64,000 nucleotides of DNA from Alistipes sp. CHKCI003 (lineage in GTDB: Bacteria; Bacteroidota; Bacteroidia; Bacteroidales; Rikenellaceae): positions 62,001-126,000 of the forward strand of contig NZ_FCNT01000059.1 in assembly GCF_900021155.1 (NCBI RefSeq), read 5' to 3'. A program made the position numbers and the translations under genes. The notes under the pieces were generated by a model. It did no database searches. It was not told where the DNA came from and saw only the letters and a list, made by a program, of their open reading frames with translations. The stretch's first letter is position 1; each line of letters starts with the position of its first letter. Shown piece by piece: positions 1-64,000 of the stretch.

Positions 1-489
1 TTCGCGGCGACGCAGCTGTTGCAGGCATTTCTGTTCAACAACCTGACGCTCAGCGTATGGTTCAATCCGCTCATATACGTCGCGTTCGTGGCTCTGCTGC
101 CGCTCGAAACCCCGCACGGCCTCGTACTGCTCGGGGGCCTCGCGGCGGGCTTCGCGGCCGACTGGTTCATGGGCGGTGCGGGAATCAACACGATCGCCAC
201 GGTATTCGCGGCGTTCGTGCGGCCTTTCCTGCTCGCGCTGCTGTTCGAGAAGGAGAACATCCGCGAAGGGGGCATCCCTTCGTCCGAGCGGCTGGGACGA
301 TGGGGTTTCCTGCGCTATCTCGCCGTCTTCGTGCTGTTGCACCACTTCGTGTTCTTCGCGCTCGAAGCGCTTTCGTGGGCCCGTTTCGGGCAGACGTTGC
401 TGCGGGTGGCGGTGAGCGGTACGGCTGCCGTAGCCCTCACATGGCTCGCGGCGCGGCTCTTCACCTCTAAACTCACGGTTCGCGTATGA
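1..489 (+). CDS. mreD: Rod shape-determining protein MreD, 5' end outside window
   Basis: This is the C-terminal part of MreD, an inner-membrane component of the elongasome that guides side-wall peptidoglycan synthesis. The frame is open from base 1 and continues upstream, so the start is missing; the TTG at 19 is probably an internal Leu codon. The protein is almost entirely hydrophobic helices, and the stretch NNLTLSVWFNPLIYV followed by LLPLETPHG is typical of Bacteroidota MreD. Its stop overlaps the start of the PBP2 gene by 4 bases (ATGA), and rodA follows, giving the usual mreBCD-mrdA-rodA order. I am confident of the family from its hydrophobic profile plus this context. Confidence 0.85.
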   Translation, partial: FAATQLLQAFLFNNLTLSVWFNPLIYVAFVALLPLETPHGLVLLGGLAAGFAADWFMGGAGINTIATVFAAFVRPFLLALLFEKENIREGGIPSSERLGRWGFLRYLAVFVLLHHFVFFALEALSWARFGQTLLRVAVSGTAAVALTWLAARLFTSKLTVRV

Positions 490-2309
490 GTGGGGAGGAG
501 TATGTGCGGATGCGGACGTTGCAGGTCGTGGTGCTCGTCGTCTTCGGGGTGATCGCGGCGCGGCTCTGTTATCTGCAACTTTTCGATACGAAGTATGCGG
601 AGCTGGCCAAGGCCAACGCACTGCGCCGCGAAGTGCTCTACCCGCCGCGGGGCGAGGTGTACGACCGAAACGGCGAATTTCTGGTCCAGAGCCGCGAGTG
701 CTACGACCTGATGGTCGTCTCGCGCGACATAGACCGCCGCGGATTCGACACGGCGTTGCTCTGTTCCGTTACGGGCATCCCGCGCGAGAAGCTCGAAAAG
801 GAGCTGCGCAATGCCGCGGCCTATCCGCGGGCACCCCGCATGATAGCGAACTATATCTCCAAGGAGGATAAACTCCGTTTCGACGAATGCAATTTCCGCG
901 GCTTCTATACCGTCTACCGTACCGCGCGGCAGTATCCGCGCAAGGTGGGGGGCAATCTGCTGGGCTATGTAGGCGAAGTGAACTCCTCGATGCTGCGGCG
1001 CTACCCCGAATACAGACCCGGCGAATACGTCGGGGTGAGCGGCGTGGAATCGGCCTACGAATCCGAACTCCGGGGACGGAAGGGGGTGCGTATCCGGGAG
1101 ATCGACACACACGGAGCGATCAAGGGCTCCTACATGAACGGCCGGTACGATACGGTGCCCGAGCCCGGGAAGTACATCGTCTGCACGATCGACGCCCGGT
1201 TGCAGCTTTTCGCCGAGGAGCTCATGCGCGGCAAGGTGGGGGCGGCCGTAGCCATCGAACCGGCGACGGGCGAGATCCTGATGATGGTCTCCTCGCCCAC
1301 GTACGACCCCGACGAACTGGTGGGCCGCGAACGAGGCAACCACTACGTCGAGATGATGAACAACAAGCGCCATCCGTTGTTCAACCGGGCTGTGAGCGCG
1401 AAATATCCGCCGGGTTCGACCTTCAAACTCGTGCAGGGGTTGATCGGATTGCAGGAGGGGGTGCTCCGTCCCTCGGATCGCCATCCGTGCCGCGAGGGCT
1501 ATCAGGTGGGGCGCCTCTCGATGAAGTGCCACGAGCACGCATCGCCGGTCGATCTGCGCTATGCGGTTTCGACTTCGTGCAACGCCTACTTCTGCTATGT
1601 CTTCCGCGATATTCTGGACAATCCGAAGTACGGCGGCGCGAAAAACGGCTTCGACGTGTGGAGGGAGTATGTCGAAAGTTTCGGCTTCGGCCGCAAGCTC
1701 GGTTCCGACTTTCTGAACGAAGGCAACGGCTATGTCCCCGACCGTGCGTTCTACGATCGTCGCTACCGCGGGTCGTGGAATTCGCTCACGGTGCTGTCGC
1801 TCGCCATCGGACAGGGCGAGCTGGGCTGCACGCCGTTGCAGATGGCCAACCTCGCGGCGATCGTCGCCAACCGCGGCTACTACTACATTCCGCATATCGT
1901 GAAGCGGGTCGAGGGCCGGGATTCGCTCGACCGGCGTTTCTACGAGAGGCACTACACGAAGGTTGACCCGAAATATTTCGAGCCGATCGTCGAGGGTATG
2001 TGGAGCAGCGTCAACCGGGACGGCACCTCGTGGCGGGCCCGGATCGAGGGGCAGGACGTGTGCGGCAAGACCGGTACGGCTCAGAATCCCCGCGGCCGAG
2101 ACCACTCGACTTTTCTGTCGTTCGCACCGCGCAACAACCCCCGGATCGCCGTTTCGGTCTATGTCGAGAACGGAGGTTTCGGTGCTTCGGCCGCGCTGCC
2201 CATCGCCAGCCTCATCGAGGAGTACTACCTCACGGACACCGTCCGCAGACCCGAACTGGTCGAACAGGTGAAGAGCATGAACATCTATTATCCCGCGTAT
2301 GACAGGTAG
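486..2309 (+). CDS. mrdA: Penicillin-binding protein 2 (peptidoglycan transpeptidase)
   Basis: This is a class B penicillin-binding protein that cross-links peptidoglycan during cell elongation, partnering with RodA. One N-terminal membrane anchor lies at about residues 11-30, followed by the PBP dimerisation region and the transpeptidase domain. The active-site motifs are present: STFK with Ser311 and Lys314, the SCN motif (STSCNAY), and KTG (CGKTGTAQN) near residue 530. At 607 residues it is normal for the family. The start overlaps mreD by 4 bases and the end overlaps rodA by 11 bases, so the three genes are probably translationally coupled. Nothing looks damaged. Confidence 0.95.
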   Translation: MSGEEYVRMRTLQVVVLVVFGVIAARLCYLQLFDTKYAELAKANALRREVLYPPRGEVYDRNGEFLVQSRECYDLMVVSRDIDRRGFDTALLCSVTGIPREKLEKELRNAAAYPRAPRMIANYISKEDKLRFDECNFRGFYTVYRTARQYPRKVGGNLLGYVGEVNSSMLRRYPEYRPGEYVGVSGVESAYESELRGRKGVRIREIDTHGAIKGSYMNGRYDTVPEPGKYIVCTIDARLQLFAEELMRGKVGAAVAIEPATGEILMMVSSPTYDPDELVGRERGNHYVEMMNNKRHPLFNRAVSAKYPPGSTFKLVQGLIGLQEGVLRPSDRHPCREGYQVGRLSMKCHEHASPVDLRYAVSTSCNAYFCYVFRDILDNPKYGGAKNGFDVWREYVESFGFGRKLGSDFLNEGNGYVPDRAFYDRRYRGSWNSLTVLSLAIGQGELGCTPLQMANLAAIVANRGYYYIPHIVKRVEGRDSLDRRFYERHYTKVDPKYFEPIVEGMWSSVNRDGTSWRARIEGQDVCGKTGTAQNPRGRDHSTFLSFAPRNNPRIAVSVYVENGGFGASAALPIASLIEEYYLTDTVRRPELVEQVKSMNIYYPAYDR

Positions 2310-3744
2310 CCGACACAACCGGATTTTCGACGGCGTGGACCGCGCGACGGTCTTGCTCTATGTGCTCATCGTACTGGCGGGGTGCGTTTCGATCGTTTCG
2401 GCTTCGTACGAGGAAGGGGCGGCCGACCTCTTTTCGTTCTCGCATTTCTACATGAAACAGCTCGTCTGGGTGGGCGTCGCGTTCGTTACGGCGGTCGTGG
2501 TGCTGCTGCTCGACGACCGGTTCTATCATATGCTCGCCTATCCGGCCTACATCGCGGGATTGCTGCTGCTCGCAGCGGCGCTCGTGGCGGGCAAGGAGGT
2601 CAACGGCGCCAAAGCGTGGTTCGAGTTCGGCTCGTTCCGCGTGCAGCCCGTGGAGTTCGTCAAGATCGCCACGGCTCTCGCCCTCGCCCGCGTGATGAGC
2701 GAATACCACTTCTCGATTTCGCGTGCGGGCGACCTGATGAAGGTCGGTCTGGTCATTTGTCTGCCTCTGGCGATCATCGTGTTGCAGAACGATACCGGCT
2801 CGGGCATCGTGCTCGGCTCGTTCCTTTTCGTGCTCTACCGCGAGGGGCTGAACAAATGGCTTTGCATCCCCGTGCTGCTGATCGCTGCGCTCTTCATCTT
2901 TTCGTTCCTGCTCTCGCCCATGACGCTGCTCGTGGTGCTGATTCTCGTGTGCACGTTCTCGGAGGCGATGATGAACGGATTGTGGCGTTCACGGATCGTC
3001 TTTCTCGCCGCCGTGGGACTCGCCGCCGGCGTGCTCTACCTGCTCGTGGGGCTCGCGGCGCCGGGCCGGATGGATTTCTATCATGCGCTGCTCGCCGCGA
3101 CGCTCGTGTCGCTCGTTTTCGTGGCGGTCTACGCCTACCGGGCGAACCTGCGCAACATCTTCATCACGATGGCGCTCTTCGTCGGGTCGATGATCTTCCT
3201 GCCCACGACCGATTACATCTTCAATTCGATGCTCAAGCAGCACCAGCGCGACCGCATCCTCAGCTTTCTGGGCATCATCAACGATCCGCTCGGCACGGAT
3301 TACAACGTCAATCAGGCGAAGATCGCCATCGGTTCGGGCGGCTTGACCGGAAAGGGTTTTCTGCAAGGAACCCAGATCAAGTACGGATTCGTGCCCGAAC
3401 GGCACACCGATTTCATTTTCTGTACGGTGGGCGAAGAGTGGGGATTCCTCGGGGCGATGACGGTGCTCGGGCTGCTGTGCGCGCTCATCCTGCGTCTGAT
3501 GCGCATGGGCGAACGGCAGGAGGAGCCCTTCGGGCGCATCTATTGTTACAGCGTGGCGGCGATCCTGCTCTTTCATGTGCTGGTGAATGTCGGCATGACG
3601 ATCGGACTGATGCCCGTGATGGGCATTCCGCTGCCCTTCATGAGCTACGGCGGTTCGTCGCTCATCGCCTTCACGATCCTCGTCTTCATCGCCGTGCGGC
3701 TCGACGCCTCGACCCGCCAGTTTACTCTGAACACCAAATATTGA
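2299..3744 (+). CDS. rodA: RodA, SEDS peptidoglycan glycosyltransferase
   Basis: RodA is the SEDS-family glycosyltransferase that polymerises lipid II and works with PBP2 in rod-shape maintenance. The 481-residue protein is polytopic. It carries family signatures such as NGAKAWFEFGSFRVQPVEF, QNDTGSG, and the C-terminal PLPFMSYGGSSL block. It begins inside the PBP2 gene (11-base overlap), supporting a single mRNA and co-production. It is longer than the roughly 370-430 residues usual in Proteobacteria, with extra hydrophobic segments in the middle (about residues 190-290); longer RodA proteins of this kind are common in Bacteroidota. Confidence 0.95.
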   Translation: MTGSRHNRIFDGVDRATVLLYVLIVLAGCVSIVSASYEEGAADLFSFSHFYMKQLVWVGVAFVTAVVVLLLDDRFYHMLAYPAYIAGLLLLAAALVAGKEVNGAKAWFEFGSFRVQPVEFVKIATALALARVMSEYHFSISRAGDLMKVGLVICLPLAIIVLQNDTGSGIVLGSFLFVLYREGLNKWLCIPVLLIAALFIFSFLLSPMTLLVVLILVCTFSEAMMNGLWRSRIVFLAAVGLAAGVLYLLVGLAAPGRMDFYHALLAATLVSLVFVAVYAYRANLRNIFITMALFVGSMIFLPTTDYIFNSMLKQHQRDRILSFLGIINDPLGTDYNVNQAKIAIGSGGLTGKGFLQGTQIKYGFVPERHTDFIFCTVGEEWGFLGAMTVLGLLCALILRLMRMGERQEEPFGRIYCYSVAAILLFHVLVNVGMTIGLMPVMGIPLPFMSYGGSSLIAFTILVFIAVRLDASTRQFTLNTKY

Positions 3745-3748
3745 CGAT

Positions 3749-6331
3749 ATGAAACCTTACGATCCACAGGGTCTTACCCCCGACGAAGTCGCCGAGAGCC
3801 GTCAGAGGCATGGCGAGAATGTCATCACCCCGCCCAAGGACGATTCGGCGTGGAAACTGTTCATCGAAAAGTTCAAGGATCCCATCATCCGCATTCTGTT
3901 GGTCGCGGCCGTGCTGTCGCTCGTGATCGCCTTCATCGAGAAGGAGTTCCTCGAACCGATCGGCATCATTTGTGCTATCATTTTGGCCACGTGCGTGGGA
4001 TTCGTCTTCGAGTGGGACGCCATGCGGCGCTTCCGCAGGTTGAATCAGGTGAACGACGACACTCCCGTGAAAGTGATGCGCTCGGGCGCCGTGTGCGAGG
4101 TGCCGCGGCGGGAGGTGGTCGTGGGCGATCTGGTGTGCATCGAGAACGGCGAGACGGTGCCGGCGGACGGCGAGCTGGTCGAGGCCGTGTCGCTCAGCAT
4201 CAACGAATCGACGCTCACGGGCGAACCCGAGGTGGCGAAGACGGTCGCCGAGGAACATTTCGATCCCGAGGCGACCTATCCGTCGAACGTCGTGATGCGC
4301 GGTACGACCGTAGTGGACGGCTACGGCATGATGGTCGTTACGGCCGTGGGCGATGCGACCGAGGCGGGCCGCGTAACGGAACAGGCGACCGTCGAGAGCG
4401 ACGAGCAGACGCCGCTCAACCGGCAGCTCACCCGTCTGTCGCGCATGATCGGCCGTGTCGGCATCGTGCTCTCGGTGGTGATCTTCGGCGCGATGCTGCT
4501 CAAGGCGATCTTCATCGGCGGGCTGCTCGAAGAGGATTGGCTCCGGATCGTGCAGCAGGTGCTCCATATATTTATGGTGTCCGTGGCGCTGATCGTGATG
4601 GCCGTGCCCGAAGGGCTGCCGATGAGCATCACGCTTTCGCTGGCTATGTCGATGCGCCGGATGCTCAAGACGAACAACCTCGTGCGGCGGATGCATGCCT
4701 GCGAGACGATGGGAGCCGTAACGGTCATCTGCACCGACAAGACCGGTACGCTGACGCAGAACAAGATGCACGTGAACGAAGTGGTGCGTTACGACGCGCT
4801 GCCGTTGCACGATTTCGCCGAGATCGTGGCCGCGAACTCCACGGCTTTTCTCGATGCCGAGGGGCGTATCATCGGCAATCCGACCGAAGGTGCGCTGCTC
4901 GAATGGCTCCGCAGGGGCGGCGAAGATTATGCCGCGCTGCGCGAGGGAGCCGAAATCGAGGACCGCCTGACCTTCACGACCGAACGCAAATACATGGCTA
5001 CGATCATTCGCAGCGGGGTCTCGGGCCGCCGCATCCTTTGCGTGAAGGGGGCTCCGGAGATCGTGCGGGCGATGTGCGCGGACGACGGGCGCGGCGCGGA
5101 GATCGGCGAGCGGCTGCTCGCCTTCCAGAACCGTGCGATGCGCACGCTGGCCGTCGCATGGGCCGAGACCGAGGCCGGCGACTGCGAGACGGCGGTGCGG
5201 GCCGGCGGTCTGCATTTCGCGGCGGTGGCCGCCATCTCGGATCCGGTCCGCGGGGATGTGCCCGCAGCGGTGAAAGCCTGCCTCGACGCGGGTATCGCCG
5301 TGAAGATCGTAACGGGCGACACGCCGGCGACGGCCCGCGAGATCGCCCGTCAGATCGGTCTGTGGGACGACGCCGCGGACGGCGAGCGCAACCATATGAC
5401 CGGCACGGAGTTCGCTGCGATGAGCGACGAGGAGCTGCTGGGGCGTGTGCAGGGGTTGAAGATCATGTCGCGTGCGCGTCCGCTCGACAAACAGCGGCTC
5501 GTGCGTCTGTTGCAGCAATGCGGCGAGGTGGTGGCCGTAACGGGCGACGGAACGAACGATGCACCGGCGCTCAATTTCGCCAACGTGGGGCTTTCGATGG
5601 GTACGGGAACCTCCGTGGCGAAGGACGCTTCGGACATTACGCTGCTCGACGACTCGTTCACGTCGATCGCTACGGCCGTGATGTGGGGCCGATCGCTCTA
5701 CCGCAACATCCAGCGTTTCGTGCTGTTCCAGCTGACGATCAATTTCGCGGCGATCGTCGTCTGCTTCGTCGGGGCGATTTTCGGTACGGACCTGCCTCTG
5801 ACGGTGGTGCAGATCTTGTGGGTCAACATCATCATGGACACCTTCGCGGCGATGGCGATGGCCTCGCTGCCGCCCAATCCCGAGGTGATGCTCGACAAGC
5901 CGCGTCCGCGCGACGAGTTCATCATCACGCGGGCCATGGCCCGCACGATCTTCACCTGCGGCATCGTCGTGGTGGCCGTGCTGCTCGGCATGATGTTCTG
6001 GTGGACGGCCACCGCGGGCGGCATGAACGAGGTGCAGCTGACGCTCTTCTTCTCGGTGTTCGTCTTTCTGCAATTTTGGAATATGTTCAACGCCAAAGGG
6101 TTCGAAACGAAACATTCGGTCTTTACGTGTGTGCGCGGATGTCGGGAATTTTTCCTCATCCTGCTGGCGATCGGCATCGGTCAGGTGTTGATCGTGGAGG
6201 TCGGCGGCGAAGTATTCCGCACGGTGCCGCTCGCGTGGAGGCAGTGGGCGTGGGTCATCGGCGGTACGTCGTTGATCGCCGTCGGCGGCGAGCTCGTGCG
6301 GGCGGTTCGGCGGCGTGTGGGACGCTCCTGA
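3749..6331 (+). CDS. Calcium-type P-type ATPase (P2)
   Basis: This 860-residue membrane ATPase most resembles calcium-translocating P-type ATPases of the PMCA/SERCA group and would export Ca2+ from the cytoplasm. It has the N-terminal cation-ATPase domain, the TGE actuator motif (ESTLTGEPE), the transmembrane PEGLP motif, the phosphorylation site CTDKTGTLTQNKM near residue 330, the hinge VTGDGTNDAPAL, and a C-terminal bundle of hydrophobic segments. It starts 5 bases after rodA ends, so it may be co-transcribed, although no functional link to cell-wall synthesis is known to me. A strong terminator follows. Ion specificity is inferred from family motifs only. Confidence 0.85.
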   Translation: MKPYDPQGLTPDEVAESRQRHGENVITPPKDDSAWKLFIEKFKDPIIRILLVAAVLSLVIAFIEKEFLEPIGIICAIILATCVGFVFEWDAMRRFRRLNQVNDDTPVKVMRSGAVCEVPRREVVVGDLVCIENGETVPADGELVEAVSLSINESTLTGEPEVAKTVAEEHFDPEATYPSNVVMRGTTVVDGYGMMVVTAVGDATEAGRVTEQATVESDEQTPLNRQLTRLSRMIGRVGIVLSVVIFGAMLLKAIFIGGLLEEDWLRIVQQVLHIFMVSVALIVMAVPEGLPMSITLSLAMSMRRMLKTNNLVRRMHACETMGAVTVICTDKTGTLTQNKMHVNEVVRYDALPLHDFAEIVAANSTAFLDAEGRIIGNPTEGALLEWLRRGGEDYAALREGAEIEDRLTFTTERKYMATIIRSGVSGRRILCVKGAPEIVRAMCADDGRGAEIGERLLAFQNRAMRTLAVAWAETEAGDCETAVRAGGLHFAAVAAISDPVRGDVPAAVKACLDAGIAVKIVTGDTPATAREIARQIGLWDDAADGERNHMTGTEFAAMSDEELLGRVQGLKIMSRARPLDKQRLVRLLQQCGEVVAVTGDGTNDAPALNFANVGLSMGTGTSVAKDASDITLLDDSFTSIATAVMWGRSLYRNIQRFVLFQLTINFAAIVVCFVGAIFGTDLPLTVVQILWVNIIMDTFAAMAMASLPPNPEVMLDKPRPRDEFIITRAMARTIFTCGIVVVAVLLGMMFWWTATAGGMNEVQLTLFFSVFVFLQFWNMFNAKGFETKHSVFTCVRGCREFFLILLAIGIGQVLIVEVGGEVFRTVPLAWRQWAWVIGGTSLIAVGGELVRAVRRRVGRS

Positions 6332-6350
6332 CGCACTCCCGATGCGAACG

Positions 6351-6386
6351 GAAAGAGGAGCCGGCGTCGTTGCCGGCTCCTCTTTC
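6351..6386 (+). terminator. Rho-independent terminator after the P-type ATPase
   Basis: A perfect 15-bp stem (6351-6365 with 6372-6386) encloses the 6-base loop GTCGTT. The 5' arm begins GAAAGAGG and the 3' arm ends in CTCTTTC, so it could act on either strand. It sits 20 bases after the ATPase stop codon. Confidence 0.8.
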
Positions 6387-6890
6387 CCGATTTTCGCCTG
6401 TGCGTGCTCGGATGCCGTCGATGCCGGAGCCCGTGGGTTGCGGAAGAGGTGTCTGCACGGCTGCTGCGGAGTGCGGGCCGTCGTCGTACGGGAGTGCGGT
6501 GCGATAGGAGGGCCGGTGCGGCCGGGCGGAACCGCCGGATGAACCCTAAACGGGATGTGCGGTTGCAGGTACGGCTGTGTGAACCGGCGAAGCCGAGAGG
6601 CGTCGCCAGCGGATCGGGCGGGACGAGGCCACGGAATGCGAACGCCGCGGGCGTGCAGGGCGTATTCCGAATGGCGGACAATCCGTTGCAGGCGGGCGGA
6701 CGCTTCGTTTGCGGAAGCGGGCCCGGGACGCATCGCGTCGGTGCGGCGGTCGTGTCGTTCCGCTCGGTGCGGCGTGTCGGGGTCGGTATCGCAACCCGGC
6801 CGTCCTATAAGGGCGGACGTCTTTCGGATCGAACCTCGATGTATGGAACGTCGCCTGCTCCTGCGAACCGGAGGGACTGACGGGTTTTTC
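6387..6890. other. Intergenic stretch, no gene recognised
   Basis: About 500 GC-rich bases lie between the ATPase terminator and the repeat element upstream of gcvT's 3' end. Several frames are open on both strands, but the translations are Arg/Pro/Gly-rich, resemble no family I know, and have no promoter or coupling. I see no RNA gene. Confidence 0.5.
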
Positions 6891-6981
6891 CAACTCTTCG
6901 AGAATCGCCTATGCGGGAAAACTCTCGAATTGGGTGTACGAATACAAAAGGGGCTGTCTAACAAATCTTAGACAGCCCCTT
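6891..6981 (+). repeat. Intergenic repeat copy A: conserved arm plus terminator hairpin
   Basis: This is one of four related copies in the window. A conserved arm (6891-6944), with blocks GAATCGCCTATGCGGGAAAA and GTACGAATA, is followed by a perfect 14-bp hairpin: AAGGGGCTGTCTAA at 6948-6961, loop CAAATC, complementary arm 6968-6981. The hairpin is nearest the 3' end of gcvT (minus strand) and probably terminates it, while the arm lies beyond. Copies B (32568), C (49239) and D (51284) share arm, spacing and hairpin position. Confidence 0.75.
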
Positions 6982-7007
6982 GGTCTTAGAGAGTCGCCGA
7001 TCTTCCG

Positions 7008-8108
7008 CTAAACGAACGGAAGTTTCACCACCTCGGCTTTGAGCAGCCGGTCGCGGACGACGACGGCGATTTCGGTGCCGGGCTTGGCGTAGGCGGCCTT
7101 GACATAGCCCATGCCGAAGCCGATCTTCATGCAGGGCGACATCGTGCCCGAGGTTACGCGGCCGATCTCCGTGCCGTCGGGAGCGGCGATCGTGTAGCCG
7201 TGGCGCGGAATGCCGCGGTCGATCATCTTGAAGCCCACGAGCTTGCGCTCGACCCCTTCGGCCTTGAGTTTCTCCATGTAGGCGCGGTCGATGAACTCCT
7301 TTCCGTCTACGAACTTGGTGATCCAGCCTAAACCGGCTTCGATGGGTGATGTGGTGTCGTCGATGTCGTTGCCGTAGAGGCAGAAGCCCTTCTCCAGACG
7401 CAGCGTGTCTCGCGCACCGAGACCGATGTTCTGCAATCCGAATTCCTTGCCGGCCTGCCAGAGCGCCTGCCAGAGTTTTTCGCCGTCTTCGTTGGCCACG
7501 TAGATTTCGCAGCCGCCCGCTCCGGTGTAGCCCGTGATGGAGAGGATGGCGTCCACGCCTGCGACTTTCAGTTTCCTGAAGGTGTAGTACTCCATCTGCT
7601 CGACCGGTTCGTCGCACATTTTCTGAACGATCTTCATCGCCAGCGGTCCCTGCACGGCCAGCTGGCAGATCTCGTCCGATGCGTTGTAGAGCTCCTTGCC
7701 GTGGCCGGCTTCCATGCCGAAGGCTTTGCCCTCGGTGCAGATGTGGTTCCAGTCCTTCTCGATGTTGGCGGCGTTCACCACGAGCAGATAGGTCTGTGCG
7801 TCGATGCGGTAGACCAGCAGGTCGTCCACGATGCCGCCGCGGCCGTTGGGCATGCAGGTGTACTGCACCTTGCCGTCCGTGAGTTTCGCCACGTCGTTGG
7901 TGGTGATGCGTTGCAGCAGGTCGAGCGCCTTGGGGCCCTTGACCCAGATTTCGCCCATGTGGCTCACGTCGAAGACGCCGGCGCGTTCGCGCACGCAGAG
8001 GTGCTCGTCGTTGATGCCCGTGAATTCGATCGGCATGTTGTATCCCGCGAATTCGGCCATCTTGGCCCCCGCGTCGATGTGGTGTTGGGTGAATACGGTG
8101 GTTTTCAT
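7008..8108 (-). CDS. gcvT: Aminomethyltransferase, glycine cleavage system T protein
   Basis: GcvT takes the aminomethyl group from the lipoylated H protein and transfers it to tetrahydrofolate, releasing ammonia, in glycine degradation. The 366-residue length is normal. Signatures include an N-terminal region beginning MKTTVFTQHHIDAGAKMAEF, the folate-binding segment VFDVSHMGEI, SITGYTGAGGCEIY, and the C-terminal GTEIGRVTSGTMSPCM. It follows the GNAT-like gene on the same strand with a 36-base gap, so the two probably share a transcript. The other glycine cleavage genes are not in the window. The repeat A hairpin just past the stop probably serves as terminator. Confidence 0.95.
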   Translation of the reverse strand: MKTTVFTQHHIDAGAKMAEFAGYNMPIEFTGINDEHLCVRERAGVFDVSHMGEIWVKGPKALDLLQRITTNDVAKLTDGKVQYTCMPNGRGGIVDDLLVYRIDAQTYLLVVNAANIEKDWNHICTEGKAFGMEAGHGKELYNASDEICQLAVQGPLAMKIVQKMCDEPVEQMEYYTFRKLKVAGVDAILSITGYTGAGGCEIYVANEDGEKLWQALWQAGKEFGLQNIGLGARDTLRLEKGFCLYGNDIDDTTSPIEAGLGWITKFVDGKEFIDRAYMEKLKAEGVERKLVGFKMIDRGIPRHGYTIAAPDGTEIGRVTSGTMSPCMKIGFGMGYVKAAYAKPGTEIAVVVRDRLLKAEVVKLPFV

Positions 8109-8144
8109 AGTCTCTTTTATGATTTTGAGTTTTGGTAGGTCGTC

Positions 8145-9350
8145 TTATTCCCTGCGCTTCACGCCGAGGCGCGGACAGCGGTGGAACTCTTTCGTGCGGT
8201 CGAAGAGATAGCGGTAGGTGGTGTGCATCTTGTGCTTCACGGCGCCCACGTAGGTTTCGATCATGCGGTTCATCACGGGGTTGAAGTCACCGATCCACGC
8301 CAGCTCCATCGTCTTGTACTGATTCTTGGTCTGTTCGAGGAACTCGTGCATCTTGACCATGATGGCCGATTCGACCCCCTTGCCGTGGAATTCGGGCGTG
8401 ATGCCGAAGATGATGCCGAAGATGCGGTCGCAGCTGCGGCTGACCTTCAGGTCCCACATGAGGCGCATTTTCTGCCAGAGCCCGAATTTGCCGTTGAATT
8501 TCCCGATCAGACGGTTGAGGTCGGGGACGGTGATGAAGAAGCCGATCGGTTCGTCGTTGAAATAGGCGAAATAGACGATGCGCGGGTCGATGATCGGCTT
8601 GAGCTGGCGCATCAGACCCAGCGCCTCCTCCTGCCCGAGGGGTTTGACGCCCGAGAAGAGCGCCCACGCCTTGTTGTAGATCATCCGGAAGTTTTCGGCG
8701 GCCTCCTCCAGATTCTTCATGTCGATGTTCTCGACGTGATAGCCCGGGGTGGCGTAGAGGTGTTTGGCGCGGTCGAAGATGCGCGGATTGGTCTCGAAGA
8801 TGTTGACCCGCCAGATGTAGGTGTGCTGGTTGAAATAGTTGCGGAATCCGTAGCTTTCGAACAGATCCTTGTAGTAGGGCGGGTTGTAGGGATTCTCGTA
8901 CAAGGGCTGGAATTCGTAGCCGTCGACCAGCAGCCCCCACCACGAGTCGCGGTTGCCGAAGTTCACGGGACCGTCCATCGCCTCCATGCCGCGGCTCGAA
9001 AGCCACATGCGGGCCGCGTCGAACATCAGATCGGCCGCCTGCTGATCGTCGATGCACTCGAAGAAACCGCAGCCGCCCGTGGGCTGTTCCTCGATGGCCG
9101 CCTTTTCGCGGTTGTAGAAGGCCGCGATGCGCCCCACGACGGCTCCCTTCCGGTCGCGGACCACCCAGCGGATCGCTTCGCCGTCGGCGAAGAGTTCGTT
9201 TTTCGCCGGATCGAACACGGCGCGGATCGACGGATCGAGCGGGCATACCCAGTTGCGGTTGCCGCGGTAGATTTGTTTGGGCAGGTCGAGCCACTCGCGT
9301 TCGAGCGCCTCGGAGGTTACTTCCTGCAACGTATATTTGTCCGGTTTCAT
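8145..9350 (-). CDS. GNAT-like acyltransferase superfamily protein of unknown substrate
   Basis: This 401-residue cytoplasmic protein resembles a conserved Bacteroidota family annotated as GNAT N-acetyltransferase-like. Visible features are an N-terminal region with DLPKQIYRGNRNWVCPLD, a central tryptophan- and tyrosine-rich stretch (RDSWWGLLVDGYEFQPLYENPYNPPYY in pieces), and a C-terminal acyl-CoA-type fold with FNDEPIGFFITVPD and a GITPEFHGKGVESA segment resembling the acetyl-CoA loop. No substrate can be assigned. A TATCTTTG -7 box on the minus strand (9375-9382) lies 25 bases upstream of the start, and gcvT follows, so it leads a two-gene unit. Confidence 0.75.
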   Translation of the reverse strand: MKPDKYTLQEVTSEALEREWLDLPKQIYRGNRNWVCPLDPSIRAVFDPAKNELFADGEAIRWVVRDRKGAVVGRIAAFYNREKAAIEEQPTGGCGFFECIDDQQAADLMFDAARMWLSSRGMEAMDGPVNFGNRDSWWGLLVDGYEFQPLYENPYNPPYYKDLFESYGFRNYFNQHTYIWRVNIFETNPRIFDRAKHLYATPGYHVENIDMKNLEEAAENFRMIYNKAWALFSGVKPLGQEEALGLMRQLKPIIDPRIVYFAYFNDEPIGFFITVPDLNRLIGKFNGKFGLWQKMRLMWDLKVSRSCDRIFGIIFGITPEFHGKGVESAIMVKMHEFLEQTKNQYKTMELAWIGDFNPVMNRMIETYVGAVKHKMHTTYRYLFDRTKEFHRCPRLGVKRRE

Positions 9351-9374
9351 CCGATTTATTTTGAGTTATCTTAG

Positions 9375-9402
9375 CAAAGATAACCATTTTTTCTTATATT
9401 TG
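9375..9402. promoter_or_regulatory. Divergent promoter pair (GNAT-like gene / receiver-PEP gene)
   Basis: Two Bacteroidota -7 boxes lie back to back. TATCTTTG on the minus strand (9375-9382) faces the GNAT-like gene at 9350, and TATATTTG on the plus strand (9395-9402) faces the gene at 9432. I could not identify convincing -33 elements for either. Confidence 0.6.
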
Positions 9403-9431
9403 TATGAATATAACGGTTAAACGGTTTCCCG

Positions 9432-12404
9432 ATGGATAAAAATCTGGAGCAGTCTCTCAGAGACGGGAAGGCGGTTCCCTGCCGCCTCATGAAGTACCGC
9501 ATCCATAAAATCCTGCTGGTATGTTGCAGTTATGACGGTTACATCCTCGAAGAGGACGGCCATATCGAGTCGCAGATCAATGCGGAATACCTCGAACTGA
9601 ATCTGAGCAATCCGCCCTCGTTCACGCGCGTGGGGTCGACGCGCGAAGCGCTCGACCTGCTGGCCGAGGACGGCACGTTCGATTTCATACTGACGATGTA
9701 CAACGTCGGCGAACCCGACGTTTTCGCATTCGCGCGCACCGTCAAGGAGCGCTATCCGCAGATCCCGGTGGCGCTGCTGACCAGCTTTTCGAAGGACATC
9801 TACCGCCGCATCGGCGAGCAGGACCGCTCGGGGCTCGACTACGTGTTCTGCTGGCACGGCAACACGGAGCTCATCATCGCCATCATCAAGCTCATCGAGG
9901 ACAGGATGAACGCCGAGGAGGACATCGCGGAGGGCGGCGTGCAGGCCATCCTGCTGGTCGAGGATTCCGTGCGTTTCTATTCGACCTATCTGCCCGAACT
10001 CTACAAGCTGATCCTGCTCCAGAACACCGAATTCCTGAAGGACGCCTTCAACGAGCAGCAGCAGGTGCTCCGCAAACGGGCGCGGCCCAAGATTCTGCTG
10101 GCGACCGATTACGAAGAGGCGCTCGGATTATATAATAAGTATAGGAACAATCTGCTGGGCGTGATCTCCGACGTGGGCTTCGCGGTCCGCAAGGGCGACA
10201 GACCGGCCGAGGAGAAGCACGACGCGGGGATCGACCTCTGCCGCGTCATCCGGGCCGACAATCCGCTGATGCCGATTCTGCTCCAGTCGTCACAGACCGA
10301 GTTCGCGCGTAAGGCCGCAGAGCTTCGTGCCGGATTCATCGCCAAGGATTCGAAAGCTCTGCTGCCGCTGCTCCACGACTTCATCGCCCGCGAATTCGCT
10401 TTCGGCGATTTCGTGTTCAAAGACCCCGCGACGGGAGCGGTCATCGGTCGTGCCAAGGACCTCGCGCAGATGGAACGGCTGATCGCCACGGTGCCCGACG
10501 AGGTGTTCGAGTATCATACGTCGCAGAATCACCTCTCGAAGTGGCTCTATTCGCGGGGGTTGTTCCCGATCGCCCGCGCGATCCGCGAATACGACAGGGG
10601 ACAGTTCGACACTACGGCCCGACACCGTGCGGCCATCGTGAACCTCATCCGCGACTATCGCAACCTGCTCGGACAGGGCGTCGTGGCGCGGTTCGATCCC
10701 GAGACCTACACCGACGCCGTGGCGTTCGCCCGCATCGGCGAAGGATCGCTCGGCGGCAAGGCCCGCGGACTGGCCTTCATGAACAGCATGCTCATCAAGC
10801 ACCAGCAGTACGACCGCCACGAAGGGGTGCGTATCCGGATTCCGCGCTCGGTGGTGATCGCCACGGACTATTTCGACGAGTTCATGCGCATCAACGGATT
10901 GGAATACATCATCTCGCAGGAGGTTTCCGACGAGGATATCCTCTCCGAGTTCATCAGTTCGACCGTGCCCGAGAAACTGCGCGAGGAGCTCAGGGCCTAC
11001 ATCCGCACGGTTTCTTCGCCGCTGGCCGTGCGTTCGTCGTCGAAGCTGGAGGACTCGCACTACCAGCCTTTCGCAGGCATCTATTCGACCTATATGATCC
11101 CGCATGTGGATAACGAGGACCAGATGCTCCGCCTGCTGCTGAAAGCCGTGAAAAGCGTCTATGCTTCGGTCTATTTCGCGGCGTCGAAAGCCTACATCGC
11201 CACTTCGCAGAATCTGATTTCGGAAGAAAAGATGGCCGTCATCGTGCAGGAGGTCTGCGGCACGCAGCAGCAAGGGTGGTTTTTCCCCACTTTTTCGGGC
11301 GTCGCGCGGTCGGTCAACTGTTATCCCGTCGGCGACGAACGTCCCGAGGACGGCGTGTGCAACGTGGCGATGGGACTCGGCAAACTCGTGGTGGACGGAG
11401 GCCGGACGCTGCGTTTCTCGCCCCGCCATCCGCAGAAGGTGCTCCAGACTTCGACGCCCCGGCTCGCGCTGAGCGAAACGCAGAACGAAGTGCTGGCGCT
11501 CGACCTGAGACCCGAGGAGTTCAAGGCATCGGCGGACGATGCGGTCAACCTCCACCGGTTCGGGCTCGCCGAGATCGGGGAATTCCGCAATGCGCAGTAT
11601 GTCTGCTCGGTGTGGGATTTCCGCAACGACCGTATTTCGGAGGCGCCGTCGGCCGAGGGACATAAGATCATTACGTTCAACAGGATACTCAAATACAACA
11701 GTTTCCCGTTGGCTCGAATCGTCGAGGAGCTGCTCGAACTCGGCGCCGAGGAGATGCGCTGTCCGGTGGAGATCGAGTTCGCCGTCGTCATGGATGTGCC
11801 GCAGGGGCAGCCCCGGCTGTTCAACCTGCTGCAAATCCGCCCGATCATCGACAGTCAGGACAACCGTCCGCTCGATTGGTCGGAGGTCGATCCGTCGCAG
11901 GCGCTGATCTACTCGCAGCATGCGCTCGGCGTCGGAGCGATGGAGGGGTTGAGCGACATCGTCTATGTGAAGCCGGAGGCATTCGACAAACTGTCGACCG
12001 AGCGGATCGCCGAAGAGCTGCTGGAGTTGAACCGGCGGATGCGGGACGAAGGTAGGAGTTACGTGCTCGCCGGCCCGGGACGCTGGGGTTCGTCGATCCC
12101 CACGCTCGGCATCCCCGTGAAATGGACCCATATTTCCGAGGCGAAGGTGATCGTCGAATACGGTCTGCCCGACTTTGAGATCGACCCTTCGCAGGGGTCG
12201 CACTTCTTCCAGAACGTAACGTCGCTCGGTGTAGGATACATGACCGTGAATCCGTACCGCGGAGACGGCATCCTGCGCTTCGACCGGCTCGACGCCGTGC
12301 CGGCCGTGTGGGAGGGCGCTTATTTGCGCCGCGTCTCGTTCGGCCGTCCGCTGCGCGTGTGCGTCGACGGACGCTCGAACCGGGGTGTCGTGGACGAGGC
12401 GTAA
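9432..12404 (+). CDS. Receiver-like / PEP-pyruvate-binding domain protein
   Basis: This 990-residue protein has two response-regulator-like regions (about residues 20-130 and 170-310) followed by a domain like the ATP-grasp PEP/pyruvate-binding domain of PEP synthase (about residues 430-950). Matching blocks are GEGSLGGKARGLAFMNS near 436 and PLAVRSSSKLEDSHYQPFAG near 530. The phosphohistidine swivel domain and the C-terminal TIM barrel of true PEP synthase are absent, so it probably does not make PEP. It ends with RRVSFGRPLRVCVDGRSNRG. Similar large proteins occur across Bacteroidota; their function is unknown to me. It lies directly upstream of gdhA but with a separate promoter between. Confidence 0.8.
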   Translation: MDKNLEQSLRDGKAVPCRLMKYRIHKILLVCCSYDGYILEEDGHIESQINAEYLELNLSNPPSFTRVGSTREALDLLAEDGTFDFILTMYNVGEPDVFAFARTVKERYPQIPVALLTSFSKDIYRRIGEQDRSGLDYVFCWHGNTELIIAIIKLIEDRMNAEEDIAEGGVQAILLVEDSVRFYSTYLPELYKLILLQNTEFLKDAFNEQQQVLRKRARPKILLATDYEEALGLYNKYRNNLLGVISDVGFAVRKGDRPAEEKHDAGIDLCRVIRADNPLMPILLQSSQTEFARKAAELRAGFIAKDSKALLPLLHDFIAREFAFGDFVFKDPATGAVIGRAKDLAQMERLIATVPDEVFEYHTSQNHLSKWLYSRGLFPIARAIREYDRGQFDTTARHRAAIVNLIRDYRNLLGQGVVARFDPETYTDAVAFARIGEGSLGGKARGLAFMNSMLIKHQQYDRHEGVRIRIPRSVVIATDYFDEFMRINGLEYIISQEVSDEDILSEFISSTVPEKLREELRAYIRTVSSPLAVRSSSKLEDSHYQPFAGIYSTYMIPHVDNEDQMLRLLLKAVKSVYASVYFAASKAYIATSQNLISEEKMAVIVQEVCGTQQQGWFFPTFSGVARSVNCYPVGDERPEDGVCNVAMGLGKLVVDGGRTLRFSPRHPQKVLQTSTPRLALSETQNEVLALDLRPEEFKASADDAVNLHRFGLAEIGEFRNAQYVCSVWDFRNDRISEAPSAEGHKIITFNRILKYNSFPLARIVEELLELGAEEMRCPVEIEFAVVMDVPQGQPRLFNLLQIRPIIDSQDNRPLDWSEVDPSQALIYSQHALGVGAMEGLSDIVYVKPEAFDKLSTERIAEELLELNRRMRDEGRSYVLAGPGRWGSSIPTLGIPVKWTHISEAKVIVEYGLPDFEIDPSQGSHFFQNVTSLGVGYMTVNPYRGDGILRFDRLDAVPAVWEGAYLRRVSFGRPLRVCVDGRSNRGVVDEA

Positions 12405-12456
12405 CGGCTTTTTGCAAAAAAAGACGGAAAAAGTTATAATCTATAAGAAAAACAAT

Positions 12457-12464
12457 TATCTTTG
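12457..12464 (+). promoter_or_regulatory. Promoter -7 box for gdhA
   Basis: TATCTTTG matches the Bacteroidota TAnnTTTG consensus, 36 bases before the gdhA start and within an AT-rich gap of 96 bases. No clear TTG -33 element is seen about 20 bases upstream. Confidence 0.6.
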
Positions 12465-12500
12465 TCTAAGAATTAGAACCTAACTAAAACTTATAGTAGT

Positions 12501-13841
12501 ATGAACGTACAAAATTTAATGACGGAACTCGAACGCAAGCATCCCGGCGAAAGCGAATACCTGCAGGCCGTGCGCGAGGTTCTGGAGTCCATCGAGGAGG
12601 TTTACAACCAGCATCCCGAATTCGAGAAAGCCAAGATCGTCGAGCGGATCGTCGAGCCGGACCGTATCTTCACGTTCCGTGTAACTTGGGTAGACGACAA
12701 GGGCGAGGTGCAGACCAACCTCGGCTACCGCGTGCAGTTCAACAGCGCGATCGGCCCTTACAAAGGCGGTCTGCGTTTCCACAAGGCGGTGAACCCCTCG
12801 ATGCTGAAGTTCCTCGGTTTCGAGCAGACGTTCAAGAATGCCCTCACGACGCTCCCGATGGGCGGTGCCAAAGGCGGTTCGGACTTCGATCCGACGGGCA
12901 AATCGGACGCTGAGATCATGCGCTTCTGCCAAGCCTTCATGACCGAGCTGTGGAACAACATCGGCGTGGACACCGACGTTCCGGCAGGCGACGTGGGCGT
13001 GGGCGGCCGCGAGATCGGTTTCCTCAACGGCATGTATCAGAAACTCGCCCGCAAGTACCACACCGGCGTGCTCACCGGCAAGGGAATGACGTGGGGCGGT
13101 TCGGTGCTTCGTCCGGAGGCTACGGGCTACGGCGCCCTCTACTTCGTGCAGCACATGCTGGAGCTGGCCGGCAAGAGCCTGAAGGGCGCTACGGTGGCGA
13201 TTTCGGGCTTCGGCAACGTGGCTTGGGGCGCTTCGAAAAAGGCGACCGAGCTGGGTGCCAAGGTGATCGCCATCTCGGGTCCCGACGGTGTCGTTTCGAT
13301 TCCCAACGGCATGAACGAGGAGATGATCGACTACCTGCTGGAGCTCCGCGCATCGAACCGCAACATCGTGGCTCCGTTCGCCGAGAAATTCTCCGGTACG
13401 ACCTTCACTCCGGGTAAGAAGGCTTGGAGCGTGAAGTGCGACATCGCTCTGCCCTGCGCATTCCAGAACGAGCTCAACGGCGACGACGCTGCCGAGCTGC
13501 TCAAGAACGGCACGTGGTGCTGCGCCGAGGTTTCGAACATGGGCTGCACGCCGGAAGCGATCCACGCCTTCCAGTCGGCAGGCATCCTCTTCGCCCCGGG
13601 CAAGGCTGTCAACGCCGGCGGCGTAGCTACGTCGGGTCTCGAAATGACGCAGAACTGCATGCACCTGTCGTGGGCAGGCAAAGAGGTGGACGAGAAACTC
13701 CATTTCATCATGCAGAGCATCCACGAGGCTTGCGTGAAGTACGGCAAGCAGGCCGACGGCCGCATCGACTATGTGAAGGGCGCCAACATCGCCGGCTTCA
13801 TGAAGGTCGCTCAGGCCATGCTGGAGCAGGGCATCATCTAA
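12501..13841 (+). CDS. gdhA: Glutamate dehydrogenase (hexameric, NADP-type by similarity)
   Basis: GdhA interconverts 2-oxoglutarate plus ammonia with glutamate and is a main ammonium-assimilation enzyme in gut Bacteroidota. The 446-residue length fits the small hexameric class. The glutamate-binding and catalytic region reads GYRVQFNSAIGPYKGGLRFH and then PMGGAKGGSDFDP with the catalytic lysine; the dinucleotide-binding domain contains SGFGNVAWGASKKATELGAK. The gene has its own TATCTTTG promoter and a strong terminator just after the stop. Codon use is strongly biased to common codons, which suggests high expression. NADP preference is inferred from the family, not from a specific residue. 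Confidence 0.95.
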   Translation: MNVQNLMTELERKHPGESEYLQAVREVLESIEEVYNQHPEFEKAKIVERIVEPDRIFTFRVTWVDDKGEVQTNLGYRVQFNSAIGPYKGGLRFHKAVNPSMLKFLGFEQTFKNALTTLPMGGAKGGSDFDPTGKSDAEIMRFCQAFMTELWNNIGVDTDVPAGDVGVGGREIGFLNGMYQKLARKYHTGVLTGKGMTWGGSVLRPEATGYGALYFVQHMLELAGKSLKGATVAISGFGNVAWGASKKATELGAKVIAISGPDGVVSIPNGMNEEMIDYLLELRASNRNIVAPFAEKFSGTTFTPGKKAWSVKCDIALPCAFQNELNGDDAAELLKNGTWCCAEVSNMGCTPEAIHAFQSAGILFAPGKAVNAGGVATSGLEMTQNCMHLSWAGKEVDEKLHFIMQSIHEACVKYGKQADGRIDYVKGANIAGFMKVAQAMLEQGII

Positions 13842-13863
13842 GCGACCTTCTCCCGTATGTTTC

Positions 13864-13894
13864 ACTCCCGTCCGGTATCCGGCGGGAGTTTTTT
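13864..13894 (+). terminator. gdhA terminator
   Basis: ACTCCCG (13864-13870) pairs with CGGGAGT (13883-13889), with an additional TCCGG/CCGG pairing in the loop, followed by five or more T residues. It begins 22 bases after the gdhA stop. Confidence 0.85.
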
Positions 13895-14660
13895 CGTGTG
13901 CGGTGCAGGCTTCTGCCCGGTGGTTTGGGGGGGGTGTCCGCCGCTTCCGGAGTATATGCCCCATCCGCTTCCCGATCGTGTGCCCGGCAGGTTGCTTTAC
14001 GATTGCTCCTGCTTCTTTCTGAGGACCTATTCTCGTCGCATTTCGGCATGTGCTTCCGTCTGCTTTCGGCGTGGATGACGCCGTCCGGTTTCAGATCGTA
14101 TGCTTCCGACCGTTTTTCGACCGTTTTCGACCGGGGGATTCCCTCGCTTCATGCGGACTATCTTGTGGTCGCTGCCGGTGCGTATTCTTCGGGTACTGCT
14201 CGGCAAGACTGTCTTCGTGCGTTCGGGATCGCTTTGCCGGTTTTGCGCCGCTCGTTTGCGATTCCGTTACGTCGTTTCTCTGTGCTCTACTTCTGCGTGC
14301 ATGCCGAATTTCGTTGCAGCCGCTGAAAAACAGCTGCGCACCTTCCAATCCTCCCGGTTCTTGTTCCGTCCGCGTGCGCACCGTGTCGGATCTTCTGGCC
14401 TGTCGGATTATCGGCTTCGCAAAGACTTCGGCCCGCAGTTCGTCGCCGCACAGCACAGCGGGACCTTTACGCCGAGACCCGTGCATGGATCCGCTCGGCG
14501 CCCGACGGCGGACGCGCCGAATCGTCGTAAATAGACTTCACATCTGTTGTCTTCGGCTCATTGGGCCGGCGCAAAAAAATCCGTACCGCCGCTCGCAGCG
14601 CGTGGAAAGCGTGCATAAACTATATTCTTTGTGCGTGGGGAAGGGACCCGAACCCTCGAA
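13895..14660. other. Long intergenic stretch upstream of the recombinase, no gene seen
   Basis: About 770 bases separate gdhA from the polysaccharide locus recombinase. Both strands contain open frames up to about 210 codons, but the products are Cys/Arg/Ser-rich with no recognisable domain. An 8-G run lies at 13927-13934. I see no tRNA or att-like duplication. It may be decayed sequence at the locus boundary. Confidence 0.5.
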
Positions 14661-14667
14661 TCGTTTC

Positions 14668-14675
14668 TATTTTTG
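14668..14675 (+). promoter_or_regulatory. Candidate promoter -7 box for the recombinase
   Basis: TATTTTTG fits TAnnTTTG and lies 28 bases before the recombinase ATG. No good -33 TTTG is seen at the right distance, so the assignment is tentative. Confidence 0.45.
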
Positions 14676-14703
14676 TCCGATTTTAGGATAAAAAAGACCG
14701 ATT

Positions 14704-15750
14704 ATGACAAGTAAAAAATTGCAGATGGAGAACTTCGCTTCATCCATGCGCGGATGTTCGGTCCGTCAGTTGCGCGACGCACTGCTCGTGCTGGATCGTA
14801 AGTTCGGATTGTTCGAAACCATGATGTCGGGACATGCACTGGTGCAGAACGATGCGCAGACCTCTTTCGTCCGGTATGCCGAGTCGCTGGCGGACGAGAT
14901 GCAGGCACAGGGGCGTTTCAAAACGGCACAGGCATACCGATCGGCGGTGAAGAGTCTGACGACCTGCTTCGGACGCGAGGAGATCGCTCTGGACCGCATA
15001 GATGCGGCATCCATGGGCAACTATCAGACATGGCTGCTGCGGCGGGGCGTAACGTTCAACACCGTGTCTTATTACATGCGCATTCTGAGGGCCATATACC
15101 GGCGGGCCGTGCGGGCCGGACTGACACGGTCGGACGATCCCTTTCGGGAGGTCTATACGGGAACGGGCCGTACGCGGAAGCGTGCGGTCGACGCCGAATT
15201 GCTCTCCGTGCTCCGCATGACCGAATTCCCCGACAGCCGGTTGCGGCTCGCCCGGGATCTTTTTCTGTTCAGTTTCTACACGCGGGGCATGTCGTTCGTG
15301 GATATGGCTTACCTGCGTAAAGAGGATGCCGCGGGCGGCGCGATCGTCTATTTTCGGCGCAAAACCGGTCGACAGCTAACGATCCGGATCGAACCCTGCA
15401 TCAAGGAGATCATCGACCGCTATGCGCCCGTCGCCGGCACGACTCCCTATCTGCTTCCGATTCTCTCGGCGACGGAGCCGGCTGCGGCTTTTCGCCAGTA
15501 CCGCAGCGCCTTGGTATGCTTCAACCGCCGTCTGAAAGAGATTTCACGCCTGCTGAGGCTGGAATGCGGACTGACCTCCTATACCGCGCGCCATACGTGG
15601 GCGACGACGGCCTATCGGCGGCATGTCCCTACGCAGGTGATTAGCGAGGGGCTCGGGCACGGTTCGGAACGCACGACGCGCATTTACCTCGCAGCATTCG
15701 AACAGTCGGAGGTCGACGAGGCGAACCGGAGGATACTGGAAATTCTTTGA
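14704..15750 (+). CDS. Tyrosine recombinase, probable promoter invertase
   Basis: This 348-residue site-specific recombinase has an N-terminal SAM-like DNA-binding domain (about residues 50-140) and a C-terminal catalytic domain. The catalytic residues are visible: Arg194 (FYTRGMSF), Lys220 (RRKTGR), Arg296 in SYTARHTW (Tyr293 where many relatives have His), His319 (LGHG) and nucleophile Tyr328 (RIYLAAF). It ends 8 bases before a perfect 23-bp inverted repeat that recurs 313 bases later. Tyrosine recombinases beside invertible promoters are known in Bacteroidota, so inversion of that segment is its likely job. No transposition genes or integration signs flank it. Confidence 0.9.
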   Translation: MTSKKLQMENFASSMRGCSVRQLRDALLVLDRKFGLFETMMSGHALVQNDAQTSFVRYAESLADEMQAQGRFKTAQAYRSAVKSLTTCFGREEIALDRIDAASMGNYQTWLLRRGVTFNTVSYYMRILRAIYRRAVRAGLTRSDDPFREVYTGTGRTRKRAVDAELLSVLRMTEFPDSRLRLARDLFLFSFYTRGMSFVDMAYLRKEDAAGGAIVYFRRKTGRQLTIRIEPCIKEIIDRYAPVAGTTPYLLPILSATEPAAAFRQYRSALVCFNRRLKEISRLLRLECGLTSYTARHTWATTAYRRHVPTQVISEGLGHGSERTTRIYLAAFEQSEVDEANRRILEIL

Positions 15751-15758
15751 ATTGTATC

Positions 15759-15781
15759 CCTCTGTGCAAGAGGTAGAAAAA
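15759..15781 (+). repeat. Left inverted repeat (IRL) of the invertible segment
   Basis: The 23-bp sequence has the core CCTCTGTGCAAGAGG followed by TAGAAAAA. Its exact reverse complement is at 16095-16117. The core is itself a dyad, CCTCT and AGAGG around a 5-base centre, which is the usual shape of a tyrosine recombinase crossover site. Confidence 0.9.
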
Positions 15782-15796
15782 GCAGATTTCGCCGCA

Positions 15797-15826
15797 CAAA
15801 ATTAAGATTTATTTCAGGAAAACAAA
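15797..15826 (-). promoter_or_regulatory. Promoter inside the invertible segment, facing left
   Basis: On the minus strand, TTTG (15826-15823), an 18-base spacer, then TAATTTTG (15804-15797) give a good match to the Bacteroidota promoter. In the present orientation, transcription would begin near 15790 and run through IRL into the 3' end of the recombinase gene as antisense RNA. I see no equally good promoter on the plus strand of the segment. Confidence 0.75.
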
Positions 15827-15981
15827 CTCAAACAGCGGTTTTTTTCCGCATTGAATGTTTTTTATAATACGCCGCAGTCGACGGACAGGCTGAACAAATT
15901 CCGCGTACTTCCCGGAATTCGATACTTGCGCATTGCAGCTATTTGTCGTTTCATCGTTTTCTGCTTTGGTATTATCCGAAG

Positions 15982-16061
15982 TTGTGCAGTCCGCAGTCAT
16001 CCGACTGCTATTCAGCGCTTTCAGTACCGGAAATAACCTCCGTTGGCTGCGGACTGCGCAA
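15982..16061. repeat. Nested dyad inside the invertible segment
   Basis: TTGTGCAGTCCGCAG (15982-15996) is matched in inverted orientation by CTGCGGACTGCGCAA (16047-16061) with one mismatch and 50 bases between. A further short dyad, GCAGTC-ATCC-GACTGC, overlaps the left arm. These could form a hairpin, bind a regulator, or be accessory recombination sites. Confidence 0.6.
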
Positions 16062-16094
16062 CCGGCGGCAGCTATCGGCGATTCCGATCTCCTG

Positions 16095-16117
16095 TTTTTC
16101 TACCTCTTGCACAGAGG
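16095..16117 (-). repeat. Right inverted repeat (IRR) of the invertible segment
   Basis: Exact reverse complement of IRL (15759-15781), with the core CCTCTTGCACAGAGG on the plus strand. It lies 138 bases upstream of the upxY start codon, so the ON transcript would carry an untranslated leader of about 170 bases. Confidence 0.9.
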
Positions 16118-16255
16118 TAAACCGAAAATGTCAGAGATGCAGACAGATTGTTTCCGTCGAAAAGCGGCGAAGTTCCGCAGGCGCGCATGGTCCGGTCAGA
16201 ACTCGGGGTCATGTAGGAATGGTCGTGTGGCATGTGGAATGATTGTGTGAGTTAA

Positions 16256-16774
16256 ATGGCTGATAAACAGCTTCAATGGATCGCCGCAAGCACGCGCTGC
16301 AACCACGAGGTTTCCCTGCGCGATTACTTCCGCGAGAACGGGCATGAGCACTTCATTCCCACCCGTTTCGTGTTGCAGCGTTTCGGGAGTGTCGTGCGGG
16401 AGGTGGAGAAAGCCGTCATTCCCAATCTGATATTCCTGCGAGTCGGCTGGGGGGAGGCTTTCCGCATCCAGCAGCGCTGGCCCAACAAGATGACTTACAT
16501 CCGTTCGAAAGACAAACGCATTCTCGTGATCCCGGAGCCGGAGATGGATCGGTTCATCCGCGTGATGACCGAAATGCAGGATCGGGCGAAGCTGCTGGCC
16601 GACGTCTTCGTAACGGGCGATCGGGTGGCCGTCCGCGAAGGACCCTTGGCGGGTGTCGAGGGGGTGCTGGCCGACTGCGGCGGAAAACGCGAATTCGTCG
16701 TACGCATCGGGACGTTGTGCGCCGTGAGCGTCCGAATCCCCAGAAGCAACCTCATCCGGTTGCCGAAGCAATAA
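16256..16774 (+). CDS. upxY: UpxY-family transcription antiterminator
   Basis: This 172-residue protein is a NusG/RfaH-like factor of the UpxY type. These factors act on the 5' leader of their own polysaccharide operon to prevent premature termination. The NusG N-terminal domain begins with the typical QWIAASTRCNHEVSLRDYF (compare WYvvrt...KE in NusG), contains PNLIFLRVGW, and the KOW-like C-terminal part reads VFVTGDRVAVREGPLAGVEGVL. It is the first gene after the invertible segment and is followed closely by the polysaccharide genes. No upxZ homologue is recognised next to it. Confidence 0.92.
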   Translation: MADKQLQWIAASTRCNHEVSLRDYFRENGHEHFIPTRFVLQRFGSVVREVEKAVIPNLIFLRVGWGEAFRIQQRWPNKMTYIRSKDKRILVIPEPEMDRFIRVMTEMQDRAKLLADVFVTGDRVAVREGPLAGVEGVLADCGGKREFVVRIGTLCAVSVRIPRSNLIRLPKQ

Positions 16775-16782
16775 ATCGCATT

Positions 16783-17577
16783 ATGCATAAAACGTTGGAT
16801 AAACTCTATGCCGGTATCGGAGAGGCGGGTACCGGCAGGAGCGGTGTCGGAGAGCTGTGCGCTCTTGCGGCGCTATCCGCCAACCTGTACACCTTGGTCT
16901 GCGTGGCTCCGTGGCTCGATGAAGAGTACGGATCCGCTGGAGAACTGCGCAGGAGGATACGGAAGGTGGCGGCCGCCTTGGTCTGCCGGTTGGAGCGGGA
17001 AACGGACGACCTCGAACGTGTCCGCGGCGTAAATGCGCTGTTCGTGCTTTCGAACACGGCGGCCGAATACGAACAGAAGATGCTCGACCTTGCGGAGCCG
17101 GTGCTCGGGCGCTACGAAGCAGGCCGTCTGACGGCGGAGGCCGCTCTTTTCGAAGCGGAAGTGTGCCGGATGATGTGCAACTGTTATTGTCTGGTGCAGG
17201 ATGAGGCGCTTGCCGCAGATGCGCGCACGATCATCTCCGGATGGACGGCAGTCTCGCCGTCCGGGACGGAGGGGCTTCCGGTCGGGGTGGCGCTCGCACG
17301 GTGCGAAGCCGCTGCGGCTTACGCAGACTACACGGGCGATGAACGTTTCCGCGCGGTGAGGAGCGCCGGAGATTACGGTACGGAGGAGCCGGAGACGATC
17401 TGCCGTATGCTCGAACTGCACCTCAGATGCGGGGCTGTATCCGATGCGGAAGCTCTGTGCGATCGGATCGAGCAGGATGCTGCGACAGGAACGGACAGAA
17501 CCTCGCAGGTGTATCGGTTGGCGGCAAAAGCCGCATGCGAACTTTTGCGGATAAAAGATGCCGGTTTTTCGGAATAG
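16783..17577 (+). CDS. Protein of unknown function after upxY
   Basis: I do not recognise this 264-residue protein. The start is taken at the ATG 8 bases after upxY; an in-frame upstream start would overlap upxY by 58 bases. It is predicted soluble and mostly helical, with no signal peptide, and has a run of cysteines (CRMMCNCYCL) near residue 130. Its position matches that of upxZ in Bacteroides polysaccharide loci, but I see no similarity to UpxZ and it is longer. The next gene begins 20 bases before its stop, so it belongs to the operon. A regulatory or assembly role is possible but unsupported. Confidence 0.75.
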   Translation: MHKTLDKLYAGIGEAGTGRSGVGELCALAALSANLYTLVCVAPWLDEEYGSAGELRRRIRKVAAALVCRLERETDDLERVRGVNALFVLSNTAAEYEQKMLDLAEPVLGRYEAGRLTAEAALFEAEVCRMMCNCYCLVQDEALAADARTIISGWTAVSPSGTEGLPVGVALARCEAAAAYADYTGDERFRAVRSAGDYGTEEPETICRMLELHLRCGAVSDAEALCDRIEQDAATGTDRTSQVYRLAAKAACELLRIKDAGFSE

Positions 17578-18574
17578 TCGCTCGCTGCTGAGCGTCATCT
17601 TGTCGTTCGTGTGCTTCCTGTCCGCCGCGGGATGCAGCAAGGGTGAGCCCATCTACCGAATCGAACTGCTCGATTGCGATCCGCTATTGAACGACTCGTC
17701 GGAGTATATGGTCGTCTTGGGTGATTTGCAGGAATATACGGGGAATCAACACTATCGGCCGTGGCTTCAGCATACGATGGACTGGATCTGGTCGCAGTGC
17801 CGTTACGGCCGTAAAATACGGAGTATTCTTCAGGTCGGCGACGTAACCTCGAATAATTCCGTCGGCAACTGGGAGGTTTTCATGTATCATTACAGGCAGG
17901 TCGGAAAGATCGTTCCGACGATCGTCTGTGCCGGCAATCACGATTATACGTGGGGCGAAGACGGTTGGCAGATCGAGGACCGCTATTCGACATTGTTTTC
18001 GGATTACGTTACTTACGAGGGGACACCGGCAGAGGTGATCGAACGCTTCGAGCCGGAGCGGACGGAAAATGTCGTGATCGGCCTGACGCTGGGCGGGGAG
18101 CGCTGCAACGTACTCGTTCTCGAGTACGGAGCTCGGGACGAGGTGGTACAGTGGGCGGCCGCATATGTAGCTGCACATCCGGATCAGCGGTTCATACTGC
18201 TGACACACGAATTTCTGACGGCAAAAGGCGTGCGGATCTCCAAAGGGTCGTCGGCCGAAGCGCAGTTTGTCGATCAGTCCTGCAATACGCCGGAGGAAAT
18301 TTGGGAGAAGCTGGTTTTCGGGAACGACAACATCGTGTGCGTGCTGTGCGGACACAACGGATTCGTGCAGCGCCTCTTTTCGCCGAATGCGACGGGACGC
18401 GAGGTGCCCCAGATTTTGTTCAACGTTCAATATCAGGCGAACGGCGGGGATGGATGGATCCAGTTGTGGGAATTTTCACCGGACAGGGACACCGTCGTCG
18501 TCAGAACTTACAATACGGTTCGCAACGAAGTTCTTCAGGATCCGAACGGGACGTTCGAATTCGGATGGAGATGA
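17558..18574 (+). CDS. Metallophosphoesterase lipoprotein
   Basis: This 338-residue calcineurin-like metallophosphoesterase has a lipoprotein signal peptide (hydrophobic stretch, lipobox LSAAGC near residue 26), so it is probably anchored in the periplasm or outer membrane. Metal-ligand motifs appear in order: GDLQEY, VGDVTSNN, CAGNHDYTW, LLTHEF and LCGHNG. The first motif lacks the usual DxH spacing. It overlaps the unknown gene upstream by 20 bases. Its presence in a locus encoding CDP-linked transfer suggests it could trim phosphoesters from the polysaccharide or its precursors, but the substrate is not known. Confidence 0.85.
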   Translation: MPVFRNSRSLLSVILSFVCFLSAAGCSKGEPIYRIELLDCDPLLNDSSEYMVVLGDLQEYTGNQHYRPWLQHTMDWIWSQCRYGRKIRSILQVGDVTSNNSVGNWEVFMYHYRQVGKIVPTIVCAGNHDYTWGEDGWQIEDRYSTLFSDYVTYEGTPAEVIERFEPERTENVVIGLTLGGERCNVLVLEYGARDEVVQWAAAYVAAHPDQRFILLTHEFLTAKGVRISKGSSAEAQFVDQSCNTPEEIWEKLVFGNDNIVCVLCGHNGFVQRLFSPNATGREVPQILFNVQYQANGGDGWIQLWEFSPDRDTVVVRTYNTVRNEVLQDPNGTFEFGWR

Positions 18575-18620
18575 TGCCGACGAGGCATCCCCGGTTGCGC
18601 GAAGCAAATATGGAATAGAT

Positions 18621-20450
18621 ATGCAAGCAATCATTTTGGCGGCCGGAATGGGGCGCCGACTGGGAGACCTGACGCGCAGGAACACCAAGTGCATGATCGA
18701 GGTGAACGGGATACGGCTGATCGACCGGTTGTTGGGCCAACTCTCGACACTCGGACTCAGGCGGATCGTGCTGGTCGTCGGGTACGAAGGGGCTCGCCTG
18801 CGCGAACACGTGGGGACCGAATACGGCGGGTTGCCCGTCGAATATGTCGAGAATCCGATCTACGATAAAACCAATAACATCTATTCGCTGGCGCTGGCCA
18901 AGGAGTTTTTGCAGCAGGACGATACGCTGCTGGTCGAATCGGATCTGATTTTCGACGACTCGCTTTTCCCGATGCTTCTCGATAGTCCCTATAAGAATGC
19001 GGCTCTTGTGGCTAAATACGAGAGTTGGATGGATGGAACGATGGTCCGGCTGGACGAGGAGAACAATATCGTGAACTTCATTCCGAAGAAAGCCTTCAAG
19101 TACGAGGATACGGATACATACTACAAGACGGTCAACATCTATAAGTTCAGCAGGGAATTTTCGGTAGACCGCTACGTTCCTTTTCTGGAAGCCTATACGC
19201 GGGCCCTCGGGTTCAACGAATATTACGAACAGGTGCTCCGCGTCATCACGCTGCTCGATTCGTGCGATTTCAAGGCCCTCCCCTTGCGTGAGGGACAGAA
19301 GTGGTACGAAATCGACGATGTGCAGGATTTAAGGATCGCCGAGACCCTCTTTGCGGATACCGCGGACCGGTTGCGGAAGTATCAGCAGTGCTACGGCGGA
19401 TATTGGCGTTTCCCGTCGATGCTGGATTTCTGCTATCTGGTGAATCCCTATTTTCCGTCGGGCCGCATGGTCGAAGAGATGAAAGCCAATTTCGAAACCC
19501 TGCTGCGCGAGTATCCTTCGGGCATGGAGGTGAACTCCATGCTCGGAGCCAAGTATTTCGGCATCCGGCAGGAATACGTGTGCGTAGGAAACGGAGCGGC
19601 GGAGCTCATCAAGAGTCTCATGAGATGCATTACGGGCGATGTAGGGGTCGTTTATCCTACTTTCGAGGAGTATCCGAACCGGCTGGAACCGGAGCGTATC
19701 GTGGCCTATGTGCCCGAAAACGCTGATTTCGCCTACACGGCCGCCGATCTGACGGCCTTTTTCGGCAGCCGCCGGATCGAAGCGCTGTTGCTGATCAATC
19801 CGGACAATCCCTCGGGCAATTACATTCCGAAGAATGAGGTGTTGGAGTTGGCGGTTTGGTGTGCCGGACGGGGAGTCCGACTTGTGGTCGACGAATCGTT
19901 CGTCGATTTCTCCGAAGATTATGCCTCCGATTCTCTGCTGTGCGACGAGACGCTCGAAACGCATCCCGAGCTGGTCGTGATGAAGAGCATTTCGAAATCA
20001 TACGGTGTGCCGGGGCTCCGGCTGGGAGTTGCAGCATCGGCCGATGCAAGGCTGATCGCATGGATGAAAAAAGATGTCCCGATTTGGAACATCAACTCCT
20101 TCGCCGAATTTTACATGCAGATATTCGGGAAGTACGAAGCGGATTACCGGCGTGCGTGTGCGAAGTTCCTGACGGAAAGGGCCCGTTTCTTTTCGGACCT
20201 GAAGAGCGTGCCGTTTCTGCGGGTCGTTCCTTCGCAGGCCAACTATTTCCTGTGCGAGGTGCGAGGCGGCCTTACCGCTCACGGACTGACGCGGGAATTG
20301 CTCGACCGGTATCGCATTTTAATCAAGGACTGCACTTCGAAAAAAGGCTTTACCGACGGTCGTCAGTATGTCCGGATCGCCGTGCGGAACCGGACGGACA
20401 ACGAACGGTTGATCGAAGCGCTGAACGGAATCGAAACACACGGTTTATGA
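18621..20450 (+). CDS. Fusion: LicC-like nucleotidyltransferase and class I/II PLP aminotransferase
   Basis: This 609-residue protein joins two enzymes. Residues 1 to about 240 are a sugar-phosphate-type nucleotidyltransferase (MQAIILAAGMGRRLGDLTRRN, KCMIEVNG), closest in look to LicC-type CTP:phosphocholine cytidylyltransferases. The rest is a PLP enzyme of the HisC/CobD kind (NPDNPSGNYIPK, VVDESFVDFSED, PLP lysine in KSISKSYGVPGLRLG). The start is at the ATG at 18621; the frame is open further upstream but overlaps the phosphoesterase gene. Similar fusions are known for activation of aminoalkyl phosphates or phosphonates. The product here is unknown. It is coupled by ATGA to the next gene. 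Confidence 0.85.
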   Translation: MQAIILAAGMGRRLGDLTRRNTKCMIEVNGIRLIDRLLGQLSTLGLRRIVLVVGYEGARLREHVGTEYGGLPVEYVENPIYDKTNNIYSLALAKEFLQQDDTLLVESDLIFDDSLFPMLLDSPYKNAALVAKYESWMDGTMVRLDEENNIVNFIPKKAFKYEDTDTYYKTVNIYKFSREFSVDRYVPFLEAYTRALGFNEYYEQVLRVITLLDSCDFKALPLREGQKWYEIDDVQDLRIAETLFADTADRLRKYQQCYGGYWRFPSMLDFCYLVNPYFPSGRMVEEMKANFETLLREYPSGMEVNSMLGAKYFGIRQEYVCVGNGAAELIKSLMRCITGDVGVVYPTFEEYPNRLEPERIVAYVPENADFAYTAADLTAFFGSRRIEALLLINPDNPSGNYIPKNEVLELAVWCAGRGVRLVVDESFVDFSEDYASDSLLCDETLETHPELVVMKSISKSYGVPGLRLGVAASADARLIAWMKKDVPIWNINSFAEFYMQIFGKYEADYRRACAKFLTERARFFSDLKSVPFLRVVPSQANYFLCEVRGGLTAHGLTRELLDRYRILIKDCTSKKGFTDGRQYVRIAVRNRTDNERLIEALNGIETHGL

Positions 20451-21358
20451 AAATCATTACGGCCGAACAAATCGAGAGTTTGCACATCGCTCCGGCGGAA
20501 TGCGTCGAATGGGTGAAAGACGCCTTCCTGCTCAAGAATCGGTGCCAGCTGCCGGCTAAAATGTCCGTGCATCCTGCCGGCAACGATTTCTTCACCACCA
20601 TGCCCTGTCTGTTGCCCGATGAGTGCCACCGTTTCGGCGTGAAGGTCGTCTCGCGCATTCTCGGCAGAAAACCCGCGCTTAAGAGCGATCTGATGCTCTT
20701 CGACAGTTCGAACGGAGAATTGCTGGCTTTGGTCGATTGCGATTGGATTACGGCGATGCGGACCGGTGCCGTGGCGACGCTCGCCATCAGGACCTTTCGG
20801 TCCGCACGTGCGAAGACCTACGCTTTCGTGGGATTGGGAAGCACGGCCCGCGCGACCTTGTCGTGTCTGCTCGCTACGTCGGGACACGAACAACTCCGCA
20901 TCCGTTTGTTCCGCTATAAGGATCAGGCTGAAAAGACAATCGAGAGCTTCGCTTCGTATCCCGATGTCGCCTTCGAAACGGTGGATTCGATGGCACAACT
21001 GGCGGACGGGGCCGATGTGCTGGTCTCCTGCATTACGGATGCCGCCGGATTGCTGGTCGAGGACGATTCGTTGTTCAAACCCGGGGTTCTGGTCGTTCCG
21101 GTCCATACGCGCGGATTCCAGAACTGCGATCTGTGCTTCGACAAGGTCTTTGCTGACGACACGGATCATGTGCGGGGATTCCGCTATTTTCAGCAGTTCA
21201 GGCAGTTTCACGAATTCGCCGAAGTTCTGTCCGGAACGTGTCGCGGACGCGAAAGCGACACGGAACGCATCCTGTCCTATAACATCGGTCTGGGACTGCA
21301 CGACGTTTATTTTGCGAACCGGATCTATCGGCTTCTGTACCCGCAATGCAACCTCTGA
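20447..21358 (+). CDS. Ornithine cyclodeaminase/mu-crystallin family protein
   Basis: This 303-residue NAD(P)-dependent enzyme belongs to a family that includes ornithine cyclodeaminase, ketimine reductases and alanine dehydrogenases. Supporting motifs are the N-terminal QLPAKMSVHPAGNDFFTTMP, the substrate/cofactor region ALVDCDWITAMRTGAVATLA, the Rossmann GLGSTARATL, and VLVSCITDAAG. Its start overlaps the fusion gene by 4 bases (ATGA), implying coupled action: it may make or reduce the amino compound that the fusion enzyme activates. The exact reaction cannot be read from sequence. Confidence 0.85.
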   Translation: MKIITAEQIESLHIAPAECVEWVKDAFLLKNRCQLPAKMSVHPAGNDFFTTMPCLLPDECHRFGVKVVSRILGRKPALKSDLMLFDSSNGELLALVDCDWITAMRTGAVATLAIRTFRSARAKTYAFVGLGSTARATLSCLLATSGHEQLRIRLFRYKDQAEKTIESFASYPDVAFETVDSMAQLADGADVLVSCITDAAGLLVEDDSLFKPGVLVVPVHTRGFQNCDLCFDKVFADDTDHVRGFRYFQQFRQFHEFAEVLSGTCRGRESDTERILSYNIGLGLHDVYFANRIYRLLYPQCNL

Positions 21359-22776
21359 AGAAGCGCACCCTTCGGGGAATCTTGTGGAACGGCGTGCAAC
21401 GCTTCGGTACGCTGGCCGTCTCGTTAGCCGCCAATTTGGTACTGGTCCGGATGCTGACGCCGGAAGATTTCGGCTGCATCGGGATTTTGCTGGTTTTCGT
21501 CGCGGTGTCGCAAACGCTCATCGACGGAGGATTCACGGCAGCGCTGATCCAGAAAAAGGAGGTCTCGCAAACCGATTATTCCACCGTTTTCTATTGGAAT
21601 CTGATTCTTTCCGTACTCCTAATCGGAGCTCTTGCGCTCGTCTCGCCACTCGTCGCCGCCTTTTACCGGATCGACGCGCTGAACGATATTCTGAGGGCGC
21701 AGAGCGTCGTGTTGCTCATCAATTCGTTCTGCATCGTACAGACGGCGCAGCTGATTAAAAAACTGGAGTTCAAGGTGCTTGCCATCCGATCGGTCGCCGC
21801 GGCGATGATCGGGGCGATCGTCGCCATACTGTTGGCTTACAGGGGATGGGGCGTCTGGAGTTTGGTCGTCAAGGAGTTGGTCGCATCGTCCGTGGGGGCA
21901 GTGTTGCTCTGGTCGTTCTGCAAATGGCATCCGTCGCCGATTTTCAGTTGGCGGTCTTTTCGGGGGATGTTCCGCTTCGGTTCGATGATATTCGTTTCCG
22001 ATGTCATAAACACGCTCTATCAGAATATGCAGGCATTGATTATAGGCCGTGCTTTTTCCGTTCAGGAGTTAGGTTATTACAGTCAGGCGCGCAAGCTGGA
22101 AGAGGTACCGGTCAACGGCGGAACTACCGTGCTCACGCAGGTATTGTTCCCCGTTTATTCGTCGATTGCCGATCAATACGAACGGTTGAAATCGTTGGTG
22201 CGCAAGAACGTGGTGTTGATTACCTATCTATCCTTCTCGATCATGTTTTTGCTGATCGTCATCGCCCGTCCTCTGCTGCTGGTCCTCTTTACGGACAAGT
22301 GGGCGCCGGCAATCCCGCTTTTTCAGATTCTCTGTTTCGAGGGAGTATTCTATCCGCTTAATTGCGCAAATGCCTTGCTGTTCAAATCGTTGGGTAATGG
22401 TAAAGTTTATTTTATTTTGCAGTCGGTAAAACGTTTGATTTCGCTGTTGATGATTCTCTATTCTGTGAGATTCGGACTTTATGGCATGATGTGGGCGATT
22501 GCGGCGATGGGTATTCTCTCCTATGTGATCAATCTGGTTTTTACCCATCGGATTTTCGGATACCGTGTCCGCGAGCAGTTGTCCGACATTCTTCCGAACC
22601 TTTTGTTGTCAGTGGTGGTCGCTACGACGACATGGGGAATTTTGCGTCTGTTGGATTTCGGGGATCATCTTGTGCATATTGTAACTGGAAGTCTCCTTTT
22701 CGGATTTCTTTTTATGGCCCTTTCGCGCGTATTCGGAATGAAAGGGTTCAGACTTATGTTGGATCTATGGAAATAA
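21346..22776 (+). CDS. wzx: Polysaccharide flippase, WzxC-like
   Basis: This 476-residue integral membrane protein of the MATE-like Wzx superfamily probably flips lipid-linked repeat units across the inner membrane. About 12-14 hydrophobic segments are visible. The N-terminal block GILWNGVQRFGTLAVSLAANLVLVRMLTPEDFG is characteristic of the WzxC branch. It overlaps the upstream gene by 13 bases and the downstream gene by 10. With the Wzy-like gene at 26261 it marks the locus as Wzx/Wzy-dependent. Confidence 0.9.
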   Translation: MQPLKKRTLRGILWNGVQRFGTLAVSLAANLVLVRMLTPEDFGCIGILLVFVAVSQTLIDGGFTAALIQKKEVSQTDYSTVFYWNLILSVLLIGALALVSPLVAAFYRIDALNDILRAQSVVLLINSFCIVQTAQLIKKLEFKVLAIRSVAAAMIGAIVAILLAYRGWGVWSLVVKELVASSVGAVLLWSFCKWHPSPIFSWRSFRGMFRFGSMIFVSDVINTLYQNMQALIIGRAFSVQELGYYSQARKLEEVPVNGGTTVLTQVLFPVYSSIADQYERLKSLVRKNVVLITYLSFSIMFLLIVIARPLLLVLFTDKWAPAIPLFQILCFEGVFYPLNCANALLFKSLGNGKVYFILQSVKRLISLLMILYSVRFGLYGMMWAIAAMGILSYVINLVFTHRIFGYRVREQLSDILPNLLLSVVVATTTWGILRLLDFGDHLVHIVTGSLLFGFLFMALSRVFGMKGFRLMLDLWK

Positions 22777-23186
22777 AGAACAATCTGAAACGTCATCTTG
22801 TCGGAACCGTCAAAGGTTGGCGGGTGGCCAAAGCATCCCGGTACGCTGCGCGGGAGGAGGTGGCATACGGTTTCAAAATCCGTTTGGAAGAGCTTGTGGG
22901 GGACGAAAAAGAACGTTTGACCAGAGTGGGAGAGAGTGTGGTTGCCTATTTCGGACGTGTGGTCGCTACGGCGCTCGAAGCGCACAGACAGATTCCGACC
23001 TGTGCTTTTGCCGGTTGGGATCTGGCTTTGGCGAAGGACGGCCGTGTGCTGTTGATCGAAGCTAATCTGACGTGGCCTGAAATATTTGGTGCGCAGATGT
23101 GCTGCGGTCCTATTTTCGGTGAACGGACGGACGAGGTGATTGATTTTCTGAAAAGACCGCGCAAGCAGAGCCGGCTCTTTTATTAG
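22767..23186 (+). CDS. Short ATP-grasp fragment (sugar-transfer associated type), possibly truncated
   Basis: The 139-residue product matches only the C-terminal part of sugar-transfer-associated ATP-grasp proteins: AGWDLALAKDGRVLLIEANLTWPEIF parallels IGWDIALGEMGPIFIEGNDNWEI in the full-length protein encoded immediately downstream. The ATP-binding N-terminal and central domains are missing, so it is unlikely to be an active ligase alone. It may be a remnant of a duplication or a partner subunit. The start overlaps wzx by 10 bases and the stop abuts the next ATG, so it is translated with the operon if real. Confidence 0.65.
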   Translation: MEIKNNLKRHLVGTVKGWRVAKASRYAAREEVAYGFKIRLEELVGDEKERLTRVGESVVAYFGRVVATALEAHRQIPTCAFAGWDLALAKDGRVLLIEANLTWPEIFGAQMCCGPIFGERTDEVIDFLKRPRKQSRLFY

Positions 23187-24311
23187 ATGGCCATGAGAAA
23201 GAAATTGCTGGCATTCACGGAGCGGCTGTTGGCTCTGTTTTTGGACAATCTCTATGTAAAGCCGAAGAATGTGTGCCGCTTGCTGCTGCATCCCGGGCGG
23301 TTCCTCGGTCGAAGCTATTTCCCCGAACAGAAATCCAAAAGCAAGACGGCTGTCCTGGCCGATCAGTTGCGGAATATCCTCCTGTACGGAGATGTGGATC
23401 ATTTTTACTATTTCTACGGTTTGGACGTGAAGCGATCCGGCCGAAGGAGGGACTACGTGCATTATGCCGTTTTCTCGAAACGTCGGGATCGGTTGAATCT
23501 TTCCTCGCCCTTCAACAGTTCGTGCATACTCAGAAATAAATTGTATTTCGGCATATTCGCACGGGCCGTCGGCTTGACCACGCCTGCCAATGTGGCCTAT
23601 GTGCGTATGCCGGATGTGCTGCTGCTCGAAACCGGAGAGCACGTCTCGTTGGAAAAATTCGTCGACACGTGCGAAGGAAATTTGTTCTGCAAACTGCTCG
23701 ACGGAGAATGCGGGACGGGTATTTTCGAACTCGAAATCCGCGGCAGAAGGATTTTTATCGACGGTGCCGAGGCGGATGCCGGGATTTTGCACGCTCGCCT
23801 GTGCGGCGGCGTCTTTCTGATGCAGGAGCGCGTGAAGCAGCATCATTCGCTGGATGAATTGTATGCAGGTGCGGTCAACACGGTTCGATTGGTAACGGTG
23901 CGCGATCTCAGAAGCGGCGGAATCGAGGTGCTGCCGTCGATCTTGCGCGTGGGAGCGAACGGCAGCAGGGTGGACAACACTTCGCAGGGCGGCATTGCGG
24001 TCGGATTCGATCTGCAAACCGGAAGATTGAATGAGTTGGGATTTTTCAAACCCGAATTCGGACTTACGACGACGGTTCATCCCGATTCGGGAATCAGGTT
24101 CGGAACGTTCGTGCTGCCCCACCTCGACACGATGATCGAGCAGGCCAAATATTTCCATTCGTTTCTCGGCATGCATTCGATCGGCTGGGACATCGCGCTC
24201 GGCGAGATGGGACCGATATTCATCGAGGGCAACGACAATTGGGAGATCAACGGACATCAGGATTATGAACACGGCTTGATGGCGGACTTCCGCAGATTGT
24301 TTTATGAATAA
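23187..24311 (+). CDS. Sugar-transfer-associated ATP-grasp protein
   Basis: This 374-residue protein fits the ATP-grasp family found in capsule and exopolysaccharide loci. It has the lysine-containing segment FCKLLDGECGTGIF, an acidic metal-binding stretch GWDIALGEMGPIFIEGN, and QERVKQHHSLDELYAGAVNTVRLVTV. Such proteins probably ligate an acyl or aminoacyl group to sugar residues, though the substrate is unknown. The start directly follows the previous stop; an alternative ATG is 6 bases later. The stop overlaps licD by 8 bases. Confidence 0.8.
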   Translation: MAMRKKLLAFTERLLALFLDNLYVKPKNVCRLLLHPGRFLGRSYFPEQKSKSKTAVLADQLRNILLYGDVDHFYYFYGLDVKRSGRRRDYVHYAVFSKRRDRLNLSSPFNSSCILRNKLYFGIFARAVGLTTPANVAYVRMPDVLLLETGEHVSLEKFVDTCEGNLFCKLLDGECGTGIFELEIRGRRIFIDGAEADAGILHARLCGGVFLMQERVKQHHSLDELYAGAVNTVRLVTVRDLRSGGIEVLPSILRVGANGSRVDNTSQGGIAVGFDLQTGRLNELGFFKPEFGLTTTVHPDSGIRFGTFVLPHLDTMIEQAKYFHSFLGMHSIGWDIALGEMGPIFIEGNDNWEINGHQDYEHGLMADFRRLFYE

Positions 24312-25125
24312 TTCGAGTCTACAACAGGAGTTGCGGGCGCGGTTCAACCCCGACGGATCGCTTCTGCGCAGGCATCAGCTCCGGATGCTGGAGATGCTGA
24401 CCTACATAGACGGTGTGTGCGTGCAACACGATATTCCCTATTGGCTCAGTTCGGGCACTCTGTTGGGGGCGGTTCGCCACGGAGGATTCATTCCGTGGGA
24501 CGACGACGTGGACATCGAACTGCTGCGCAGGGATTACAAGAGACTGCTTCGGGTGCTGCGTACCGAAAAAGAGGGCAGGTACCGTTTGCAGACCCATAGC
24601 ACGGACAACGGTTATTTTTTCCCGTTCGCCAAATTGCGCGATATGCATTCGGTGCTGCGGGAAAACGACGACATCGACCTCGGGTTTGCCTATCGAGGGA
24701 TATACATCGATATTTTTCCGTTGGAGGTCAACAAGTACCCCCTTTCTAAAGCGCTGGGCTGGTTTCATCTGCGGGTGCAACGGCTGTCGGCCGGAAACAG
24801 CGGCCGCAGTCGGTTCGGACGTGCGGCGGCGAACGTGCTGTTCGGATGCGAACGATATGCGATTTGGCCGCTGTTCAGAGCCGTATACGGATTATGGCCC
24901 CGCAATCCGGTAAACCATACGTTCGGGGTCTGTTTTTATAAGAGCCGTGATCTTCGAACGGTTTTTCCGCTGAAGAGAATCCCGTTCGAAGGGGCGATGT
25001 TGCCGGTCCCCTGCGATACGGATACTTATCTGAGGCACATCTACGGGGATTATGAGAAACTGCCGCCGCTCGACAGGATCGTTCCGCATACGGCCGACGT
25101 AATCATTTACGAACAAGAGCGATGA
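24304..25125 (+). CDS. licD: LicD-family phosphotransferase
   Basis: LicD-type enzymes move a phospho-substituent (phosphocholine in known cases) from a CDP donor to a surface glycan. The 273-residue protein has the diagnostic LSSGTLLGAVRHGGFIPWDDDVDIE block at about residues 49-73, including the DDDVDIE metal motif, and the later PFAKLRDMHS and YIDIFPLE. Together with the LicC-like cytidylyltransferase fusion at 18621 it forms an activation-transfer pair. It overlaps neighbours on both sides (8 and 4 bases). The transferred group is not determined. Confidence 0.9.
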   Translation: MNNSSLQQELRARFNPDGSLLRRHQLRMLEMLTYIDGVCVQHDIPYWLSSGTLLGAVRHGGFIPWDDDVDIELLRRDYKRLLRVLRTEKEGRYRLQTHSTDNGYFFPFAKLRDMHSVLRENDDIDLGFAYRGIYIDIFPLEVNKYPLSKALGWFHLRVQRLSAGNSGRSRFGRAAANVLFGCERYAIWPLFRAVYGLWPRNPVNHTFGVCFYKSRDLRTVFPLKRIPFEGAMLPVPCDTDTYLRHIYGDYEKLPPLDRIVPHTADVIIYEQER

Positions 25126-26264
25126 AACTCGTTTATTGCATACCTTCGCTCGATTCGGCCGGCGGTACGGAGCGTGTGCTGACCAATAAGGTGAACTATC
25201 TGGCCGAACACTACGGTTGGGAAATCCATATCGTCCTGACCGAACGGCAGAAAGGAGCGCCCTATTTCCCGTTGCACCCCTCCGTGCGAATCGTGGAGCT
25301 GGATCTCGATTTCCGCGCGGATTACGGATGCGGCATCCTCGGCAAGTCCGTGGCGTATGTCCGTAAGATCCGCACATACCGTCGGGAGTTGGAAAAACTG
25401 TTGATGCATCTGCGGCCGGATATTACGACTTCGCTGCTGTCGCACGAAATCGACTTTCTGCATAAACTGCGGGACGGGAGCAAGAAAATCGGAGAGAATC
25501 ATTTTTACAAGGATTTTCGGCTCGGATTCATTGCCATGGGAAGACGATCCTCGCTGTTGCGCCGCTGTGTGGCGTGGCTTCGCAACCGTCAGTTGATCGC
25601 GTGCGTGCGGCGTCTGGACGAGTTGGTCGTGCTGACTGAGGATGACGCCCGCGCGTGGCACGAGGTGCGTTATAAAACCGTGATCCCGAATGCACTGACC
25701 TGTTTTCCGGAAAGAGTCTCGGACGGCGGAGCAAAGCGGGTCGTGGCTGCCGGAAGGTACGTGCCGCAGAAAGGATACGATCTGCTGCTGAGGACGTGGG
25801 AGAAGGTGCGGCGGGAATTTCCCGATTGGGAGCTCGTCATTTACGGCGACGGCGAGGCCCGGCCCGAACTCGAACGTTATGCGGCCACGCACGGATTGGA
25901 CGATGTCCGCTTGGAGCATGCCGTGAACGATGTGTTCGACCGTTTTGCGGAGAGCTCCCTTTCGGTCCTTTCTTCGCGTTTCGAAGGTTTCGGGCTGGTG
26001 GTCATCGAGGCGATGGCCTGCGGACTGCCCGTGGTGGCTTTCGACTGCAAATGCGGCCCCGGCGAAATCATTCGCAACGGCGAAGACGGGTTGCTGGTGC
26101 CGGCAGGCGATTGCGAGGCGCTGGCCGAAGGGATGGAGCGGCTGATGCGGGACGAGGGGCTCCGGCGCCGAATGGGGCGGGCCGCCCGCAGCAATGTGGA
26201 ACGTTATCGGATGGAGCGCGTGATGAAGCAGTGGGTGGCGCTGTACGAACGGCTGCTGGTATGA
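25122..26264 (+). CDS. Glycosyltransferase family 4-like
   Basis: This 380-residue GT-B glycosyltransferase has an N-terminal acceptor domain beginning MKLVYCIPSLDSAGGTERVL and a C-terminal donor domain with VAAGRYVPQKGYDLLLRTWEKV, the ALSSRFEGFGLVVIEAMACGLPVVAF-type nucleotide-sugar site, and GEDGLLVPAGD. It adds one sugar to the repeat unit at the cytoplasmic face. The gene overlaps licD and the polymerase gene by 4 bases each. Donor sugar and linkage cannot be predicted. Confidence 0.9.
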   Translation: MKLVYCIPSLDSAGGTERVLTNKVNYLAEHYGWEIHIVLTERQKGAPYFPLHPSVRIVELDLDFRADYGCGILGKSVAYVRKIRTYRRELEKLLMHLRPDITTSLLSHEIDFLHKLRDGSKKIGENHFYKDFRLGFIAMGRRSSLLRRCVAWLRNRQLIACVRRLDELVVLTEDDARAWHEVRYKTVIPNALTCFPERVSDGGAKRVVAAGRYVPQKGYDLLLRTWEKVRREFPDWELVIYGDGEARPELERYAATHGLDDVRLEHAVNDVFDRFAESSLSVLSSRFEGFGLVVIEAMACGLPVVAFDCKCGPGEIIRNGEDGLLVPAGDCEALAEGMERLMRDEGLRRRMGRAARSNVERYRMERVMKQWVALYERLLV

Positions 26265-27319
26265 GGGAGTTGAAAAGAGCCGTTCTGATTCTGCTCATAG
26301 CCACGCTGTACGTGAAATTCGTCGTGCAGATCGTGCTGGACGAGAGCAATCTGCTGCTGGATCTGCTGCTTTACATGCTGCTGATCGCAGGATTGGTCGA
26401 CCGTAAGTTCCGACCCGAATTTTTCGTCGTCGTCCTTTTTGCCGTTATTTCGGTCCTGAATCCGGCAGCCAGAAATATCTTCCTGATATTTGCCTCGGTC
26501 TATGCGCTTCGGGAGTTTTCCATACGGGAACTGGCTTCGATCAATCTCTGTATGCAGACATTGGTCTTCGGCGCCACGGCCCTGATGCTCTGGGCGGGGA
26601 TAACCCATTCCGAGATGTTCGAACAATCGCTTCTCGATCAGCGCGAGCGCTGGGACTTCGGCTACGGAAATCCGAATACGTTCGCTCTGTTCGTCTATTC
26701 GATCATGGTGAACGCCTATGTATACTTCGCCCGGCAGTACGGGAGGATGCTCTCTCTGCTTCTTTTCCTGACGGGGATAGGAGTCTATTGTTATACGAAA
26801 TCCCGCACGTTTTTAGTTGCCACTTTGGTTTTGCTTTTGGTGCATTGGTGTGTGAGGAATCGGGTGGTTCGGTCGGTCATTCTCAAATTCAAGGGAATTC
26901 TGTATTTGATTCCGATTGTCTTGATGGGATGTATTCTGTACATGTCCCGCTATTCCGGACAATTTCCGTTGCTCAACCTCGTGTTCTCGGGTCGGCTGGA
27001 ACTTTACAGCGTATTCTTGGGGAGTATCGGAAAAACGGCCTATTTGTTCGGGACTCCGCTGGTGAACGAAGAGACGATCGACAGCTCTTATCTGCATATC
27101 CTGTTCGAAGGCGGAGTTTTGGCTTTCGTAATTTTTTATGTGCTTTATGTCGTAACCGTCCGACGGATGAATCGGAGCACGATCGGCGTATTACCCGTTT
27201 TGGCCGGGTTTCTCGTGTTCGGATTGTCCGAATCCCTATTCACGTTCGTGTTGATTTTCGGAAATATGATCATTTGGTCGATCTTATACGACTCATATCT
27301 GAATCGCTCCCATCCTTGA
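26261..27319 (+). CDS. wzy: Probable O-antigen/capsule polymerase (Wzy-like)
   Basis: This 352-residue membrane protein has around ten hydrophobic helices and a central periplasmic loop with a RERWDFGYGNPNTFALFVYS segment that resembles Wzy/O-antigen ligase family loops. Wzy proteins are poorly conserved; the call rests on topology, this GNPN-type motif and its place beside Wzx. The start at 26261 overlaps the glycosyltransferase stop by 4 bases; the frame is open further upstream but inside that gene. Confidence 0.75.
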   Translation: MRELKRAVLILLIATLYVKFVVQIVLDESNLLLDLLLYMLLIAGLVDRKFRPEFFVVVLFAVISVLNPAARNIFLIFASVYALREFSIRELASINLCMQTLVFGATALMLWAGITHSEMFEQSLLDQRERWDFGYGNPNTFALFVYSIMVNAYVYFARQYGRMLSLLLFLTGIGVYCYTKSRTFLVATLVLLLVHWCVRNRVVRSVILKFKGILYLIPIVLMGCILYMSRYSGQFPLLNLVFSGRLELYSVFLGSIGKTAYLFGTPLVNEETIDSSYLHILFEGGVLAFVIFYVLYVVTVRRMNRSTIGVLPVLAGFLVFGLSESLFTFVLIFGNMIIWSILYDSYLNRSHP

Positions 27320-27346
27320 GAGCGGATCGCAAATACTGGTTTGGTT

Positions 27347-28450
27347 ATGAGATTATTCGTAGACGCGCATGCTTTCGACGGAGGTATTTCGCAGGGAGTA
27401 ACGACTTATATCGAGGGACTTTATAAGGAGTTGGTGAAAACAGCGTCCGACATCGATTTTTATTTTGCCGCACAGGATACGATGCGTCTGGAAAGTATCT
27501 TCGGTACGAGAGAGAATGTCCATTACGTGAAATACGGTTCGAAAAACAAGTACCGGCGTTTGGCTTTCGAAATACCTCGTATCGTCCGGCGACTCGGAAT
27601 TGATGCGGCGCATTTCCAATATACGTCGCCCTTGGTCAAAAGATGCAAGGAGATCGTTACGATACACGATGTCCTGTTTCTGGACTATCCGCAGTATTTT
27701 CCCGCATCCTATTATCACAGCAAGAAATGGCTTTTCGGAAGGTCCGCGCGCAGGGCCGATCTTCTGCTTACGGTTTCCGAATACAGCAAAGAACGTCTCG
27801 AACGCTTTTACCGTCCGCGAAAGCCCGTTCGAATAACGCCCAATGCGGTGGACGAAAGGTACGGACTGGTCCGGCGAAGCGAGGCGGAAGCCTTGCTCGA
27901 CGGACGGGTCGGAAAATATATCCTTTACGTGAGCCGTGTGGAACCCCGCAAAAATCACTTGCTGCTGCTGCGGGCCTATGTGGAAGGGCGGTTCTACGAA
28001 CGCGGCTATGCGCTTGTTTTCATCGGTAAGACATCCATTCCCGTACCCGAGTTGCACAGGTATTGCGAGAAACTGCCTGAAGATATAAGGCAAAACGTGT
28101 TTTTTTTCGAACAGAAGCCGTTCGAAGAGTTGCTCGCATGGTACAAGTGCGCCTCGCTTTTCGTCTATCCGTCTATTGCCGAAGGTTTCGGAATCCCGCC
28201 GTTGGAGGCGGCCGTAGCGGGTGTCCCTTGTATCTGTTCGAACCGCACGGCGATGCAGGATTTCCGCTTTTTCGGAGAGGGAACGTATGATCCCGAGGAT
28301 TTGGATCAGACGATCGAAAAAATCGAATTGGGCCTCAGTCCCGCTTTCCGCGATCCCGAACGGCTCGAAAGGATCCGGCAGGCGGTAGAGCGGAGATATG
28401 ACTGGGCATCCATCGCAAAGGAATATTATGCGTATTTGACCGACCTCTGA
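27347..28450 (+). CDS. Glycosyltransferase family 4-like
   Basis: This 367-residue GT-B enzyme begins MRLFVDAHAFDGGISQGVTTYIEG and contains TIHDVLFLDYPQYFP, the donor-domain segment LYVSRVEPRKNHLLLLRA, and YPSIAEGFGIPPLEAAVAGVPCICS. These are typical of family 4 mannosyl- or rhamnosyltransferase-like enzymes in polysaccharide loci. The ATG at 27347 is preferred over a TTG two codons earlier. A 27-base gap follows wzy. The sugar specificity is unknown. Confidence 0.9.
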   Translation: MRLFVDAHAFDGGISQGVTTYIEGLYKELVKTASDIDFYFAAQDTMRLESIFGTRENVHYVKYGSKNKYRRLAFEIPRIVRRLGIDAAHFQYTSPLVKRCKEIVTIHDVLFLDYPQYFPASYYHSKKWLFGRSARRADLLLTVSEYSKERLERFYRPRKPVRITPNAVDERYGLVRRSEAEALLDGRVGKYILYVSRVEPRKNHLLLLRAYVEGRFYERGYALVFIGKTSIPVPELHRYCEKLPEDIRQNVFFFEQKPFEELLAWYKCASLFVYPSIAEGFGIPPLEAAVAGVPCICSNRTAMQDFRFFGEGTYDPEDLDQTIEKIELGLSPAFRDPERLERIRQAVERRYDWASIAKEYYAYLTDL

Positions 28451-28576
28451 CATCGTCTAAGAGTCGGTACCGAACTTCTCTAATCCTTCAGCCGGACAGA
28501 TGGCCGATGTTGTCGGCTGTTGTCTCCGTACTTGCTGATAGGGTTGTCTGTCATTTCCGTTAATCCATTATTTCTT

Positions 28577-29017
28577 ATGCGCCGCTACTCGTTCGGACGA
28601 ATCCGTCGCTATCTGTTTTTGCAAATGGCTAAATTGCCTATTCCCGGACACAAACGTCATTTCGTTTTGCGTATGGCGGGTATAAAATTTCCCCCCCCCT
28701 CGGAATGCGATGTTTTCATAGGGGCCGGCGTACGTTTCGATACGCTTTGTCCGGAAAACATCACCATCGGAAACCATACGCTGATCACTGCCGGAACGAC
28801 CGTTCTGACCCATTATTACGATCCGTTCACCCGAGATTTCCGCACCGGCCGGGTCGTTGTCGGCGAGGGTGTCTTTATCGGAGTGAATACGATCGTTTGC
28901 AAATCGGTGGCTATCGGCGACGGAGCTGTCGTCGGGGCGGGTTCCGTCGTTACCAAAGATATTCCTGCCGGAGAGGTGTGGGCCGGAAATCCGGCTCGCT
29001 TCGTCCGGAAACTGTAA
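28577..29017 (+). CDS. Left-handed beta-helix acyltransferase
   Basis: This 146-residue hexapeptide-repeat protein probably O- or N-acetylates a sugar of the repeat unit. The repeats are visible as VFIGAGVRFD, ITIGNHTLITAG, VVVGEGVFIGVNTIV, and VAIGDGAVVGAGSVVTKDIPAGEVWAGNPARFVR, which is the standard C-terminal signature. The ATG at 28577 is preferred; the frame extends 19 codons upstream only by a TTG. A run of nine C residues lies inside the reading frame at 28691-28699 (Pro-Pro-Pro). It is separated from the upstream glycosyltransferase by 126 bases. Confidence 0.88.
   Translation: MRRYSFGRIRRYLFLQMAKLPIPGHKRHFVLRMAGIKFPPPSECDVFIGAGVRFDTLCPENITIGNHTLITAGTTVLTHYYDPFTRDFRTGRVVVGEGVFIGVNTIVCKSVAIGDGAVVGAGSVVTKDIPAGEVWAGNPARFVRKL
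28691..28699 (+). repeat. Nine-C homopolymer inside the acyltransferase gene
   Basis: Nine consecutive C residues encode three prolines at about residues 39-41. A change of one or two bases would shift the frame before all of the beta-helix repeats. Runs of this length can slip during replication, so this is a candidate on/off tract. Confidence 0.5.
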
Positions 29018-29027
29018 CCCTGAATTT

Positions 29028-30104
29028 ATGCAAAAGGTAGCTGTTATCGGCACCGTAGGCGTACCCGCGAACTACGGCGGCTTCGAGACGCTCGTCGAGA
29101 ACCTGTTGGACTACAGACGGAATCCCGATATTGCGTATCGTGTTTATTGCAGTTCGAAGGCTTACTCCGAAAAGATACGCTGCTACAAAGGGGCCGAACT
29201 GAAATACTTGCCTCTGAAAGCGAATGGATGGCAGGCCATGGTCTACGATTCACTTTCCTTGCTGCACGCTTGTTTCACGGCCGACCGGCTGCTCGTTTTG
29301 GGATGTTCCTGTCCGATCGTCCGACTGATCCGTCTGGTTTGCCGCAAAAAGTTGATCGTCAATGTAGACGGTATCGAAAGTGCCCGTGAAAAGTGGGGCG
29401 GAGCGGCCAAAAAGGTGTTGAGATTCTGCATGAACGAAGCCGTCCGTGCCGCCGACGTTTGCGTGGCCGACAATGTGGCGATTCGGGAGTATGTCGCCGA
29501 CCGCTATGGGAAAAACTCCGTGGTGATCGAATACGGCGGCGACAATGCCGTGGCGGTCCGCGACGACGAACGGCTGAAATCCGAATACGGATTGGAGCGC
29601 GGCGGTTATTGTTTCAAGGTTGCACGTATCGAACCCGAGAACAACATCGGGATGGTACTGGAAGCCTTCGCCATGCTTCCCCGCGAACGGCTGGTCGTGG
29701 TCGGCAACTGGAACCGTTCCGAATACGGAAGAGCCTTGCGCCGGCGCTATGCCTCGTACCCCAATATCGGGATGATGGATCCGATTTACGAACCTTGGGA
29801 GATCAACCTGCTGCGTGCAAATTGCCGCCTCTACATCCATGGGCACAGTGCGGGCGGGACCAATCCTTCGCTGGTCGAGGCCATGTCGCTCGGGCTTCCC
29901 GTCTGTGCGTTCGACGTGAAATACAATCGGGCTACGACCGAAGGGAAGGCACTTTATTTCGGCAGTGCTGCGGAATTAGCTGAGCAGGTAGAGCGATTGA
30001 CCTCCGAAATGCTGTCGGCGATAGCTCGGGAAATGGCCGGAATCGCCGTCCGCCGTTACCGTTGGACGACGATCTGCGAAAAATACGAACGTTTGTTCCG
30101 ATGA
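29028..30104 (+). CDS. DUF1972-type glycosyltransferase
   Basis: The 358-residue protein begins MQKVAVIGTVGVPANYGGFETLVENL, the N-terminal signature of DUF1972 rhamnosyl/galactosyltransferase-like enzymes, and has a GT-B donor domain with VARIEPENNIGMVLEAF, LYIHGHSAGGTNPSLVEAMSLGLPVCAFDV. It should add a sugar during repeat unit assembly. It follows the acyltransferase by 10 bases and overlaps the next gene by 4. Donor sugar is not predictable. Confidence 0.9.
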   Translation: MQKVAVIGTVGVPANYGGFETLVENLLDYRRNPDIAYRVYCSSKAYSEKIRCYKGAELKYLPLKANGWQAMVYDSLSLLHACFTADRLLVLGCSCPIVRLIRLVCRKKLIVNVDGIESAREKWGGAAKKVLRFCMNEAVRAADVCVADNVAIREYVADRYGKNSVVIEYGGDNAVAVRDDERLKSEYGLERGGYCFKVARIEPENNIGMVLEAFAMLPRERLVVVGNWNRSEYGRALRRRYASYPNIGMMDPIYEPWEINLLRANCRLYIHGHSAGGTNPSLVEAMSLGLPVCAFDVKYNRATTEGKALYFGSAAELAEQVERLTSEMLSAIAREMAGIAVRRYRWTTICEKYERLFR

Positions 30105-31192
30105 AGAGGATTCACGACACTTTGTTCGTCCTGTTGCGCAGCGCGCTTCGGGAGGAGCCGTCCGGCGGGAGCGCACTCTCGTCGCTGACGGCGCAAGAGT
30201 GGCTGGCGGTTTATAAACTGGCTGCGCGTCAGGGGGTGTTGGCTCTTGCGTACGACGGTTTGAACGCTTTGCCTGCGGAACTTCGTCCGCCGAGGGACGT
30301 GTTGTTCGGATGGGCGGTCAACGTCGAGAAGATCGAAACTCGTTACGATCGTCAGACGAAGGCGGCGCGGACTCTTTTCAGATGGTGCGAAGAGCGGGAT
30401 TTGCATCCCGTTCTGCTCAAAGGTATTGCATTGAGCCGTCTGTATCCGATTCCCGAACACCGGCCCTGTGGCGATATCGACATTTATCTGGGGCAGCGGG
30501 CGCCTGTGTTCGACGAACTCATGCGGCGGCAGGGAATTACGGTGGACGCATCGGGAAACGAAAAACATTCGGTGTTCGTTTACCGTTCGGTGATGGTGGA
30601 GAATCATCGTACGTTTCTCGATACGAGCCTTTACGGGATCGATCGTATGCTGGAGGAGTATCTTCTTGCGCAGGAGGTGTTTTCGGAGGAGCAGTCGTTG
30701 GACGGCATGCGTTTTAGGGTGTTGCCGCCCACGGCCGACGCTCTGTTTCTGCTGAGACACACGGCCCGCCATCTGGAGCGGGGCATCGGGCTGAGGCACG
30801 TTTGCGACTGGATGTTGTTCGTACATGCGAACAGCGTGCGGATCGACTGGAGCGAATTCGATCGTTATGTCGATGAACTGAAGCTCGGGACGTTTTACCG
30901 GATTCTGACCGGCATTGCGACCGACTGCCTCGGTGCCCGCTTCGAGTCGCCCGTCCGTTCGCCGCACGAGAAGGCGCTTCAGGAGAAAGTCTTGCGTTAT
31001 ATTCTCGATTACCATGCCCATGCGATACGAACACGGAATCCGTTCGGGATTCTGCGGTTCAAAACCGCGCGGCTCATAGAGCGACGTTGGGTGCTCCGAA
31101 GAGTTTTGCATTGCAGCTTTGCCGGCCACATCTGGCGTTCTGCATTGACACATCTCAGGAATCCGGGTACGATTTTCGATTCGAAAGAGTGA
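30101..31192 (+). CDS. Nucleotidyltransferase-fold family protein (capsule-associated)
   Basis: This 363-residue protein resembles the nucleotidyltransferase-like family often found at the ends of capsule loci. The signature is LLKGIALSRLYPIPEHRPCGDIDIYLG (about residues 103-129), combining an entry helix with a GDIDIY metal motif, followed later by FLLRHTARHLERGIGLRHVCDWMLF. Its role in polysaccharide synthesis is not established. The ATG at 30101 overlaps the upstream gene by 4 bases. A bidirectional terminator 25 bases after the stop ends the operon. Confidence 0.8.
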   Translation: MKRIHDTLFVLLRSALREEPSGGSALSSLTAQEWLAVYKLAARQGVLALAYDGLNALPAELRPPRDVLFGWAVNVEKIETRYDRQTKAARTLFRWCEERDLHPVLLKGIALSRLYPIPEHRPCGDIDIYLGQRAPVFDELMRRQGITVDASGNEKHSVFVYRSVMVENHRTFLDTSLYGIDRMLEEYLLAQEVFSEEQSLDGMRFRVLPPTADALFLLRHTARHLERGIGLRHVCDWMLFVHANSVRIDWSEFDRYVDELKLGTFYRILTGIATDCLGARFESPVRSPHEKALQEKVLRYILDYHAHAIRTRNPFGILRFKTARLIERRWVLRRVLHCSFAGHIWRSALTHLRNPGTIFDSKE

Positions 31193-31216
31193 TCGGCGGA
31201 CGACCGCTTCGCGGAA

Positions 31217-31250
31217 ACAGGGCGACAGACACGAGGAGCTGTCGCCCTGT
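31217..31250. terminator. Bidirectional terminator ending the polysaccharide operon
   Basis: ACAGGGCGACAG (31217-31228) pairs perfectly with CTGTCGCCCTGT (31239-31250) around a 10-base loop, with TCTGTTTT after it on the plus strand. It lies between convergent genes and could also terminate the HD-domain gene. Confidence 0.8.
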
Positions 31251-31280
31251 TCTGTTTTATCCGCGGAGCGACAGACGGGA

Positions 31281-31910
31281 TCAGGGGCGGCGTGTCTCTT
31301 CGTCGAAGATGCGGTCGAAGAGCGTCTGCAGGCGCCCGGCGTCGCGGATGATGCGGCGCAACTCCGCGAGGCGCTTCGCATTGTCCGACTCGGGAAGCCA
31401 GAGGCGCAGGTAGCCTCCGTCGGCGTATTTGCGGTCGAGATGCTCCTTCAGACGGAGAAAGTGGCCTGTGCGGTCGAGTGCGGGGTAGTGGGCCAGACCG
31501 TACTGGACCGTGCGACGGAGGATCGTTTCGGGGTCGATCAGTCGGTCGGCTTCGGCGACGATCCGGCCGTAGATCGTGCGGGGTGCATGGGCCGATGAGG
31601 CGCGGTGATCCTCCGCCGCTTCGCGCATGATTCCGATCTGTTCTTCGGTGAACCAGCGGCGCAAACGGAGGTCCGCTGCGAGGATCGCTCCCGAATAGAG
31701 ATGGTGGCGTTCGCGTTCCACCGAGAGCCCCGTGTCGTGATAGGCGGCGACGGTGTAGACCATGTCGGGATCGGCGCCGTACGGGGTTGCGAGTGCGAGA
31801 CTTCGTTCGATCACGCTCCGCACGTGGTCCGTGCGATGTGCCTTGTCGAAGGCTTCGTAGCGGGGAATGATCTCCGTTTCGATGTAGTGTATGAGTTCTT
31901 GGTTCGGCAT
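31281..31910 (-). CDS. HD-domain phosphohydrolase-like protein
   Basis: This 209-residue protein has the HD-domain metal residues DHVRSVIERS and VAAYHDTGLS, then AAEDHRASS, so it is probably a metal-dependent phosphohydrolase of unknown substrate. I place the start at the ATG ending at 31910 (MPNQELIHYIETEI); the frame is open 16 codons further upstream. A TTTG-N21-TACCTTTG promoter lies immediately upstream, with only four bases between the -7 box and the ATG. It converges on the polysaccharide operon but shows no link to it. Confidence 0.8.
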   Translation of the reverse strand: MPNQELIHYIETEIIPRYEAFDKAHRTDHVRSVIERSLALATPYGADPDMVYTVAAYHDTGLSVERERHHLYSGAILAADLRLRRWFTEEQIGIMREAAEDHRASSAHAPRTIYGRIVAEADRLIDPETILRRTVQYGLAHYPALDRTGHFLRLKEHLDRKYADGGYLRLWLPESDNAKRLAELRRIIRDAGRLQTLFDRIFDEETRRP

Positions 31911-31914
31911 CGGG

Positions 31915-31947
31915 CAAAGGTACGGATAAATCGGGTGCGAAAGCAAA
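31915..31947 (-). promoter_or_regulatory. Promoter for the HD-domain gene
   Basis: On the minus strand, TTTG (31947-31944), a 21-base spacer and TACCTTTG (31922-31915). The -7 box ends four bases before the ATG, so the predicted transcript has almost no leader. Confidence 0.65.
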
Positions 31948-32567
31948 TTCATCGACATTTTTCGGGGCGCGGTGCTTGTAGAGGTCCGGACCGATCCGAG
32001 AATGCATGCGGATTCATCCGTTGTCGGAATAATCCCGTATCGTGATATTGCGACGGCTTGTCCATTCTTCGGATAGTCCCGAAGAATGTCGGATCGGTAA
32101 CCGCGCGGTATGGAAGGCCGTTCGGTTCCGGATGGTTCGTTCGCATCCTACACCGGCTGCGGATCGGCGAGCGACGACACGGAAAGAATTCGTCTCCTTT
32201 GTTTTTGCCGGACGGAGAGCGGCTGAGCCGCAAGTGAAAAAGCACAGAGTTTCCGAAGAAGCGTTCGATCGGTGGGAAATCGCAGCCGGGCCGGCTGTTC
32301 GTACACCGACTTCGGCGTTTGCGACGACGGTCCGCAGGCATGTGCGGTTTGCGGAATTCGTTGCGGTTCGGCCGGCAGTCATTCGGTCGCGGAAAACAGC
32401 GACCGGCGGTGATTCGGAGGGATCTTCTGCGCCCGGAGCAATCGGCGAAATGACGGAACCCGAACCCGGGGCCGACGGGCTCGGAGCGGTCGGACCGGAT
32501 GCCGAAACGGACGGAGCGGCAAAATAGCTCTTCTGCATGAAACAGGTGCTCCGGCAAGTGCTATTGC
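31948..32567. other. Intergenic stretch, no gene recognised
   Basis: About 620 bases between the HD gene promoter and repeat B. A 161-codon plus-strand frame (32042-32527) translates to a low-complexity, family-less sequence without a promoter. I see no RNA gene. Confidence 0.5.
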
Positions 32568-32652
32568 CGTCTGAGAATCGCATATTCGGAACGGTTCGCG
32601 GATGGGAGTACGAAAAAAGAGGGTGTCTGAGTTTGGCAGACACCCTCTTTTT
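32568..32652 (+). repeat. Intergenic repeat copy B: conserved arm plus terminator hairpin
   Basis: The arm (32568-32612) has the shared blocks CTGAGAATCGCATATTCGGA and AGTACGAA. A 16-bp perfect hairpin follows: AAAAAGAGGGTGTCTG (32614-32629), loop AGTTTGG, complementary arm 32637-32652. The hairpin is the side nearest the rny stop codon (minus strand) and probably terminates rny; it has A/T runs on both sides. Confidence 0.75.
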
Positions 32653-32720
32653 CATTCGGATTCCGGGCAGAGACGGCAGGGACGGCTTCCGTGCCGTTCT
32701 GTCCGGCGAATTTTTTCGGT

Positions 32721-34268
32721 CTATTTCGCGTAGGAGACCGAGCGGGTTTCGCGGATCACCGTGATTTTGACCTGTCCGGGGTAGGTCATTTCGTCCTGAA
32801 TCTTCTTGGCGATTTCGTGCGACAGGCTTTCCGATTCGGTATCGGAGAGCTTGTCCGATCCGACGATCACGCGCAGCTCGCGCCCGGCCTGAATGGCGTA
32901 GGTTTTCTGCACGCCCGGGTAGGAGAGCGCGATGTCCTCCATCTCTTTGAGCCGTTTGATGTAGCTCTCGACCACCTCGCGGCGTGCACCGGGGCGTGCA
33001 CCCGAAATGGCGTCGCAGACCTGAATGATCGGGGCGATGAGCGAAGTCATCTCCACCTCGTCGTGGTGGGCGCCGATGGCATTGCAGACTTCGGGTTTCT
33101 CCTTGTACTTCTCGGCCAGCTTCATGCCGATGATAGCGTGCGGCAGTTCCGGTTCGTCGTCGGGCACTTTGCCGATGTCGTGCAGGAGGCCGGCGCGGCG
33201 GGCGGTCTTGGGGTTCAGTCCCAGCTCCGAGGCCATGATGCCGGCGAGGTTGGCCGTCTCGCGGGCGTGTTGCAACAGATTTTGGCCGTAAGACGAGCGG
33301 TATTTCATCTTGCCGATCATGCGGATCAGCTCGGGGTGTAGCCCGTGGATGCCCAAGTCGATGGCCGTGCGCTTGCCGACTTCGACGATCTCCTCCTCGA
33401 TCTGTTTCTGGACCTTGGCCACCACCTCCTCGATGCGGGCGGGGTGGATGCGGCCGTCGGTTACGAGCTGGTGGAGCGCCAGACGGGCGATTTCGCGCCG
33501 CACGGGATCGAAACCGCTGAGGATGATCGCTTCGGGCGTGTCGTCGACGATGATTTCGATGCCGGTTGCGGCTTCGAGCGCACGGATGTTGCGGCCCTCG
33601 CGGCCGATGATGCGGCCCTTCACCTCGTCGCTCTCGATGTTGAAGACCGTAACGGCGTTTTCGATGGCCGTCTCGGTCGCTACGCGCTGGATCGACGATA
33701 CGATGATGCGTTTGGCCTCTTTCGTCGCGGTGAGCTTGGCCTCTTCGATGGTCTCGTTGATGTAGGTGGCGGCATCGGCTTTGGCCTCCGCCTTCATGTT
33801 CTCGATCAGGATGTTCTTGGCCTCCTCGGAGCTCATGCCCGAGATCTGTTCCAGACGCGAATTTTGCTCGCGCATCATCTGATCGACCTCCTCCTTTTTG
33901 TGTTCGAGAATCTGGAGTTGGTTCTGCATCTGCTCGCGGAGCCGTTCGTTCTCCTTCATGCGGTTCTCCAGTTCGCGCTGCTGGTTTTGCAGATTGCTTT
34001 CGATCTGCTTGGCGCGTTGTTCGCTCTGCGCGAGTTTCTGGTTGCGCTCGTTGACCATGCGGTCGTGTTCGCTCTTGAGTTGTATGAACTTCTCCTTGGC
34101 CTGCAGGATCTTCTCCTTCTTGATCATCTCGCCTTCGGCTTCGGCTTCCTTCACGGCGGCCTCGCAGCGCTTGCGGATGCTGTTCTTGGTGATGAAATTG
34201 ACCACCAGTACATACACTCCGATAGCGGCTATGGCGGAGATGCAGGCGATTAAAATGTAGATACCCAT
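32721..34268 (-). CDS. rny: Ribonuclease Y
   Basis: RNase Y is a membrane-anchored endoribonuclease that starts mRNA decay. The 515-residue protein has an N-terminal transmembrane helix ([22 protein letters not shown]), a long charged coiled coil (about 25-200), a KH domain ([23 protein letters not shown]), and an HD domain with [13 protein letters not shown] and [10 protein letters not shown]. Length and order are normal. It lies downstream of zapA and a structured RNA; no clear promoter is seen just before it, so it may depend on read-through. Confidence 0.97.
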
Positions 34269-34308
34269 TCGTTTGTGTTATTATTTGGTTATTTGTTAAT
34301 GGTTCGTA

Positions 34309-34518
34309 TAAAAAATCCCGCATAGGATTCCTTGTCTTGTTTGACGAATCTGCAAGATCTGTCAATGGTGGGGGCTCCGAAGATCGCAATCTTCCAACGG
34401 CACGCGCGGTGCATCCCGCGAGGGGTTAAGGCCTGATTTTGAAAAACCGTGAGTTGCCCCAATTTAATAAATGTTCAGTTTCGCAAAGCTGTAAGGAATC
34501 TATGCGGGTAGATTTTTC
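34309..34518 (-). ncRNA. Structured RNA, 6S-like candidate, between zapA and rny
   Basis: The two ends of this roughly 210-base stretch can pair in a long closing stem. On the plus strand 34310-34333 (AAAAAATCCCGCATAGGATT then CCTT) matches the reverse complement of 34493-34517 with only small bulges. On the minus strand the 3' arm ends in a T run, so it also looks like a terminator. Inside are GAAGATTGCGATCTTC and CGCGG/CCGCG hairpins and a GGGGC/GCCCC pairing. A rod with closed ends between zapA and rny recalls 6S RNA, which neighbours zapA in many bacteria. No protein frame fits. Confidence 0.6.
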
Positions 34519-34563
34519 CTTGTCGTATGTAAAGAACGCTCCGGCCGCTGCGGACCGGTGATT

Positions 34564-34857
34564 TCAAATCGTATTGAGATAGGCGTCGATCTCGGCGTCG
34601 AGCGCTTCGACCGCTTTCAGTTCGTCGCTCTTCAATTCGCGGTTCTGTCGCATATCCAAATTTTCGATGGCGAACTTGAGCGCCGTCATGCCCAGATAAT
34701 CCACTTCGGACCAGCCCTGTATGTTCTTCTGCCGGATCGAGACGAGATTGTTGTTCACCTCGCGCTCGGCCAACCGATACAACTCCTCTTTCTCGCTGTC
34801 GATGCTGAAAGAGTAGGGTTTGCCCAGAATCTTGAGCTTTATCGCTTGTTTGCCCAT
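34564..34857 (-). CDS. zapA: Cell division protein ZapA
   Basis: ZapA bundles FtsZ filaments and helps stabilise the Z ring. The 97-residue product has the typical start IKLKILGKPYSFSIDSEKEELYRLAEREVN followed by a helical region. The size and order (coiled-coil gene, zapA, rny) match Bacteroidota. It is on the same strand as the coiled-coil gene 212 bases upstream; that gap contains a 9-C run at 35006-35014. Confidence 0.88.
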   Translation of the reverse strand: MGKQAIKLKILGKPYSFSIDSEKEELYRLAEREVNNNLVSIRQKNIQGWSEVDYLGMTALKFAIENLDMRQNRELKSDELKAVEALDAEIDAYLNTI

Positions 34858-35069
34858 CGCTTTCCGTTAATTTCACATTGCGGTCGCCTGCCTCCTGCCG
34901 CAGTCCCACCCGTTAGGCAGCGGGAACGGCTGCGCCCCGACCTTCCGGTCTGGCACCTCTCCGAACTTCCGGTCCGGGGCTCCGGTTTGCCGACTCTTGC
35001 CCTCTCCCCCCCCCTCCGATCCTCGGGCCTTCCGGCTTTCGGGATCGAGCGGGCCGCATGAAGCGATCT

Positions 35070-35369
35070 TCAGGATTCCCGCGGTGTGTCGAGCAGCGCG
35101 ATGCACTTGTCCACCTCCCGCATCAGGCGGTTAACCCGTGTGCGCGCTTTCTCCTTGTCCCGTCTGTCTCCTGCCAGTCCGGCGGCGAGCTGCATGCGTG
35201 CCAGTTCGCTTTCCAGTTCGCGGATTCGCTCCTGCAAAGCTCGGTTTTCGGTCTTCTGGCGGCGGCACTCCGCCGTCAGTTCTCCGCATACTCCCGACAG
35301 GCGCCGATGGTCGTCGATGAGCTGCCGGATCCGTATTCCGAGATTGGTTATCACGCTTTTGTCCGCCAT
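35070..35369 (-). CDS. Small coiled-coil protein upstream of zapA
   Basis: This 99-residue protein is a predicted coiled coil (residues 15-60, heptads rich in Leu, Arg and Glu: LTAECRRQKTENRALQERIRELESELARMQ). It has no signal peptide. Short coiled-coil genes commonly precede zapA in Bacteroidota and may have a ZapB-like role in division, but I cannot confirm homology. A strong promoter (35401-35432) lies upstream, so it probably leads the unit with zapA. Confidence 0.7.
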   Translation of the reverse strand: MADKSVITNLGIRIRQLIDDHRRLSGVCGELTAECRRQKTENRALQERIRELESELARMQLAAGLAGDRRDKEKARTRVNRLMREVDKCIALLDTPRES

Positions 35370-35400
35370 ATTCTTTCGGAGCAGGTAGTCTTTTGCCTTT

Positions 35401-35432
35401 CAAAGGTAGGAAAAAGAACGCATATTCGCAAA
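35401..35432 (-). promoter_or_regulatory. Promoter for the coiled-coil/zapA unit
   Basis: On the minus strand, TTTG (35432-35429), a 20-base spacer, and TACCTTTG (35408-35401): a very good consensus match, 32 bases upstream of the gene's start. Confidence 0.75.
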
Positions 35433-35811
35433 TTTTTTTCGGAACCGGCTTCCTCCCCTCCCTCGTCTTTTCGGGACGGCGTGTCGTTCCGTCTCGGTGC
35501 GAACGAAGTTTCCGCCGCCCGCCTGTCGATCGGACGGAAGCGTTCCGGCCGGTTCCGGTCCGCTTCGATCGTGCCTCCCCGTTCGGTCCGCCTCAGGTGC
35601 ATCCGGTTCCCGTCTCCGGCCGTTTGTCTTCGCTCCTCGTCCGCTTCGGCATCCGCTGGCTTCCGTCTTCGGGCGCGTGGCTGCCGTGCGTCCCCGGCTC
35701 CGTCCGCGTCCGCTCTCCGCGTGCTTCGAACTTCGTTTCCGGAGGCCGAGCCGGTGCCGGGTACGACCGCATGAACGGCCGATTCTTTCCGGCGGAGCGA
35801 GGCTTCGCAAT
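35433..35811. other. Intergenic stretch after rimO, no gene seen
   Basis: About 380 GC-rich bases between the rimO stop and the zapA-unit promoter. Both strands have open Ser/Arg/Pro-rich frames, but none resembles a protein family. No repeat or RNA structure stands out. Confidence 0.5.
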
Positions 35812-37116
35812 CTATTTCCGTGCGGCGGCGACCTCTCCGTAGAGGTCGTAGTCCGAGGCTGAGACGATGCGCACGTCGTAGAAATGTCCGCGCAGCAGAC
35901 GTTTGCCCGCTGCCGGGATCAGGATCTCCTGATCCACTTCGGGCGAGTCGTACTGCGTGCGGCCGACGTAGTGGTCGCCCTGCCGCGAGTCGATCACCAC
36001 GCGCTGCACGCTTCCCACGCGGCGAAGGTTTCCGGCGAGCGCGATGCCGTTTTGCAGGGCCATGATGCGTTCCACGCGCTCCTGTTTCACGGCTTCGGGC
36101 ACGTCGTCCTTGAGCCGCTCGGCAGAATAGGTACCCTCCTCCTCGGAGTAGGCGAAAACACCGAGCCGTTCGAAGCGCACGTCGCGCACGAACTGCTCCA
36201 GCTCGGCGAAATCGTCCTCCGTTTCGCCCGGATAGCCTGCCAGCAGGGTCGTCCGCAGTGCGAGGTCGGGGATCGCCGTGCGGAGTTTGCGGATCAGCTC
36301 GTAGGCTTCGGCCTTGGTGTGGCGGCGGTGCATCGCCGCGAGCTGGGCGTCGGAGATGTGCTGGAACGGAATGTCGAGGTATTTGCAGATCTTCGGCTCG
36401 CGGGCCATCACGTCGATCACCTCTTCGGGGAAGCCCGTGGGATAGGCGTAGTGGAGGCGGATCCATTCGATGCCGTCGATCCGGCAGAGGCGCGTGAGCA
36501 GTTCGGCGAGGCGGCGGCGGCCGTAGAGGTCGAGACCGTAGTAGGTCGTGTCCTGTGCGATGACGATCAATTCGCGCACGCCGCGCGAGGCCAGTTTCCC
36601 GGCCTCCTCGACGAGTGTTTCCATCGGTACGGAGACATGCGGACCGCGGATGAGCGGGATGGCGCAGTAGCCGCACCGCCAGTTGCAGCCCTCCGAGATC
36701 TTGAGATAGGCATAGTGCTTGGGCGTGGTGAGCCGGCGCTCGGTCTCCAGCTCCGTGCGGTGCTCGGCACCCAGCGCACGGGCGATGCCCGCCCAGTCCC
36801 GCACGCCGAAAAATTCGTCCACCTCCGGGAGTTCCGCTCTGAGCTCGTCGGCATAGCGCTCCGAGAGGCAGCCGATGACGAACAGACGTTCGATCTTCCC
36901 GGCCTGCTTGGCGGCCGCTGCGCGCAGGATCATGTCGACGGACTCCTGCTTGGCGTCGCCGATGAATCCGCAGGTGTTGATTACGACCACCTTGGCGTCC
37001 GTGCGGTCGCTGTCGGCCGCGATCCGGTAGCCCGAGGCGGCGAGCTGCGCCATCAGGTGCTCGCTGTCCACGGTGTTCTTCGAGCAGCCGAGGGTGATGA
37101 CGTTGATTTTCTTCAT
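35812..37116 (-). CDS. rimO: Ribosomal protein S12 methylthiotransferase RimO
   Basis: RimO is a radical-SAM enzyme that methylthiolates an aspartate of ribosomal protein S12. The 434-residue protein has the UPF0004 domain with LGCSKNTVDSEHLM and VINTCGFIGDAK, the radical-SAM motif EGCNWRCGYCAIP (C-x3-C-x2-C), and a C-terminal TRAM region. It starts 12 bases after ftsY ends on the same strand, the usual Bacteroidota pairing, and is probably co-transcribed with it. Confidence 0.96.
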   Translation of the reverse strand: MKKINVITLGCSKNTVDSEHLMAQLAASGYRIAADSDRTDAKVVVINTCGFIGDAKQESVDMILRAAAAKQAGKIERLFVIGCLSERYADELRAELPEVDEFFGVRDWAGIARALGAEHRTELETERRLTTPKHYAYLKISEGCNWRCGYCAIPLIRGPHVSVPMETLVEEAGKLASRGVRELIVIAQDTTYYGLDLYGRRRLAELLTRLCRIDGIEWIRLHYAYPTGFPEEVIDVMAREPKICKYLDIPFQHISDAQLAAMHRRHTKAEAYELIRKLRTAIPDLALRTTLLAGYPGETEDDFAELEQFVRDVRFERLGVFAYSEEEGTYSAERLKDDVPEAVKQERVERIMALQNGIALAGNLRRVGSVQRVVIDSRQGDHYVGRTQYDSPEVDQEILIPAAGKRLLRGHFYDVRIVSASDYDLYGEVAAARK

Positions 37117-37128
37117 GGGAGCCGAACG

Positions 37129-38157
37129 CTATTTGCCGGTTTCGCCGAAGAGCGCGTCGACGAATTCGCGGCGGTCGAACATGCGGAGCTGGTCGATGCC
37201 CTCGCCGATGCCGATGTAGCGCACCGGGATGCGGAACCGGTCGCTGATGCCGATCACCACGCCGCCCTTGGCCGTGCCGTCGAGCTTGGTGATCGCCAGC
37301 GAAGTTACCTGCGTGGCCTGCGTGAATTGCCGGGCCTGTTCGAAGGCGTTCTGTCCGGTCGATCCGTCCAGCACGAGCATCACCTCGTGCGGAGCGCCGG
37401 GGATCACCTTAGCCATCACGTTGCGGATCTTCGTCAGCTCGTTCATCAGGCCGATCTTGTTGTGCAGGCGTCCCGCCGTGTCGATCAGCACGACGTCGGC
37501 GCCGTTGGCCTTGGCCGACTTGAGCGTGTCGAAAGCCACCGACGCGGGGTCCGACCCCATCTCCTGCCGGATCATCGTCGCGCCGGCCCGTTCGGCCCAG
37601 ACGCCGAGCTGGTCGATCGCCGCAGCGCGGAACGTGTCGGCCGCACCGATCCAAACCTTGCGGCCCGCACGGGTGAGCTTCGCCGCGAGCTTGCCGATGG
37701 TGGTGGTCTTGCCTGCGCCGTTCACGCCCACGACCATCACCACGTAGGGTTCGCCCTCCCGGACATCGAGCCCGAAATTCTCCGCCGAGCCGTGCGCCTC
37801 TTCCAGCAGGCGGGCGATCTCGTCGCGCAGGATGGAGTGCAGTTCGGCCGTATTCATGTATTTGTCCCGTGCTGCGCGGGCTTCGATGCGTTCGATGATC
37901 TTCACGGTGGTCTCCACGCCCACGTCGGACGTGATGAGCACCTCTTCGAGGTCGTCGAGCACCGAGGCGTCGACCGTCGAGCGGCCCGCCACGGCCCGTG
38001 CTAGTTTCGAGAAGAGGCCCGATTTGGTCTTCTCCAGCCCGGCGTTCAGCTCTTCCTGCCGACGTGCGGGCGCTTCGGAGGAGCGTGCCTCCGTCTGTGC
38101 GGCCTCCTGCGGGGCGGCCGTATCCTGTTTTTTCTTGAAAAGATCGAAAAATCCCAT
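37129..38157 (-). CDS. ftsY: Signal recognition particle receptor FtsY
   Basis: FtsY is the SRP receptor GTPase that delivers ribosome-nascent-chain complexes to the membrane. The start is chosen at MGFFDLFKKK (38157) because this amphipathic start is typical; the frame is open further upstream. At 342 residues it has an acidic-light N-terminal segment, then the NG domain with GVNGAGKTTTIGKLA (G1), DTAGRLHNK (G3) and TKLDGTAKGG (G4). A good promoter lies 94 bases upstream. Gene order with rimO is conserved. Confidence 0.96.
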   Translation of the reverse strand: MGFFDLFKKKQDTAAPQEAAQTEARSSEAPARRQEELNAGLEKTKSGLFSKLARAVAGRSTVDASVLDDLEEVLITSDVGVETTVKIIERIEARAARDKYMNTAELHSILRDEIARLLEEAHGSAENFGLDVREGEPYVVMVVGVNGAGKTTTIGKLAAKLTRAGRKVWIGAADTFRAAAIDQLGVWAERAGATMIRQEMGSDPASVAFDTLKSAKANGADVVLIDTAGRLHNKIGLMNELTKIRNVMAKVIPGAPHEVMLVLDGSTGQNAFEQARQFTQATQVTSLAITKLDGTAKGGVVIGISDRFRIPVRYIGIGEGIDQLRMFDRREFVDALFGETGK

Positions 38158-38251
38158 ACTTTCGTAGTAATTGCCACATGTCGCAATAAGGCGGGCGGCG
38201 AATCGCACTCGTGCGGGCGGATCCGGACTGCCGGCCTCTCTTAAAACAGGT

Positions 38252-38283
38252 CAAAGATAGTGCAAACGGCTCGCAAAAACAAA
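38252..38283 (-). promoter_or_regulatory. Promoter for ftsY-rimO
   Basis: On the minus strand, TTTG (38283-38280), a 20-base spacer, and TATCTTTG (38259-38252). The start codon of ftsY is about 95 bases downstream. Confidence 0.65.
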
Positions 38284-38459
38284 TTTCCGTTCCGTTTGCC
38301 GTTTCCGTACCCGACGGTGCGGAAACGGAATCGCGGATCTGCTCTGCGAACGTTTGCCGCCGCCGGCCGCAAAGGCCGGGACCGGAGCGGGCTGCGCCCG
38401 GCTGTCGGCTGGTATCGCCGGCCCTTCACTTCTTTCTTTGTGCCGGACCGGACGTGTCG

Positions 38460-38490
38460 TTGCGGATAAGCGTTAAATCCGCTATCTTTG
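38460..38490 (+). promoter_or_regulatory. Promoter for the exported DUF1566-like gene
   Basis: TTG (38460-38462), a 20-base spacer, and TATCTTTG (38483-38490) lie 20 bases upstream of the ATG at 38511. Confidence 0.7.
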
Positions 38491-38510
38491 TCCGAAACTC
38501 ATTGGAACGA

Positions 38511-39437
38511 ATGAAAAAGATTCTATCGCTTCTTTTCGTGCTGACCTGCATTGCGGGAGGCGTTTTCGCACAGGACCGGATCGTCCGCACGGACGGGACG
38601 CGGATCGAGGCCGAGGTGTTGGAGATTTCGCCCGAGACGGTGCGCTACAAACGGTACTCCAACCCCAACGGTCCGACCTATGTGCTGCCTGTTTCGGAGG
38701 TGCGACGGATCGTCTATCCCAACGGGGAGACGGACCTGTTCGGCGAAACGTCTGCCGGTCGGTCTTCCGCCGGATTCACGGGTGCGCCTGTCGAATCCGC
38801 TGCGGCTCCGTCGGCGAATCTGGCCGGGACGGCGCAATCCGACGAACCGGCGCAGACGGAGCCGCACACGTCCGAGATGCGTGTGCTGCGCACCTATGCC
38901 GTCGGCGATTGGTACGAATGCGGCAGAGTGCGGGGCGTGGTGTGCTCGCTTACGGAGGACAAATTGCACGGGCTGATTTTGTCGGTCGACGAAATTTATC
39001 TGCCGTGGAGTACGCTCCGCAGATCCGGTCTGCGGGCCGCGGGCGCGGACGACACGTCGGACGGAGAGGTCAACATGCGGGCGGTGGAGCGCCATATCGA
39101 GGAGAACGGACTGACGTGGGCGGATTTTCCCGCATTCGAGTGGTGCCGCGCCCGAGGCGAAGGGTGGTATCTGCCGGCCATCGACGAGCTGTTGCAGATC
39201 TGTGCGAATTACAACGGCGGTCTGCGGATCGCCAGCGACCGTGAGACGCGCCGCCGTTTCAATGCTGCGCTCCGCGAGAACGGCGGCGAGCGGATGGACC
39301 GACTGGTGTTCTACTACTCTTCGACCGAGCGGGATGCGAGGTCGGCGCTCTGCACCCACACGTCGCCGGAGCCACCCTATGTGCGGGCTATTCCGAAAAG
39401 CGACCGGTTTCTGGTGCGTGCGGTTCATAAATTCTGA
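38511..39437 (+). CDS. Exported protein with DUF1566-like C-terminal domain
   Basis: The 308-residue protein begins with a Sec signal peptide (MKKILSLLFVLTCIAGGVFAQ) and then RIVRTDGTRIEAEVLEISPETVRYKRYSNP, a beta-strand-rich motif common at the start of Bacteroidota secreted proteins. After a low-complexity Ala/Ser/Glu linker (about 80-125), the C-terminal half (GEGWYLPAIDELLQICANYN, YYSSTERD, VRAVHKF) resembles the DUF1566/Lcl domain. Function is unknown. It has its own promoter and terminator and sits on the opposite strand between DUF4295 and ftsY, interrupting a gene order that is usually continuous. Confidence 0.8.
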   Translation: MKKILSLLFVLTCIAGGVFAQDRIVRTDGTRIEAEVLEISPETVRYKRYSNPNGPTYVLPVSEVRRIVYPNGETDLFGETSAGRSSAGFTGAPVESAAAPSANLAGTAQSDEPAQTEPHTSEMRVLRTYAVGDWYECGRVRGVVCSLTEDKLHGLILSVDEIYLPWSTLRRSGLRAAGADDTSDGEVNMRAVERHIEENGLTWADFPAFEWCRARGEGWYLPAIDELLQICANYNGGLRIASDRETRRRFNAALRENGGERMDRLVFYYSSTERDARSALCTHTSPEPPYVRAIPKSDRFLVRAVHKF

Positions 39438-39510
39438 GCGGATTCGGTGCAGTCGTGCTTCCGGAAAACCGCGGTGGCGGCCGTGGGCCGGCGCTCCCGC
39501 AGGTGGCGGA

Positions 39511-39547
39511 AATACAAAGGGCATCCCGAAAGGATGCCCTTTGTATT
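39511..39547. terminator. Bidirectional terminator between convergent genes
   Basis: AATACAAAGGGCATCC (39511-39526) pairs perfectly over 16 bp with 39532-39547 around the loop CGAAA; TTTT lies after it on the plus strand. It separates the exported protein gene from the DUF4295-L33-L28 genes. Confidence 0.85.
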
Positions 39548-39648
39548 TTAAGATCGCTCTTAAAAATACTTGAATTTCTTTCGTCCATTTCCCGCCTCGG
39601 CATAGCCCGAACGAGTTCGGCTCTGCGGTCGGCCTAACGAAATGGTTC

Positions 39649-39807
39649 TTATTTCTTGCCGTCGAAGAAATCTTTGACCTGATCGTTGGGAATGATACCC
39701 TCCTTGAATACATAGGCGCCCGTCTTCTCCGACTTGACCATTTTGATGCACTTGGTGAACTGTTTGCCGGTGCCGGTTTTGAGCGTTGCAACTACTTTCT
39801 TTGCCAT
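39649..39807 (-). CDS. DUF4295 small protein
   Basis: The 52-residue product begins MAKKVVATLKTGTGKQFTKC and ends KDFFDGKK. This small basic protein is conserved in Bacteroidota immediately downstream of rpmG and rpmB and is thought to be ribosome-associated, but its role is not established. It is 13 bases from rpmG on the same strand. Being short, it is easily missed in gene calling. Confidence 0.9.
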   Translation of the reverse strand: MAKKVVATLKTGTGKQFTKCIKMVKSEKTGAYVFKEGIIPNDQVKDFFDGKK

Positions 39808-39820
39808 ATAGCCTTACTTG

Positions 39821-40003
39821 TTATTTGATTTCACGGTGTACGGTTACCCTCTTGAGGAACGGATTGTACTTCCTGCGTTCCAGACGGTCGGGCGTGTTTT
39901 TCTTGTTCTTGGTGGTGATGTAACGGGACATTCCCGCAACACCGCTCTCTTTCTGTTCGGTGCATTCGAGGATCACCTGAACGCGGTTGCCTTTCTTTGC
40001 CAT
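39821..40003 (-). CDS. rpmG: 50S ribosomal protein L33
   Basis: The 60-residue protein begins [18 protein letters not shown] and contains [23 protein letters not shown], the L33 signature. It lacks the zinc-binding Cys pairs of the C+ form: a single Cys (ECTEQ) is present and the second pair is absent, so it is a C-minus type. It lies between rpmB and DUF4295 in the standard order. Confidence 0.97.
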
Positions 40004-40017
40004 TTGCTACGTCGATT

Positions 40018-40251
40018 TTAATAGACCTTCTTGGGAGCCGCCGCTTCGCGCAGAGCTGCCGCGAGACCTTTTTTGTTGATAGTTTTCATGCCGGCGGCCG
40101 TTACCTTGAGGGTGATCCAGCGGCCTTCCTGCTCGGACCAGAAGCGTTTGGTTTTCAAATTCGGAGCGAATTTGCGCTTGGTCTTGTGGTGCGAGTGGGA
40201 GACGTTGTTGCCCACCACTGCCACCTTACCTGTGATTTCGCAGACTTTCAT
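40018..40251 (-). CDS. rpmB: 50S ribosomal protein L28
   Basis: The 77-residue protein begins MKVCEITGKVAVVGNNVSHSHHKTKRKFAPNL, the L28 signature, with KRFWSEQEGRWITLKVTAAGMKTI. It is the first gene of the L28-L33-DUF4295 unit, 14 bases before rpmG. A leader hairpin CCCCT-CTG-AGGGG (about 40272-40284) sits just after the promoter, which could matter for autoregulation but is unproven. Confidence 0.97.
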   Translation of the reverse strand: MKVCEITGKVAVVGNNVSHSHHKTKRKFAPNLKTKRFWSEQEGRWITLKVTAAGMKTINKKGLAAALREAAAPKKVY

Positions 40252-40287
40252 TGTGTTTTAGATTTAATTAGCCCCTCTGAGGGGATG

Positions 40288-40318
40288 CAAATATACAACC
40301 TTTTCGGCAAATAGCAAA
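40288..40318 (-). promoter_or_regulatory. Promoter for rpmB-rpmG-DUF4295
   Basis: On the minus strand, TTTG (40318-40315), a 19-base spacer, and TATATTTG (40295-40288): a near-perfect Bacteroidota promoter about 37 bases before rpmB. Confidence 0.8.
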
Positions 40319-40319
40319 A

Positions 40320-40341
40320 CCCTCCGCGAAAAAGCGGAGGG
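40320..40341 (-). terminator. Terminator-like hairpin upstream of rpmB
   Basis: CCCTCCGC (40320-40327) pairs with GCGGAGGG (40334-40341) around GAAAAA. On the minus strand it is followed by TTTTG, so it would stop leftward transcription from the cinA side before the rpmB promoter. Confidence 0.7.
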
Positions 40342-40990
40342 CGTGCGGTTTTCGGTGCGGCCGTGCGGGACCGTACGGGTGGGTAGGGCGGTCGGGGCCG
40401 GACTGCCGGCCGCCGGAGGCCGGAGTGTCCGCCGGAGGATGCGGATGGATCGCGGTCGTCGAAATCGCAAGGGCCGGGGCCGTTTGTTGCATGATAAGAG
40501 GCCGGGGAGCCGAACTTATCGCTCTGTGGAAACGAGCGTGTGCCTGCGGCGGCATCGCGGATTCCGGAGGGAATCGCTTGTTCCGCGACGTCTCAGCCGA
40601 GGGGCGGAAACAGGTGTCTGGAGCCGGGATTGCGGAGCGGCGGATGCCGCCGATTTCCACGACGTCGTCTTCGCTCCGGACGGCGCGGCTTCACTCTTCG
40701 ATGCGGTGTGCGCGCCGGAGAGGGACGGTCTCCCCCCCCCGGAGATTCTGGGGAGGGCGGCTTCGGAACAGGCTGCGAATGCGCCGGCGGCCGACCGACA
40801 CGTGCCGGGGAGTGCGATGGTGGATGTTTTTCGTGCGAACGAATGATTCGGGCGATTGTGGATACGAATGCACTCGGTTGTCTTTTCCGGCCGTTCCGAC
40901 CGGCTTCTGCCGGGCGGAGCTTTGCGGAGTTGAGGAGTGCGGTCCGCAGAGAGCTTCCGGTGGGGACGGCCTGAACGGGGGCTGTAAGGG
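40342..40990. other. Long intergenic stretch after cinA, no gene seen
   Basis: About 650 GC-rich bases between the cinA stop and the hairpin at 40320. A 9-C run lies at 40732-40740. Open frames on both strands give Arg/Gly/Ala-rich sequences with no known domain. I see no RNA gene or mobile element. Confidence 0.5.
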
Positions 40991-42247
40991 TTATTCCGAG
41001 GCTGCTGCTGTGCCGTTGAGTTCGTCGCGCAGCAGCCCGAGGGCGAAGGCGCCGGCGCGGTCGATGATCTGACCTCGGTCGGTGCCGCATTGCTTGAGGA
41101 GTGCGACCGTGCGCTCGGGAGTCGCTACGGCTATCCAGACGGTCCCGACGGGTTTTTCGGGCGTGCCGCCCGCGGGGCCTGCGATGCCGGTCGTGGCGAC
41201 GGCGTAGTCCGCGCCCGAAATGCGGCGCACGCCCTCGGCCATCTGCCGGGCCACGGTTTCGCTGACGGCGCCGCAGCGGGCGAGCGCGTCGGCTCCGACG
41301 CCGAGCAGGGTGCGTTTGGCGTCGTTGCTGTAAGCCACCACGCCGCAGCGGAAGTAGGCCGAGGCACCGGCGAGAGCCGTGAATTTGGCGGCGACGGTGC
41401 CGCCCGTGCAGCTCTCGGCCGTGGCGAGCGTCTGTCCGCGCCCGGTCAGCAGGCCGTGGATCAACTCCTGCACCGAGGCGCGTTCGAAGCCGATGAAGTG
41501 GTGGGGGATGATGCGCCGCAGCTCTTCGAAACGGCGGTCGATCTCCTGCGCGACGCTCGCGCCGTCGACCTCGTAGGCCGAGAGCCGCAGCCTGACGGTG
41601 CCCGGACTGGGCAGATAGGCCAGTTTGAGGTAGGACGGCAGAGCGTTCTCCCATGCCGCGATCCGTTCGGCGAGCATCGACTCGGCCAGTCCGGCCGTGA
41701 TCATCGTGCGGTGGACGATCTGCCGCAGTGCGAAGTGCGCTTTGAGACGCGGCATCACTTCGTCCTCCATGAGGTGTTCCATCTCGAAGGGGACGCCCGG
41801 GAGCGATACGAGCACCCGTCCGCCGCGTTCGAACCACATGCCCGGAGCGGTGCCGTGGGCGTTGAAGAGCACCGTGCAGCACTCCGGCACGAGAGCCTGC
41901 CCCCGATTGAGCTCGTTGTAGGCGATGCCCCGCTGTGCGAGCATCCGCCGGACGTGTTCGTCCACGGCTTCGTCGCGCACCAGCCGCGAGCCGAAAAGGT
42001 CGGCGAGGGTCTTCTTGGTGATGTCGTCCTTCGTGGGGCCGAGGCCGCCCGTGAGAACGACGATTTCGGAGGCGGCGAGGAGCCGTTCGACTGCGGAGAC
42101 GATCTGCGTGCGCTCGTCTCCGATCGAACATTTTTCGAGTACCGCGATGCCGGCCGCATTGAGGCGGCGGGCGATGGAGACCGAGTTGGTGTCGGTGATC
42201 TGTCCGATGAGGATTTCGTCGCCGATGGTGAGAATGGACGCTTTCAT
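40991..42247 (-). CDS. cinA: CinA-like nicotinamide-nucleotide amidase
   Basis: This 418-residue protein has the N-terminal MoCF/COG1058 domain (MKASILTIGDEILIGQITDTNS, VVLTGGLGPTKDDITKKTL) and the C-terminal nicotinamide mononucleotide deamidase domain (TLATAESCTGGTVAAKFTALAGAS, YSNDAKRTLLGV, TTGIAGPAGGTPEKPVGTVWIA). The C-terminal part recycles NMN to nicotinate mononucleotide; the N-terminal part has been linked to ADP-ribose hydrolysis. The start is taken at MKASILT (42247), four bases after the pyrD stop. The two genes are probably co-transcribed. Confidence 0.94.
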   Translation of the reverse strand: MKASILTIGDEILIGQITDTNSVSIARRLNAAGIAVLEKCSIGDERTQIVSAVERLLAASEIVVLTGGLGPTKDDITKKTLADLFGSRLVRDEAVDEHVRRMLAQRGIAYNELNRGQALVPECCTVLFNAHGTAPGMWFERGGRVLVSLPGVPFEMEHLMEDEVMPRLKAHFALRQIVHRTMITAGLAESMLAERIAAWENALPSYLKLAYLPSPGTVRLRLSAYEVDGASVAQEIDRRFEELRRIIPHHFIGFERASVQELIHGLLTGRGQTLATAESCTGGTVAAKFTALAGASAYFRCGVVAYSNDAKRTLLGVGADALARCGAVSETVARQMAEGVRRISGADYAVATTGIAGPAGGTPEKPVGTVWIAVATPERTVALLKQCGTDRGQIIDRAGAFALGLLRDELNGTAAASE

Positions 42248-42251
42248 TTCG

Positions 42252-43673
42252 TTAGGCCTGTTTTTCGGTCTGCCGTGCATCCGGCGAAGAGGGGTGCGCC
42301 GGTCCTTGTCCGGGTTGGTCGGCAGAGGTGTCGGGTCCGGATTGTACCGGCTTTTGGGCAGGGCGCTCGTCGGGGCCGATCCGCCCGGACTGCGCCCGTT
42401 TTCGTTCGGATTGTCCGGCTGAGGGAACCTGTCCGTGCCGTGCCGGTTTTGGTGCGGGTCGTTCCGTCTTCCGTATCTTCGAAACGTGCTTTGCGGAGTA
42501 TCCCGACGTCGATTCCGGTTCGGGGGGAGCGGATGCGGCGGGCTCCTGCGAGGGGGCGGCTTTCCGCTCCACGGCGGATTCCGGCAGTTTTCGCTCTGCC
42601 GGAGGTTTCGGCGCCGCCTCTGCGGCAGACGCGGCGCCGGGGCGGTTTGCGATGAGCGACCGGCAGATCTTTTTCAGCAGTGCGGGACCTTCGTAGACGT
42701 AGCCCGTGTAGAGCTGCACGAGCGATGCGCCCGCGTCGAGCATGGCTCGTACGTCGTCGGCGGACATCAGGCCGCCCGAGCCGATGATCGGGTAGTTGTT
42801 GCCCGAACGTTGGCGGATGCGGCGCACGACCTCGACGGCGCGGCGGTTGAGCGGTGCGCCCGAGAGGCGTCCGTTGCCGATGCGTTCGACCGCGGCGCGG
42901 CTCGTTCGCAGTCCTTGGCGCAGGTGGGTGCCGTTGGTGGCTACGATGCCGTCGAGAGGCGATTCGAGCATCAGGTCGGTGATGCGGTCGATCTCGGGGT
43001 CGGTCAGATCGGGCGAGATTTTCAGCAGGATGGGGCGGTACTGATTCTGCCCCCGGCGGAAATCGAACAGCGGATCGAGGATGCGCAGAATGTGTTCGGG
43101 CGTATGGGACGAATGCTCGCAGCCTCCGTTGTCGCAGCTGATGTTCACGGTGAAGTAGTCGGCGTACTGGTAGAGGTTGCGGAACAGACGCAGGTAGTCC
43201 GCCGCTCCGTTATCGGGCGGCGTGGCGGTGTTCTTGCCGATGTTGCATCCGACGATCACGCCCTCGTGGGGCCGCCGGAGCTGGCGGATCATGTGCTCCA
43301 GACCGCGGTTCGAGAGACCGATGCGGTTGACGATCGCCCGGTCCTTCGGAAGGCGGAAGACGCGGGGGCGGGGATTGCCCTGCTGGGGGCGGGGCGTAAC
43401 GGTCCCCACCTCGACGAAGCCGAATCCCATGGCCGCCAGTTCGCGGAACGCCTCCGCGTCGCGGTCGAAACCGGCGGCGAGCCCGACGGGATTGCTGAAT
43501 TTGATGCCGAAGACCTCGCGTTCGAGCGCCGGATGGCGCACGGCCCAGCATTTGCCGAGCAGCCAGCGGCCCCCGGGGATCAGTCCGGCCAGCCGCAGCA
43601 GCCCGAGAACCGCGCGGTGCGCCCGCTCGATGCTGAGCGAGAAGAGAATCGGTTTGATGATCCGGTGATACAT
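42252..43673 (-). CDS. pyrD: Dihydroorotate dehydrogenase (class 2 type) with long C-terminal tail
   Basis: PyrD oxidises dihydroorotate to orotate in pyrimidine synthesis, passing electrons to quinone in class 2. Residues 1-342 look like a complete enzyme: membrane-associating start, GLAAGFDRDAEAF, GTVTPRPQQGN, GCNIGKNTAT, and IIGSGGLMSADDV. The active-site loop reads VNISCDNGGCEH, with Cys180 where other enzymes have Ser or Cys and Asp where Pro is usual. About 130 more residues follow, rich in Pro, Ala, Ser, Glu, Lys and Arg (PKPPAERKLPES and similar), probably disordered. Typical enzymes end near 320-345. The tail ends just before cinA. Confidence 0.9.
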   Translation of the reverse strand: MYHRIIKPILFSLSIERAHRAVLGLLRLAGLIPGGRWLLGKCWAVRHPALEREVFGIKFSNPVGLAAGFDRDAEAFRELAAMGFGFVEVGTVTPRPQQGNPRPRVFRLPKDRAIVNRIGLSNRGLEHMIRQLRRPHEGVIVGCNIGKNTATPPDNGAADYLRLFRNLYQYADYFTVNISCDNGGCEHSSHTPEHILRILDPLFDFRRGQNQYRPILLKISPDLTDPEIDRITDLMLESPLDGIVATNGTHLRQGLRTSRAAVERIGNGRLSGAPLNRRAVEVVRRIRQRSGNNYPIIGSGGLMSADDVRAMLDAGASLVQLYTGYVYEGPALLKKICRSLIANRPGAASAAEAAPKPPAERKLPESAVERKAAPSQEPAASAPPEPESTSGYSAKHVSKIRKTERPAPKPARHGQVPSAGQSERKRAQSGRIGPDERPAQKPVQSGPDTSADQPGQGPAHPSSPDARQTEKQA

Positions 43674-43702
43674 TTCTTCTTACAAAGTTACGCAAAAATC
43701 CG

Positions 43703-44698
43703 TTAAAAGTACTCTTCGCGGTAGCGGTAGTCGTCGCGCATGGATTCGAAAGATGCCGGGTCGCTTTTCAGGGCGAGACTTTGGGCTTCGATGTCGAATC
43801 GTCCGCCGATCGTGCCGCACATCTCGCGCCAGCTTACGGGCCGCGGCTCCGAGGGCCGCACCTCGGGCGGATACCATGTGCCGAGCGGGAGACCGAAACA
43901 GCCGGCCACGGCCCGCACTGCGAGCGCCGTGGCATTGGCTTTGCCCTGTGCCGAGTAGCCGGCGATATGGGGGGTGGCGAGCAGCGTGCGTGCGAGCAGG
44001 GCGCGGTCGATCTGCGGTTCATGCTCCCAGACGTCGAGCACGCATGCCAGTCCGCTGTGCAGCAGGGCGTCGCCCTCTACGACCTCGCCGCGCGAGGAGT
44101 TGATGACGACGGCCGACGGCTTCATACGGGCGAAGAGCGCCTCGCCCGCCATGCGGCGCGTCGAGGCGTCGAGCGGCGTGTGGAACGTGATGAGATCGGC
44201 CTCGGCGGCCACCTCCTCCAGCGGACGGAAGCCGAGGTGTTCGCGCGCTTCGCGCGGCGGGTCGCAGCAGACGACGCGGAAGCCCCACGCTTCGGCATAT
44301 TCCTTCACGAGCGACCCGACATGGCCCACGCCGACGATCCCGAGCGTCCGTGCGGAAGGGACCCAGCCCTGTGTCCGCGCGAGGTGCGCCAGCACGGCGG
44401 CCACCCATTGCAGGACGCCCCGCGCATTGCAGCCGGCGGCCGTCGCCACGCGGATGCCGTGCGCCGCGCACCATGCCGTGTCGATGTGGTCGAAGCCGAT
44501 GGTCGCCGTCGCGACAAGCCGCACGGAGGAGCCGGCGAGCAGTGTCTCGTCGCATCGCGTGCGCGTGCGGACGATGAGCGCGTCGGCGTCGCGGACGGCC
44601 TCGGGAGCGATCTGCCGTCCCGGCAGGTAGCGGACCTCCGCATAGGGTTCGAGCACGCCCCGCAGAAACGGAACGGCGCTGTCGGCGATGATTTTCAT
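43703..44698 (-). CDS. pdxB: 4-phosphoerythronate dehydrogenase PdxB
   Basis: PdxB oxidises 4-phosphoerythronate in the DXP-dependent pyridoxal phosphate pathway. The 331-residue protein is a D-2-hydroxyacid dehydrogenase: substrate domain MKIIADSAVPFLRG and RTRTRCDETLL, NAD-binding GIVGVGHVGSLVKEYAEAWG, catalytic VINSSRGEVVEG and ATPHIAGYSAQGKANA. The start MKIIADSAVPF is typical of PdxB rather than other family members. The C-terminal dimerisation domain is short. A TATCTTTG box on the minus strand (44727-44734) is 28 bases upstream. Confidence 0.9.
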   Translation of the reverse strand: MKIIADSAVPFLRGVLEPYAEVRYLPGRQIAPEAVRDADALIVRTRTRCDETLLAGSSVRLVATATIGFDHIDTAWCAAHGIRVATAAGCNARGVLQWVAAVLAHLARTQGWVPSARTLGIVGVGHVGSLVKEYAEAWGFRVVCCDPPREAREHLGFRPLEEVAAEADLITFHTPLDASTRRMAGEALFARMKPSAVVINSSRGEVVEGDALLHSGLACVLDVWEHEPQIDRALLARTLLATPHIAGYSAQGKANATALAVRAVAGCFGLPLGTWYPPEVRPSEPRPVSWREMCGTIGGRFDIEAQSLALKSDPASFESMRDDYRYREEYF

Positions 44699-44726
44699 AA
44701 ACGGTTCGTCGGTTTATTCCGAGCGG

Positions 44727-44762
44727 CAAAGATAGGTAAAAATTAAAATTTTCGTACCTTTG
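44727..44762. promoter_or_regulatory. Divergent -7 boxes between pdxB and speB
   Basis: TATCTTTG on the minus strand (44727-44734) faces pdxB. TACCTTTG on the plus strand (44755-44762) faces speB, which also has a nearer promoter. Neither has a clear -33 element. Confidence 0.5.
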
Positions 44763-44802
44763 ACTTCGTCTTGGATACTCCTGTCCGGTAAAAGCGGATT
44801 TA

Positions 44803-44835
44803 TTTGCTTTTGCGCCCGACTTTTTCGTATCTTTG
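44803..44835 (+). promoter_or_regulatory. Promoter for speB-nhaA-FKBP
   Basis: TTTG (44803-44806), a 21-base spacer, and TATCTTTG (44828-44835), 28 bases before the ATG at 44864. Confidence 0.65.
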
Positions 44836-44863
44836 CCGATCGAAGCCTCTTTAATTGAAGACG

Positions 44864-45916
44864 ATGGATGCAAATGAATTCAATCCCGACGGCGTCGGCG
44901 TAGCCAACGGCGCCTATTTCGGCTTTCCGTTCGCGCCGGACGATGCCGAGCTGGTACTTCTGTCGGCACCGTGGGACGTAACGGTCTCGTACGGGGCCGG
45001 CACGGCCTATGCGCCGGATGCGATCATCGAGGCTTCGACGCAGCTCGACTTCTACGATCCGGCGGCTCCGGGGCTTTGGCGCCGCGGGATCGCTACGGCC
45101 GATGTGGACTACTCGCTGCTGGAGCATTCGCATCGGCTGCGCGCCGAGGCCGCGAAGGTGATCGAGCACCTCGAAAGCGGCGGCCGTGTGACGGACGATC
45201 ATGTCGTGCGCCGGATTCGCCGTGTGAACGAAGGTTGCGCGCAGATGAACGACAACATCCGCGCACAGGCTTCGGCATGGCTTTCGAAGGGCAAGACCGT
45301 GGGGCTGGTCGGCGGCGATCACTCGACGCCCTACGGGCTGATCCGCGCGCTCGGCGAACGCGGCGGCGAGTTCGGTATTCTGCACATCGACGCCCATTGC
45401 GACCTGAGGGAAGCTTACGAGGGGTTCGAATTCTCGCACGCTTCGATCATGTACAACGTCCTGCGCGACGTGCCCGCCGTGCGGCGGATCGTGCAGGTCG
45501 GCGTGCGCGATTACAGCGAGGGCGAGGCGCGTCTGGCGGCCGGGTCGGAGCGGATCGCCCTGTTCGGCGACCGCGACCTCGCGCTGGCCCGTTTCGCCGG
45601 TGCGGCGTGGGCCGAACAGTGCCGGCGGATCGTCGACGCGCTGCCGCAGGATGTGTACGTGAGTTTCGACATCGACGGACTGACGCTCGAAAACTGTCCC
45701 CACACCGGTACGCCCGTTCCGGGCGGCCTCGGATTCGGCGAGGCGCTCTACTTGGTGGAGTGCGCAGCCCGCTCGGGGCGTCGGATCGTGGGATTCGACG
45801 TGGTGGAGGTGGTGCCCCGTGCGGAAGAGCCGGTGGATGCCGCAGTGGGCGCGCGCGTTCTTTATAAATTGTGTCTTTTGACGCTTCTTTCGAAAATGAG
45901 GGGAGGGATGGTATGA
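44864..45916 (+). CDS. speB: Agmatinase/arginase family ureohydrolase
   Basis: This 350-residue manganese ureohydrolase hydrolyses agmatine or a related guanidino compound to urea. The metal-binding motifs are GGDHSTPYG, HIDAHCDLR and SFDIDGLTLENCPHTGTPVPGG, all intact. It is longer than the usual 300-residue SpeB by an N-terminal extension with VSYGAGTAYAPDAII. The ATG at 44864 is preferred over a TTG nine bases earlier. It overlaps nhaA by 4 bases. Substrate choice among agmatine, arginine and formiminoglutamate cannot be settled from the motifs. Confidence 0.88.
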   Translation: MDANEFNPDGVGVANGAYFGFPFAPDDAELVLLSAPWDVTVSYGAGTAYAPDAIIEASTQLDFYDPAAPGLWRRGIATADVDYSLLEHSHRLRAEAAKVIEHLESGGRVTDDHVVRRIRRVNEGCAQMNDNIRAQASAWLSKGKTVGLVGGDHSTPYGLIRALGERGGEFGILHIDAHCDLREAYEGFEFSHASIMYNVLRDVPAVRRIVQVGVRDYSEGEARLAAGSERIALFGDRDLALARFAGAAWAEQCRRIVDALPQDVYVSFDIDGLTLENCPHTGTPVPGGLGFGEALYLVECAARSGRRIVGFDVVEVVPRAEEPVDAAVGARVLYKLCLLTLLSKMRGGMV

Positions 45917-47307
45917 GACTTTTTTCCATGTACGGCTGGGTGCGCTGGAGACACCGGCTCGAAGTGAGCGGCCGCGGATTCTTCCGTGCTCCGTGGGCGG
46001 GCGGCGCAGTGCTGCTGGCCTGTGTGGCGATCGCCATGCTGCTGGCCAACATTCCGGCTACGTCGGTCTACTACAAGCATCTGCTCGAAACCGATCTGGC
46101 CCTGAAAGTCAGCAGTCCCGATGGGGTGATCGACTGGCTGTTCCCGCGCGGGATGACCGTCGAGAAGTTCGTCAACGACGGACTGATGGTAGTCTTTTTT
46201 TTCGTCGTGGGGCTCGAAATCAAACGCGAGATCGTCTGCGGACAGCTCTCCTCGGTGCGCAAGGCGATTCTGCCGGTGCTGGCCGCTGCGGGCGGCATGC
46301 TGGCGCCGGCGGCGATCTTCCTCGCGTTCAACGCCGGGACGGCGGCCGCGAACGGCTGGGGAATCCCCACGGCGACGGACATCGCATTCGCGATCGGCAT
46401 TCTCTCGATGCTCGGCGACCGCGTGCCCGTGTCGCTCAAGGTCTTTCTCACGGCGCTGGCCATTGCGGACGATCTGGGTGCGATTCTGGTGATCGCCCTC
46501 TTTTACGGCGGTGAGGTGCAGCTCGGTTGTCTGCTGATTGCCGTGATGATCATGATCGGCGTCTACATCATGAAACGACTGGGCGAAACGCGCCTGTTCT
46601 GGTACCTCGTGCCGGCCGTCGCGGTCTGGGCGCTGTTCTACTATTCGGGCGTGCATTCGGCCATTTCGGGCGTGGCGATGGCCATGCTCATCCCGATGAA
46701 GCCCCGTTACAGCAGGGAGTACTTCGCCCATAAGCTGCGTTATTACCGCAAGGCGATCGGCGAGGTGGCGTGCAGCGGGGATGACGACGAATTTCCCAAT
46801 GAGGAACACCGCTACTATCTGCGGCGGATGGCGAGCCTTTCGCTGAATTCCGTGGGGCTCAGCTACCGGCTCGAACACCGGCTGTCGCCTTACGTAACGT
46901 TCCTCGTCATGCCGGTTTTCGCCCTTGCGAACGCCGGAGTGCCGATCGCTTCGGCCGAATACCTCAATATCTTCCACCACACCTCGGCGACGGGCTCGGT
47001 GGGGATGGGCGTCTTCTTCGGTTTGGTCGCCGGCAAGCCGCTCGGAATTTTCCTTGCGAGCTGGGCGGCGGTGCGGACGAAGCTGGCCGTGATGCCCGAA
47101 GGGGCGTCGTGGCGGATGCTTCTGGCCGTAGCTTGTCTGGGCGGTATCGGATTTACGATGTCGATCTTCGTGGATTCGCTGGCCTACTCCGACGCGGATC
47201 TGATCGACCGCGGCAAGATCGCCATCCTCATGGGATCGGCTTCGGCGGCGCTGCTGGGGACGCTGCTCATTCTGATATTCTCGAAAAAAAATCCGGATAA
47301 ACGATGA
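45913..47307 (+). CDS. nhaA: Na+/H+ antiporter NhaA
   Basis: This 464-residue protein with about 12 membrane segments exchanges Na+ for H+ to control pH and salt. Family blocks include FFFVVGLEIKREIVCGQLSS, GWGIPTATDIAFAIG, the ion-binding pair in ALAIADDLGAI, and GIGFTMSIFVDSLAY. It is longer than E. coli NhaA because of a hydrophilic insertion (about residues 258-300, CSGDDDEFPNEEHRYY). It overlaps speB (ATGA) and the FKBP gene (ATGA), so the three are translationally coupled. Confidence 0.95.
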   Translation: MRLFSMYGWVRWRHRLEVSGRGFFRAPWAGGAVLLACVAIAMLLANIPATSVYYKHLLETDLALKVSSPDGVIDWLFPRGMTVEKFVNDGLMVVFFFVVGLEIKREIVCGQLSSVRKAILPVLAAAGGMLAPAAIFLAFNAGTAAANGWGIPTATDIAFAIGILSMLGDRVPVSLKVFLTALAIADDLGAILVIALFYGGEVQLGCLLIAVMIMIGVYIMKRLGETRLFWYLVPAVAVWALFYYSGVHSAISGVAMAMLIPMKPRYSREYFAHKLRYYRKAIGEVACSGDDDEFPNEEHRYYLRRMASLSLNSVGLSYRLEHRLSPYVTFLVMPVFALANAGVPIASAEYLNIFHHTSATGSVGMGVFFGLVAGKPLGIFLASWAAVRTKLAVMPEGASWRMLLAVACLGGIGFTMSIFVDSLAYSDADLIDRGKIAILMGSASAALLGTLLILIFSKKNPDKR

Positions 47308-48020
47308 AAAAGACGATTGCGGCCGCATTGGCCGTCGCCGTGCTGCTGCTGACGGCGGCCTGTTCGAAAAACACGGGAAGCGTGAAACTCGCCGACGAGG
47401 CCGACTCGCTGGCTTATATTATCGGAATGAACGTGGGGATGAACCTCCAGCGCATGGATTCCTCAATCCGTGTCGATGCCGTGTGTGAAGGCATCCGCGA
47501 TTACCTCGGCGGCAACGCCCGGTTTACGGTGGAGGAGGCCCGCACCTACTATCTGCGTCACATCACCTACGAACGCCCCGAGCGGATCCGCGCCTACGAA
47601 GAGCAGTTTTTGGAGGATATTCGGCAGTCGAACCGCTCCTATGCCCGTACCAAAAGCGGGCTGACCTATACCGTCGAAGCGGTGGGCGACGAAACATTCA
47701 CTCCGGCCAATGCCCGCGATACGGTCTGGGTGCGCTATGTCATGCGCACGGCGGACGGCAAACAGCTCTACTCCTCCTACGACCGCGGAGATACGGTGCG
47801 CGCCGCGCTCGGCGACCTGCTGAAAGGGTTGCAGGAGAGCGTGCGGCTGATCGGCAAGGGCGGCAAGATGGAGGCGTGGGTACCTGCCGCGAGCGCCTAC
47901 GGCGCGGCGGGCGATAGCGAACTGGGGGTCGCACCCAATGCCACGCTCTTTTTCGAGATCGAACTGGTGGACGTGGACAAATATTCGGCTCGCAGAAGGT
48001 CCGGATCGCAGCTTTTTTAG
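47304..48020 (+). CDS. FKBP-type peptidyl-prolyl isomerase lipoprotein
   Basis: This 238-residue lipoprotein has a signal peptide with lipobox LLTAAC (Cys20), an N-terminal FKBP-associated helical domain (ADSLAYIIGMNVGMNLQ), and a C-terminal FKBP fold with VWVRYVMRTADGKQLYSS and GKGGKMEAWVPAASAYGAAG. It probably assists folding of exported proteins in the periplasm. Several FKBP active-site aromatic residues are altered, so isomerase activity is uncertain. It starts 4 bases inside nhaA. Confidence 0.85.
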   Translation: MKKTIAAALAVAVLLLTAACSKNTGSVKLADEADSLAYIIGMNVGMNLQRMDSSIRVDAVCEGIRDYLGGNARFTVEEARTYYLRHITYERPERIRAYEEQFLEDIRQSNRSYARTKSGLTYTVEAVGDETFTPANARDTVWVRYVMRTADGKQLYSSYDRGDTVRAALGDLLKGLQESVRLIGKGGKMEAWVPAASAYGAAGDSELGVAPNATLFFEIELVDVDKYSARRRSGSQLF

Positions 48021-48050
48021 TTCGCGCGCGTATCATTGACAATTATTTGC

Positions 48051-48058
48051 TATATTTG
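48051..48058 (+). promoter_or_regulatory. Promoter -7 box for the second FKBP gene
   Basis: TATATTTG lies 53 bases before the ATG at 48112. The -33 region is weak: the nearest TTG is only 12 bases upstream. Confidence 0.55.
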
Positions 48059-48111
48059 CGCGTTGTAGACACGGCAAGCGGATAAACAGTTAAAACATAA
48101 TGGTTACCACG

Positions 48112-49224
48112 ATGAAAAAAACACTTTTTGGCGCAGCGATGGTCTGTGCCGCCATGCTGACTGCCTGCGGCGGCAGCGATAAGGACGGCGTCCGTATGGG
48201 CAGCCTCTCCGGCGAGTTCGACTCGCTTTCCTATGCGATCGGAGCGAATATCGGCTACGGCATCGACCGCGATCTGAGCGATATTCCGTTCGATTATGCG
48301 CGCTTCGACGAAGGTATGGAGGACGGTGCGCTGAACAAGGTGAAGGTCGACCGCGAACAGATGATGCAGCAGCTCCGCACCTATTTCATGACGAAGCGCT
48401 TCCCGCGCCTGCAAGCGCTGCGTGCGCAGCGTGCCGAGGCCGACAGCATCCGCCGCGCCAACGGCGACACGACGAAGGTCGAGTACGGCAGCGATCCGTC
48501 GCTTTTCGCATCCGACGGCGAGCGCGATTCGATTTCGTATGCGTTCGGCAACAACTGGGGGTACAGCATCCGTCAGGCGGGAGTTCCCGTGCAGATCGTC
48601 TGGGTGCTCGAAGCGATGAAGGAGGTCCGCGGCGGCAAGGCTCGGATGAGCGAGCAGCAGATGCAGGACTACATCCGATATTATTATATGGAGAAACTTC
48701 CTGCCGAGAACCTGAAAGCCTCGACCGAGTGGCTGGAGAAGACGGCCAAGAAATCGGGCGTTCATAAGACCGAGTCGGGACTGCTCTACAAGATCGAGAA
48801 GCTGGGCGACACGTCGGTGATGGCCAAGGATAACCGCGACCGCGTGAAGGTGCACTACAAGGGCACGACCCGCAAGGGAGTGGTTTTCGATGCATCGCGT
48901 TTTGCCGATAAGACACCCGAGATGCAGGAGATGCTCAAAAAACGTTTCCCCGAGGATTACGACAAGGACGAGCCCATCGACTTCCCGCTCAATCAGGTCA
49001 TCAAGGGATGGACCGAAGGCATGAAATTCGTCGGCAAGGGCGGTAAGATCACCCTCTGGGTGCCTGCCGATCTGGCCTACGGCCAGCGCGGTGCCGGCAA
49101 TCTGATCGGCCCCAACGAAGCGCTCCGCTTCGACGTGGATCTGATCGACGTCGAACCTTATGTCGAGATCGACACGACGAAAGCCGTCAAAGTCCCCGCA
49201 TTGGAGGAGGTCAAGATAAAATAA
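48112..49224 (+). CDS. FKBP-type peptidyl-prolyl isomerase lipoprotein (larger)
   Basis: This 370-residue lipoprotein has a signal peptide ending in the lipobox MLTAC, two FKBP-associated helical segments (FDSLSYAIGANIGYGIDR and RDSISYAFGNNWGYSIRQ), suggesting internal duplication, and a complete C-terminal FKBP domain (VKVHYKGTTRKGVVFDAS, GWTEGMKFVGKGGKITLWVPADLAYGQRG, ALRFDVDLIDV). The ATG at 48112 is preferred because a lysine-rich signal peptide follows directly; another ATG lies 12 bases upstream. It is paralogous to the preceding gene but has its own promoter. Repeat C provides the terminator. Confidence 0.9.
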   Translation: MKKTLFGAAMVCAAMLTACGGSDKDGVRMGSLSGEFDSLSYAIGANIGYGIDRDLSDIPFDYARFDEGMEDGALNKVKVDREQMMQQLRTYFMTKRFPRLQALRAQRAEADSIRRANGDTTKVEYGSDPSLFASDGERDSISYAFGNNWGYSIRQAGVPVQIVWVLEAMKEVRGGKARMSEQQMQDYIRYYYMEKLPAENLKASTEWLEKTAKKSGVHKTESGLLYKIEKLGDTSVMAKDNRDRVKVHYKGTTRKGVVFDASRFADKTPEMQEMLKKRFPEDYDKDEPIDFPLNQVIKGWTEGMKFVGKGGKITLWVPADLAYGQRGAGNLIGPNEALRFDVDLIDVEPYVEIDTTKAVKVPALEEVKIK

Positions 49225-49238
49225 GCCGAACGCGTGAT

Positions 49239-49330
49239 AAAAGGGGCTGTCTAACAAATCTTGGACAGCCCCTTTTATTCGTACTGCTCATCGGGAACTT
49301 TTCCGAATACGCAATTCTCAGAAGGTTAAA
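49239..49330 (-). repeat. Intergenic repeat copy C: terminator hairpin plus conserved arm, inverted
   Basis: The hairpin comes first on the plus strand: AAAAGGGGCTGTC (49239-49251) pairs with 49264-49276, extending through a G-T pair to a CAAATC loop identical to copy A. The arm follows at 49277-49330 and is the reverse complement of arms A, B and D (blocks TTCGTACTGC and TTTTCCGAATACGCAATTCT). The hairpin is 14 bases after the FKBP stop codon. A 9-C run follows at 49340-49348. Confidence 0.75.
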
Positions 49331-49465
49331 AAAACTTGTCCCCCCCCCTTATTCGTACTGCTGCTGTTCGGGTGTTTCCCGAGTGGTAGTTTCCGAAGAG
49401 AAAAAACTCGTTTGGACGGCCTTTCCCCGGCTTAACTGCCGGAGGAAGGGGACGCCGTGTCTGTG

Positions 49466-49834
49466 TCAGAACGGCAGATCGTCTACTTCGGCGGGCGATG
49501 AAGCGTAGGAGGGCTCCTCGACGATGGGCGGCATGCCGCCGGCGGGAGCTGCCGGCGGGGTCTGCTCCTGCTTGGGCTGGAGCCGCCAAGCACGCACGTC
49601 GGTGTACCAGCGGCCGTTGTATTCGCGCGATTCGACGTTCACCGAGACGTTGTAGGCGGCGCCTTCGCGCAGACGTGCCACATCGTCGGGCTTGTTGAAG
49701 AATGTAACGCAGATTTTGCGCGCGAACGACCCTTCGTTCATTTCGAATACCACATCCTGCCGCTGCCAGTCGCCGCGTGCCGACGTCCCCTTCGTGAGGG
49801 GCAGTATTTTGTAAACGGTTCCTTCGAATTCCAT
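49466..49834 (-). CDS. DUF3127 protein, OB-fold, SSB-like tail
   Basis: The 122-residue protein matches DUF3127, a Bacteroidota family with a predicted OB-fold: MEFEGTVYKILPLTKGTSARGDWQRQDVVFEM and EYNGRWYTDVRAWRLQP. After a Pro/Ala linker it ends with AEVDDLPF. That acidic tip closely resembles the C-terminal DDDIPF-type peptide of SSB proteins that recruits DNA metabolism partners. A nucleic-acid binding role is plausible but unproven. A TATCTTTG box is 26 bases upstream. Confidence 0.85.
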   Translation of the reverse strand: MEFEGTVYKILPLTKGTSARGDWQRQDVVFEMNEGSFARKICVTFFNKPDDVARLREGAAYNVSVNVESREYNGRWYTDVRAWRLQPKQEQTPPAAPAGGMPPIVEEPSYASSPAEVDDLPF

Positions 49835-49860
49835 AGTTCAGCGTATTAAGTTTCGTGGAG

Positions 49861-49868
49861 CAAAGATA
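49861..49868 (-). promoter_or_regulatory. Promoter -7 box for the DUF3127 gene
   Basis: CAAAGATA on the plus strand is TATCTTTG on the minus strand, 27 bases before the gene's ATG. No good -33 match is seen. Confidence 0.55.
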
Positions 49869-50145
49869 GCGTTTTTTTGTGTGAAAACGGGCAGCTCGGC
49901 TCTTTTTTTGATGATGCGGATCGGGACGTGGTGTCGGCTTGCAGTTTCGCCGCGGGCTGATTTCCAGCCGATCGGCGGCGGCTCTCGGCGGTGGTGCCGG
50001 GCCGCCGCGTAGCAGGGGTGGCGGCCCAACACTCCGTTTCGATGGGGGTGCTCCGGAAAATTGCCGGAAAATCCCCGGGAGCCGCCGGGGTGTCGCGAAG
50101 GGGCGGTTTTTTGCAGCCGGGCGTTCGACGTATCGTTATATAGCT

Positions 50146-50153
50146 TATATTTG
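50146..50153 (+). promoter_or_regulatory. Promoter -7 box for the coiled-coil lipoprotein
   Basis: TATATTTG lies 41 bases before the ATG at 50195. Upstream (49999-50027) is a strong GGGCCGCC/GGCGGCCC hairpin without a T run, of unknown role. Confidence 0.55.
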
Positions 50154-50194
50154 TCGTCGAGGCAGGCAAGGTCGTAAAACTTTTTGAAACCGTT

Positions 50195-51067
50195 ATGAAA
50201 AAAATTTGTTTCGTATTGCTGTGTGCGGCGTGTTTTGCGTCGTGCGTGAGCCGTGGAACGGCCGAGAGGATCGAGACTCAACGGGATTCGCTCGCCGCGG
50301 CGCTCGATCGAAAGGATTCGCTGCTGGGGGAAGTCTTCGCGGCCGTGAATGCCATTTCGGACAATCTCTCGGCGATCAAGACGCGCGAGAACATTCTGAC
50401 GGTCGGCAACGGCGAGAGCGGCAAACGTCCTGCGGAGCAGATCAACGAAGACATAGCTGCGATCGACAAACTCTTGCTGGACAACCGTATGAAGATCGAA
50501 GCGCTCGAACGTTCGGCCGCGCAGTTGCGCAAGGCCCATGTACGCATCGAGGGGTTGGAGCGGATGATCGAGAACCTCGCCGCGCAGCTCGATGTAAAGA
50601 ACCGGGAGGTGGGGTCGCTGAAGAAGGAGCTCGCACAGATGGGCGTGCAGGTCGAGACCCTCTCGACGCAGGTGATCGAGCAGGGTGAGCGGCTCGAAGT
50701 GCTGACGACCGAGAAGGGCGAACTGGAGGCCGACGTGGCGGATAAGACGGCGCGTCTGTATGCGGTGTACTACATCGTCGGACCGCAGAAAGAGTTGCTC
50801 GATACGCAGATCGTCCGCAAATCGGGATTCATCGGCCGTACGCTGACCGTCAACGAAAAGCGCAATCTCGACAGTTTCACCAAGGGCGATTCCCGTTTTC
50901 TGGATGAGATTCCCGTGGGGCATAAGAACGTTACGGTCGTAACGAGCCATCCGGAGGATTCGTACCGGCTGATCGAAGGCGAGGGCAAGACGGTCGAATC
51001 GCTTCGCATTCTCGATCCCGAACGGTTTTGGGAGGCGTCGAAGATTCTGATCGTCAGCTATAAATAA
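50195..51067 (+). CDS. Coiled-coil lipoprotein of unknown function
   Basis: I do not recognise a family with certainty. The 290-residue protein has a lipoprotein signal peptide (MKKICFVLLCAACFASC, Cys17) and a long coiled coil (about residues 24-185, e.g. IEGLERMIENLAAQLDVKNREVGSLKKELAQM). A compact C-terminal region follows (LYAVYYIVGPQKELLDTQIVRKSGF, FWEASKILIVSYK). Such proteins are widespread in Bacteroidota cell envelopes. It has its own promoter and no close operon partner. Repeat D lies about 220 bases after the stop. Confidence 0.8.
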   Translation: MKKICFVLLCAACFASCVSRGTAERIETQRDSLAAALDRKDSLLGEVFAAVNAISDNLSAIKTRENILTVGNGESGKRPAEQINEDIAAIDKLLLDNRMKIEALERSAAQLRKAHVRIEGLERMIENLAAQLDVKNREVGSLKKELAQMGVQVETLSTQVIEQGERLEVLTTEKGELEADVADKTARLYAVYYIVGPQKELLDTQIVRKSGFIGRTLTVNEKRNLDSFTKGDSRFLDEIPVGHKNVTVVTSHPEDSYRLIEGEGKTVESLRILDPERFWEASKILIVSYK

Positions 51068-51283
51068 AGGCATTGGCCGCGTAATACGATCGGCCGTTTC
51101 GGCTTGCGGACGATGCGCAGAGACAACGGATCGGTACCCGGGCAGGGGTACGGCGGTTCGGCACAGCGGGCAGTTGCCGAGGCATACGATCGTCTGAATG
51201 AGTGGGGCCGGTTGATTCCGATACCGGTGCCGGAAAGTCCTCTTTGTTTTTCTTTGTTCTTATGAGCGTCAACCATGTAAATG

Positions 51284-51383
51284 GGCTGTCCGACAAGTTT
51301 TTGACCCTTCGGTAATCGCCTGTTCGGGAAAATTCCCGATTGCAGTACGAACGAGAAAGTACCGTCTGAGACTCGTTGGACGG
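51284..51383 (+). repeat. Intergenic repeat copy D (diverged)
   Basis: A TGGGCTGTCCGACAAG half-hairpin (from 51283) is followed by the arm (51307-51352, blocks GGTAATCGCCTGTTCGGGAA and GCAGTACGAACG) and then an 8-bp hairpin: CCGTCTGA (51362-51369) with 51376-51383, loop GACTCG, including two G-T pairs. The arm clearly matches copies A to C, but the terminal hairpin has diverged, so terminator function is doubtful here. It lies between the coiled-coil lipoprotein and the next lipoprotein gene. Confidence 0.65.
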
Positions 51384-51487
51384 CCTCGATAAATTTTGAA
51401 TGTGTGGAAATGAATGATTATCTTGTCTATCGGATGTATGCTCATTGAAGTATTAAATTTAATTTTTCGAACCCAATGATAAATAGT

Positions 51488-52042
51488 ATGAAAACTCGAT
51501 CATTCTTTTCCGGTTTGTTTTTGTCGGTAACTCTCGGTTGTGCGGTATTGTCCGTTTCCTGCGAAAAATCCGAAACTGCAGAACCCGAATACACGGTATT
51601 GGAGGGGTTAAAAGGCATAACCAAGCAGCAGCTTCGTGGAGCTAATTTTACAGTCTATCAAAGCAATTCGAGTATTACCATGCTTTTTTACTTTCCCTTC
51701 CAGACCCCTCTCGTATCTGTTTTCGACCAATCGACCGCTACGGTTCACTTCGTTTCCGACAAAAGATTCGATGTCTGGGAAGACATTTACTCTACGGAGT
51801 ACCCGCCGGCCGATTTGTCCCTGTCGTCTTCCGCCAAACTCCATTTTCACTTATTCGCCATACCCGACCTTGGTCTGGAGATGGAGTGTACAGAGATCAT
51901 GTTGCCCGTACCGGAAGGTGGCGATTACGAGTTTTACCTCACCATAGAGAAAGAGGGGGTCTTTTACCGTACACCGACATATCGTCTCGGCGTGATGTTC
52001 GTCAACAGTTCTTATGTTACTGGAATTACCAACCTCTATTGA
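51488..52042 (+). CDS. Lipoprotein of unknown function, low GC
   Basis: The 184-residue product has a lipoprotein signal peptide (LFLSVTLGCAVLSVSC) and a beta-rich mature part (TVYQSNSSITMLFYFPFQT, YEFYLTIEKEGVFYRTPTYRLG). I do not recognise the family. Base composition of 51400-52050 is visibly more AT-rich than the surroundings, suggesting recent acquisition. An alternative ATG lies 12 bases upstream. The remnant at 52047 starts 5 bases after the stop. Confidence 0.75.
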   Translation: MKTRSFFSGLFLSVTLGCAVLSVSCEKSETAEPEYTVLEGLKGITKQQLRGANFTVYQSNSSITMLFYFPFQTPLVSVFDQSTATVHFVSDKRFDVWEDIYSTEYPPADLSLSSSAKLHFHLFAIPDLGLEMECTEIMLPVPEGGDYEFYLTIEKEGVFYRTPTYRLGVMFVNSSYVTGITNLY

Positions 52043-52046
52043 CTGA

Positions 52047-52520
52047 ATTATAAATCTTAAAAGAAGACTTCTTGCCGCATTATTTGTTTCTTTGACCGGT
52101 TTCGGTCTCGTCGGATGCGGCGAGTCCGATGAAACCGAGTCTGTTTTTGTCCCGCAGTCCGATCCGAGTGAGGGCGCCCTCACTCGGGCGGCCGACACTC
52201 TTTCCGGTGCCGTTCCGACTTTCGAAGAGGCCGAAGCCTTTTTGCGCGGTCAAGGTTACGATACCTTCTCGCTCGAAGAATACGACGGCTATTTTCTTAT
52301 TGGAAATAGTTGCCTGATTCTTCCATTCGTTTCGATAGCCCGGATCGGTCTGTCCGGTGCGAAATACCGTTTCGCCGGGGTATCGGAATTCGGTCGGTCG
52401 TTTTGCGGGGTATGCAACAGGACGTATGTTCCGGCAGTCGCCGGCAGTTCGCGTTCGGTGCGGAATCAGTATTCGATCCGGTCGAGAATACCGATGAGAG
52501 CGGCGATGGCTACCCCGTAG
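52047..52520 (+). pseudogene. Probable lipoprotein remnant, HEIGH-metallopeptidase-like N-terminus
   Basis: Read from 52047 without an ATG (first codon ATT), the frame gives a convincing lipoprotein signal peptide (INLKRRLLAALFVSLTGFGL then lipobox LVGC) and FEEAEAFLRGQGYDTFSLEEYDGYFLIGN. This resembles the N-terminal part of Bacteroidota secreted metallopeptidases of the HEIGH type. No HExxH active site follows; the frame instead runs over the 3' end of hydF on the other strand. A lost start and a truncated C-terminus suggest decay. A rare ATT start is the alternative. Confidence 0.4.
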
Positions 52521-53644
52521 TTGGTGATCGGAACGGATTGGGCCCGAGCCCGGGCGATGCGGTTGAGCACATGACGCCGGTTGAACATGCAGGCCCCGCA
52601 GTGGATCACGAGGTCGTAGGGGGTGAGGTCGTCCGGAAAATCGGCTCCCGAAATCACGTCGACGCGAAGTTCCGCTCCGATCTTTTTGCGCAGCATCGCT
52701 GGCAGTTTCACCCGGCCGATGTCCTCCGTCCGGGGAGCGTGGGTGCAGGCTTCGGCGATCAGCACGCGCGACGAGGGGGTGAGGCGTCCGATGGCGGCAG
52801 CCCCGTCGGTGAAAGCGTCGATGTCGCCCTTGTAGCGGGCGAAAAGTACGGAGAAGGAGGTGAGCCGCGACGCGGCGGGCTTCTGTCGGTAGACGGCCTC
52901 GAACGCCTGCGAGTCGGTAACGATCAGCTTCGGCGGACGGGCGAGCGCCGCGAGTGCCGCGCTCATGCCCTGCGGCGTGCAACATATCGTCGTACACTCT
53001 TTGTCGAGCAGTTCGCGGATCGTCTGCACCTGCGGCAGAATCAACCTCCCTTTGGGGGCTTGGGCATCCTGCGGCATCACCAGCAGCACGGTATCGCCCT
53101 GTTCGGCCACTCCTGCGGTGATCTCGCGCGGTTCGTCCCGGTGCACTGCGGCAAGCGCTCGCCGCAGCTCTTCGATGCCCTGCCCCGTCGCGGCGCTTAC
53201 GCAGAGGGGGGGCAGGGCGGTGCGCTCCTCGACGGCGCGAGCTGCACGGGCGGGATCGGTCAGCCGGTCGCATTGCGCGAGGACGGCGATGACGGGGATT
53301 TCGCGGGCCCGGAACTGCCCGAGCCAGTCGAGCTCGGCGGCGCAGTCGCCTTCGCCGAAAAGCAGCACGGCGATCTGCGTGCGGTCCGCGGCCCGGAGCG
53401 TCCGCTCGATGCGCTGGGGGCCCAGTGCGCCCGTGTCGTCGAATCCCGGAGTGTCGGTCAGGAGGCAGGCGCCGAGGCCGGGCAGCTCCATCGCCTTCGA
53501 GACGGGGTCGGTCGTGGTGCCCGCAATGTCGGAGACCACGGCGACCGACTGTCCCGTCAGCGCATTGATGAGCGAGGACTTGCCGCTGTTGCAGCGGCCG
53601 AAGAATCCGATGTGCAATCGTTCGGATGCGGGTGTATCGTTCAT
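52466..53644 (-). CDS. hydF: [FeFe]-hydrogenase maturation GTPase HydF
   Basis: HydF is the scaffold on which the 2Fe part of the H-cluster is built before transfer to HydA. The 392-residue protein has the GTPase P-loop GRCNSGKS (residues 16-23), DIAGTTTDP and DTPGFDD, and the C-terminal metal-site motif C300-T-H302 with H348-C349-x2-C352. All are intact. It is last in the order hydA-hydE-hydG-hydF but is separated from hydG by 313 bases. Confidence 0.96.
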   Translation of the reverse strand: MNDTPASERLHIGFFGRCNSGKSSLINALTGQSVAVVSDIAGTTTDPVSKAMELPGLGACLLTDTPGFDDTGALGPQRIERTLRAADRTQIAVLLFGEGDCAAELDWLGQFRAREIPVIAVLAQCDRLTDPARAARAVEERTALPPLCVSAATGQGIEELRRALAAVHRDEPREITAGVAEQGDTVLLVMPQDAQAPKGRLILPQVQTIRELLDKECTTICCTPQGMSAALAALARPPKLIVTDSQAFEAVYRQKPAASRLTSFSVLFARYKGDIDAFTDGAAAIGRLTPSSRVLIAEACTHAPRTEDIGRVKLPAMLRKKIGAELRVDVISGADFPDDLTPYDLVIHCGACMFNRRHVLNRIARARAQSVPITNYGVAIAALIGILDRIEY

Positions 53645-53957
53645 GTCGTCGTATATTTGCGGGTCGAAGGAGGGGGATTCCTGCCTCGCCCCGGTCGGTA
53701 ATGGCTCTCTTTTTATCGTTCCGTGTTCGGCGGCGGCCGATCTGCGTCCCGGTATTCGCGCTTTTCCGTTCGGACGATCTGCGGGAAAACCCGGCCGGTG
53801 CGGCTTGTCGGAACGTCTCCTTTTCGGCTTTCGTTTTCCCTCTGCGGCGATCGTCGTGTAACCTCGCCGCTGTACCCGTCTCGGCGAATGAGCGGGGCGG
53901 CGGACGGCCGGGGCGTTCGAAATCGCGTCGATCGCATGACGGCGTTTCCGCGGATCC
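53645..53957. other. Gap between hydG and hydF, no gene seen
   Basis: These 313 GC-rich bases hold no convincing gene, promoter box or terminator. It is unusually long for a gap within a functional gene set. Confidence 0.5.
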
Positions 53958-55376
53958 TCAGAAGCGGAAGTCGCGCTTGCCGCCTGCGATCTCGCGGAGG
54001 CGTTCGGCCGTGATGCGGCGGATCTTCTCGGTGGGGATCAGGGGCACTTCGCGGGCGATGAGGCGTTCGCCCAGCACGCGCGTGCGGGGCGAAGCATAGT
54101 CTTCGAGGTATTCGCGCAGGGTCATCAGCGCATTCGGTCCGCAGCAGTCGGCGATCTTGCCGCTCTTGACGAGCGACATGAAGCGGTCGCCCGTGCGTCC
54201 CTCGCGGTAACAGGCCGTGCAGAAGCTGGGGATGTAGCCCAGTTCGAGCAGCCACGCCACCACCTCGTCGAGCGTGCGCGTGTCCGAGACGTCGAACTGC
54301 GCCGACTCCTCGGCGTCCTCCTCGCCTTCGGCATAGCCGCCGACGCTCGTGCGCGAGCCTCCGCTGAGCTGCGAGATGCCCACGTCGAGCACCAGCTCGC
54401 GCGAACGTTTCGATTCGCGCGTCGAGACGATCATCCCCGTGTAGGGTACGGCCAGACGCAGCACGGCCACGATGCGGCGGAACACTTCGTCCGTAACGGC
54501 GTCGGGGAAGTCCGCGGGGTCGATGTCGTCCGCAGGACGGATGCGCGGGACGCTGATCGTGTGCGGCCCCACGCCGTAGCGGGCTTCGAGGTGCTCGGCG
54601 TGCATCAGCAGGCCGACGAAGTCGTAGCGATAGTTCGTCAGACCGAACAGCGCGCCGATGCCGACATCGTCGATCCCGCCCTGCATGGCGCGGTCCATCG
54701 CCTCGGTGTGGTAGGCCCAATCGCTTTTGGGGCCGGTGGGGTGGAGCGCTTCGTAGGCCGCGCGGCGGTAGGTTTCCTCGAAGAGGATGTAGGTGCCGAT
54801 GCCGGCGTCGTGCAGCCGTTTGTAGTTTTCGACGGTCGTAGCCGCGATGTTGATGTTCACGCGGCGGATCGCGCCGTTGCGATGGCGGATCGAATAAATC
54901 GTGTCGATGGATTCGAGGATGTACTCGATCGGATTTTTCGTGGGGTGTTCGCCCGCTTCGACGGCCAGTCGCTTGTGGCCCATGTCCTGCAAAGCCGTTA
55001 CCTCGCGGCGGATTTCGTCCTGCGTCAGCTTGCGGCGCGGGATGGTGCGGTTCTTGGCGTGATAGGGGCAGTAGACGCAGCCGTTCACGCAGTAGTTCGA
55101 AAGGTAGAGCGGGGCGAACATCACGATGCGGTTGCCGTAGAGGCGCCGCTTGAGCTCGCGTGCGAGCGCGAACATGCGCTCCGTCAGCTCGGGACGGTCG
55201 CATTCGAGCAGCACGGCCGCCTCGCGGTGGCCGAGGCCCCGGCCTTCGGCGGCCTTGTCGAGAATCTCGGACACGAGCGCTTCGTCGTTGCGGTTGCGGG
55301 CGGCATATTCCAGCGTCCGGCCGATCTCTGCGTCGTCGATGAACTCGGCGGCTTTGTCTGAATCTGTGCGATACAT
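53958..55376 (-). CDS. hydG: [FeFe]-hydrogenase maturase HydG
   Basis: HydG is a radical-SAM tyrosine lyase that supplies CO and cyanide ligands for the H-cluster. The start is taken at MYRTDSDKAA (55376). The 472-residue protein has the radical-SAM cluster motif C96-x3-C100-x2-C103 (YCVNGCVYCPYH) and the C-terminal cluster motif C386-x2-C389-x22-C412 (FCTACYREGRTG...CCGPNAL), which distinguishes it from ThiH. Both are intact. It lies 180 bases after hydE. Confidence 0.96.
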   Translation of the reverse strand: MYRTDSDKAAEFIDDAEIGRTLEYAARNRNDEALVSEILDKAAEGRGLGHREAAVLLECDRPELTERMFALARELKRRLYGNRIVMFAPLYLSNYCVNGCVYCPYHAKNRTIPRRKLTQDEIRREVTALQDMGHKRLAVEAGEHPTKNPIEYILESIDTIYSIRHRNGAIRRVNINIAATTVENYKRLHDAGIGTYILFEETYRRAAYEALHPTGPKSDWAYHTEAMDRAMQGGIDDVGIGALFGLTNYRYDFVGLLMHAEHLEARYGVGPHTISVPRIRPADDIDPADFPDAVTDEVFRRIVAVLRLAVPYTGMIVSTRESKRSRELVLDVGISQLSGGSRTSVGGYAEGEEDAEESAQFDVSDTRTLDEVVAWLLELGYIPSFCTACYREGRTGDRFMSLVKSGKIADCCGPNALMTLREYLEDYASPRTRVLGERLIAREVPLIPTEKIRRITAERLREIAGGKRDFRF

Positions 55377-55556
55377 GGTATGCTTTTTTCTTTCGTTATT
55401 CGGTCTCTGCATGCGAATTTGTCCGGACGGCCGGTAGTGCCGGCCGCGTGCCGTGCCGTGTCTTCGGCGCGCGGACCGAACGACGCCGACGCGGCGAACG
55501 AGGACCGCGGCCGGGGCGTCCGGCGGGGCGAAGTCGCATGGTGTCGTCCGTTCTAT

Positions 55557-56597
55557 TCATTCTTCGTAGTCGCCGCGCGCATAGTCGATGCGGTAGCCGA
55601 CGGAGGCGAGCTCCCGTTCGAGTGCGGCCAAACCCTCGGCGGCTTCGCAGCCGAAGGCGGCTTTGTGTTCGTAGATGGCGTATTTGGCCCGCTGGGCCGC
55701 AGGCGAGAGGTTGGGCATCACGACGTTCGCTCCCGAGAGGATACCCAGACGGCGTCCCTCGGGCGAGAGGGTCGCCAGCGCCGTGGTCGCGGGTATGAGT
55801 GCCGCGGGCCGCATCAGGCGCAGGATGGCCAGCAGCAGCAGCGTGAGCCGCAGCGATCCGGCCGGCGCATGCCCCAGCGGCGTGTCGCCGTGGGGCAGAA
55901 AAGGTCCGATTCCGATCATCTGAGGCCGCAGCCGTTCGATCAGCAGCAGGTCTTCGACCAGCGTCCCGATCGTTTGGCCCGGCACGCCGACCATCATGCC
56001 CGTCCCGGTTTGATAGCCGATGCGGCGGAGGGTTTCGAGACAGGCGAGGCGCCGCGCATGGGACATCTCGGCGGGATGGAGCGCCGCATAAAGTTGCGGG
56101 TCGGCCGTCTCGTGGCGCAGCAGGTAGCGCGTGGCACCGGCCCGGAAGAGCGCTTCGTAGGAGGCTACGCTCCGTTCGCCCAGCGAGAGCGTGATGGCGC
56201 AGTCGGACCAGCGGCGGCGGATTTCGGCGACCAGCGCCGTGAGCGTGCCGTCGTCCCATGCGGGGTCTTCGCCCCCTTGCAGGACGAAGGTGCGAAATCC
56301 GAGTCCGTAGCCTGTCCGGCAGCAATCGAGAATCGTCTCCGGCGTGAGCCGGTAGCGCTCGGCGCGGCGGTTGCTGCGGCGGATGCCGCAGTAGCGGCAG
56401 TCGTTGCGGCACCGGCTGCCGATCTCGACGAGACCGCGGACGTAGATGCCGTTGCCGAATCGGGCGCGGGCCGTTTCTGCGGCCGCGGCCCGCAAATAGC
56501 CGAACGTCTCCTCGTCGCAGGCTTCGAGCAGCCTGCGGTACTCTTCGGGACGGAGCGTATGCTCGCGCCGCAGACGTTCGGCCAGCTCTCTCGTCAT
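55557..56597 (-). CDS. hydE: [FeFe]-hydrogenase maturase HydE
   Basis: HydE is the radical-SAM enzyme that helps assemble the H-cluster bridging group. The start is taken at MTRELAERLRREH (56597). The 346-residue protein has the radical-SAM motif C63-x3-C67-x2-C70 (SRCRNDCRYCGIR), FRTFVLQGGEDP, and MMVGVPGQTIGTLVEDL. The frame is open further upstream but overlaps hydA. It starts 20 bases after the hydA stop, consistent with one transcript. Confidence 0.95.
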   Translation of the reverse strand: MTRELAERLRREHTLRPEEYRRLLEACDEETFGYLRAAAAETARARFGNGIYVRGLVEIGSRCRNDCRYCGIRRSNRRAERYRLTPETILDCCRTGYGLGFRTFVLQGGEDPAWDDGTLTALVAEIRRRWSDCAITLSLGERSVASYEALFRAGATRYLLRHETADPQLYAALHPAEMSHARRLACLETLRRIGYQTGTGMMVGVPGQTIGTLVEDLLLIERLRPQMIGIGPFLPHGDTPLGHAPAGSLRLTLLLLAILRLMRPAALIPATTALATLSPEGRRLGILSGANVVMPNLSPAAQRAKYAIYEHKAAFGCEAAEGLAALERELASVGYRIDYARGDYEE

Positions 56598-56617
56598 AAG
56601 CCCTCTTCTGCGGTGGG

Positions 56618-58060
56618 TTATCTTTTGGCCAGCTCTCTGTTGAACTGTATTTTGCCTTGATCGTAGGCGATGTGGGTGCACGGCCCCGAGATGCAGCCTC
56701 CCTCGCAGGCCATCACCTCGATGAACTGGGCGGGCGCCTTGCCCGTTTTGCCGTATGCCTTCAGCAGGTTGACGTTCTTTTTGGTGAGGTTCGCTACCTG
56801 CAAGCCTGCGAATTGCAGTTTGCCGTCGACATGGGCCTGCACGGCCGCCATCACGCCGCCGTTCTGTCCGAAGCCGTGGGCCGTGCGGATCGAGGTGAAG
56901 GCCATTTCGTAGGTCTGCGCTTCGCTGAACTCGATGCCCAGTCCGCTCAATACGGAGTGGATCTCCTCGAAGGTCATCACGTAGTCCACGCACTCGTCGC
57001 GGCGGGCCTCCTTGCGTTTGGCGATGCAGGGGCCGATGAATACCACCTTGGTGTCGGGATGCTTGCGGCGGGCGATGCGGGCCGCATAGTACATGGGCGA
57101 GCCGGTCGAAGAGATGTATTTTTTGAGATCGGGGGCGTGTTTCTCGGCCATTTCGATGTAGGACGGACAGCACGACGTGGTCATGAAAGGCTGCCCCTCG
57201 GCCAGTTTCTCGGCCAGCTCCTCGCTCTCGTGGGAAATGGTGTCCATCGCCCCCTGAGCCACCTCGATCACGTCGGTGAAGCCGATCGCTTTGACCGCGC
57301 CGTAGAACTGTTCGACGGGGACCTTGTACTGCGAGAGGATCGACGGCGCGACGATGGCCACGAGCTTCTCGCCGCGGCGGATGCTTTGCAGCACGTCGAA
57401 GACCTGCGAAATTTCGAAAATGGCACCGAAGGGGCAGCTGTTGAGGCATTTGCCGCAGTAGATGCACTTGCTCTCGTCGATGTGCTCCACGCCGTGCTCG
57501 TCCTTGGAGATGGCCTGCACGGGACACGCCTCCTCGCACGGAACGGGGATGTAGACGATCGCGTGGTAGGGACAACTGTTGTGGCAGATGCCGCAGCTCA
57601 CGCAAAGGCTGTGGTCGATGCGGGCCTGACCGGTCTCCTTGTTGAAGTCGATCGCGTTCTTCGGACAGTTGAGCGCGCAGGCGCGAGCCACGCAGCCGCG
57701 GCAGAGGTTCGAGATGTCGTAGTTGATCCTTACGCACGACGAACAGGCCTCGTCGATCACGCACATGATGTTCTCCTTGAGGTTCCGGTCGCGTTCGAGC
57801 GCACGGCGCGCATAGTCCGACAAGGGTGTCAGTTCGTCGGTTTCGTCGGTCATGTCGTAGCCCAGCAGGGGCAGCGATTTGTATTTCCAGACGGCGCGCT
57901 CCTTGTGGATGCAGCAGCGCCCCTTGGGCTGGGCGTTGCGCGGACTGAGTTCGAGCGGCAGGCGGTCGATCTTTGCGACCAACTGGTCCTCTTTCCAGAG
58001 TTCGATGAGTTTCGTCAGTAGTTTCTGACGAACGATCATCACGTTATTTTTGATGGCCAT
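56618..58060 (-). CDS. hydA: [FeFe]-hydrogenase, monomeric, probable group B
   Basis: This catalytic hydrogenase reduces protons with electrons from ferredoxin to make H2 during fermentation. The 480-residue start is at MAIKNNVMIV (58060). N-terminal Cys-rich regions for several 4Fe-4S clusters (NLCRGCVARACALNCP, CVSCGICHNSCP, CIYCGKCLNSCP) precede the H-cluster domain with TSCCPSY (295-301), GPCIAKRKEA (343-352) and MACEGGCISGPC (450-461). These motifs differ from group A (MPCxxKxxE, GGCxxGGG) and fit group B. A consensus promoter lies 26 bases upstream, and all maturases follow. Confidence 0.92.
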   Translation of the reverse strand: MAIKNNVMIVRQKLLTKLIELWKEDQLVAKIDRLPLELSPRNAQPKGRCCIHKERAVWKYKSLPLLGYDMTDETDELTPLSDYARRALERDRNLKENIMCVIDEACSSCVRINYDISNLCRGCVARACALNCPKNAIDFNKETGQARIDHSLCVSCGICHNSCPYHAIVYIPVPCEEACPVQAISKDEHGVEHIDESKCIYCGKCLNSCPFGAIFEISQVFDVLQSIRRGEKLVAIVAPSILSQYKVPVEQFYGAVKAIGFTDVIEVAQGAMDTISHESEELAEKLAEGQPFMTTSCCPSYIEMAEKHAPDLKKYISSTGSPMYYAARIARRKHPDTKVVFIGPCIAKRKEARRDECVDYVMTFEEIHSVLSGLGIEFSEAQTYEMAFTSIRTAHGFGQNGGVMAAVQAHVDGKLQFAGLQVANLTKKNVNLLKAYGKTGKAPAQFIEVMACEGGCISGPCTHIAYDQGKIQFNRELAKR

Positions 58061-58085
58061 AATTTGTTGGTTCGGGTTACGCCGG

Positions 58086-58117
58086 CAAAGATAAGGGTTT
58101 ATCGGCCTTCGGACAAA
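58086..58117 (-). promoter_or_regulatory. Promoter for hydA and the maturases
   Basis: On the minus strand, TTTG (58117-58114), a 20-base spacer, and TATCTTTG (58093-58086), 25 bases before the hydA start: a near-consensus promoter. Confidence 0.8.
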
Positions 58118-58297
58118 GATTCTGCTGGGAAAATGAAACCAAATCGGCGAAAAATGTTTCGAACCGTTCGAAAAAGAGCCGTCGTTCGCTATGGTCCGTA
58201 GTTTCCGGTCGCAGACGGCGTACGTTCTGCGGGAGCCTTGTCCGCAGAGGCCGGACGGTCGTGGGGGATGGCATTTTTTTTGACGTTCCGCACCCCG

Positions 58298-59818
58298 ATG
58301 ACCAGTCTGCGCGAACATATCCGGCAGAGCCGCGGCTACAAATGGTGGATTCTGGGCCTCGTCATGCTCGGAACGTTCATGGCCGTGCTCGACGTAACGG
58401 TGGTCAACGTCGGGCTGCCCGCGATCATGTCGTCGTTCGGGATCGGCATCTCGACGGCCGAATGGGTCGTTACGGCCTACATGATTACGATGACCGTCAT
58501 GCTGCCGTCGGCCGGATGGTTCGCCGACCGCTACGGAAACAGGCGCGTATATGTCGTGGGCCTGCTGCTCTTCACGTTCGGATCATGGCTCTGCGGCCGC
58601 GCTTCGAGCGATGTGTTTCTGATCTCGGCACGGGCCGTGCAGGGATTCGGGAGCGGCATCATCCAGTCGCTCGGCCTTGCGATCGTAACCCGCGAGTTCC
58701 GCCCCGAGGAGCGCGGTCTCGCACTCGGACTGTGGGCGATGGCCGCTGCGGCGTCGATTTCGTTCGGGCCCCTGCTGGGTGGCTATCTGGTCGACGCCTA
58801 CAGCTGGCACAAGATTTTCGATGTCAACGTGCCGGTCGGCCTCGCGGCCGTGCTGCTGTCGATGGCCATCCAGAAGGAGTGGAAAAGCCCGTCGGAGCCT
58901 CCTTTCGACTGGAAAGGATTTCTGTCGGTCGTCTTCTTCATGCCCCTGACCATATATGCGCTGGCCCGCGGAAACTCTCCGACCAATCCCCGCGGCTGGG
59001 CTTCTCCCGAGGTCGTCGTCTGTTTCGCCGCAGCGGCTACCGCGTTCGCGTTTTTCGTCGTTACGGAGTTGAGAAATCCTGCGCCGCTGTTGCGGATCAG
59101 ATTGTTGGGGGAGCGCAACTTCGGGATTTCGATGGCGGTGCTGACCCTCTTTTCGGTCGGGATGCTCGGCGGAACGTATCTGTTGCCACTCTACATGCAG
59201 CGGGGCTTGGGCTATTCGGCGCTGATGGCCGGAAGCGTCTTCCTGCCCGTAGGGCTCATCCAAGGCGTGCTTTCGGCGGTTTCGGGATACCTTACACGTT
59301 ACGTCAAACCTCTGATTCTCGCGGCACTGGGTATTTTGCTGCTGGCGCTCAGCTTCTACCTTGCCAGCCGCTTCACGCTCCATACCACCCACCGGCATAT
59401 TCTTTTCGTGCTCTACATCCGCGGTTTCGGCATGGGCCTCACTTTCGCGCCGCTCAACCTCTTTTCCCTGCACAACCTCGCGCAGCGCGACATGGCCGCC
59501 GCCGCAGGCATTTCGAACAGCATCAAACAACTCGCCGGCAGCTTCGGCATTGCGGTGCTGACGGCCGTTCTCTCTTCGCGGACGGCCTATCATACGGTCC
59601 ATGAAGAGGTCTCTTCGGCCCAGACCTATGTGGAAGGGATTACGGATGCGCTGGGGATCGTGGTCTGGGTAACGCTCGCTGCGGTGCTGCCGCTCATATG
59701 GGTGTTTCGCAGGAAAAGGAAAAAAACGGATGCGGAAGAGACTGCCGCGGCCGGTTCCGGCGTTTCGGAAGCTGCCCGTGCGCAGCGGAGCCGCGCTGGG
59801 GACGGACAGTCGGGTTGA
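58298..59818 (+). CDS. MFS drug:H+ antiporter, DHA2/EmrB type
   Basis: This 506-residue protein with about 14 hydrophobic segments is a proton-driven exporter of the EmrB/QacA group. Diagnostic blocks are GTFMAVLDVTVVNVGLPAI in helix 1, the motif-A loop ADRYGNRRVYVVG, and ARAVQGFGSGIIQSLG. The start at 58298 gives a normal short cytoplasmic lead; in-frame ATGs lie 30 and 60 bases upstream. No EmrA-like partner gene is adjacent. The natural substrate is unknown. Confidence 0.88.
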   Translation: MTSLREHIRQSRGYKWWILGLVMLGTFMAVLDVTVVNVGLPAIMSSFGIGISTAEWVVTAYMITMTVMLPSAGWFADRYGNRRVYVVGLLLFTFGSWLCGRASSDVFLISARAVQGFGSGIIQSLGLAIVTREFRPEERGLALGLWAMAAAASISFGPLLGGYLVDAYSWHKIFDVNVPVGLAAVLLSMAIQKEWKSPSEPPFDWKGFLSVVFFMPLTIYALARGNSPTNPRGWASPEVVVCFAAAATAFAFFVVTELRNPAPLLRIRLLGERNFGISMAVLTLFSVGMLGGTYLLPLYMQRGLGYSALMAGSVFLPVGLIQGVLSAVSGYLTRYVKPLILAALGILLLALSFYLASRFTLHTTHRHILFVLYIRGFGMGLTFAPLNLFSLHNLAQRDMAAAAGISNSIKQLAGSFGIAVLTAVLSSRTAYHTVHEEVSSAQTYVEGITDALGIVVWVTLAAVLPLIWVFRRKRKKTDAEETAAAGSGVSEAARAQRSRAGDGQSG

Positions 59819-59926
59819 GAAACCGCATGTCGTGCGACCTTTACGCGGGCCGGCGGACGTGAACTGCTCCCGCGACCGGGAAAAACGCCGGCGATCCGCC
59901 TCCGTGCAGACCGCCGGCGTTTCGTG

Positions 59927-60000
59927 TGGGCCCAGAGGGGCATGATCCCACGACCTTCGGATTATGAGTCCGCTGCTCTGACCGACTGAGCTATGGGCCC
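59927..60000 (-). tRNA. tRNA with CAU anticodon (Met elongator or Ile2), atypical T-arm
   Basis: The acceptor stem GGGCCCA/TGGGCCC pairs perfectly over 7 bp and the anticodon loop is CTCATAA. It lacks the three G-C pairs of initiator tRNA. The T-loop reads ATCATGC rather than TTCRANY, position 50-64 is U-U and 27-43 is G-A. CCA is not encoded. Whether C34 is modified to lysidine (Ile) cannot be seen. Confidence 0.88.
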
Positions 60001-60087
60001 GTCTGCGGCGGGGCCGCATTGCGAGTGCACAAAAGTAGCCATTTACGCGGGATTTGCAAAAAATATCGGGAAAAAACTCGGGGCGGA

Positions 60088-60117
60088 TTGCAAATTGGAT
60101 TTTATTTGTTACCTTTG
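60088..60117 (+). promoter_or_regulatory. Promoter for rpmE2
   Basis: TTG (60088-60090), a 19-base spacer, and TACCTTTG (60110-60117), 35 bases before the ATG at 60153. Confidence 0.75.
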
Positions 60118-60152
60118 CGCCACGATTAGTACTAATTAACAAAAACAAACGA

Positions 60153-60419
60153 ATGAAAAAAGGTATTCATCCCGAGAATTATCGTTTAGTGGCGTTCAAG
60201 GACATGTCCAACGACCACGTGTTTTTGTGCCGGTCCGCCGTTTCGACAAAAGAGACCATCGAAGTGAACGGCGAAACCTATCCCGTGTATAAGATGGAAA
60301 TTTCCAACACCTCCCACCCGTTCTATACGGGCAAGATGAAGTTGGTTGACACCGCCGGTCGCGTCGATAAGTTTATGAGCCGCTACGCAAAACGCTACGA
60401 CAAGAAAGCGGCCAAATAG
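60153..60419 (+). CDS. rpmE2: 50S ribosomal protein L31, type B
   Basis: The 88-residue protein begins MKKGIHPENYRLVAFKDMSNDHVFLCRSA and contains NTSHPFYTGKMKLVDTAGRVDKFMSRY, the type-B L31 signature without the zinc-binding CxxC of type A. The start at 60153 is chosen because the promoter lies inside the longer open frame. A clean terminator follows 24 bases after the stop. Confidence 0.95.
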   Translation: MKKGIHPENYRLVAFKDMSNDHVFLCRSAVSTKETIEVNGETYPVYKMEISNTSHPFYTGKMKLVDTAGRVDKFMSRYAKRYDKKAAK

Positions 60420-60443
60420 GGTCCGCGTGCTCGGAAACGGAAC

Positions 60444-60466
60444 AAGGAAGCCCGAAAGGCTTCCTT
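60444..60466 (+). terminator. rpmE2 terminator
   Basis: AAGGAAGCC (60444-60452) pairs with GGCTTCCTT (60458-60466) around CGAAA, followed by a T-rich stretch. Confidence 0.8.
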
Positions 60467-60614
60467 TCGTTTTATTCCTTCGCAATCGTCGTTCCCTGCG
60501 GTCGATTTTCTGGGAGGGGCGGAGCGCCCGCCCGCATTTGCGGGCGTGGAGAGCGGAAACGGGCGAATCGCGGACCGGAATACGGGATTCGGAAACTTTA
60601 CGTTGTTTTTTGAA

Positions 60615-61529
60615 ATGCTACCGAAGAGTTCCATGATCGAAGATACGGTGCCGGCGTCGAAAAAGATTTGCGGTTCCGATTGCAGCAGTTGCCGTACGTT
60701 TCCTGCGCCCTACCGGCGCATCGGCGAGTCCGCTTCGTGCCGTTTTACGCAGCGGACCGTGGTTGCGGGAGACCGGATTTCTTTTCCGGCCGACAGCCTC
60801 GTGCGGATTCTCTTCGTGCTCGAAGGCGGGATACGGATCGAGGACCGCAACGGATTGCAACGCACCTTTTCCGCGCACAATTGCGTCTGCTTGCAGCGGG
60901 GGACGGTTTTTGCGATGACTGCGGTAACGGATGCACATATCGTGCTCTTGTCGATGATGCACCGCATCGAGTTCTGCGAATCGGATATTTTCGACCGCGA
61001 GATGCCGCACGATAGCGTCGTGCCGACCGATGTTGCGCCTGCGCTGAACCTGCATCCCGTCATCGCGCGGATGCTGGCGGCTTTTTTCGAGGTCGAAGCG
61101 CTGACGGAATGCGTCCATTTCCACCGGATGAAGGCGGCCGAGCTCTTCATGATGATTAAAGTGCTCTACACCTCTGCGGAACATGCCTATTTCTTCCAGT
61201 CGCTAATCCAGCCGCAGGACAATTTCCGGGTGTTCGTATGCAACAACTACGACAAAGCCGCCAGCGTCGGCGAGCTGGCTTCGTTGGCCGGCATGAGCCT
61301 TTCGGCCTTCAAACGGCATTTTTCGGAGCACTTCGACGACAGCGTCTACCACTGGATGATGCGGCAGAAAGCCCTCAAGATCTTCGCCGACATCCGCGAC
61401 GGCGAAGACAATACGAAGGTCCTGATGTCCAAATACGGTTTCAAGTATTACACGCAGTTCAGCCGATTCTGCAAAACCTATCTGCAAGCTACGCCCGTAC
61501 AACTGATCGACTCGATCCGCGAGGGATGA
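60615..61529 (+). CDS. AraC-family transcriptional regulator
   Basis: The roughly 304-residue protein ends with a two-helix-turn-helix AraC domain (AASVGELASLAGMSLSAFKRHFSEHF and LMSKYGFKYYTQFSRFCKTYLQATP). The N-terminal part includes a cysteine cluster (CGSDCSSC) and a cupin-like segment (FVLEGGIRIEDRNG), suggesting ligand sensing. The start is uncertain: ATGs at 60546, 60615 and 60633 are all in frame, and 60615 is a compromise. No target is evident; it stands alone between rpmE2 and the tRNA cluster. Confidence 0.85.
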   Translation: MLPKSSMIEDTVPASKKICGSDCSSCRTFPAPYRRIGESASCRFTQRTVVAGDRISFPADSLVRILFVLEGGIRIEDRNGLQRTFSAHNCVCLQRGTVFAMTAVTDAHIVLLSMMHRIEFCESDIFDREMPHDSVVPTDVAPALNLHPVIARMLAAFFEVEALTECVHFHRMKAAELFMMIKVLYTSAEHAYFFQSLIQPQDNFRVFVCNNYDKAASVGELASLAGMSLSAFKRHFSEHFDDSVYHWMMRQKALKIFADIRDGEDNTKVLMSKYGFKYYTQFSRFCKTYLQATPVQLIDSIREG

Positions 61530-61665
61530 CGTACGTCCGCATGCGGAGGGGCGATCGGGGGATGACAGAGGTGCGTGGCGTAATGTGCATGCACCGGTAT
61601 ATATAATAGGTGAAGCGCCGCAGTGAAAAATATTTTCGGGAAAATGGAAAATTGTGTTTCGCAAA

Positions 61666-61696
61666 TTGTGAGTTGTGAATAATTTTTCTATCTTTG
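61666..61696 (+). promoter_or_regulatory. Promoter for the tRNA-tuf cluster
   Basis: TTG (61666-61668), a 20-base spacer, and TATCTTTG (61689-61696) lie in an AT-rich stretch 135 bases before tRNA-Thr. It probably drives the whole tRNA-tuf-secE-nusG set. Confidence 0.75.
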
Positions 61697-61830
61697 CACC
61701 CGATTTCGCCTGTGAGCAAAGGCGGAAAAGCCGCGTTCTTTGAGAGGAGTTTGTTGATGAAAAATTTATGGCTGAATATTTGGCCGTTAAATTTTTTATA
61801 CCTACTTTTGCAATCCAAAAGGGTGAGAAT

Positions 61831-61904
61831 GCCGATGTAGCTCAGTTGGCCAGAGCAGCTGATTTGTAATCAGCTGGTCGGGGGTTCGAATCCCTCCATC
61901 GGCT
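61831..61904 (+). tRNA. tRNA-Thr (UGU)
   Basis: Acceptor GCCGATG/CATCGGC, D-arm GCTCAGTTGGCCAGAGC, anticodon loop TTTGTAA (anticodon TGT) and T-arm with GGTTCGAATCC. No encoded CCA. Confidence 0.95.
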
Positions 61905-61953
61905 CGGAAGCCGATGCGCAGGGGCGGAGCAGCGGCGGAGATTAGGAAAATTC

Positions 61954-62036
61954 GGGAAGTTACCAGAGTGGCCAAATGGGGCAGACTGTAAATCTGCTGG
62001 CTTACGCCTTCGGTGGTTCGAATCCATCACTTCCCA
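61954..62036 (+). tRNA. tRNA-Tyr (GUA)
   Basis: Acceptor GGGAAGT/ACTTCCC, anticodon loop CTGTAAA (anticodon GTA), a long variable arm (about GCTTACGCC), and T-arm GGTTCGAATCC. No encoded CCA. Confidence 0.95.
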
Positions 62037-62145
62037 CGAAAAAGAGAAGCCGGTCGGAGTTGCAAACCTGCCGTCGCCCGGAGCCCGCCAGTCGGACTCT
62101 CTCGCGTAACGGCGGAGCAGGTGAACTCGGATGCGGTGTATTTTT

Positions 62146-62218
62146 GCGGAAGTAGCTCAGTTGATAGAGCATTAGCCTTCCAAGCTAAGGGTCGCGAGTT
62201 TGAGTCTCGTCTTCCGCT
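62146..62218 (+). tRNA. tRNA-Gly (UCC)
   Basis: Acceptor GCGGAAG/CTTCCGC, anticodon loop CTTCCAA (anticodon TCC), T-loop TTTGAGT. No encoded CCA. Confidence 0.94.
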
Positions 62219-62373
62219 CACAAAATTCAAACGATGCGCGTGGTGCAGATCTTCATTCCGGCGGTTTCGCAGAAACCGCGCCAAACGGAAGGATCTGTGT
62301 CGCCCGTTTTTGTCGGTGGATGAATTTTTGATTTTTTGGGTAATTTTTATAAAAACTTTAAATACTTAATACT

Positions 62374-63561
62374 ATGGCAAAAGAGAAATTCGACCGTTCG
62401 AAACCGCACGTAAACATCGGTACTATCGGACACGTTGACCACGGTAAGACGACCCTTACCGCTGCAATCACGACCGTTCTTGCTAAGAAAGGTCTTTCGG
62501 AGCTTCGCTCGTTCGATTCGATCGACAACGCGCCCGAGGAGAAAGAGCGCGGTATCACGATCAATACCTCGCACGTCGAGTATCAGACGGCCAGCCGCCA
62601 CTATGCTCACGTGGACTGCCCGGGCCACGCCGACTATGTGAAGAACATGGTTACGGGTGCTGCCCAGATGGACGGTGCCATTCTCGTTGTTGCCGCTACC
62701 GACGGTCCGATGCCCCAGACCAACGAGCACGTGCTGCTCGCCCGTCAGGTGAACGTGCCGAAGATCGTGGTTTTCCTGAACAAGTGCGATATGGTGGACG
62801 ATGCCGAGATGCTCGATCTGGTCGAGATGGAGGTGCGCGACCTGCTCAACAAATACGAATACGACGGCGACAATGCGCCTATCATCCGCGGTTCCGCACT
62901 CGGCGCCCTGAACGGCGAGGCCAAGTGGGAGGAGAAAGTGATGGAGCTGATGGATGCTGTCGACAACTACATCCCTCTGCCCGTTCGTGAGAACGAGAAA
63001 CCTTTCCTGATGCCTATCGAGGACGTATTCTCGATCACGGGCCGCGGTACCGTGGTAACGGGCCGTATCGAGACGGGTGTCATCCACGTGGGCGATCCCG
63101 TCGAGATCGTCGGTCTGGAGGAGAAGACGCTGACTTCGACCTGCACCGGCGTGGAGATGTTCCGCAAACTGCTCGACGAGGGCGAGGCCGGCGACAACGT
63201 AGGTCTGCTGCTTCGCGGTATCGACAAGAAAGAAGTAAAGCGCGGTATGGTCGTCGCTAAACCCGGTTCGATCACTCCGCACACCGAGTTCCAGGCTGAG
63301 GTCTATATCCTCAAGAAGGAGGAGGGCGGCCGTCATACTCCGTTCCACAACAAGTATCGTCCCCAGTTCTATCTGCGCACGATGGACGTAACGGGTGAGG
63401 TGCATCTGCCCGAAGGCGTGGATATGGTGATGCCGGGCGACCACGTAACGATCACCGTGAAACTGATCTATCCCGTCGCTCTGAACGACGGTCTGCGTTT
63501 CGCAATCCGCGAGGGCGGCCGTACGGTAGGTGCCGGTCAGATCATCAAGGTCCTCAAATAG
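62374..63561 (+). CDS. tuf: Elongation factor Tu
   Basis: EF-Tu delivers aminoacyl-tRNA to the ribosome. The 395-residue protein is canonical: [23 protein letters not shown]-binding [25 protein letters not shown], switch region [14 protein letters not shown], and the domain 2-3 end [11 protein letters not shown]. Codon use is strongly biased, as expected for a highly expressed gene. It lies in the tRNA-Thr/Tyr/Gly-tuf-tRNA-Trp-secE-nusG order typical of Bacteroidota. Confidence 0.98.
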
Positions 63562-63581
63562 TCGGACTGGAATGAAATTCA

Positions 63582-63603
63582 GGGAAGCGGCACGCCGCTT
63601 CCC
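63582..63603 (+). terminator. Hairpin between tuf and tRNA-Trp
   Basis: GGGAAGCGG (63582-63590) pairs with CCGCTTCCC (63595-63603) around CACG. Only a short CTCTT follows, and the tRNA begins 5 bases later, so it may be a processing hairpin or a leaky terminator rather than a full stop. Confidence 0.5.
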
Positions 63604-63608
63604 CTCTT

Positions 63609-63679
63609 AGGAGCATAGTTCAAGGGTAGAATAGCGGTCTCCAAAACCGTTGATGGGAGTTCGAATCTCTCTGCTCCTG
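63609..63679 (+). tRNA. tRNA-Trp (CCA)
   Basis: Acceptor AGGAGCA/TGCTCCT, anticodon loop CTCCAAA (anticodon CCA), T-arm with AGTTCGAATCT. Discriminator G; no encoded 3' CCA. Confidence 0.95.
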
Positions 63680-63700
63680 CTGGAATAATATGGAAAATCT

Positions 63701-63898
63701 ATGTTGAACTACGTCAAAGAGTCTTACAACGAGCTTGTAAACAAGGTAACTTGGCCGACATTCGCCCAGTTGCAGAACTCGACGATCGTCGTCATGGTGG
63801 CTTCGGTCATCTTCGCGGTCGTGGTTCTTGCGATGGATACGTCGTTCGAGACGATTCTGGCCCAGATTTACAAGTTCTTGGGTAATGTAGGCCGTTAA
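63701..63898 (+). CDS. secE: Preprotein translocase subunit SecE
   Basis: SecE is the essential small subunit of the SecYEG channel. The 65-residue protein has the conserved amphipathic segment MLNYVKESYNELVNKVTWPTFAQLQNST with the WP motif and a single membrane helix (TIVVMVASVIFAVVVLAMD). Size and position between tRNA-Trp and nusG are standard. Confidence 0.95.
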   Translation: MLNYVKESYNELVNKVTWPTFAQLQNSTIVVMVASVIFAVVVLAMDTSFETILAQIYKFLGNVGR

Positions 63899-63915
63899 TT
63901 GTTGCGATATTCACG

Positions 63916-64000
63916 ATGAGCGAAATTAGCAAACAGTGGTATGTAGTCCGCGCCGTAGGCGGCAAGGAAAATAAGGTGAAGGAGTATATCGAATCCGAAA
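63916..64000 (+). CDS. nusG: Transcription termination/antitermination factor NusG, 3' end outside window
   Basis: Only the first 28 codons are present: MSEISKQWYVVRAVGGKENK then VKEYIESE. The WYVVRAVGGKENKVKEYI stretch is the NusG N-terminal signature. The gene runs off the window end. It follows secE by 17 bases in the standard secE-nusG order. Confidence 0.92.
   Translation, partial: MSEISKQWYVVRAVGGKENKVKEYIESE

Follow-up and report, generated by a model that had tools for sequence, protein, structure and literature searches.

A probable recombinase-linked promoter inversion switch upstream of upxY and a polysaccharide locus in Alistipes sp. CHKCI003

The closest described systems come from other Bacteroidales. 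For resistance genes under invertible promoters, one study places the promoter directly after an invertase gene, often with upxY as the first gene downstream (PMC8748976). In B. xylanisolvens, capsule loci carry a 20-bp repeat around approximately 290 bp beside UpxY genes, with a tyrosine-type invertase before it, and in P. distasonis, 10 of 12 operons consist of an integrase, then a segment of 314 to 345 bp, and then a NusG gene (PMC12118408). Recombinase genes upstream of invertible promoters have been called frequent, and a promoter of a P. vulgatus polysaccharide locus flips although the adjacent recombinase is broken (PMC13114119). In another study, invertase groups were linked to inverton groups (PMC11892184).

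We analyzed a stretch of 64 kb from the genome of Alistipes sp. CHKCI003, referred to as the window, which contains a tyrosine recombinase gene, adjacent dyad-bearing inverted repeats, a predicted promoter inside them near one arm, and upxY and polysaccharide genes on the same strand. As in the Bacteroidales invertase loci (PMC8748976, PMC12118408, PMC13114119), an adjacent tyrosine-type invertase or integrase is combined with palindromic inverted repeats and a promoter region of the same consensus, followed by upxY (a NusG-like gene in P. distasonis) and polysaccharide genes. The segment measures 313 bp in the window, 290 bp in B. xylanisolvens, and 314 to 345 bp in P. distasonis (PMC12118408), whereas the repeat differs, being GTTACTTCTTAGGTAACGGA in B. 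xylanisolvens and CCTCTGTGCAAGAGGTAGAAAAA in the window. Unlike the P. vulgatus locus with its broken recombinase (PMC13114119), the window carries a recombinase whose reading frame is open.

B. fragilis provides two further comparisons. The Mpi promoters are invertible promoters before upxY, as is proposed for the window, but they depend on a serine recombinase, with one master enzyme for many sites, and on another repeat (PMC4747536, PMC8375218). Tsr19/BF2766 is a tyrosine recombinase that inverts a promoter located just downstream, ahead of an extracellular polysaccharide operon, an arrangement resembling that in the window; this enzyme also inverts a distant region (PMC4747536), whereas the window sites were found at their own locus only. 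An earlier note on this DNA had drawn a contrast between the distant serine recombinase of B. fragilis and the adjacent tyrosine recombinase of the window. This contrast is not new. The adjacent arrangement of tyrosine-type invertase, promoter, and upxY has already been published (PMC8748976, PMC12118408, PMC13114119), and therefore that view of the known systems was too narrow.

The recombinase gene of the window (14704 to 15750, plus strand) encodes a presumed DNA invertase of 348 aa that matches PF13102 (2e-15) and PF00589 (1.1e-7), in agreement with the earlier identification of a tyrosine recombinase beside the switch. Residues R194, K220, R296, H319, and Y328, which we take to be the catalytic residues, are invariant in this protein and nine relatives. 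The protein lies on a long branch of the tree, with an identity of at most 54% to any other recombinase among the matches listed, and the nearest solved structures are those of distant Xer and integron recombinases. NCBI invertase cluster 3b was absent from the NCBIfam matches of the 10 members of set A1, a result that may reflect a library lacking its HMM. Upstream of the gene, the region at approximately 14635 to 14665 looked tRNA-like by eye; neither ARAGORN nor Rfam reported anything at this position, and apart from itself the sequence preceding the recombinase gene had no match better than E 0.36 in this genome.

The inverted repeats, presumed to be the recombination sites, are perfect over 23 bp, with CCTCTGTGCAAGAGGTAGAAAAA at 15759 to 15781 (left, plus strand) and its reverse complement at 16095 to 16117 (right, minus strand), separated by a spacer of 313 bp; if the flanks are included, the pairing extends to 28 bp at 93%. 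Such a pair is far beyond chance. The runner-up perfect inverted pair in the whole 64-kb window, at a span below 2.5 kb, measures 15 bp, and the longest perfect pair in 10 block shuffles did not exceed 14 bp. The repeats are also unique in the genome (2.87 Mb, 105 contigs), where the first 18 bp with up to two mismatches occur at just these two places and a search for further site copies at this stringency returned none; at three mismatches, two matches were found, compared to one for a reversed-pattern control. The repeat begins with a dyad core, CCTCT-GTGCA-AGAGG, in which two 5-bp arms enclose an asymmetric 5-bp centre (15759 to 15773 in the left repeat and 16103 to 16117 in the right). A dyad with an asymmetric centre is the expected form of a tyrosine recombinase crossover site. 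The pattern NNTCT-N5-AGANN with palindromic arms occurs exactly twice in the 64 kb, both times in these repeats. The earlier claim of perfect 23-bp inverted repeats around 313 bp is confirmed, and the core that had been likened to a tyrosine recombinase site is present in both arms and of a type absent elsewhere in the window.

The segment enclosed by the repeats (15782 to 16094, no strand assigned) has a G+C content of 48%, compared to 59% for the window. The Bacteroidota promoter consensus comprises TTTG at -33 and TANNTTTGY at -7 (PMC8748976), and the strict search pattern was TTTG-N16-21-TAnnTTTG. Within 14001 to 17000, this pattern has a single sequence match, TTTG-N18-TAATTTTG, on the minus strand at 15826 to 15797, inside the segment and 15 bp from the left repeat; shuffled interiors contained a strict promoter in 9 of 2000 cases. 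Because the predicted promoter is aimed at the recombinase gene and faces away from upxY, the assembly would represent the OFF orientation. A scripted inversion moved it to 16050 to 16079 on the plus strand, approximately 180 bp before the start of upxY. Both the lone consensus promoter facing away from upxY and its position after inversion had been proposed in the earlier note, and both held, with no second strict match in 14001 to 17000.

The earlier note had called the segment free of genes, and this is probably right: a pair of ORFs that overlap each other and extend beyond the segment (105 and 99 aa, each starting with TTG) is taken for chance. An inner inverted repeat at 15981 to 16062 (no strand assigned) could form a hairpin with a 19-pair stem (RNA fold z -5.5). 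Its score of 13 is tied third among 76 class members, for which the median is 8; the window is unusually strong compared to the class, and the idea that such switches have a conserved hairpin component was rejected. A sigma-70 scan and a terminator scan gave one match each, where shuffles yield 0.5 and 0.7, and Rfam gave no match. From the right repeat to upxY runs a fixed leader (16118 to 16255, plus strand), presumably the 5' untranslated region, which is without a strict promoter of its own and has an unremarkable fold (z 0.72).

The transcription antiterminator gene upxY (16256 to 16774, plus strand) scores 114.7 bits with NF033644, above the curated cut-off of 100, and its earlier identification after the switch is thereby upheld. 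The second gene (16783 to 17577, plus strand) occupies the frequent upxZ position; as it matches no Pfam family at E 5, an identity as UpxZ is unsupported. The polysaccharide genes that follow (17558 to 31192, plus strand) comprise profile matches and genes without a match, and the contents include a phosphoesterase, a nucleotidyltransferase/aminotransferase, an ornithine-cyclodeaminase-like protein, a flippase, an ATP-grasp protein, LicD, three glycosyltransferases, a hexapeptide transferase, and a nucleotidyltransferase. ARAGORN called a tRNA-Ser at 28174 to 28256 inside a glycosyltransferase gene, probably falsely. Past the locus, the opposite strand carries housekeeping genes, for example RNase Y (34268 to 32721, minus strand). 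Counting ORFs to 31192 gave upxY and about 14 genes. The earlier note had placed upxY and at least 14 downstream genes under control of the switch; comparison with relatives supports this proposal well, flipping of this particular copy being very likely.

Related recombinases are often followed by similar repeats. At E <= 1e-60, matches to the recombinase were found at 83 places in 62 of 180 genus genomes, and 72 places (window included) were scored after 11 with less than 400 bp of downstream DNA had been dropped. An inverted pair scoring at least 14 and lying no more than 500 bp downstream of the recombinase stop codon was present in 42 of these 72 places, the window included, compared to 2 of 277 control stretches; two of the 42, L139 and L140, are identical in the downstream stretch. 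The other 30 places had no pair at this threshold. An UpxY ORF follows in eight of the 72 (window again included), and seven of the eight have a pair; the eighth, L114, has imperfect arms that fall below the threshold. The 11 places where fewer than 400 bp of contig remain downstream of the recombinase gene are L079, L086, L090, L091, L101, L113, L118, L121, L129, L130, and L144, and perhaps assemblies break at switches that are present in both orientations.

Similar results were obtained with named genomes, for which the best 80 loci were taken and 17 dropped, leaving 63 with enough downstream DNA. Among these 63, a repeat pair was found in 41, compared to 2 of 229 controls, and 22 were without a pair at the threshold. 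Among the matches listed, a pair and then an UpxY ORF occur in P. vulgatus ATCC 8482, B. rodentium, B. oleiciplenus, B. stercorirosoris, and P. faecalis, whereas L155, L156, L165, and L196 have an UpxY ORF but no pair. The order of recombinase, repeat pair, and UpxY ORF seen in the window recurs at two loci of Phocaeicola vulgatus ATCC 8482 (L161 and L193) and one of P. faecalis (L191), with recombinases 42 to 45% identical to that of the window. The UpxY ORF begins 494 to 496 bp after the recombinase stop codon in L161 and L193, compared to 505 bp in the window. The site sequence of these two loci differs from that of the window, whereas the P. faecalis site core, CCTCTGTGTAAGAGG, is one base off CCTCTGTGCAAGAGG.

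The genus and named sets overlap, and removal of duplicates left 124 distinct downstream stretches listed, of which 76 contain a pair. A perfect 5-5-5 dyad is present in an arm in 52 of the 76, compared to 69 of 3800 shuffled arms. A strict promoter was found between the repeats in 19 of the 76 listed and was not found in the remaining 57. All 19 promoters are within 43 bp of the arm at which they point, 15 of them at 5 to 25 bp; shuffled interiors yielded means of 0.98 promoters and 0.14 near ones. Recombinase kinship was considered as a predictor of the switch and proved not clean, with repeat-bearing and repeat-free loci mixed on the tree. The six genus recombinases nearest by identity (50 to 54%) have no pair (L065, L067 to L069, L071, and L074), and at 51% identity L147 lacks a pair and L152 has one; thus, kinship of the recombinase alone fails to predict a switch. 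In four loci (L073, L078, L082, and L115), the recombinase gene is followed by two left site copies and a single inverted copy on the right, and such three-site switches could allow more than two states.

The related segments were found in both orientations. In the 19 listed stretches with a strict promoter, the promoter points at the recombinase (OFF) in 10, the window included, and away from it (ON) in nine, several of which are close kin. Direct comparisons of relatives gave the same picture. For example, the flanks of L145 and L146 are collinear at 81% while the interior is inverted at 73%, and the interior of L157 is inverted relative to L158, L182, and L208 with both flanks collinear. 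L098 and L175, both located before an UpxY ORF, have opposite orientations and a collinear downstream flank, and L082 and L092, also before UpxY, show a shorter inverted match at the arm, again with a collinear downstream flank. In L098, the repeats are intact and UpxY-linked but the recombinase contains two stop codons, a state that may be compared with the broken P. vulgatus recombinase. DNA of the window segment itself occurs in one of the 180 genus genomes, its own, in one orientation, and a search of the other genomes among these 180 for a flipped copy found none. Collectively, these alignments argue strongly for natural inversion of switches of this class. Flipping of the window segment is very likely, as judged from the comparison with relatives that carry repeat pairs in opposite orientations, and the invertible promoter in an OFF state proposed in the earlier note draws its support from the same relatives.

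We therefore favor, with a probability of roughly 0.87, a site-specific inversion switch of upxY and the polysaccharide genes that is driven by the neighboring recombinase. In this model, recombination between the dyad cores of the inverted sites, carried out by the recombinase encoded beside them, would flip the 313-bp segment and the one promoter that it contains. As assembled, the switch would be OFF, with the promoter firing leftward into the recombinase gene at its 3' end. After inversion to ON, the promoter would drive upxY and about 14 following polysaccharide genes from 16050 to 16079, and UpxY is expected to relieve early termination in the leader.

The neighboring recombinase is likely the acting enzyme. 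Its part is one that we infer, since the genome has 20 PF13102 matches (the neighbor included) and one serine recombinase gene, and since in P. vulgatus the promoter inverts although the recombinase next to it is broken (PMC13114119). The same facts would suit a segment flipped by a recombinase encoded elsewhere, with the neighbor inactive or serving other sites. We regard this as unlikely: the neighbor retains its presumed catalytic residues, the sites are found at no other place in the genome, and recombinase genes linked to such repeats are seen repeatedly across the order. In addition, the window arms read CCTCTGTGCAAGAGGTAGAAAAA and do not contain the Mpi-type repeat ARACGTTCGTN, in the form quoted in PMC8375218.

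A locus in which the repeats persist after inversion has ceased, either locked OFF or read from another promoter, would account for the single orientation known for the segment and might fit the long branch of the recombinase. Arms that are identical over 23 bp, an open recombinase frame with the presumed catalytic residues kept, and a region (14001 to 17000) with no other strict promoter make such a relic quite unlikely. It is very improbable that the repeats are a terminator or a protein-binding pair and that the promoter match is due to chance. Although the left core can be folded as a small hairpin and a chance promoter match in the interior is expected in about 9 of 2000 cases, relatives have the same dyad type at the same place and with the same promoter geometry, and their segments are inverted between species.

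An inversion switch driven by its neighbor, the reading preferred here, raises a further idea that we put forward only tentatively and consider rather doubtful. The -7 element of the OFF promoter ends 47 bp from the recombinase stop codon, and antisense transcription reaching the 3' end of the neighboring recombinase gene might lower recombinase output and stabilize the OFF state. If this were true, the orientation of the switch would set its own flipping rate. The other OFF loci (10 of the 19 loci that have a strict promoter are OFF, the window included) share this geometry, and the effect would then hold for the class in general. Among the papers listed by a literature search, antisense transcription came up only in one on Clostridioides difficile.

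The genome contains four UpxY matches, and upxY at 16256 to 16774 is the only one of the four beside which a related recombinase gene was found together with a repeat pair of the same type. The other three were considered as switches and rejected, with no related recombinase detected by tblastn at E 1e-3 in stretches of 10, 10, and 17 kb. No long repeat pair was found beside these three genes except a 16-bp inverted pair in the stretch L062 (5656 to 5671 and 5743 to 5758), approximately 420 to 520 bp upstream of another UpxY ORF; its sequence is unrelated, and a second pair at 9267 to 9373 repeats part of it. The fourth, weaker UpxY match begins at the right end of the window (63937 to 64000) and runs beyond it, spanning G000:C70:125937-126419 in contig coordinates, and the 17 kb searched contained no related recombinase.

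The locus in the window adds a probable further switch to those known from Bacteroidales, one that is set apart by its site sequence and its divergent enzyme. Among the papers listed in a literature survey, no title or abstract opening described such a switch in Alistipes. The site rule NNTCT-N5-AGANN, drawn from the comparative set (76 of 124 listed stretches), provides a search key for switches of this class. The switch would turn surface-sugar genes on or off, and it adds a divergent lineage, found in a gut Alistipes, to the recombinases linked to locally encoded capsule phase variation.
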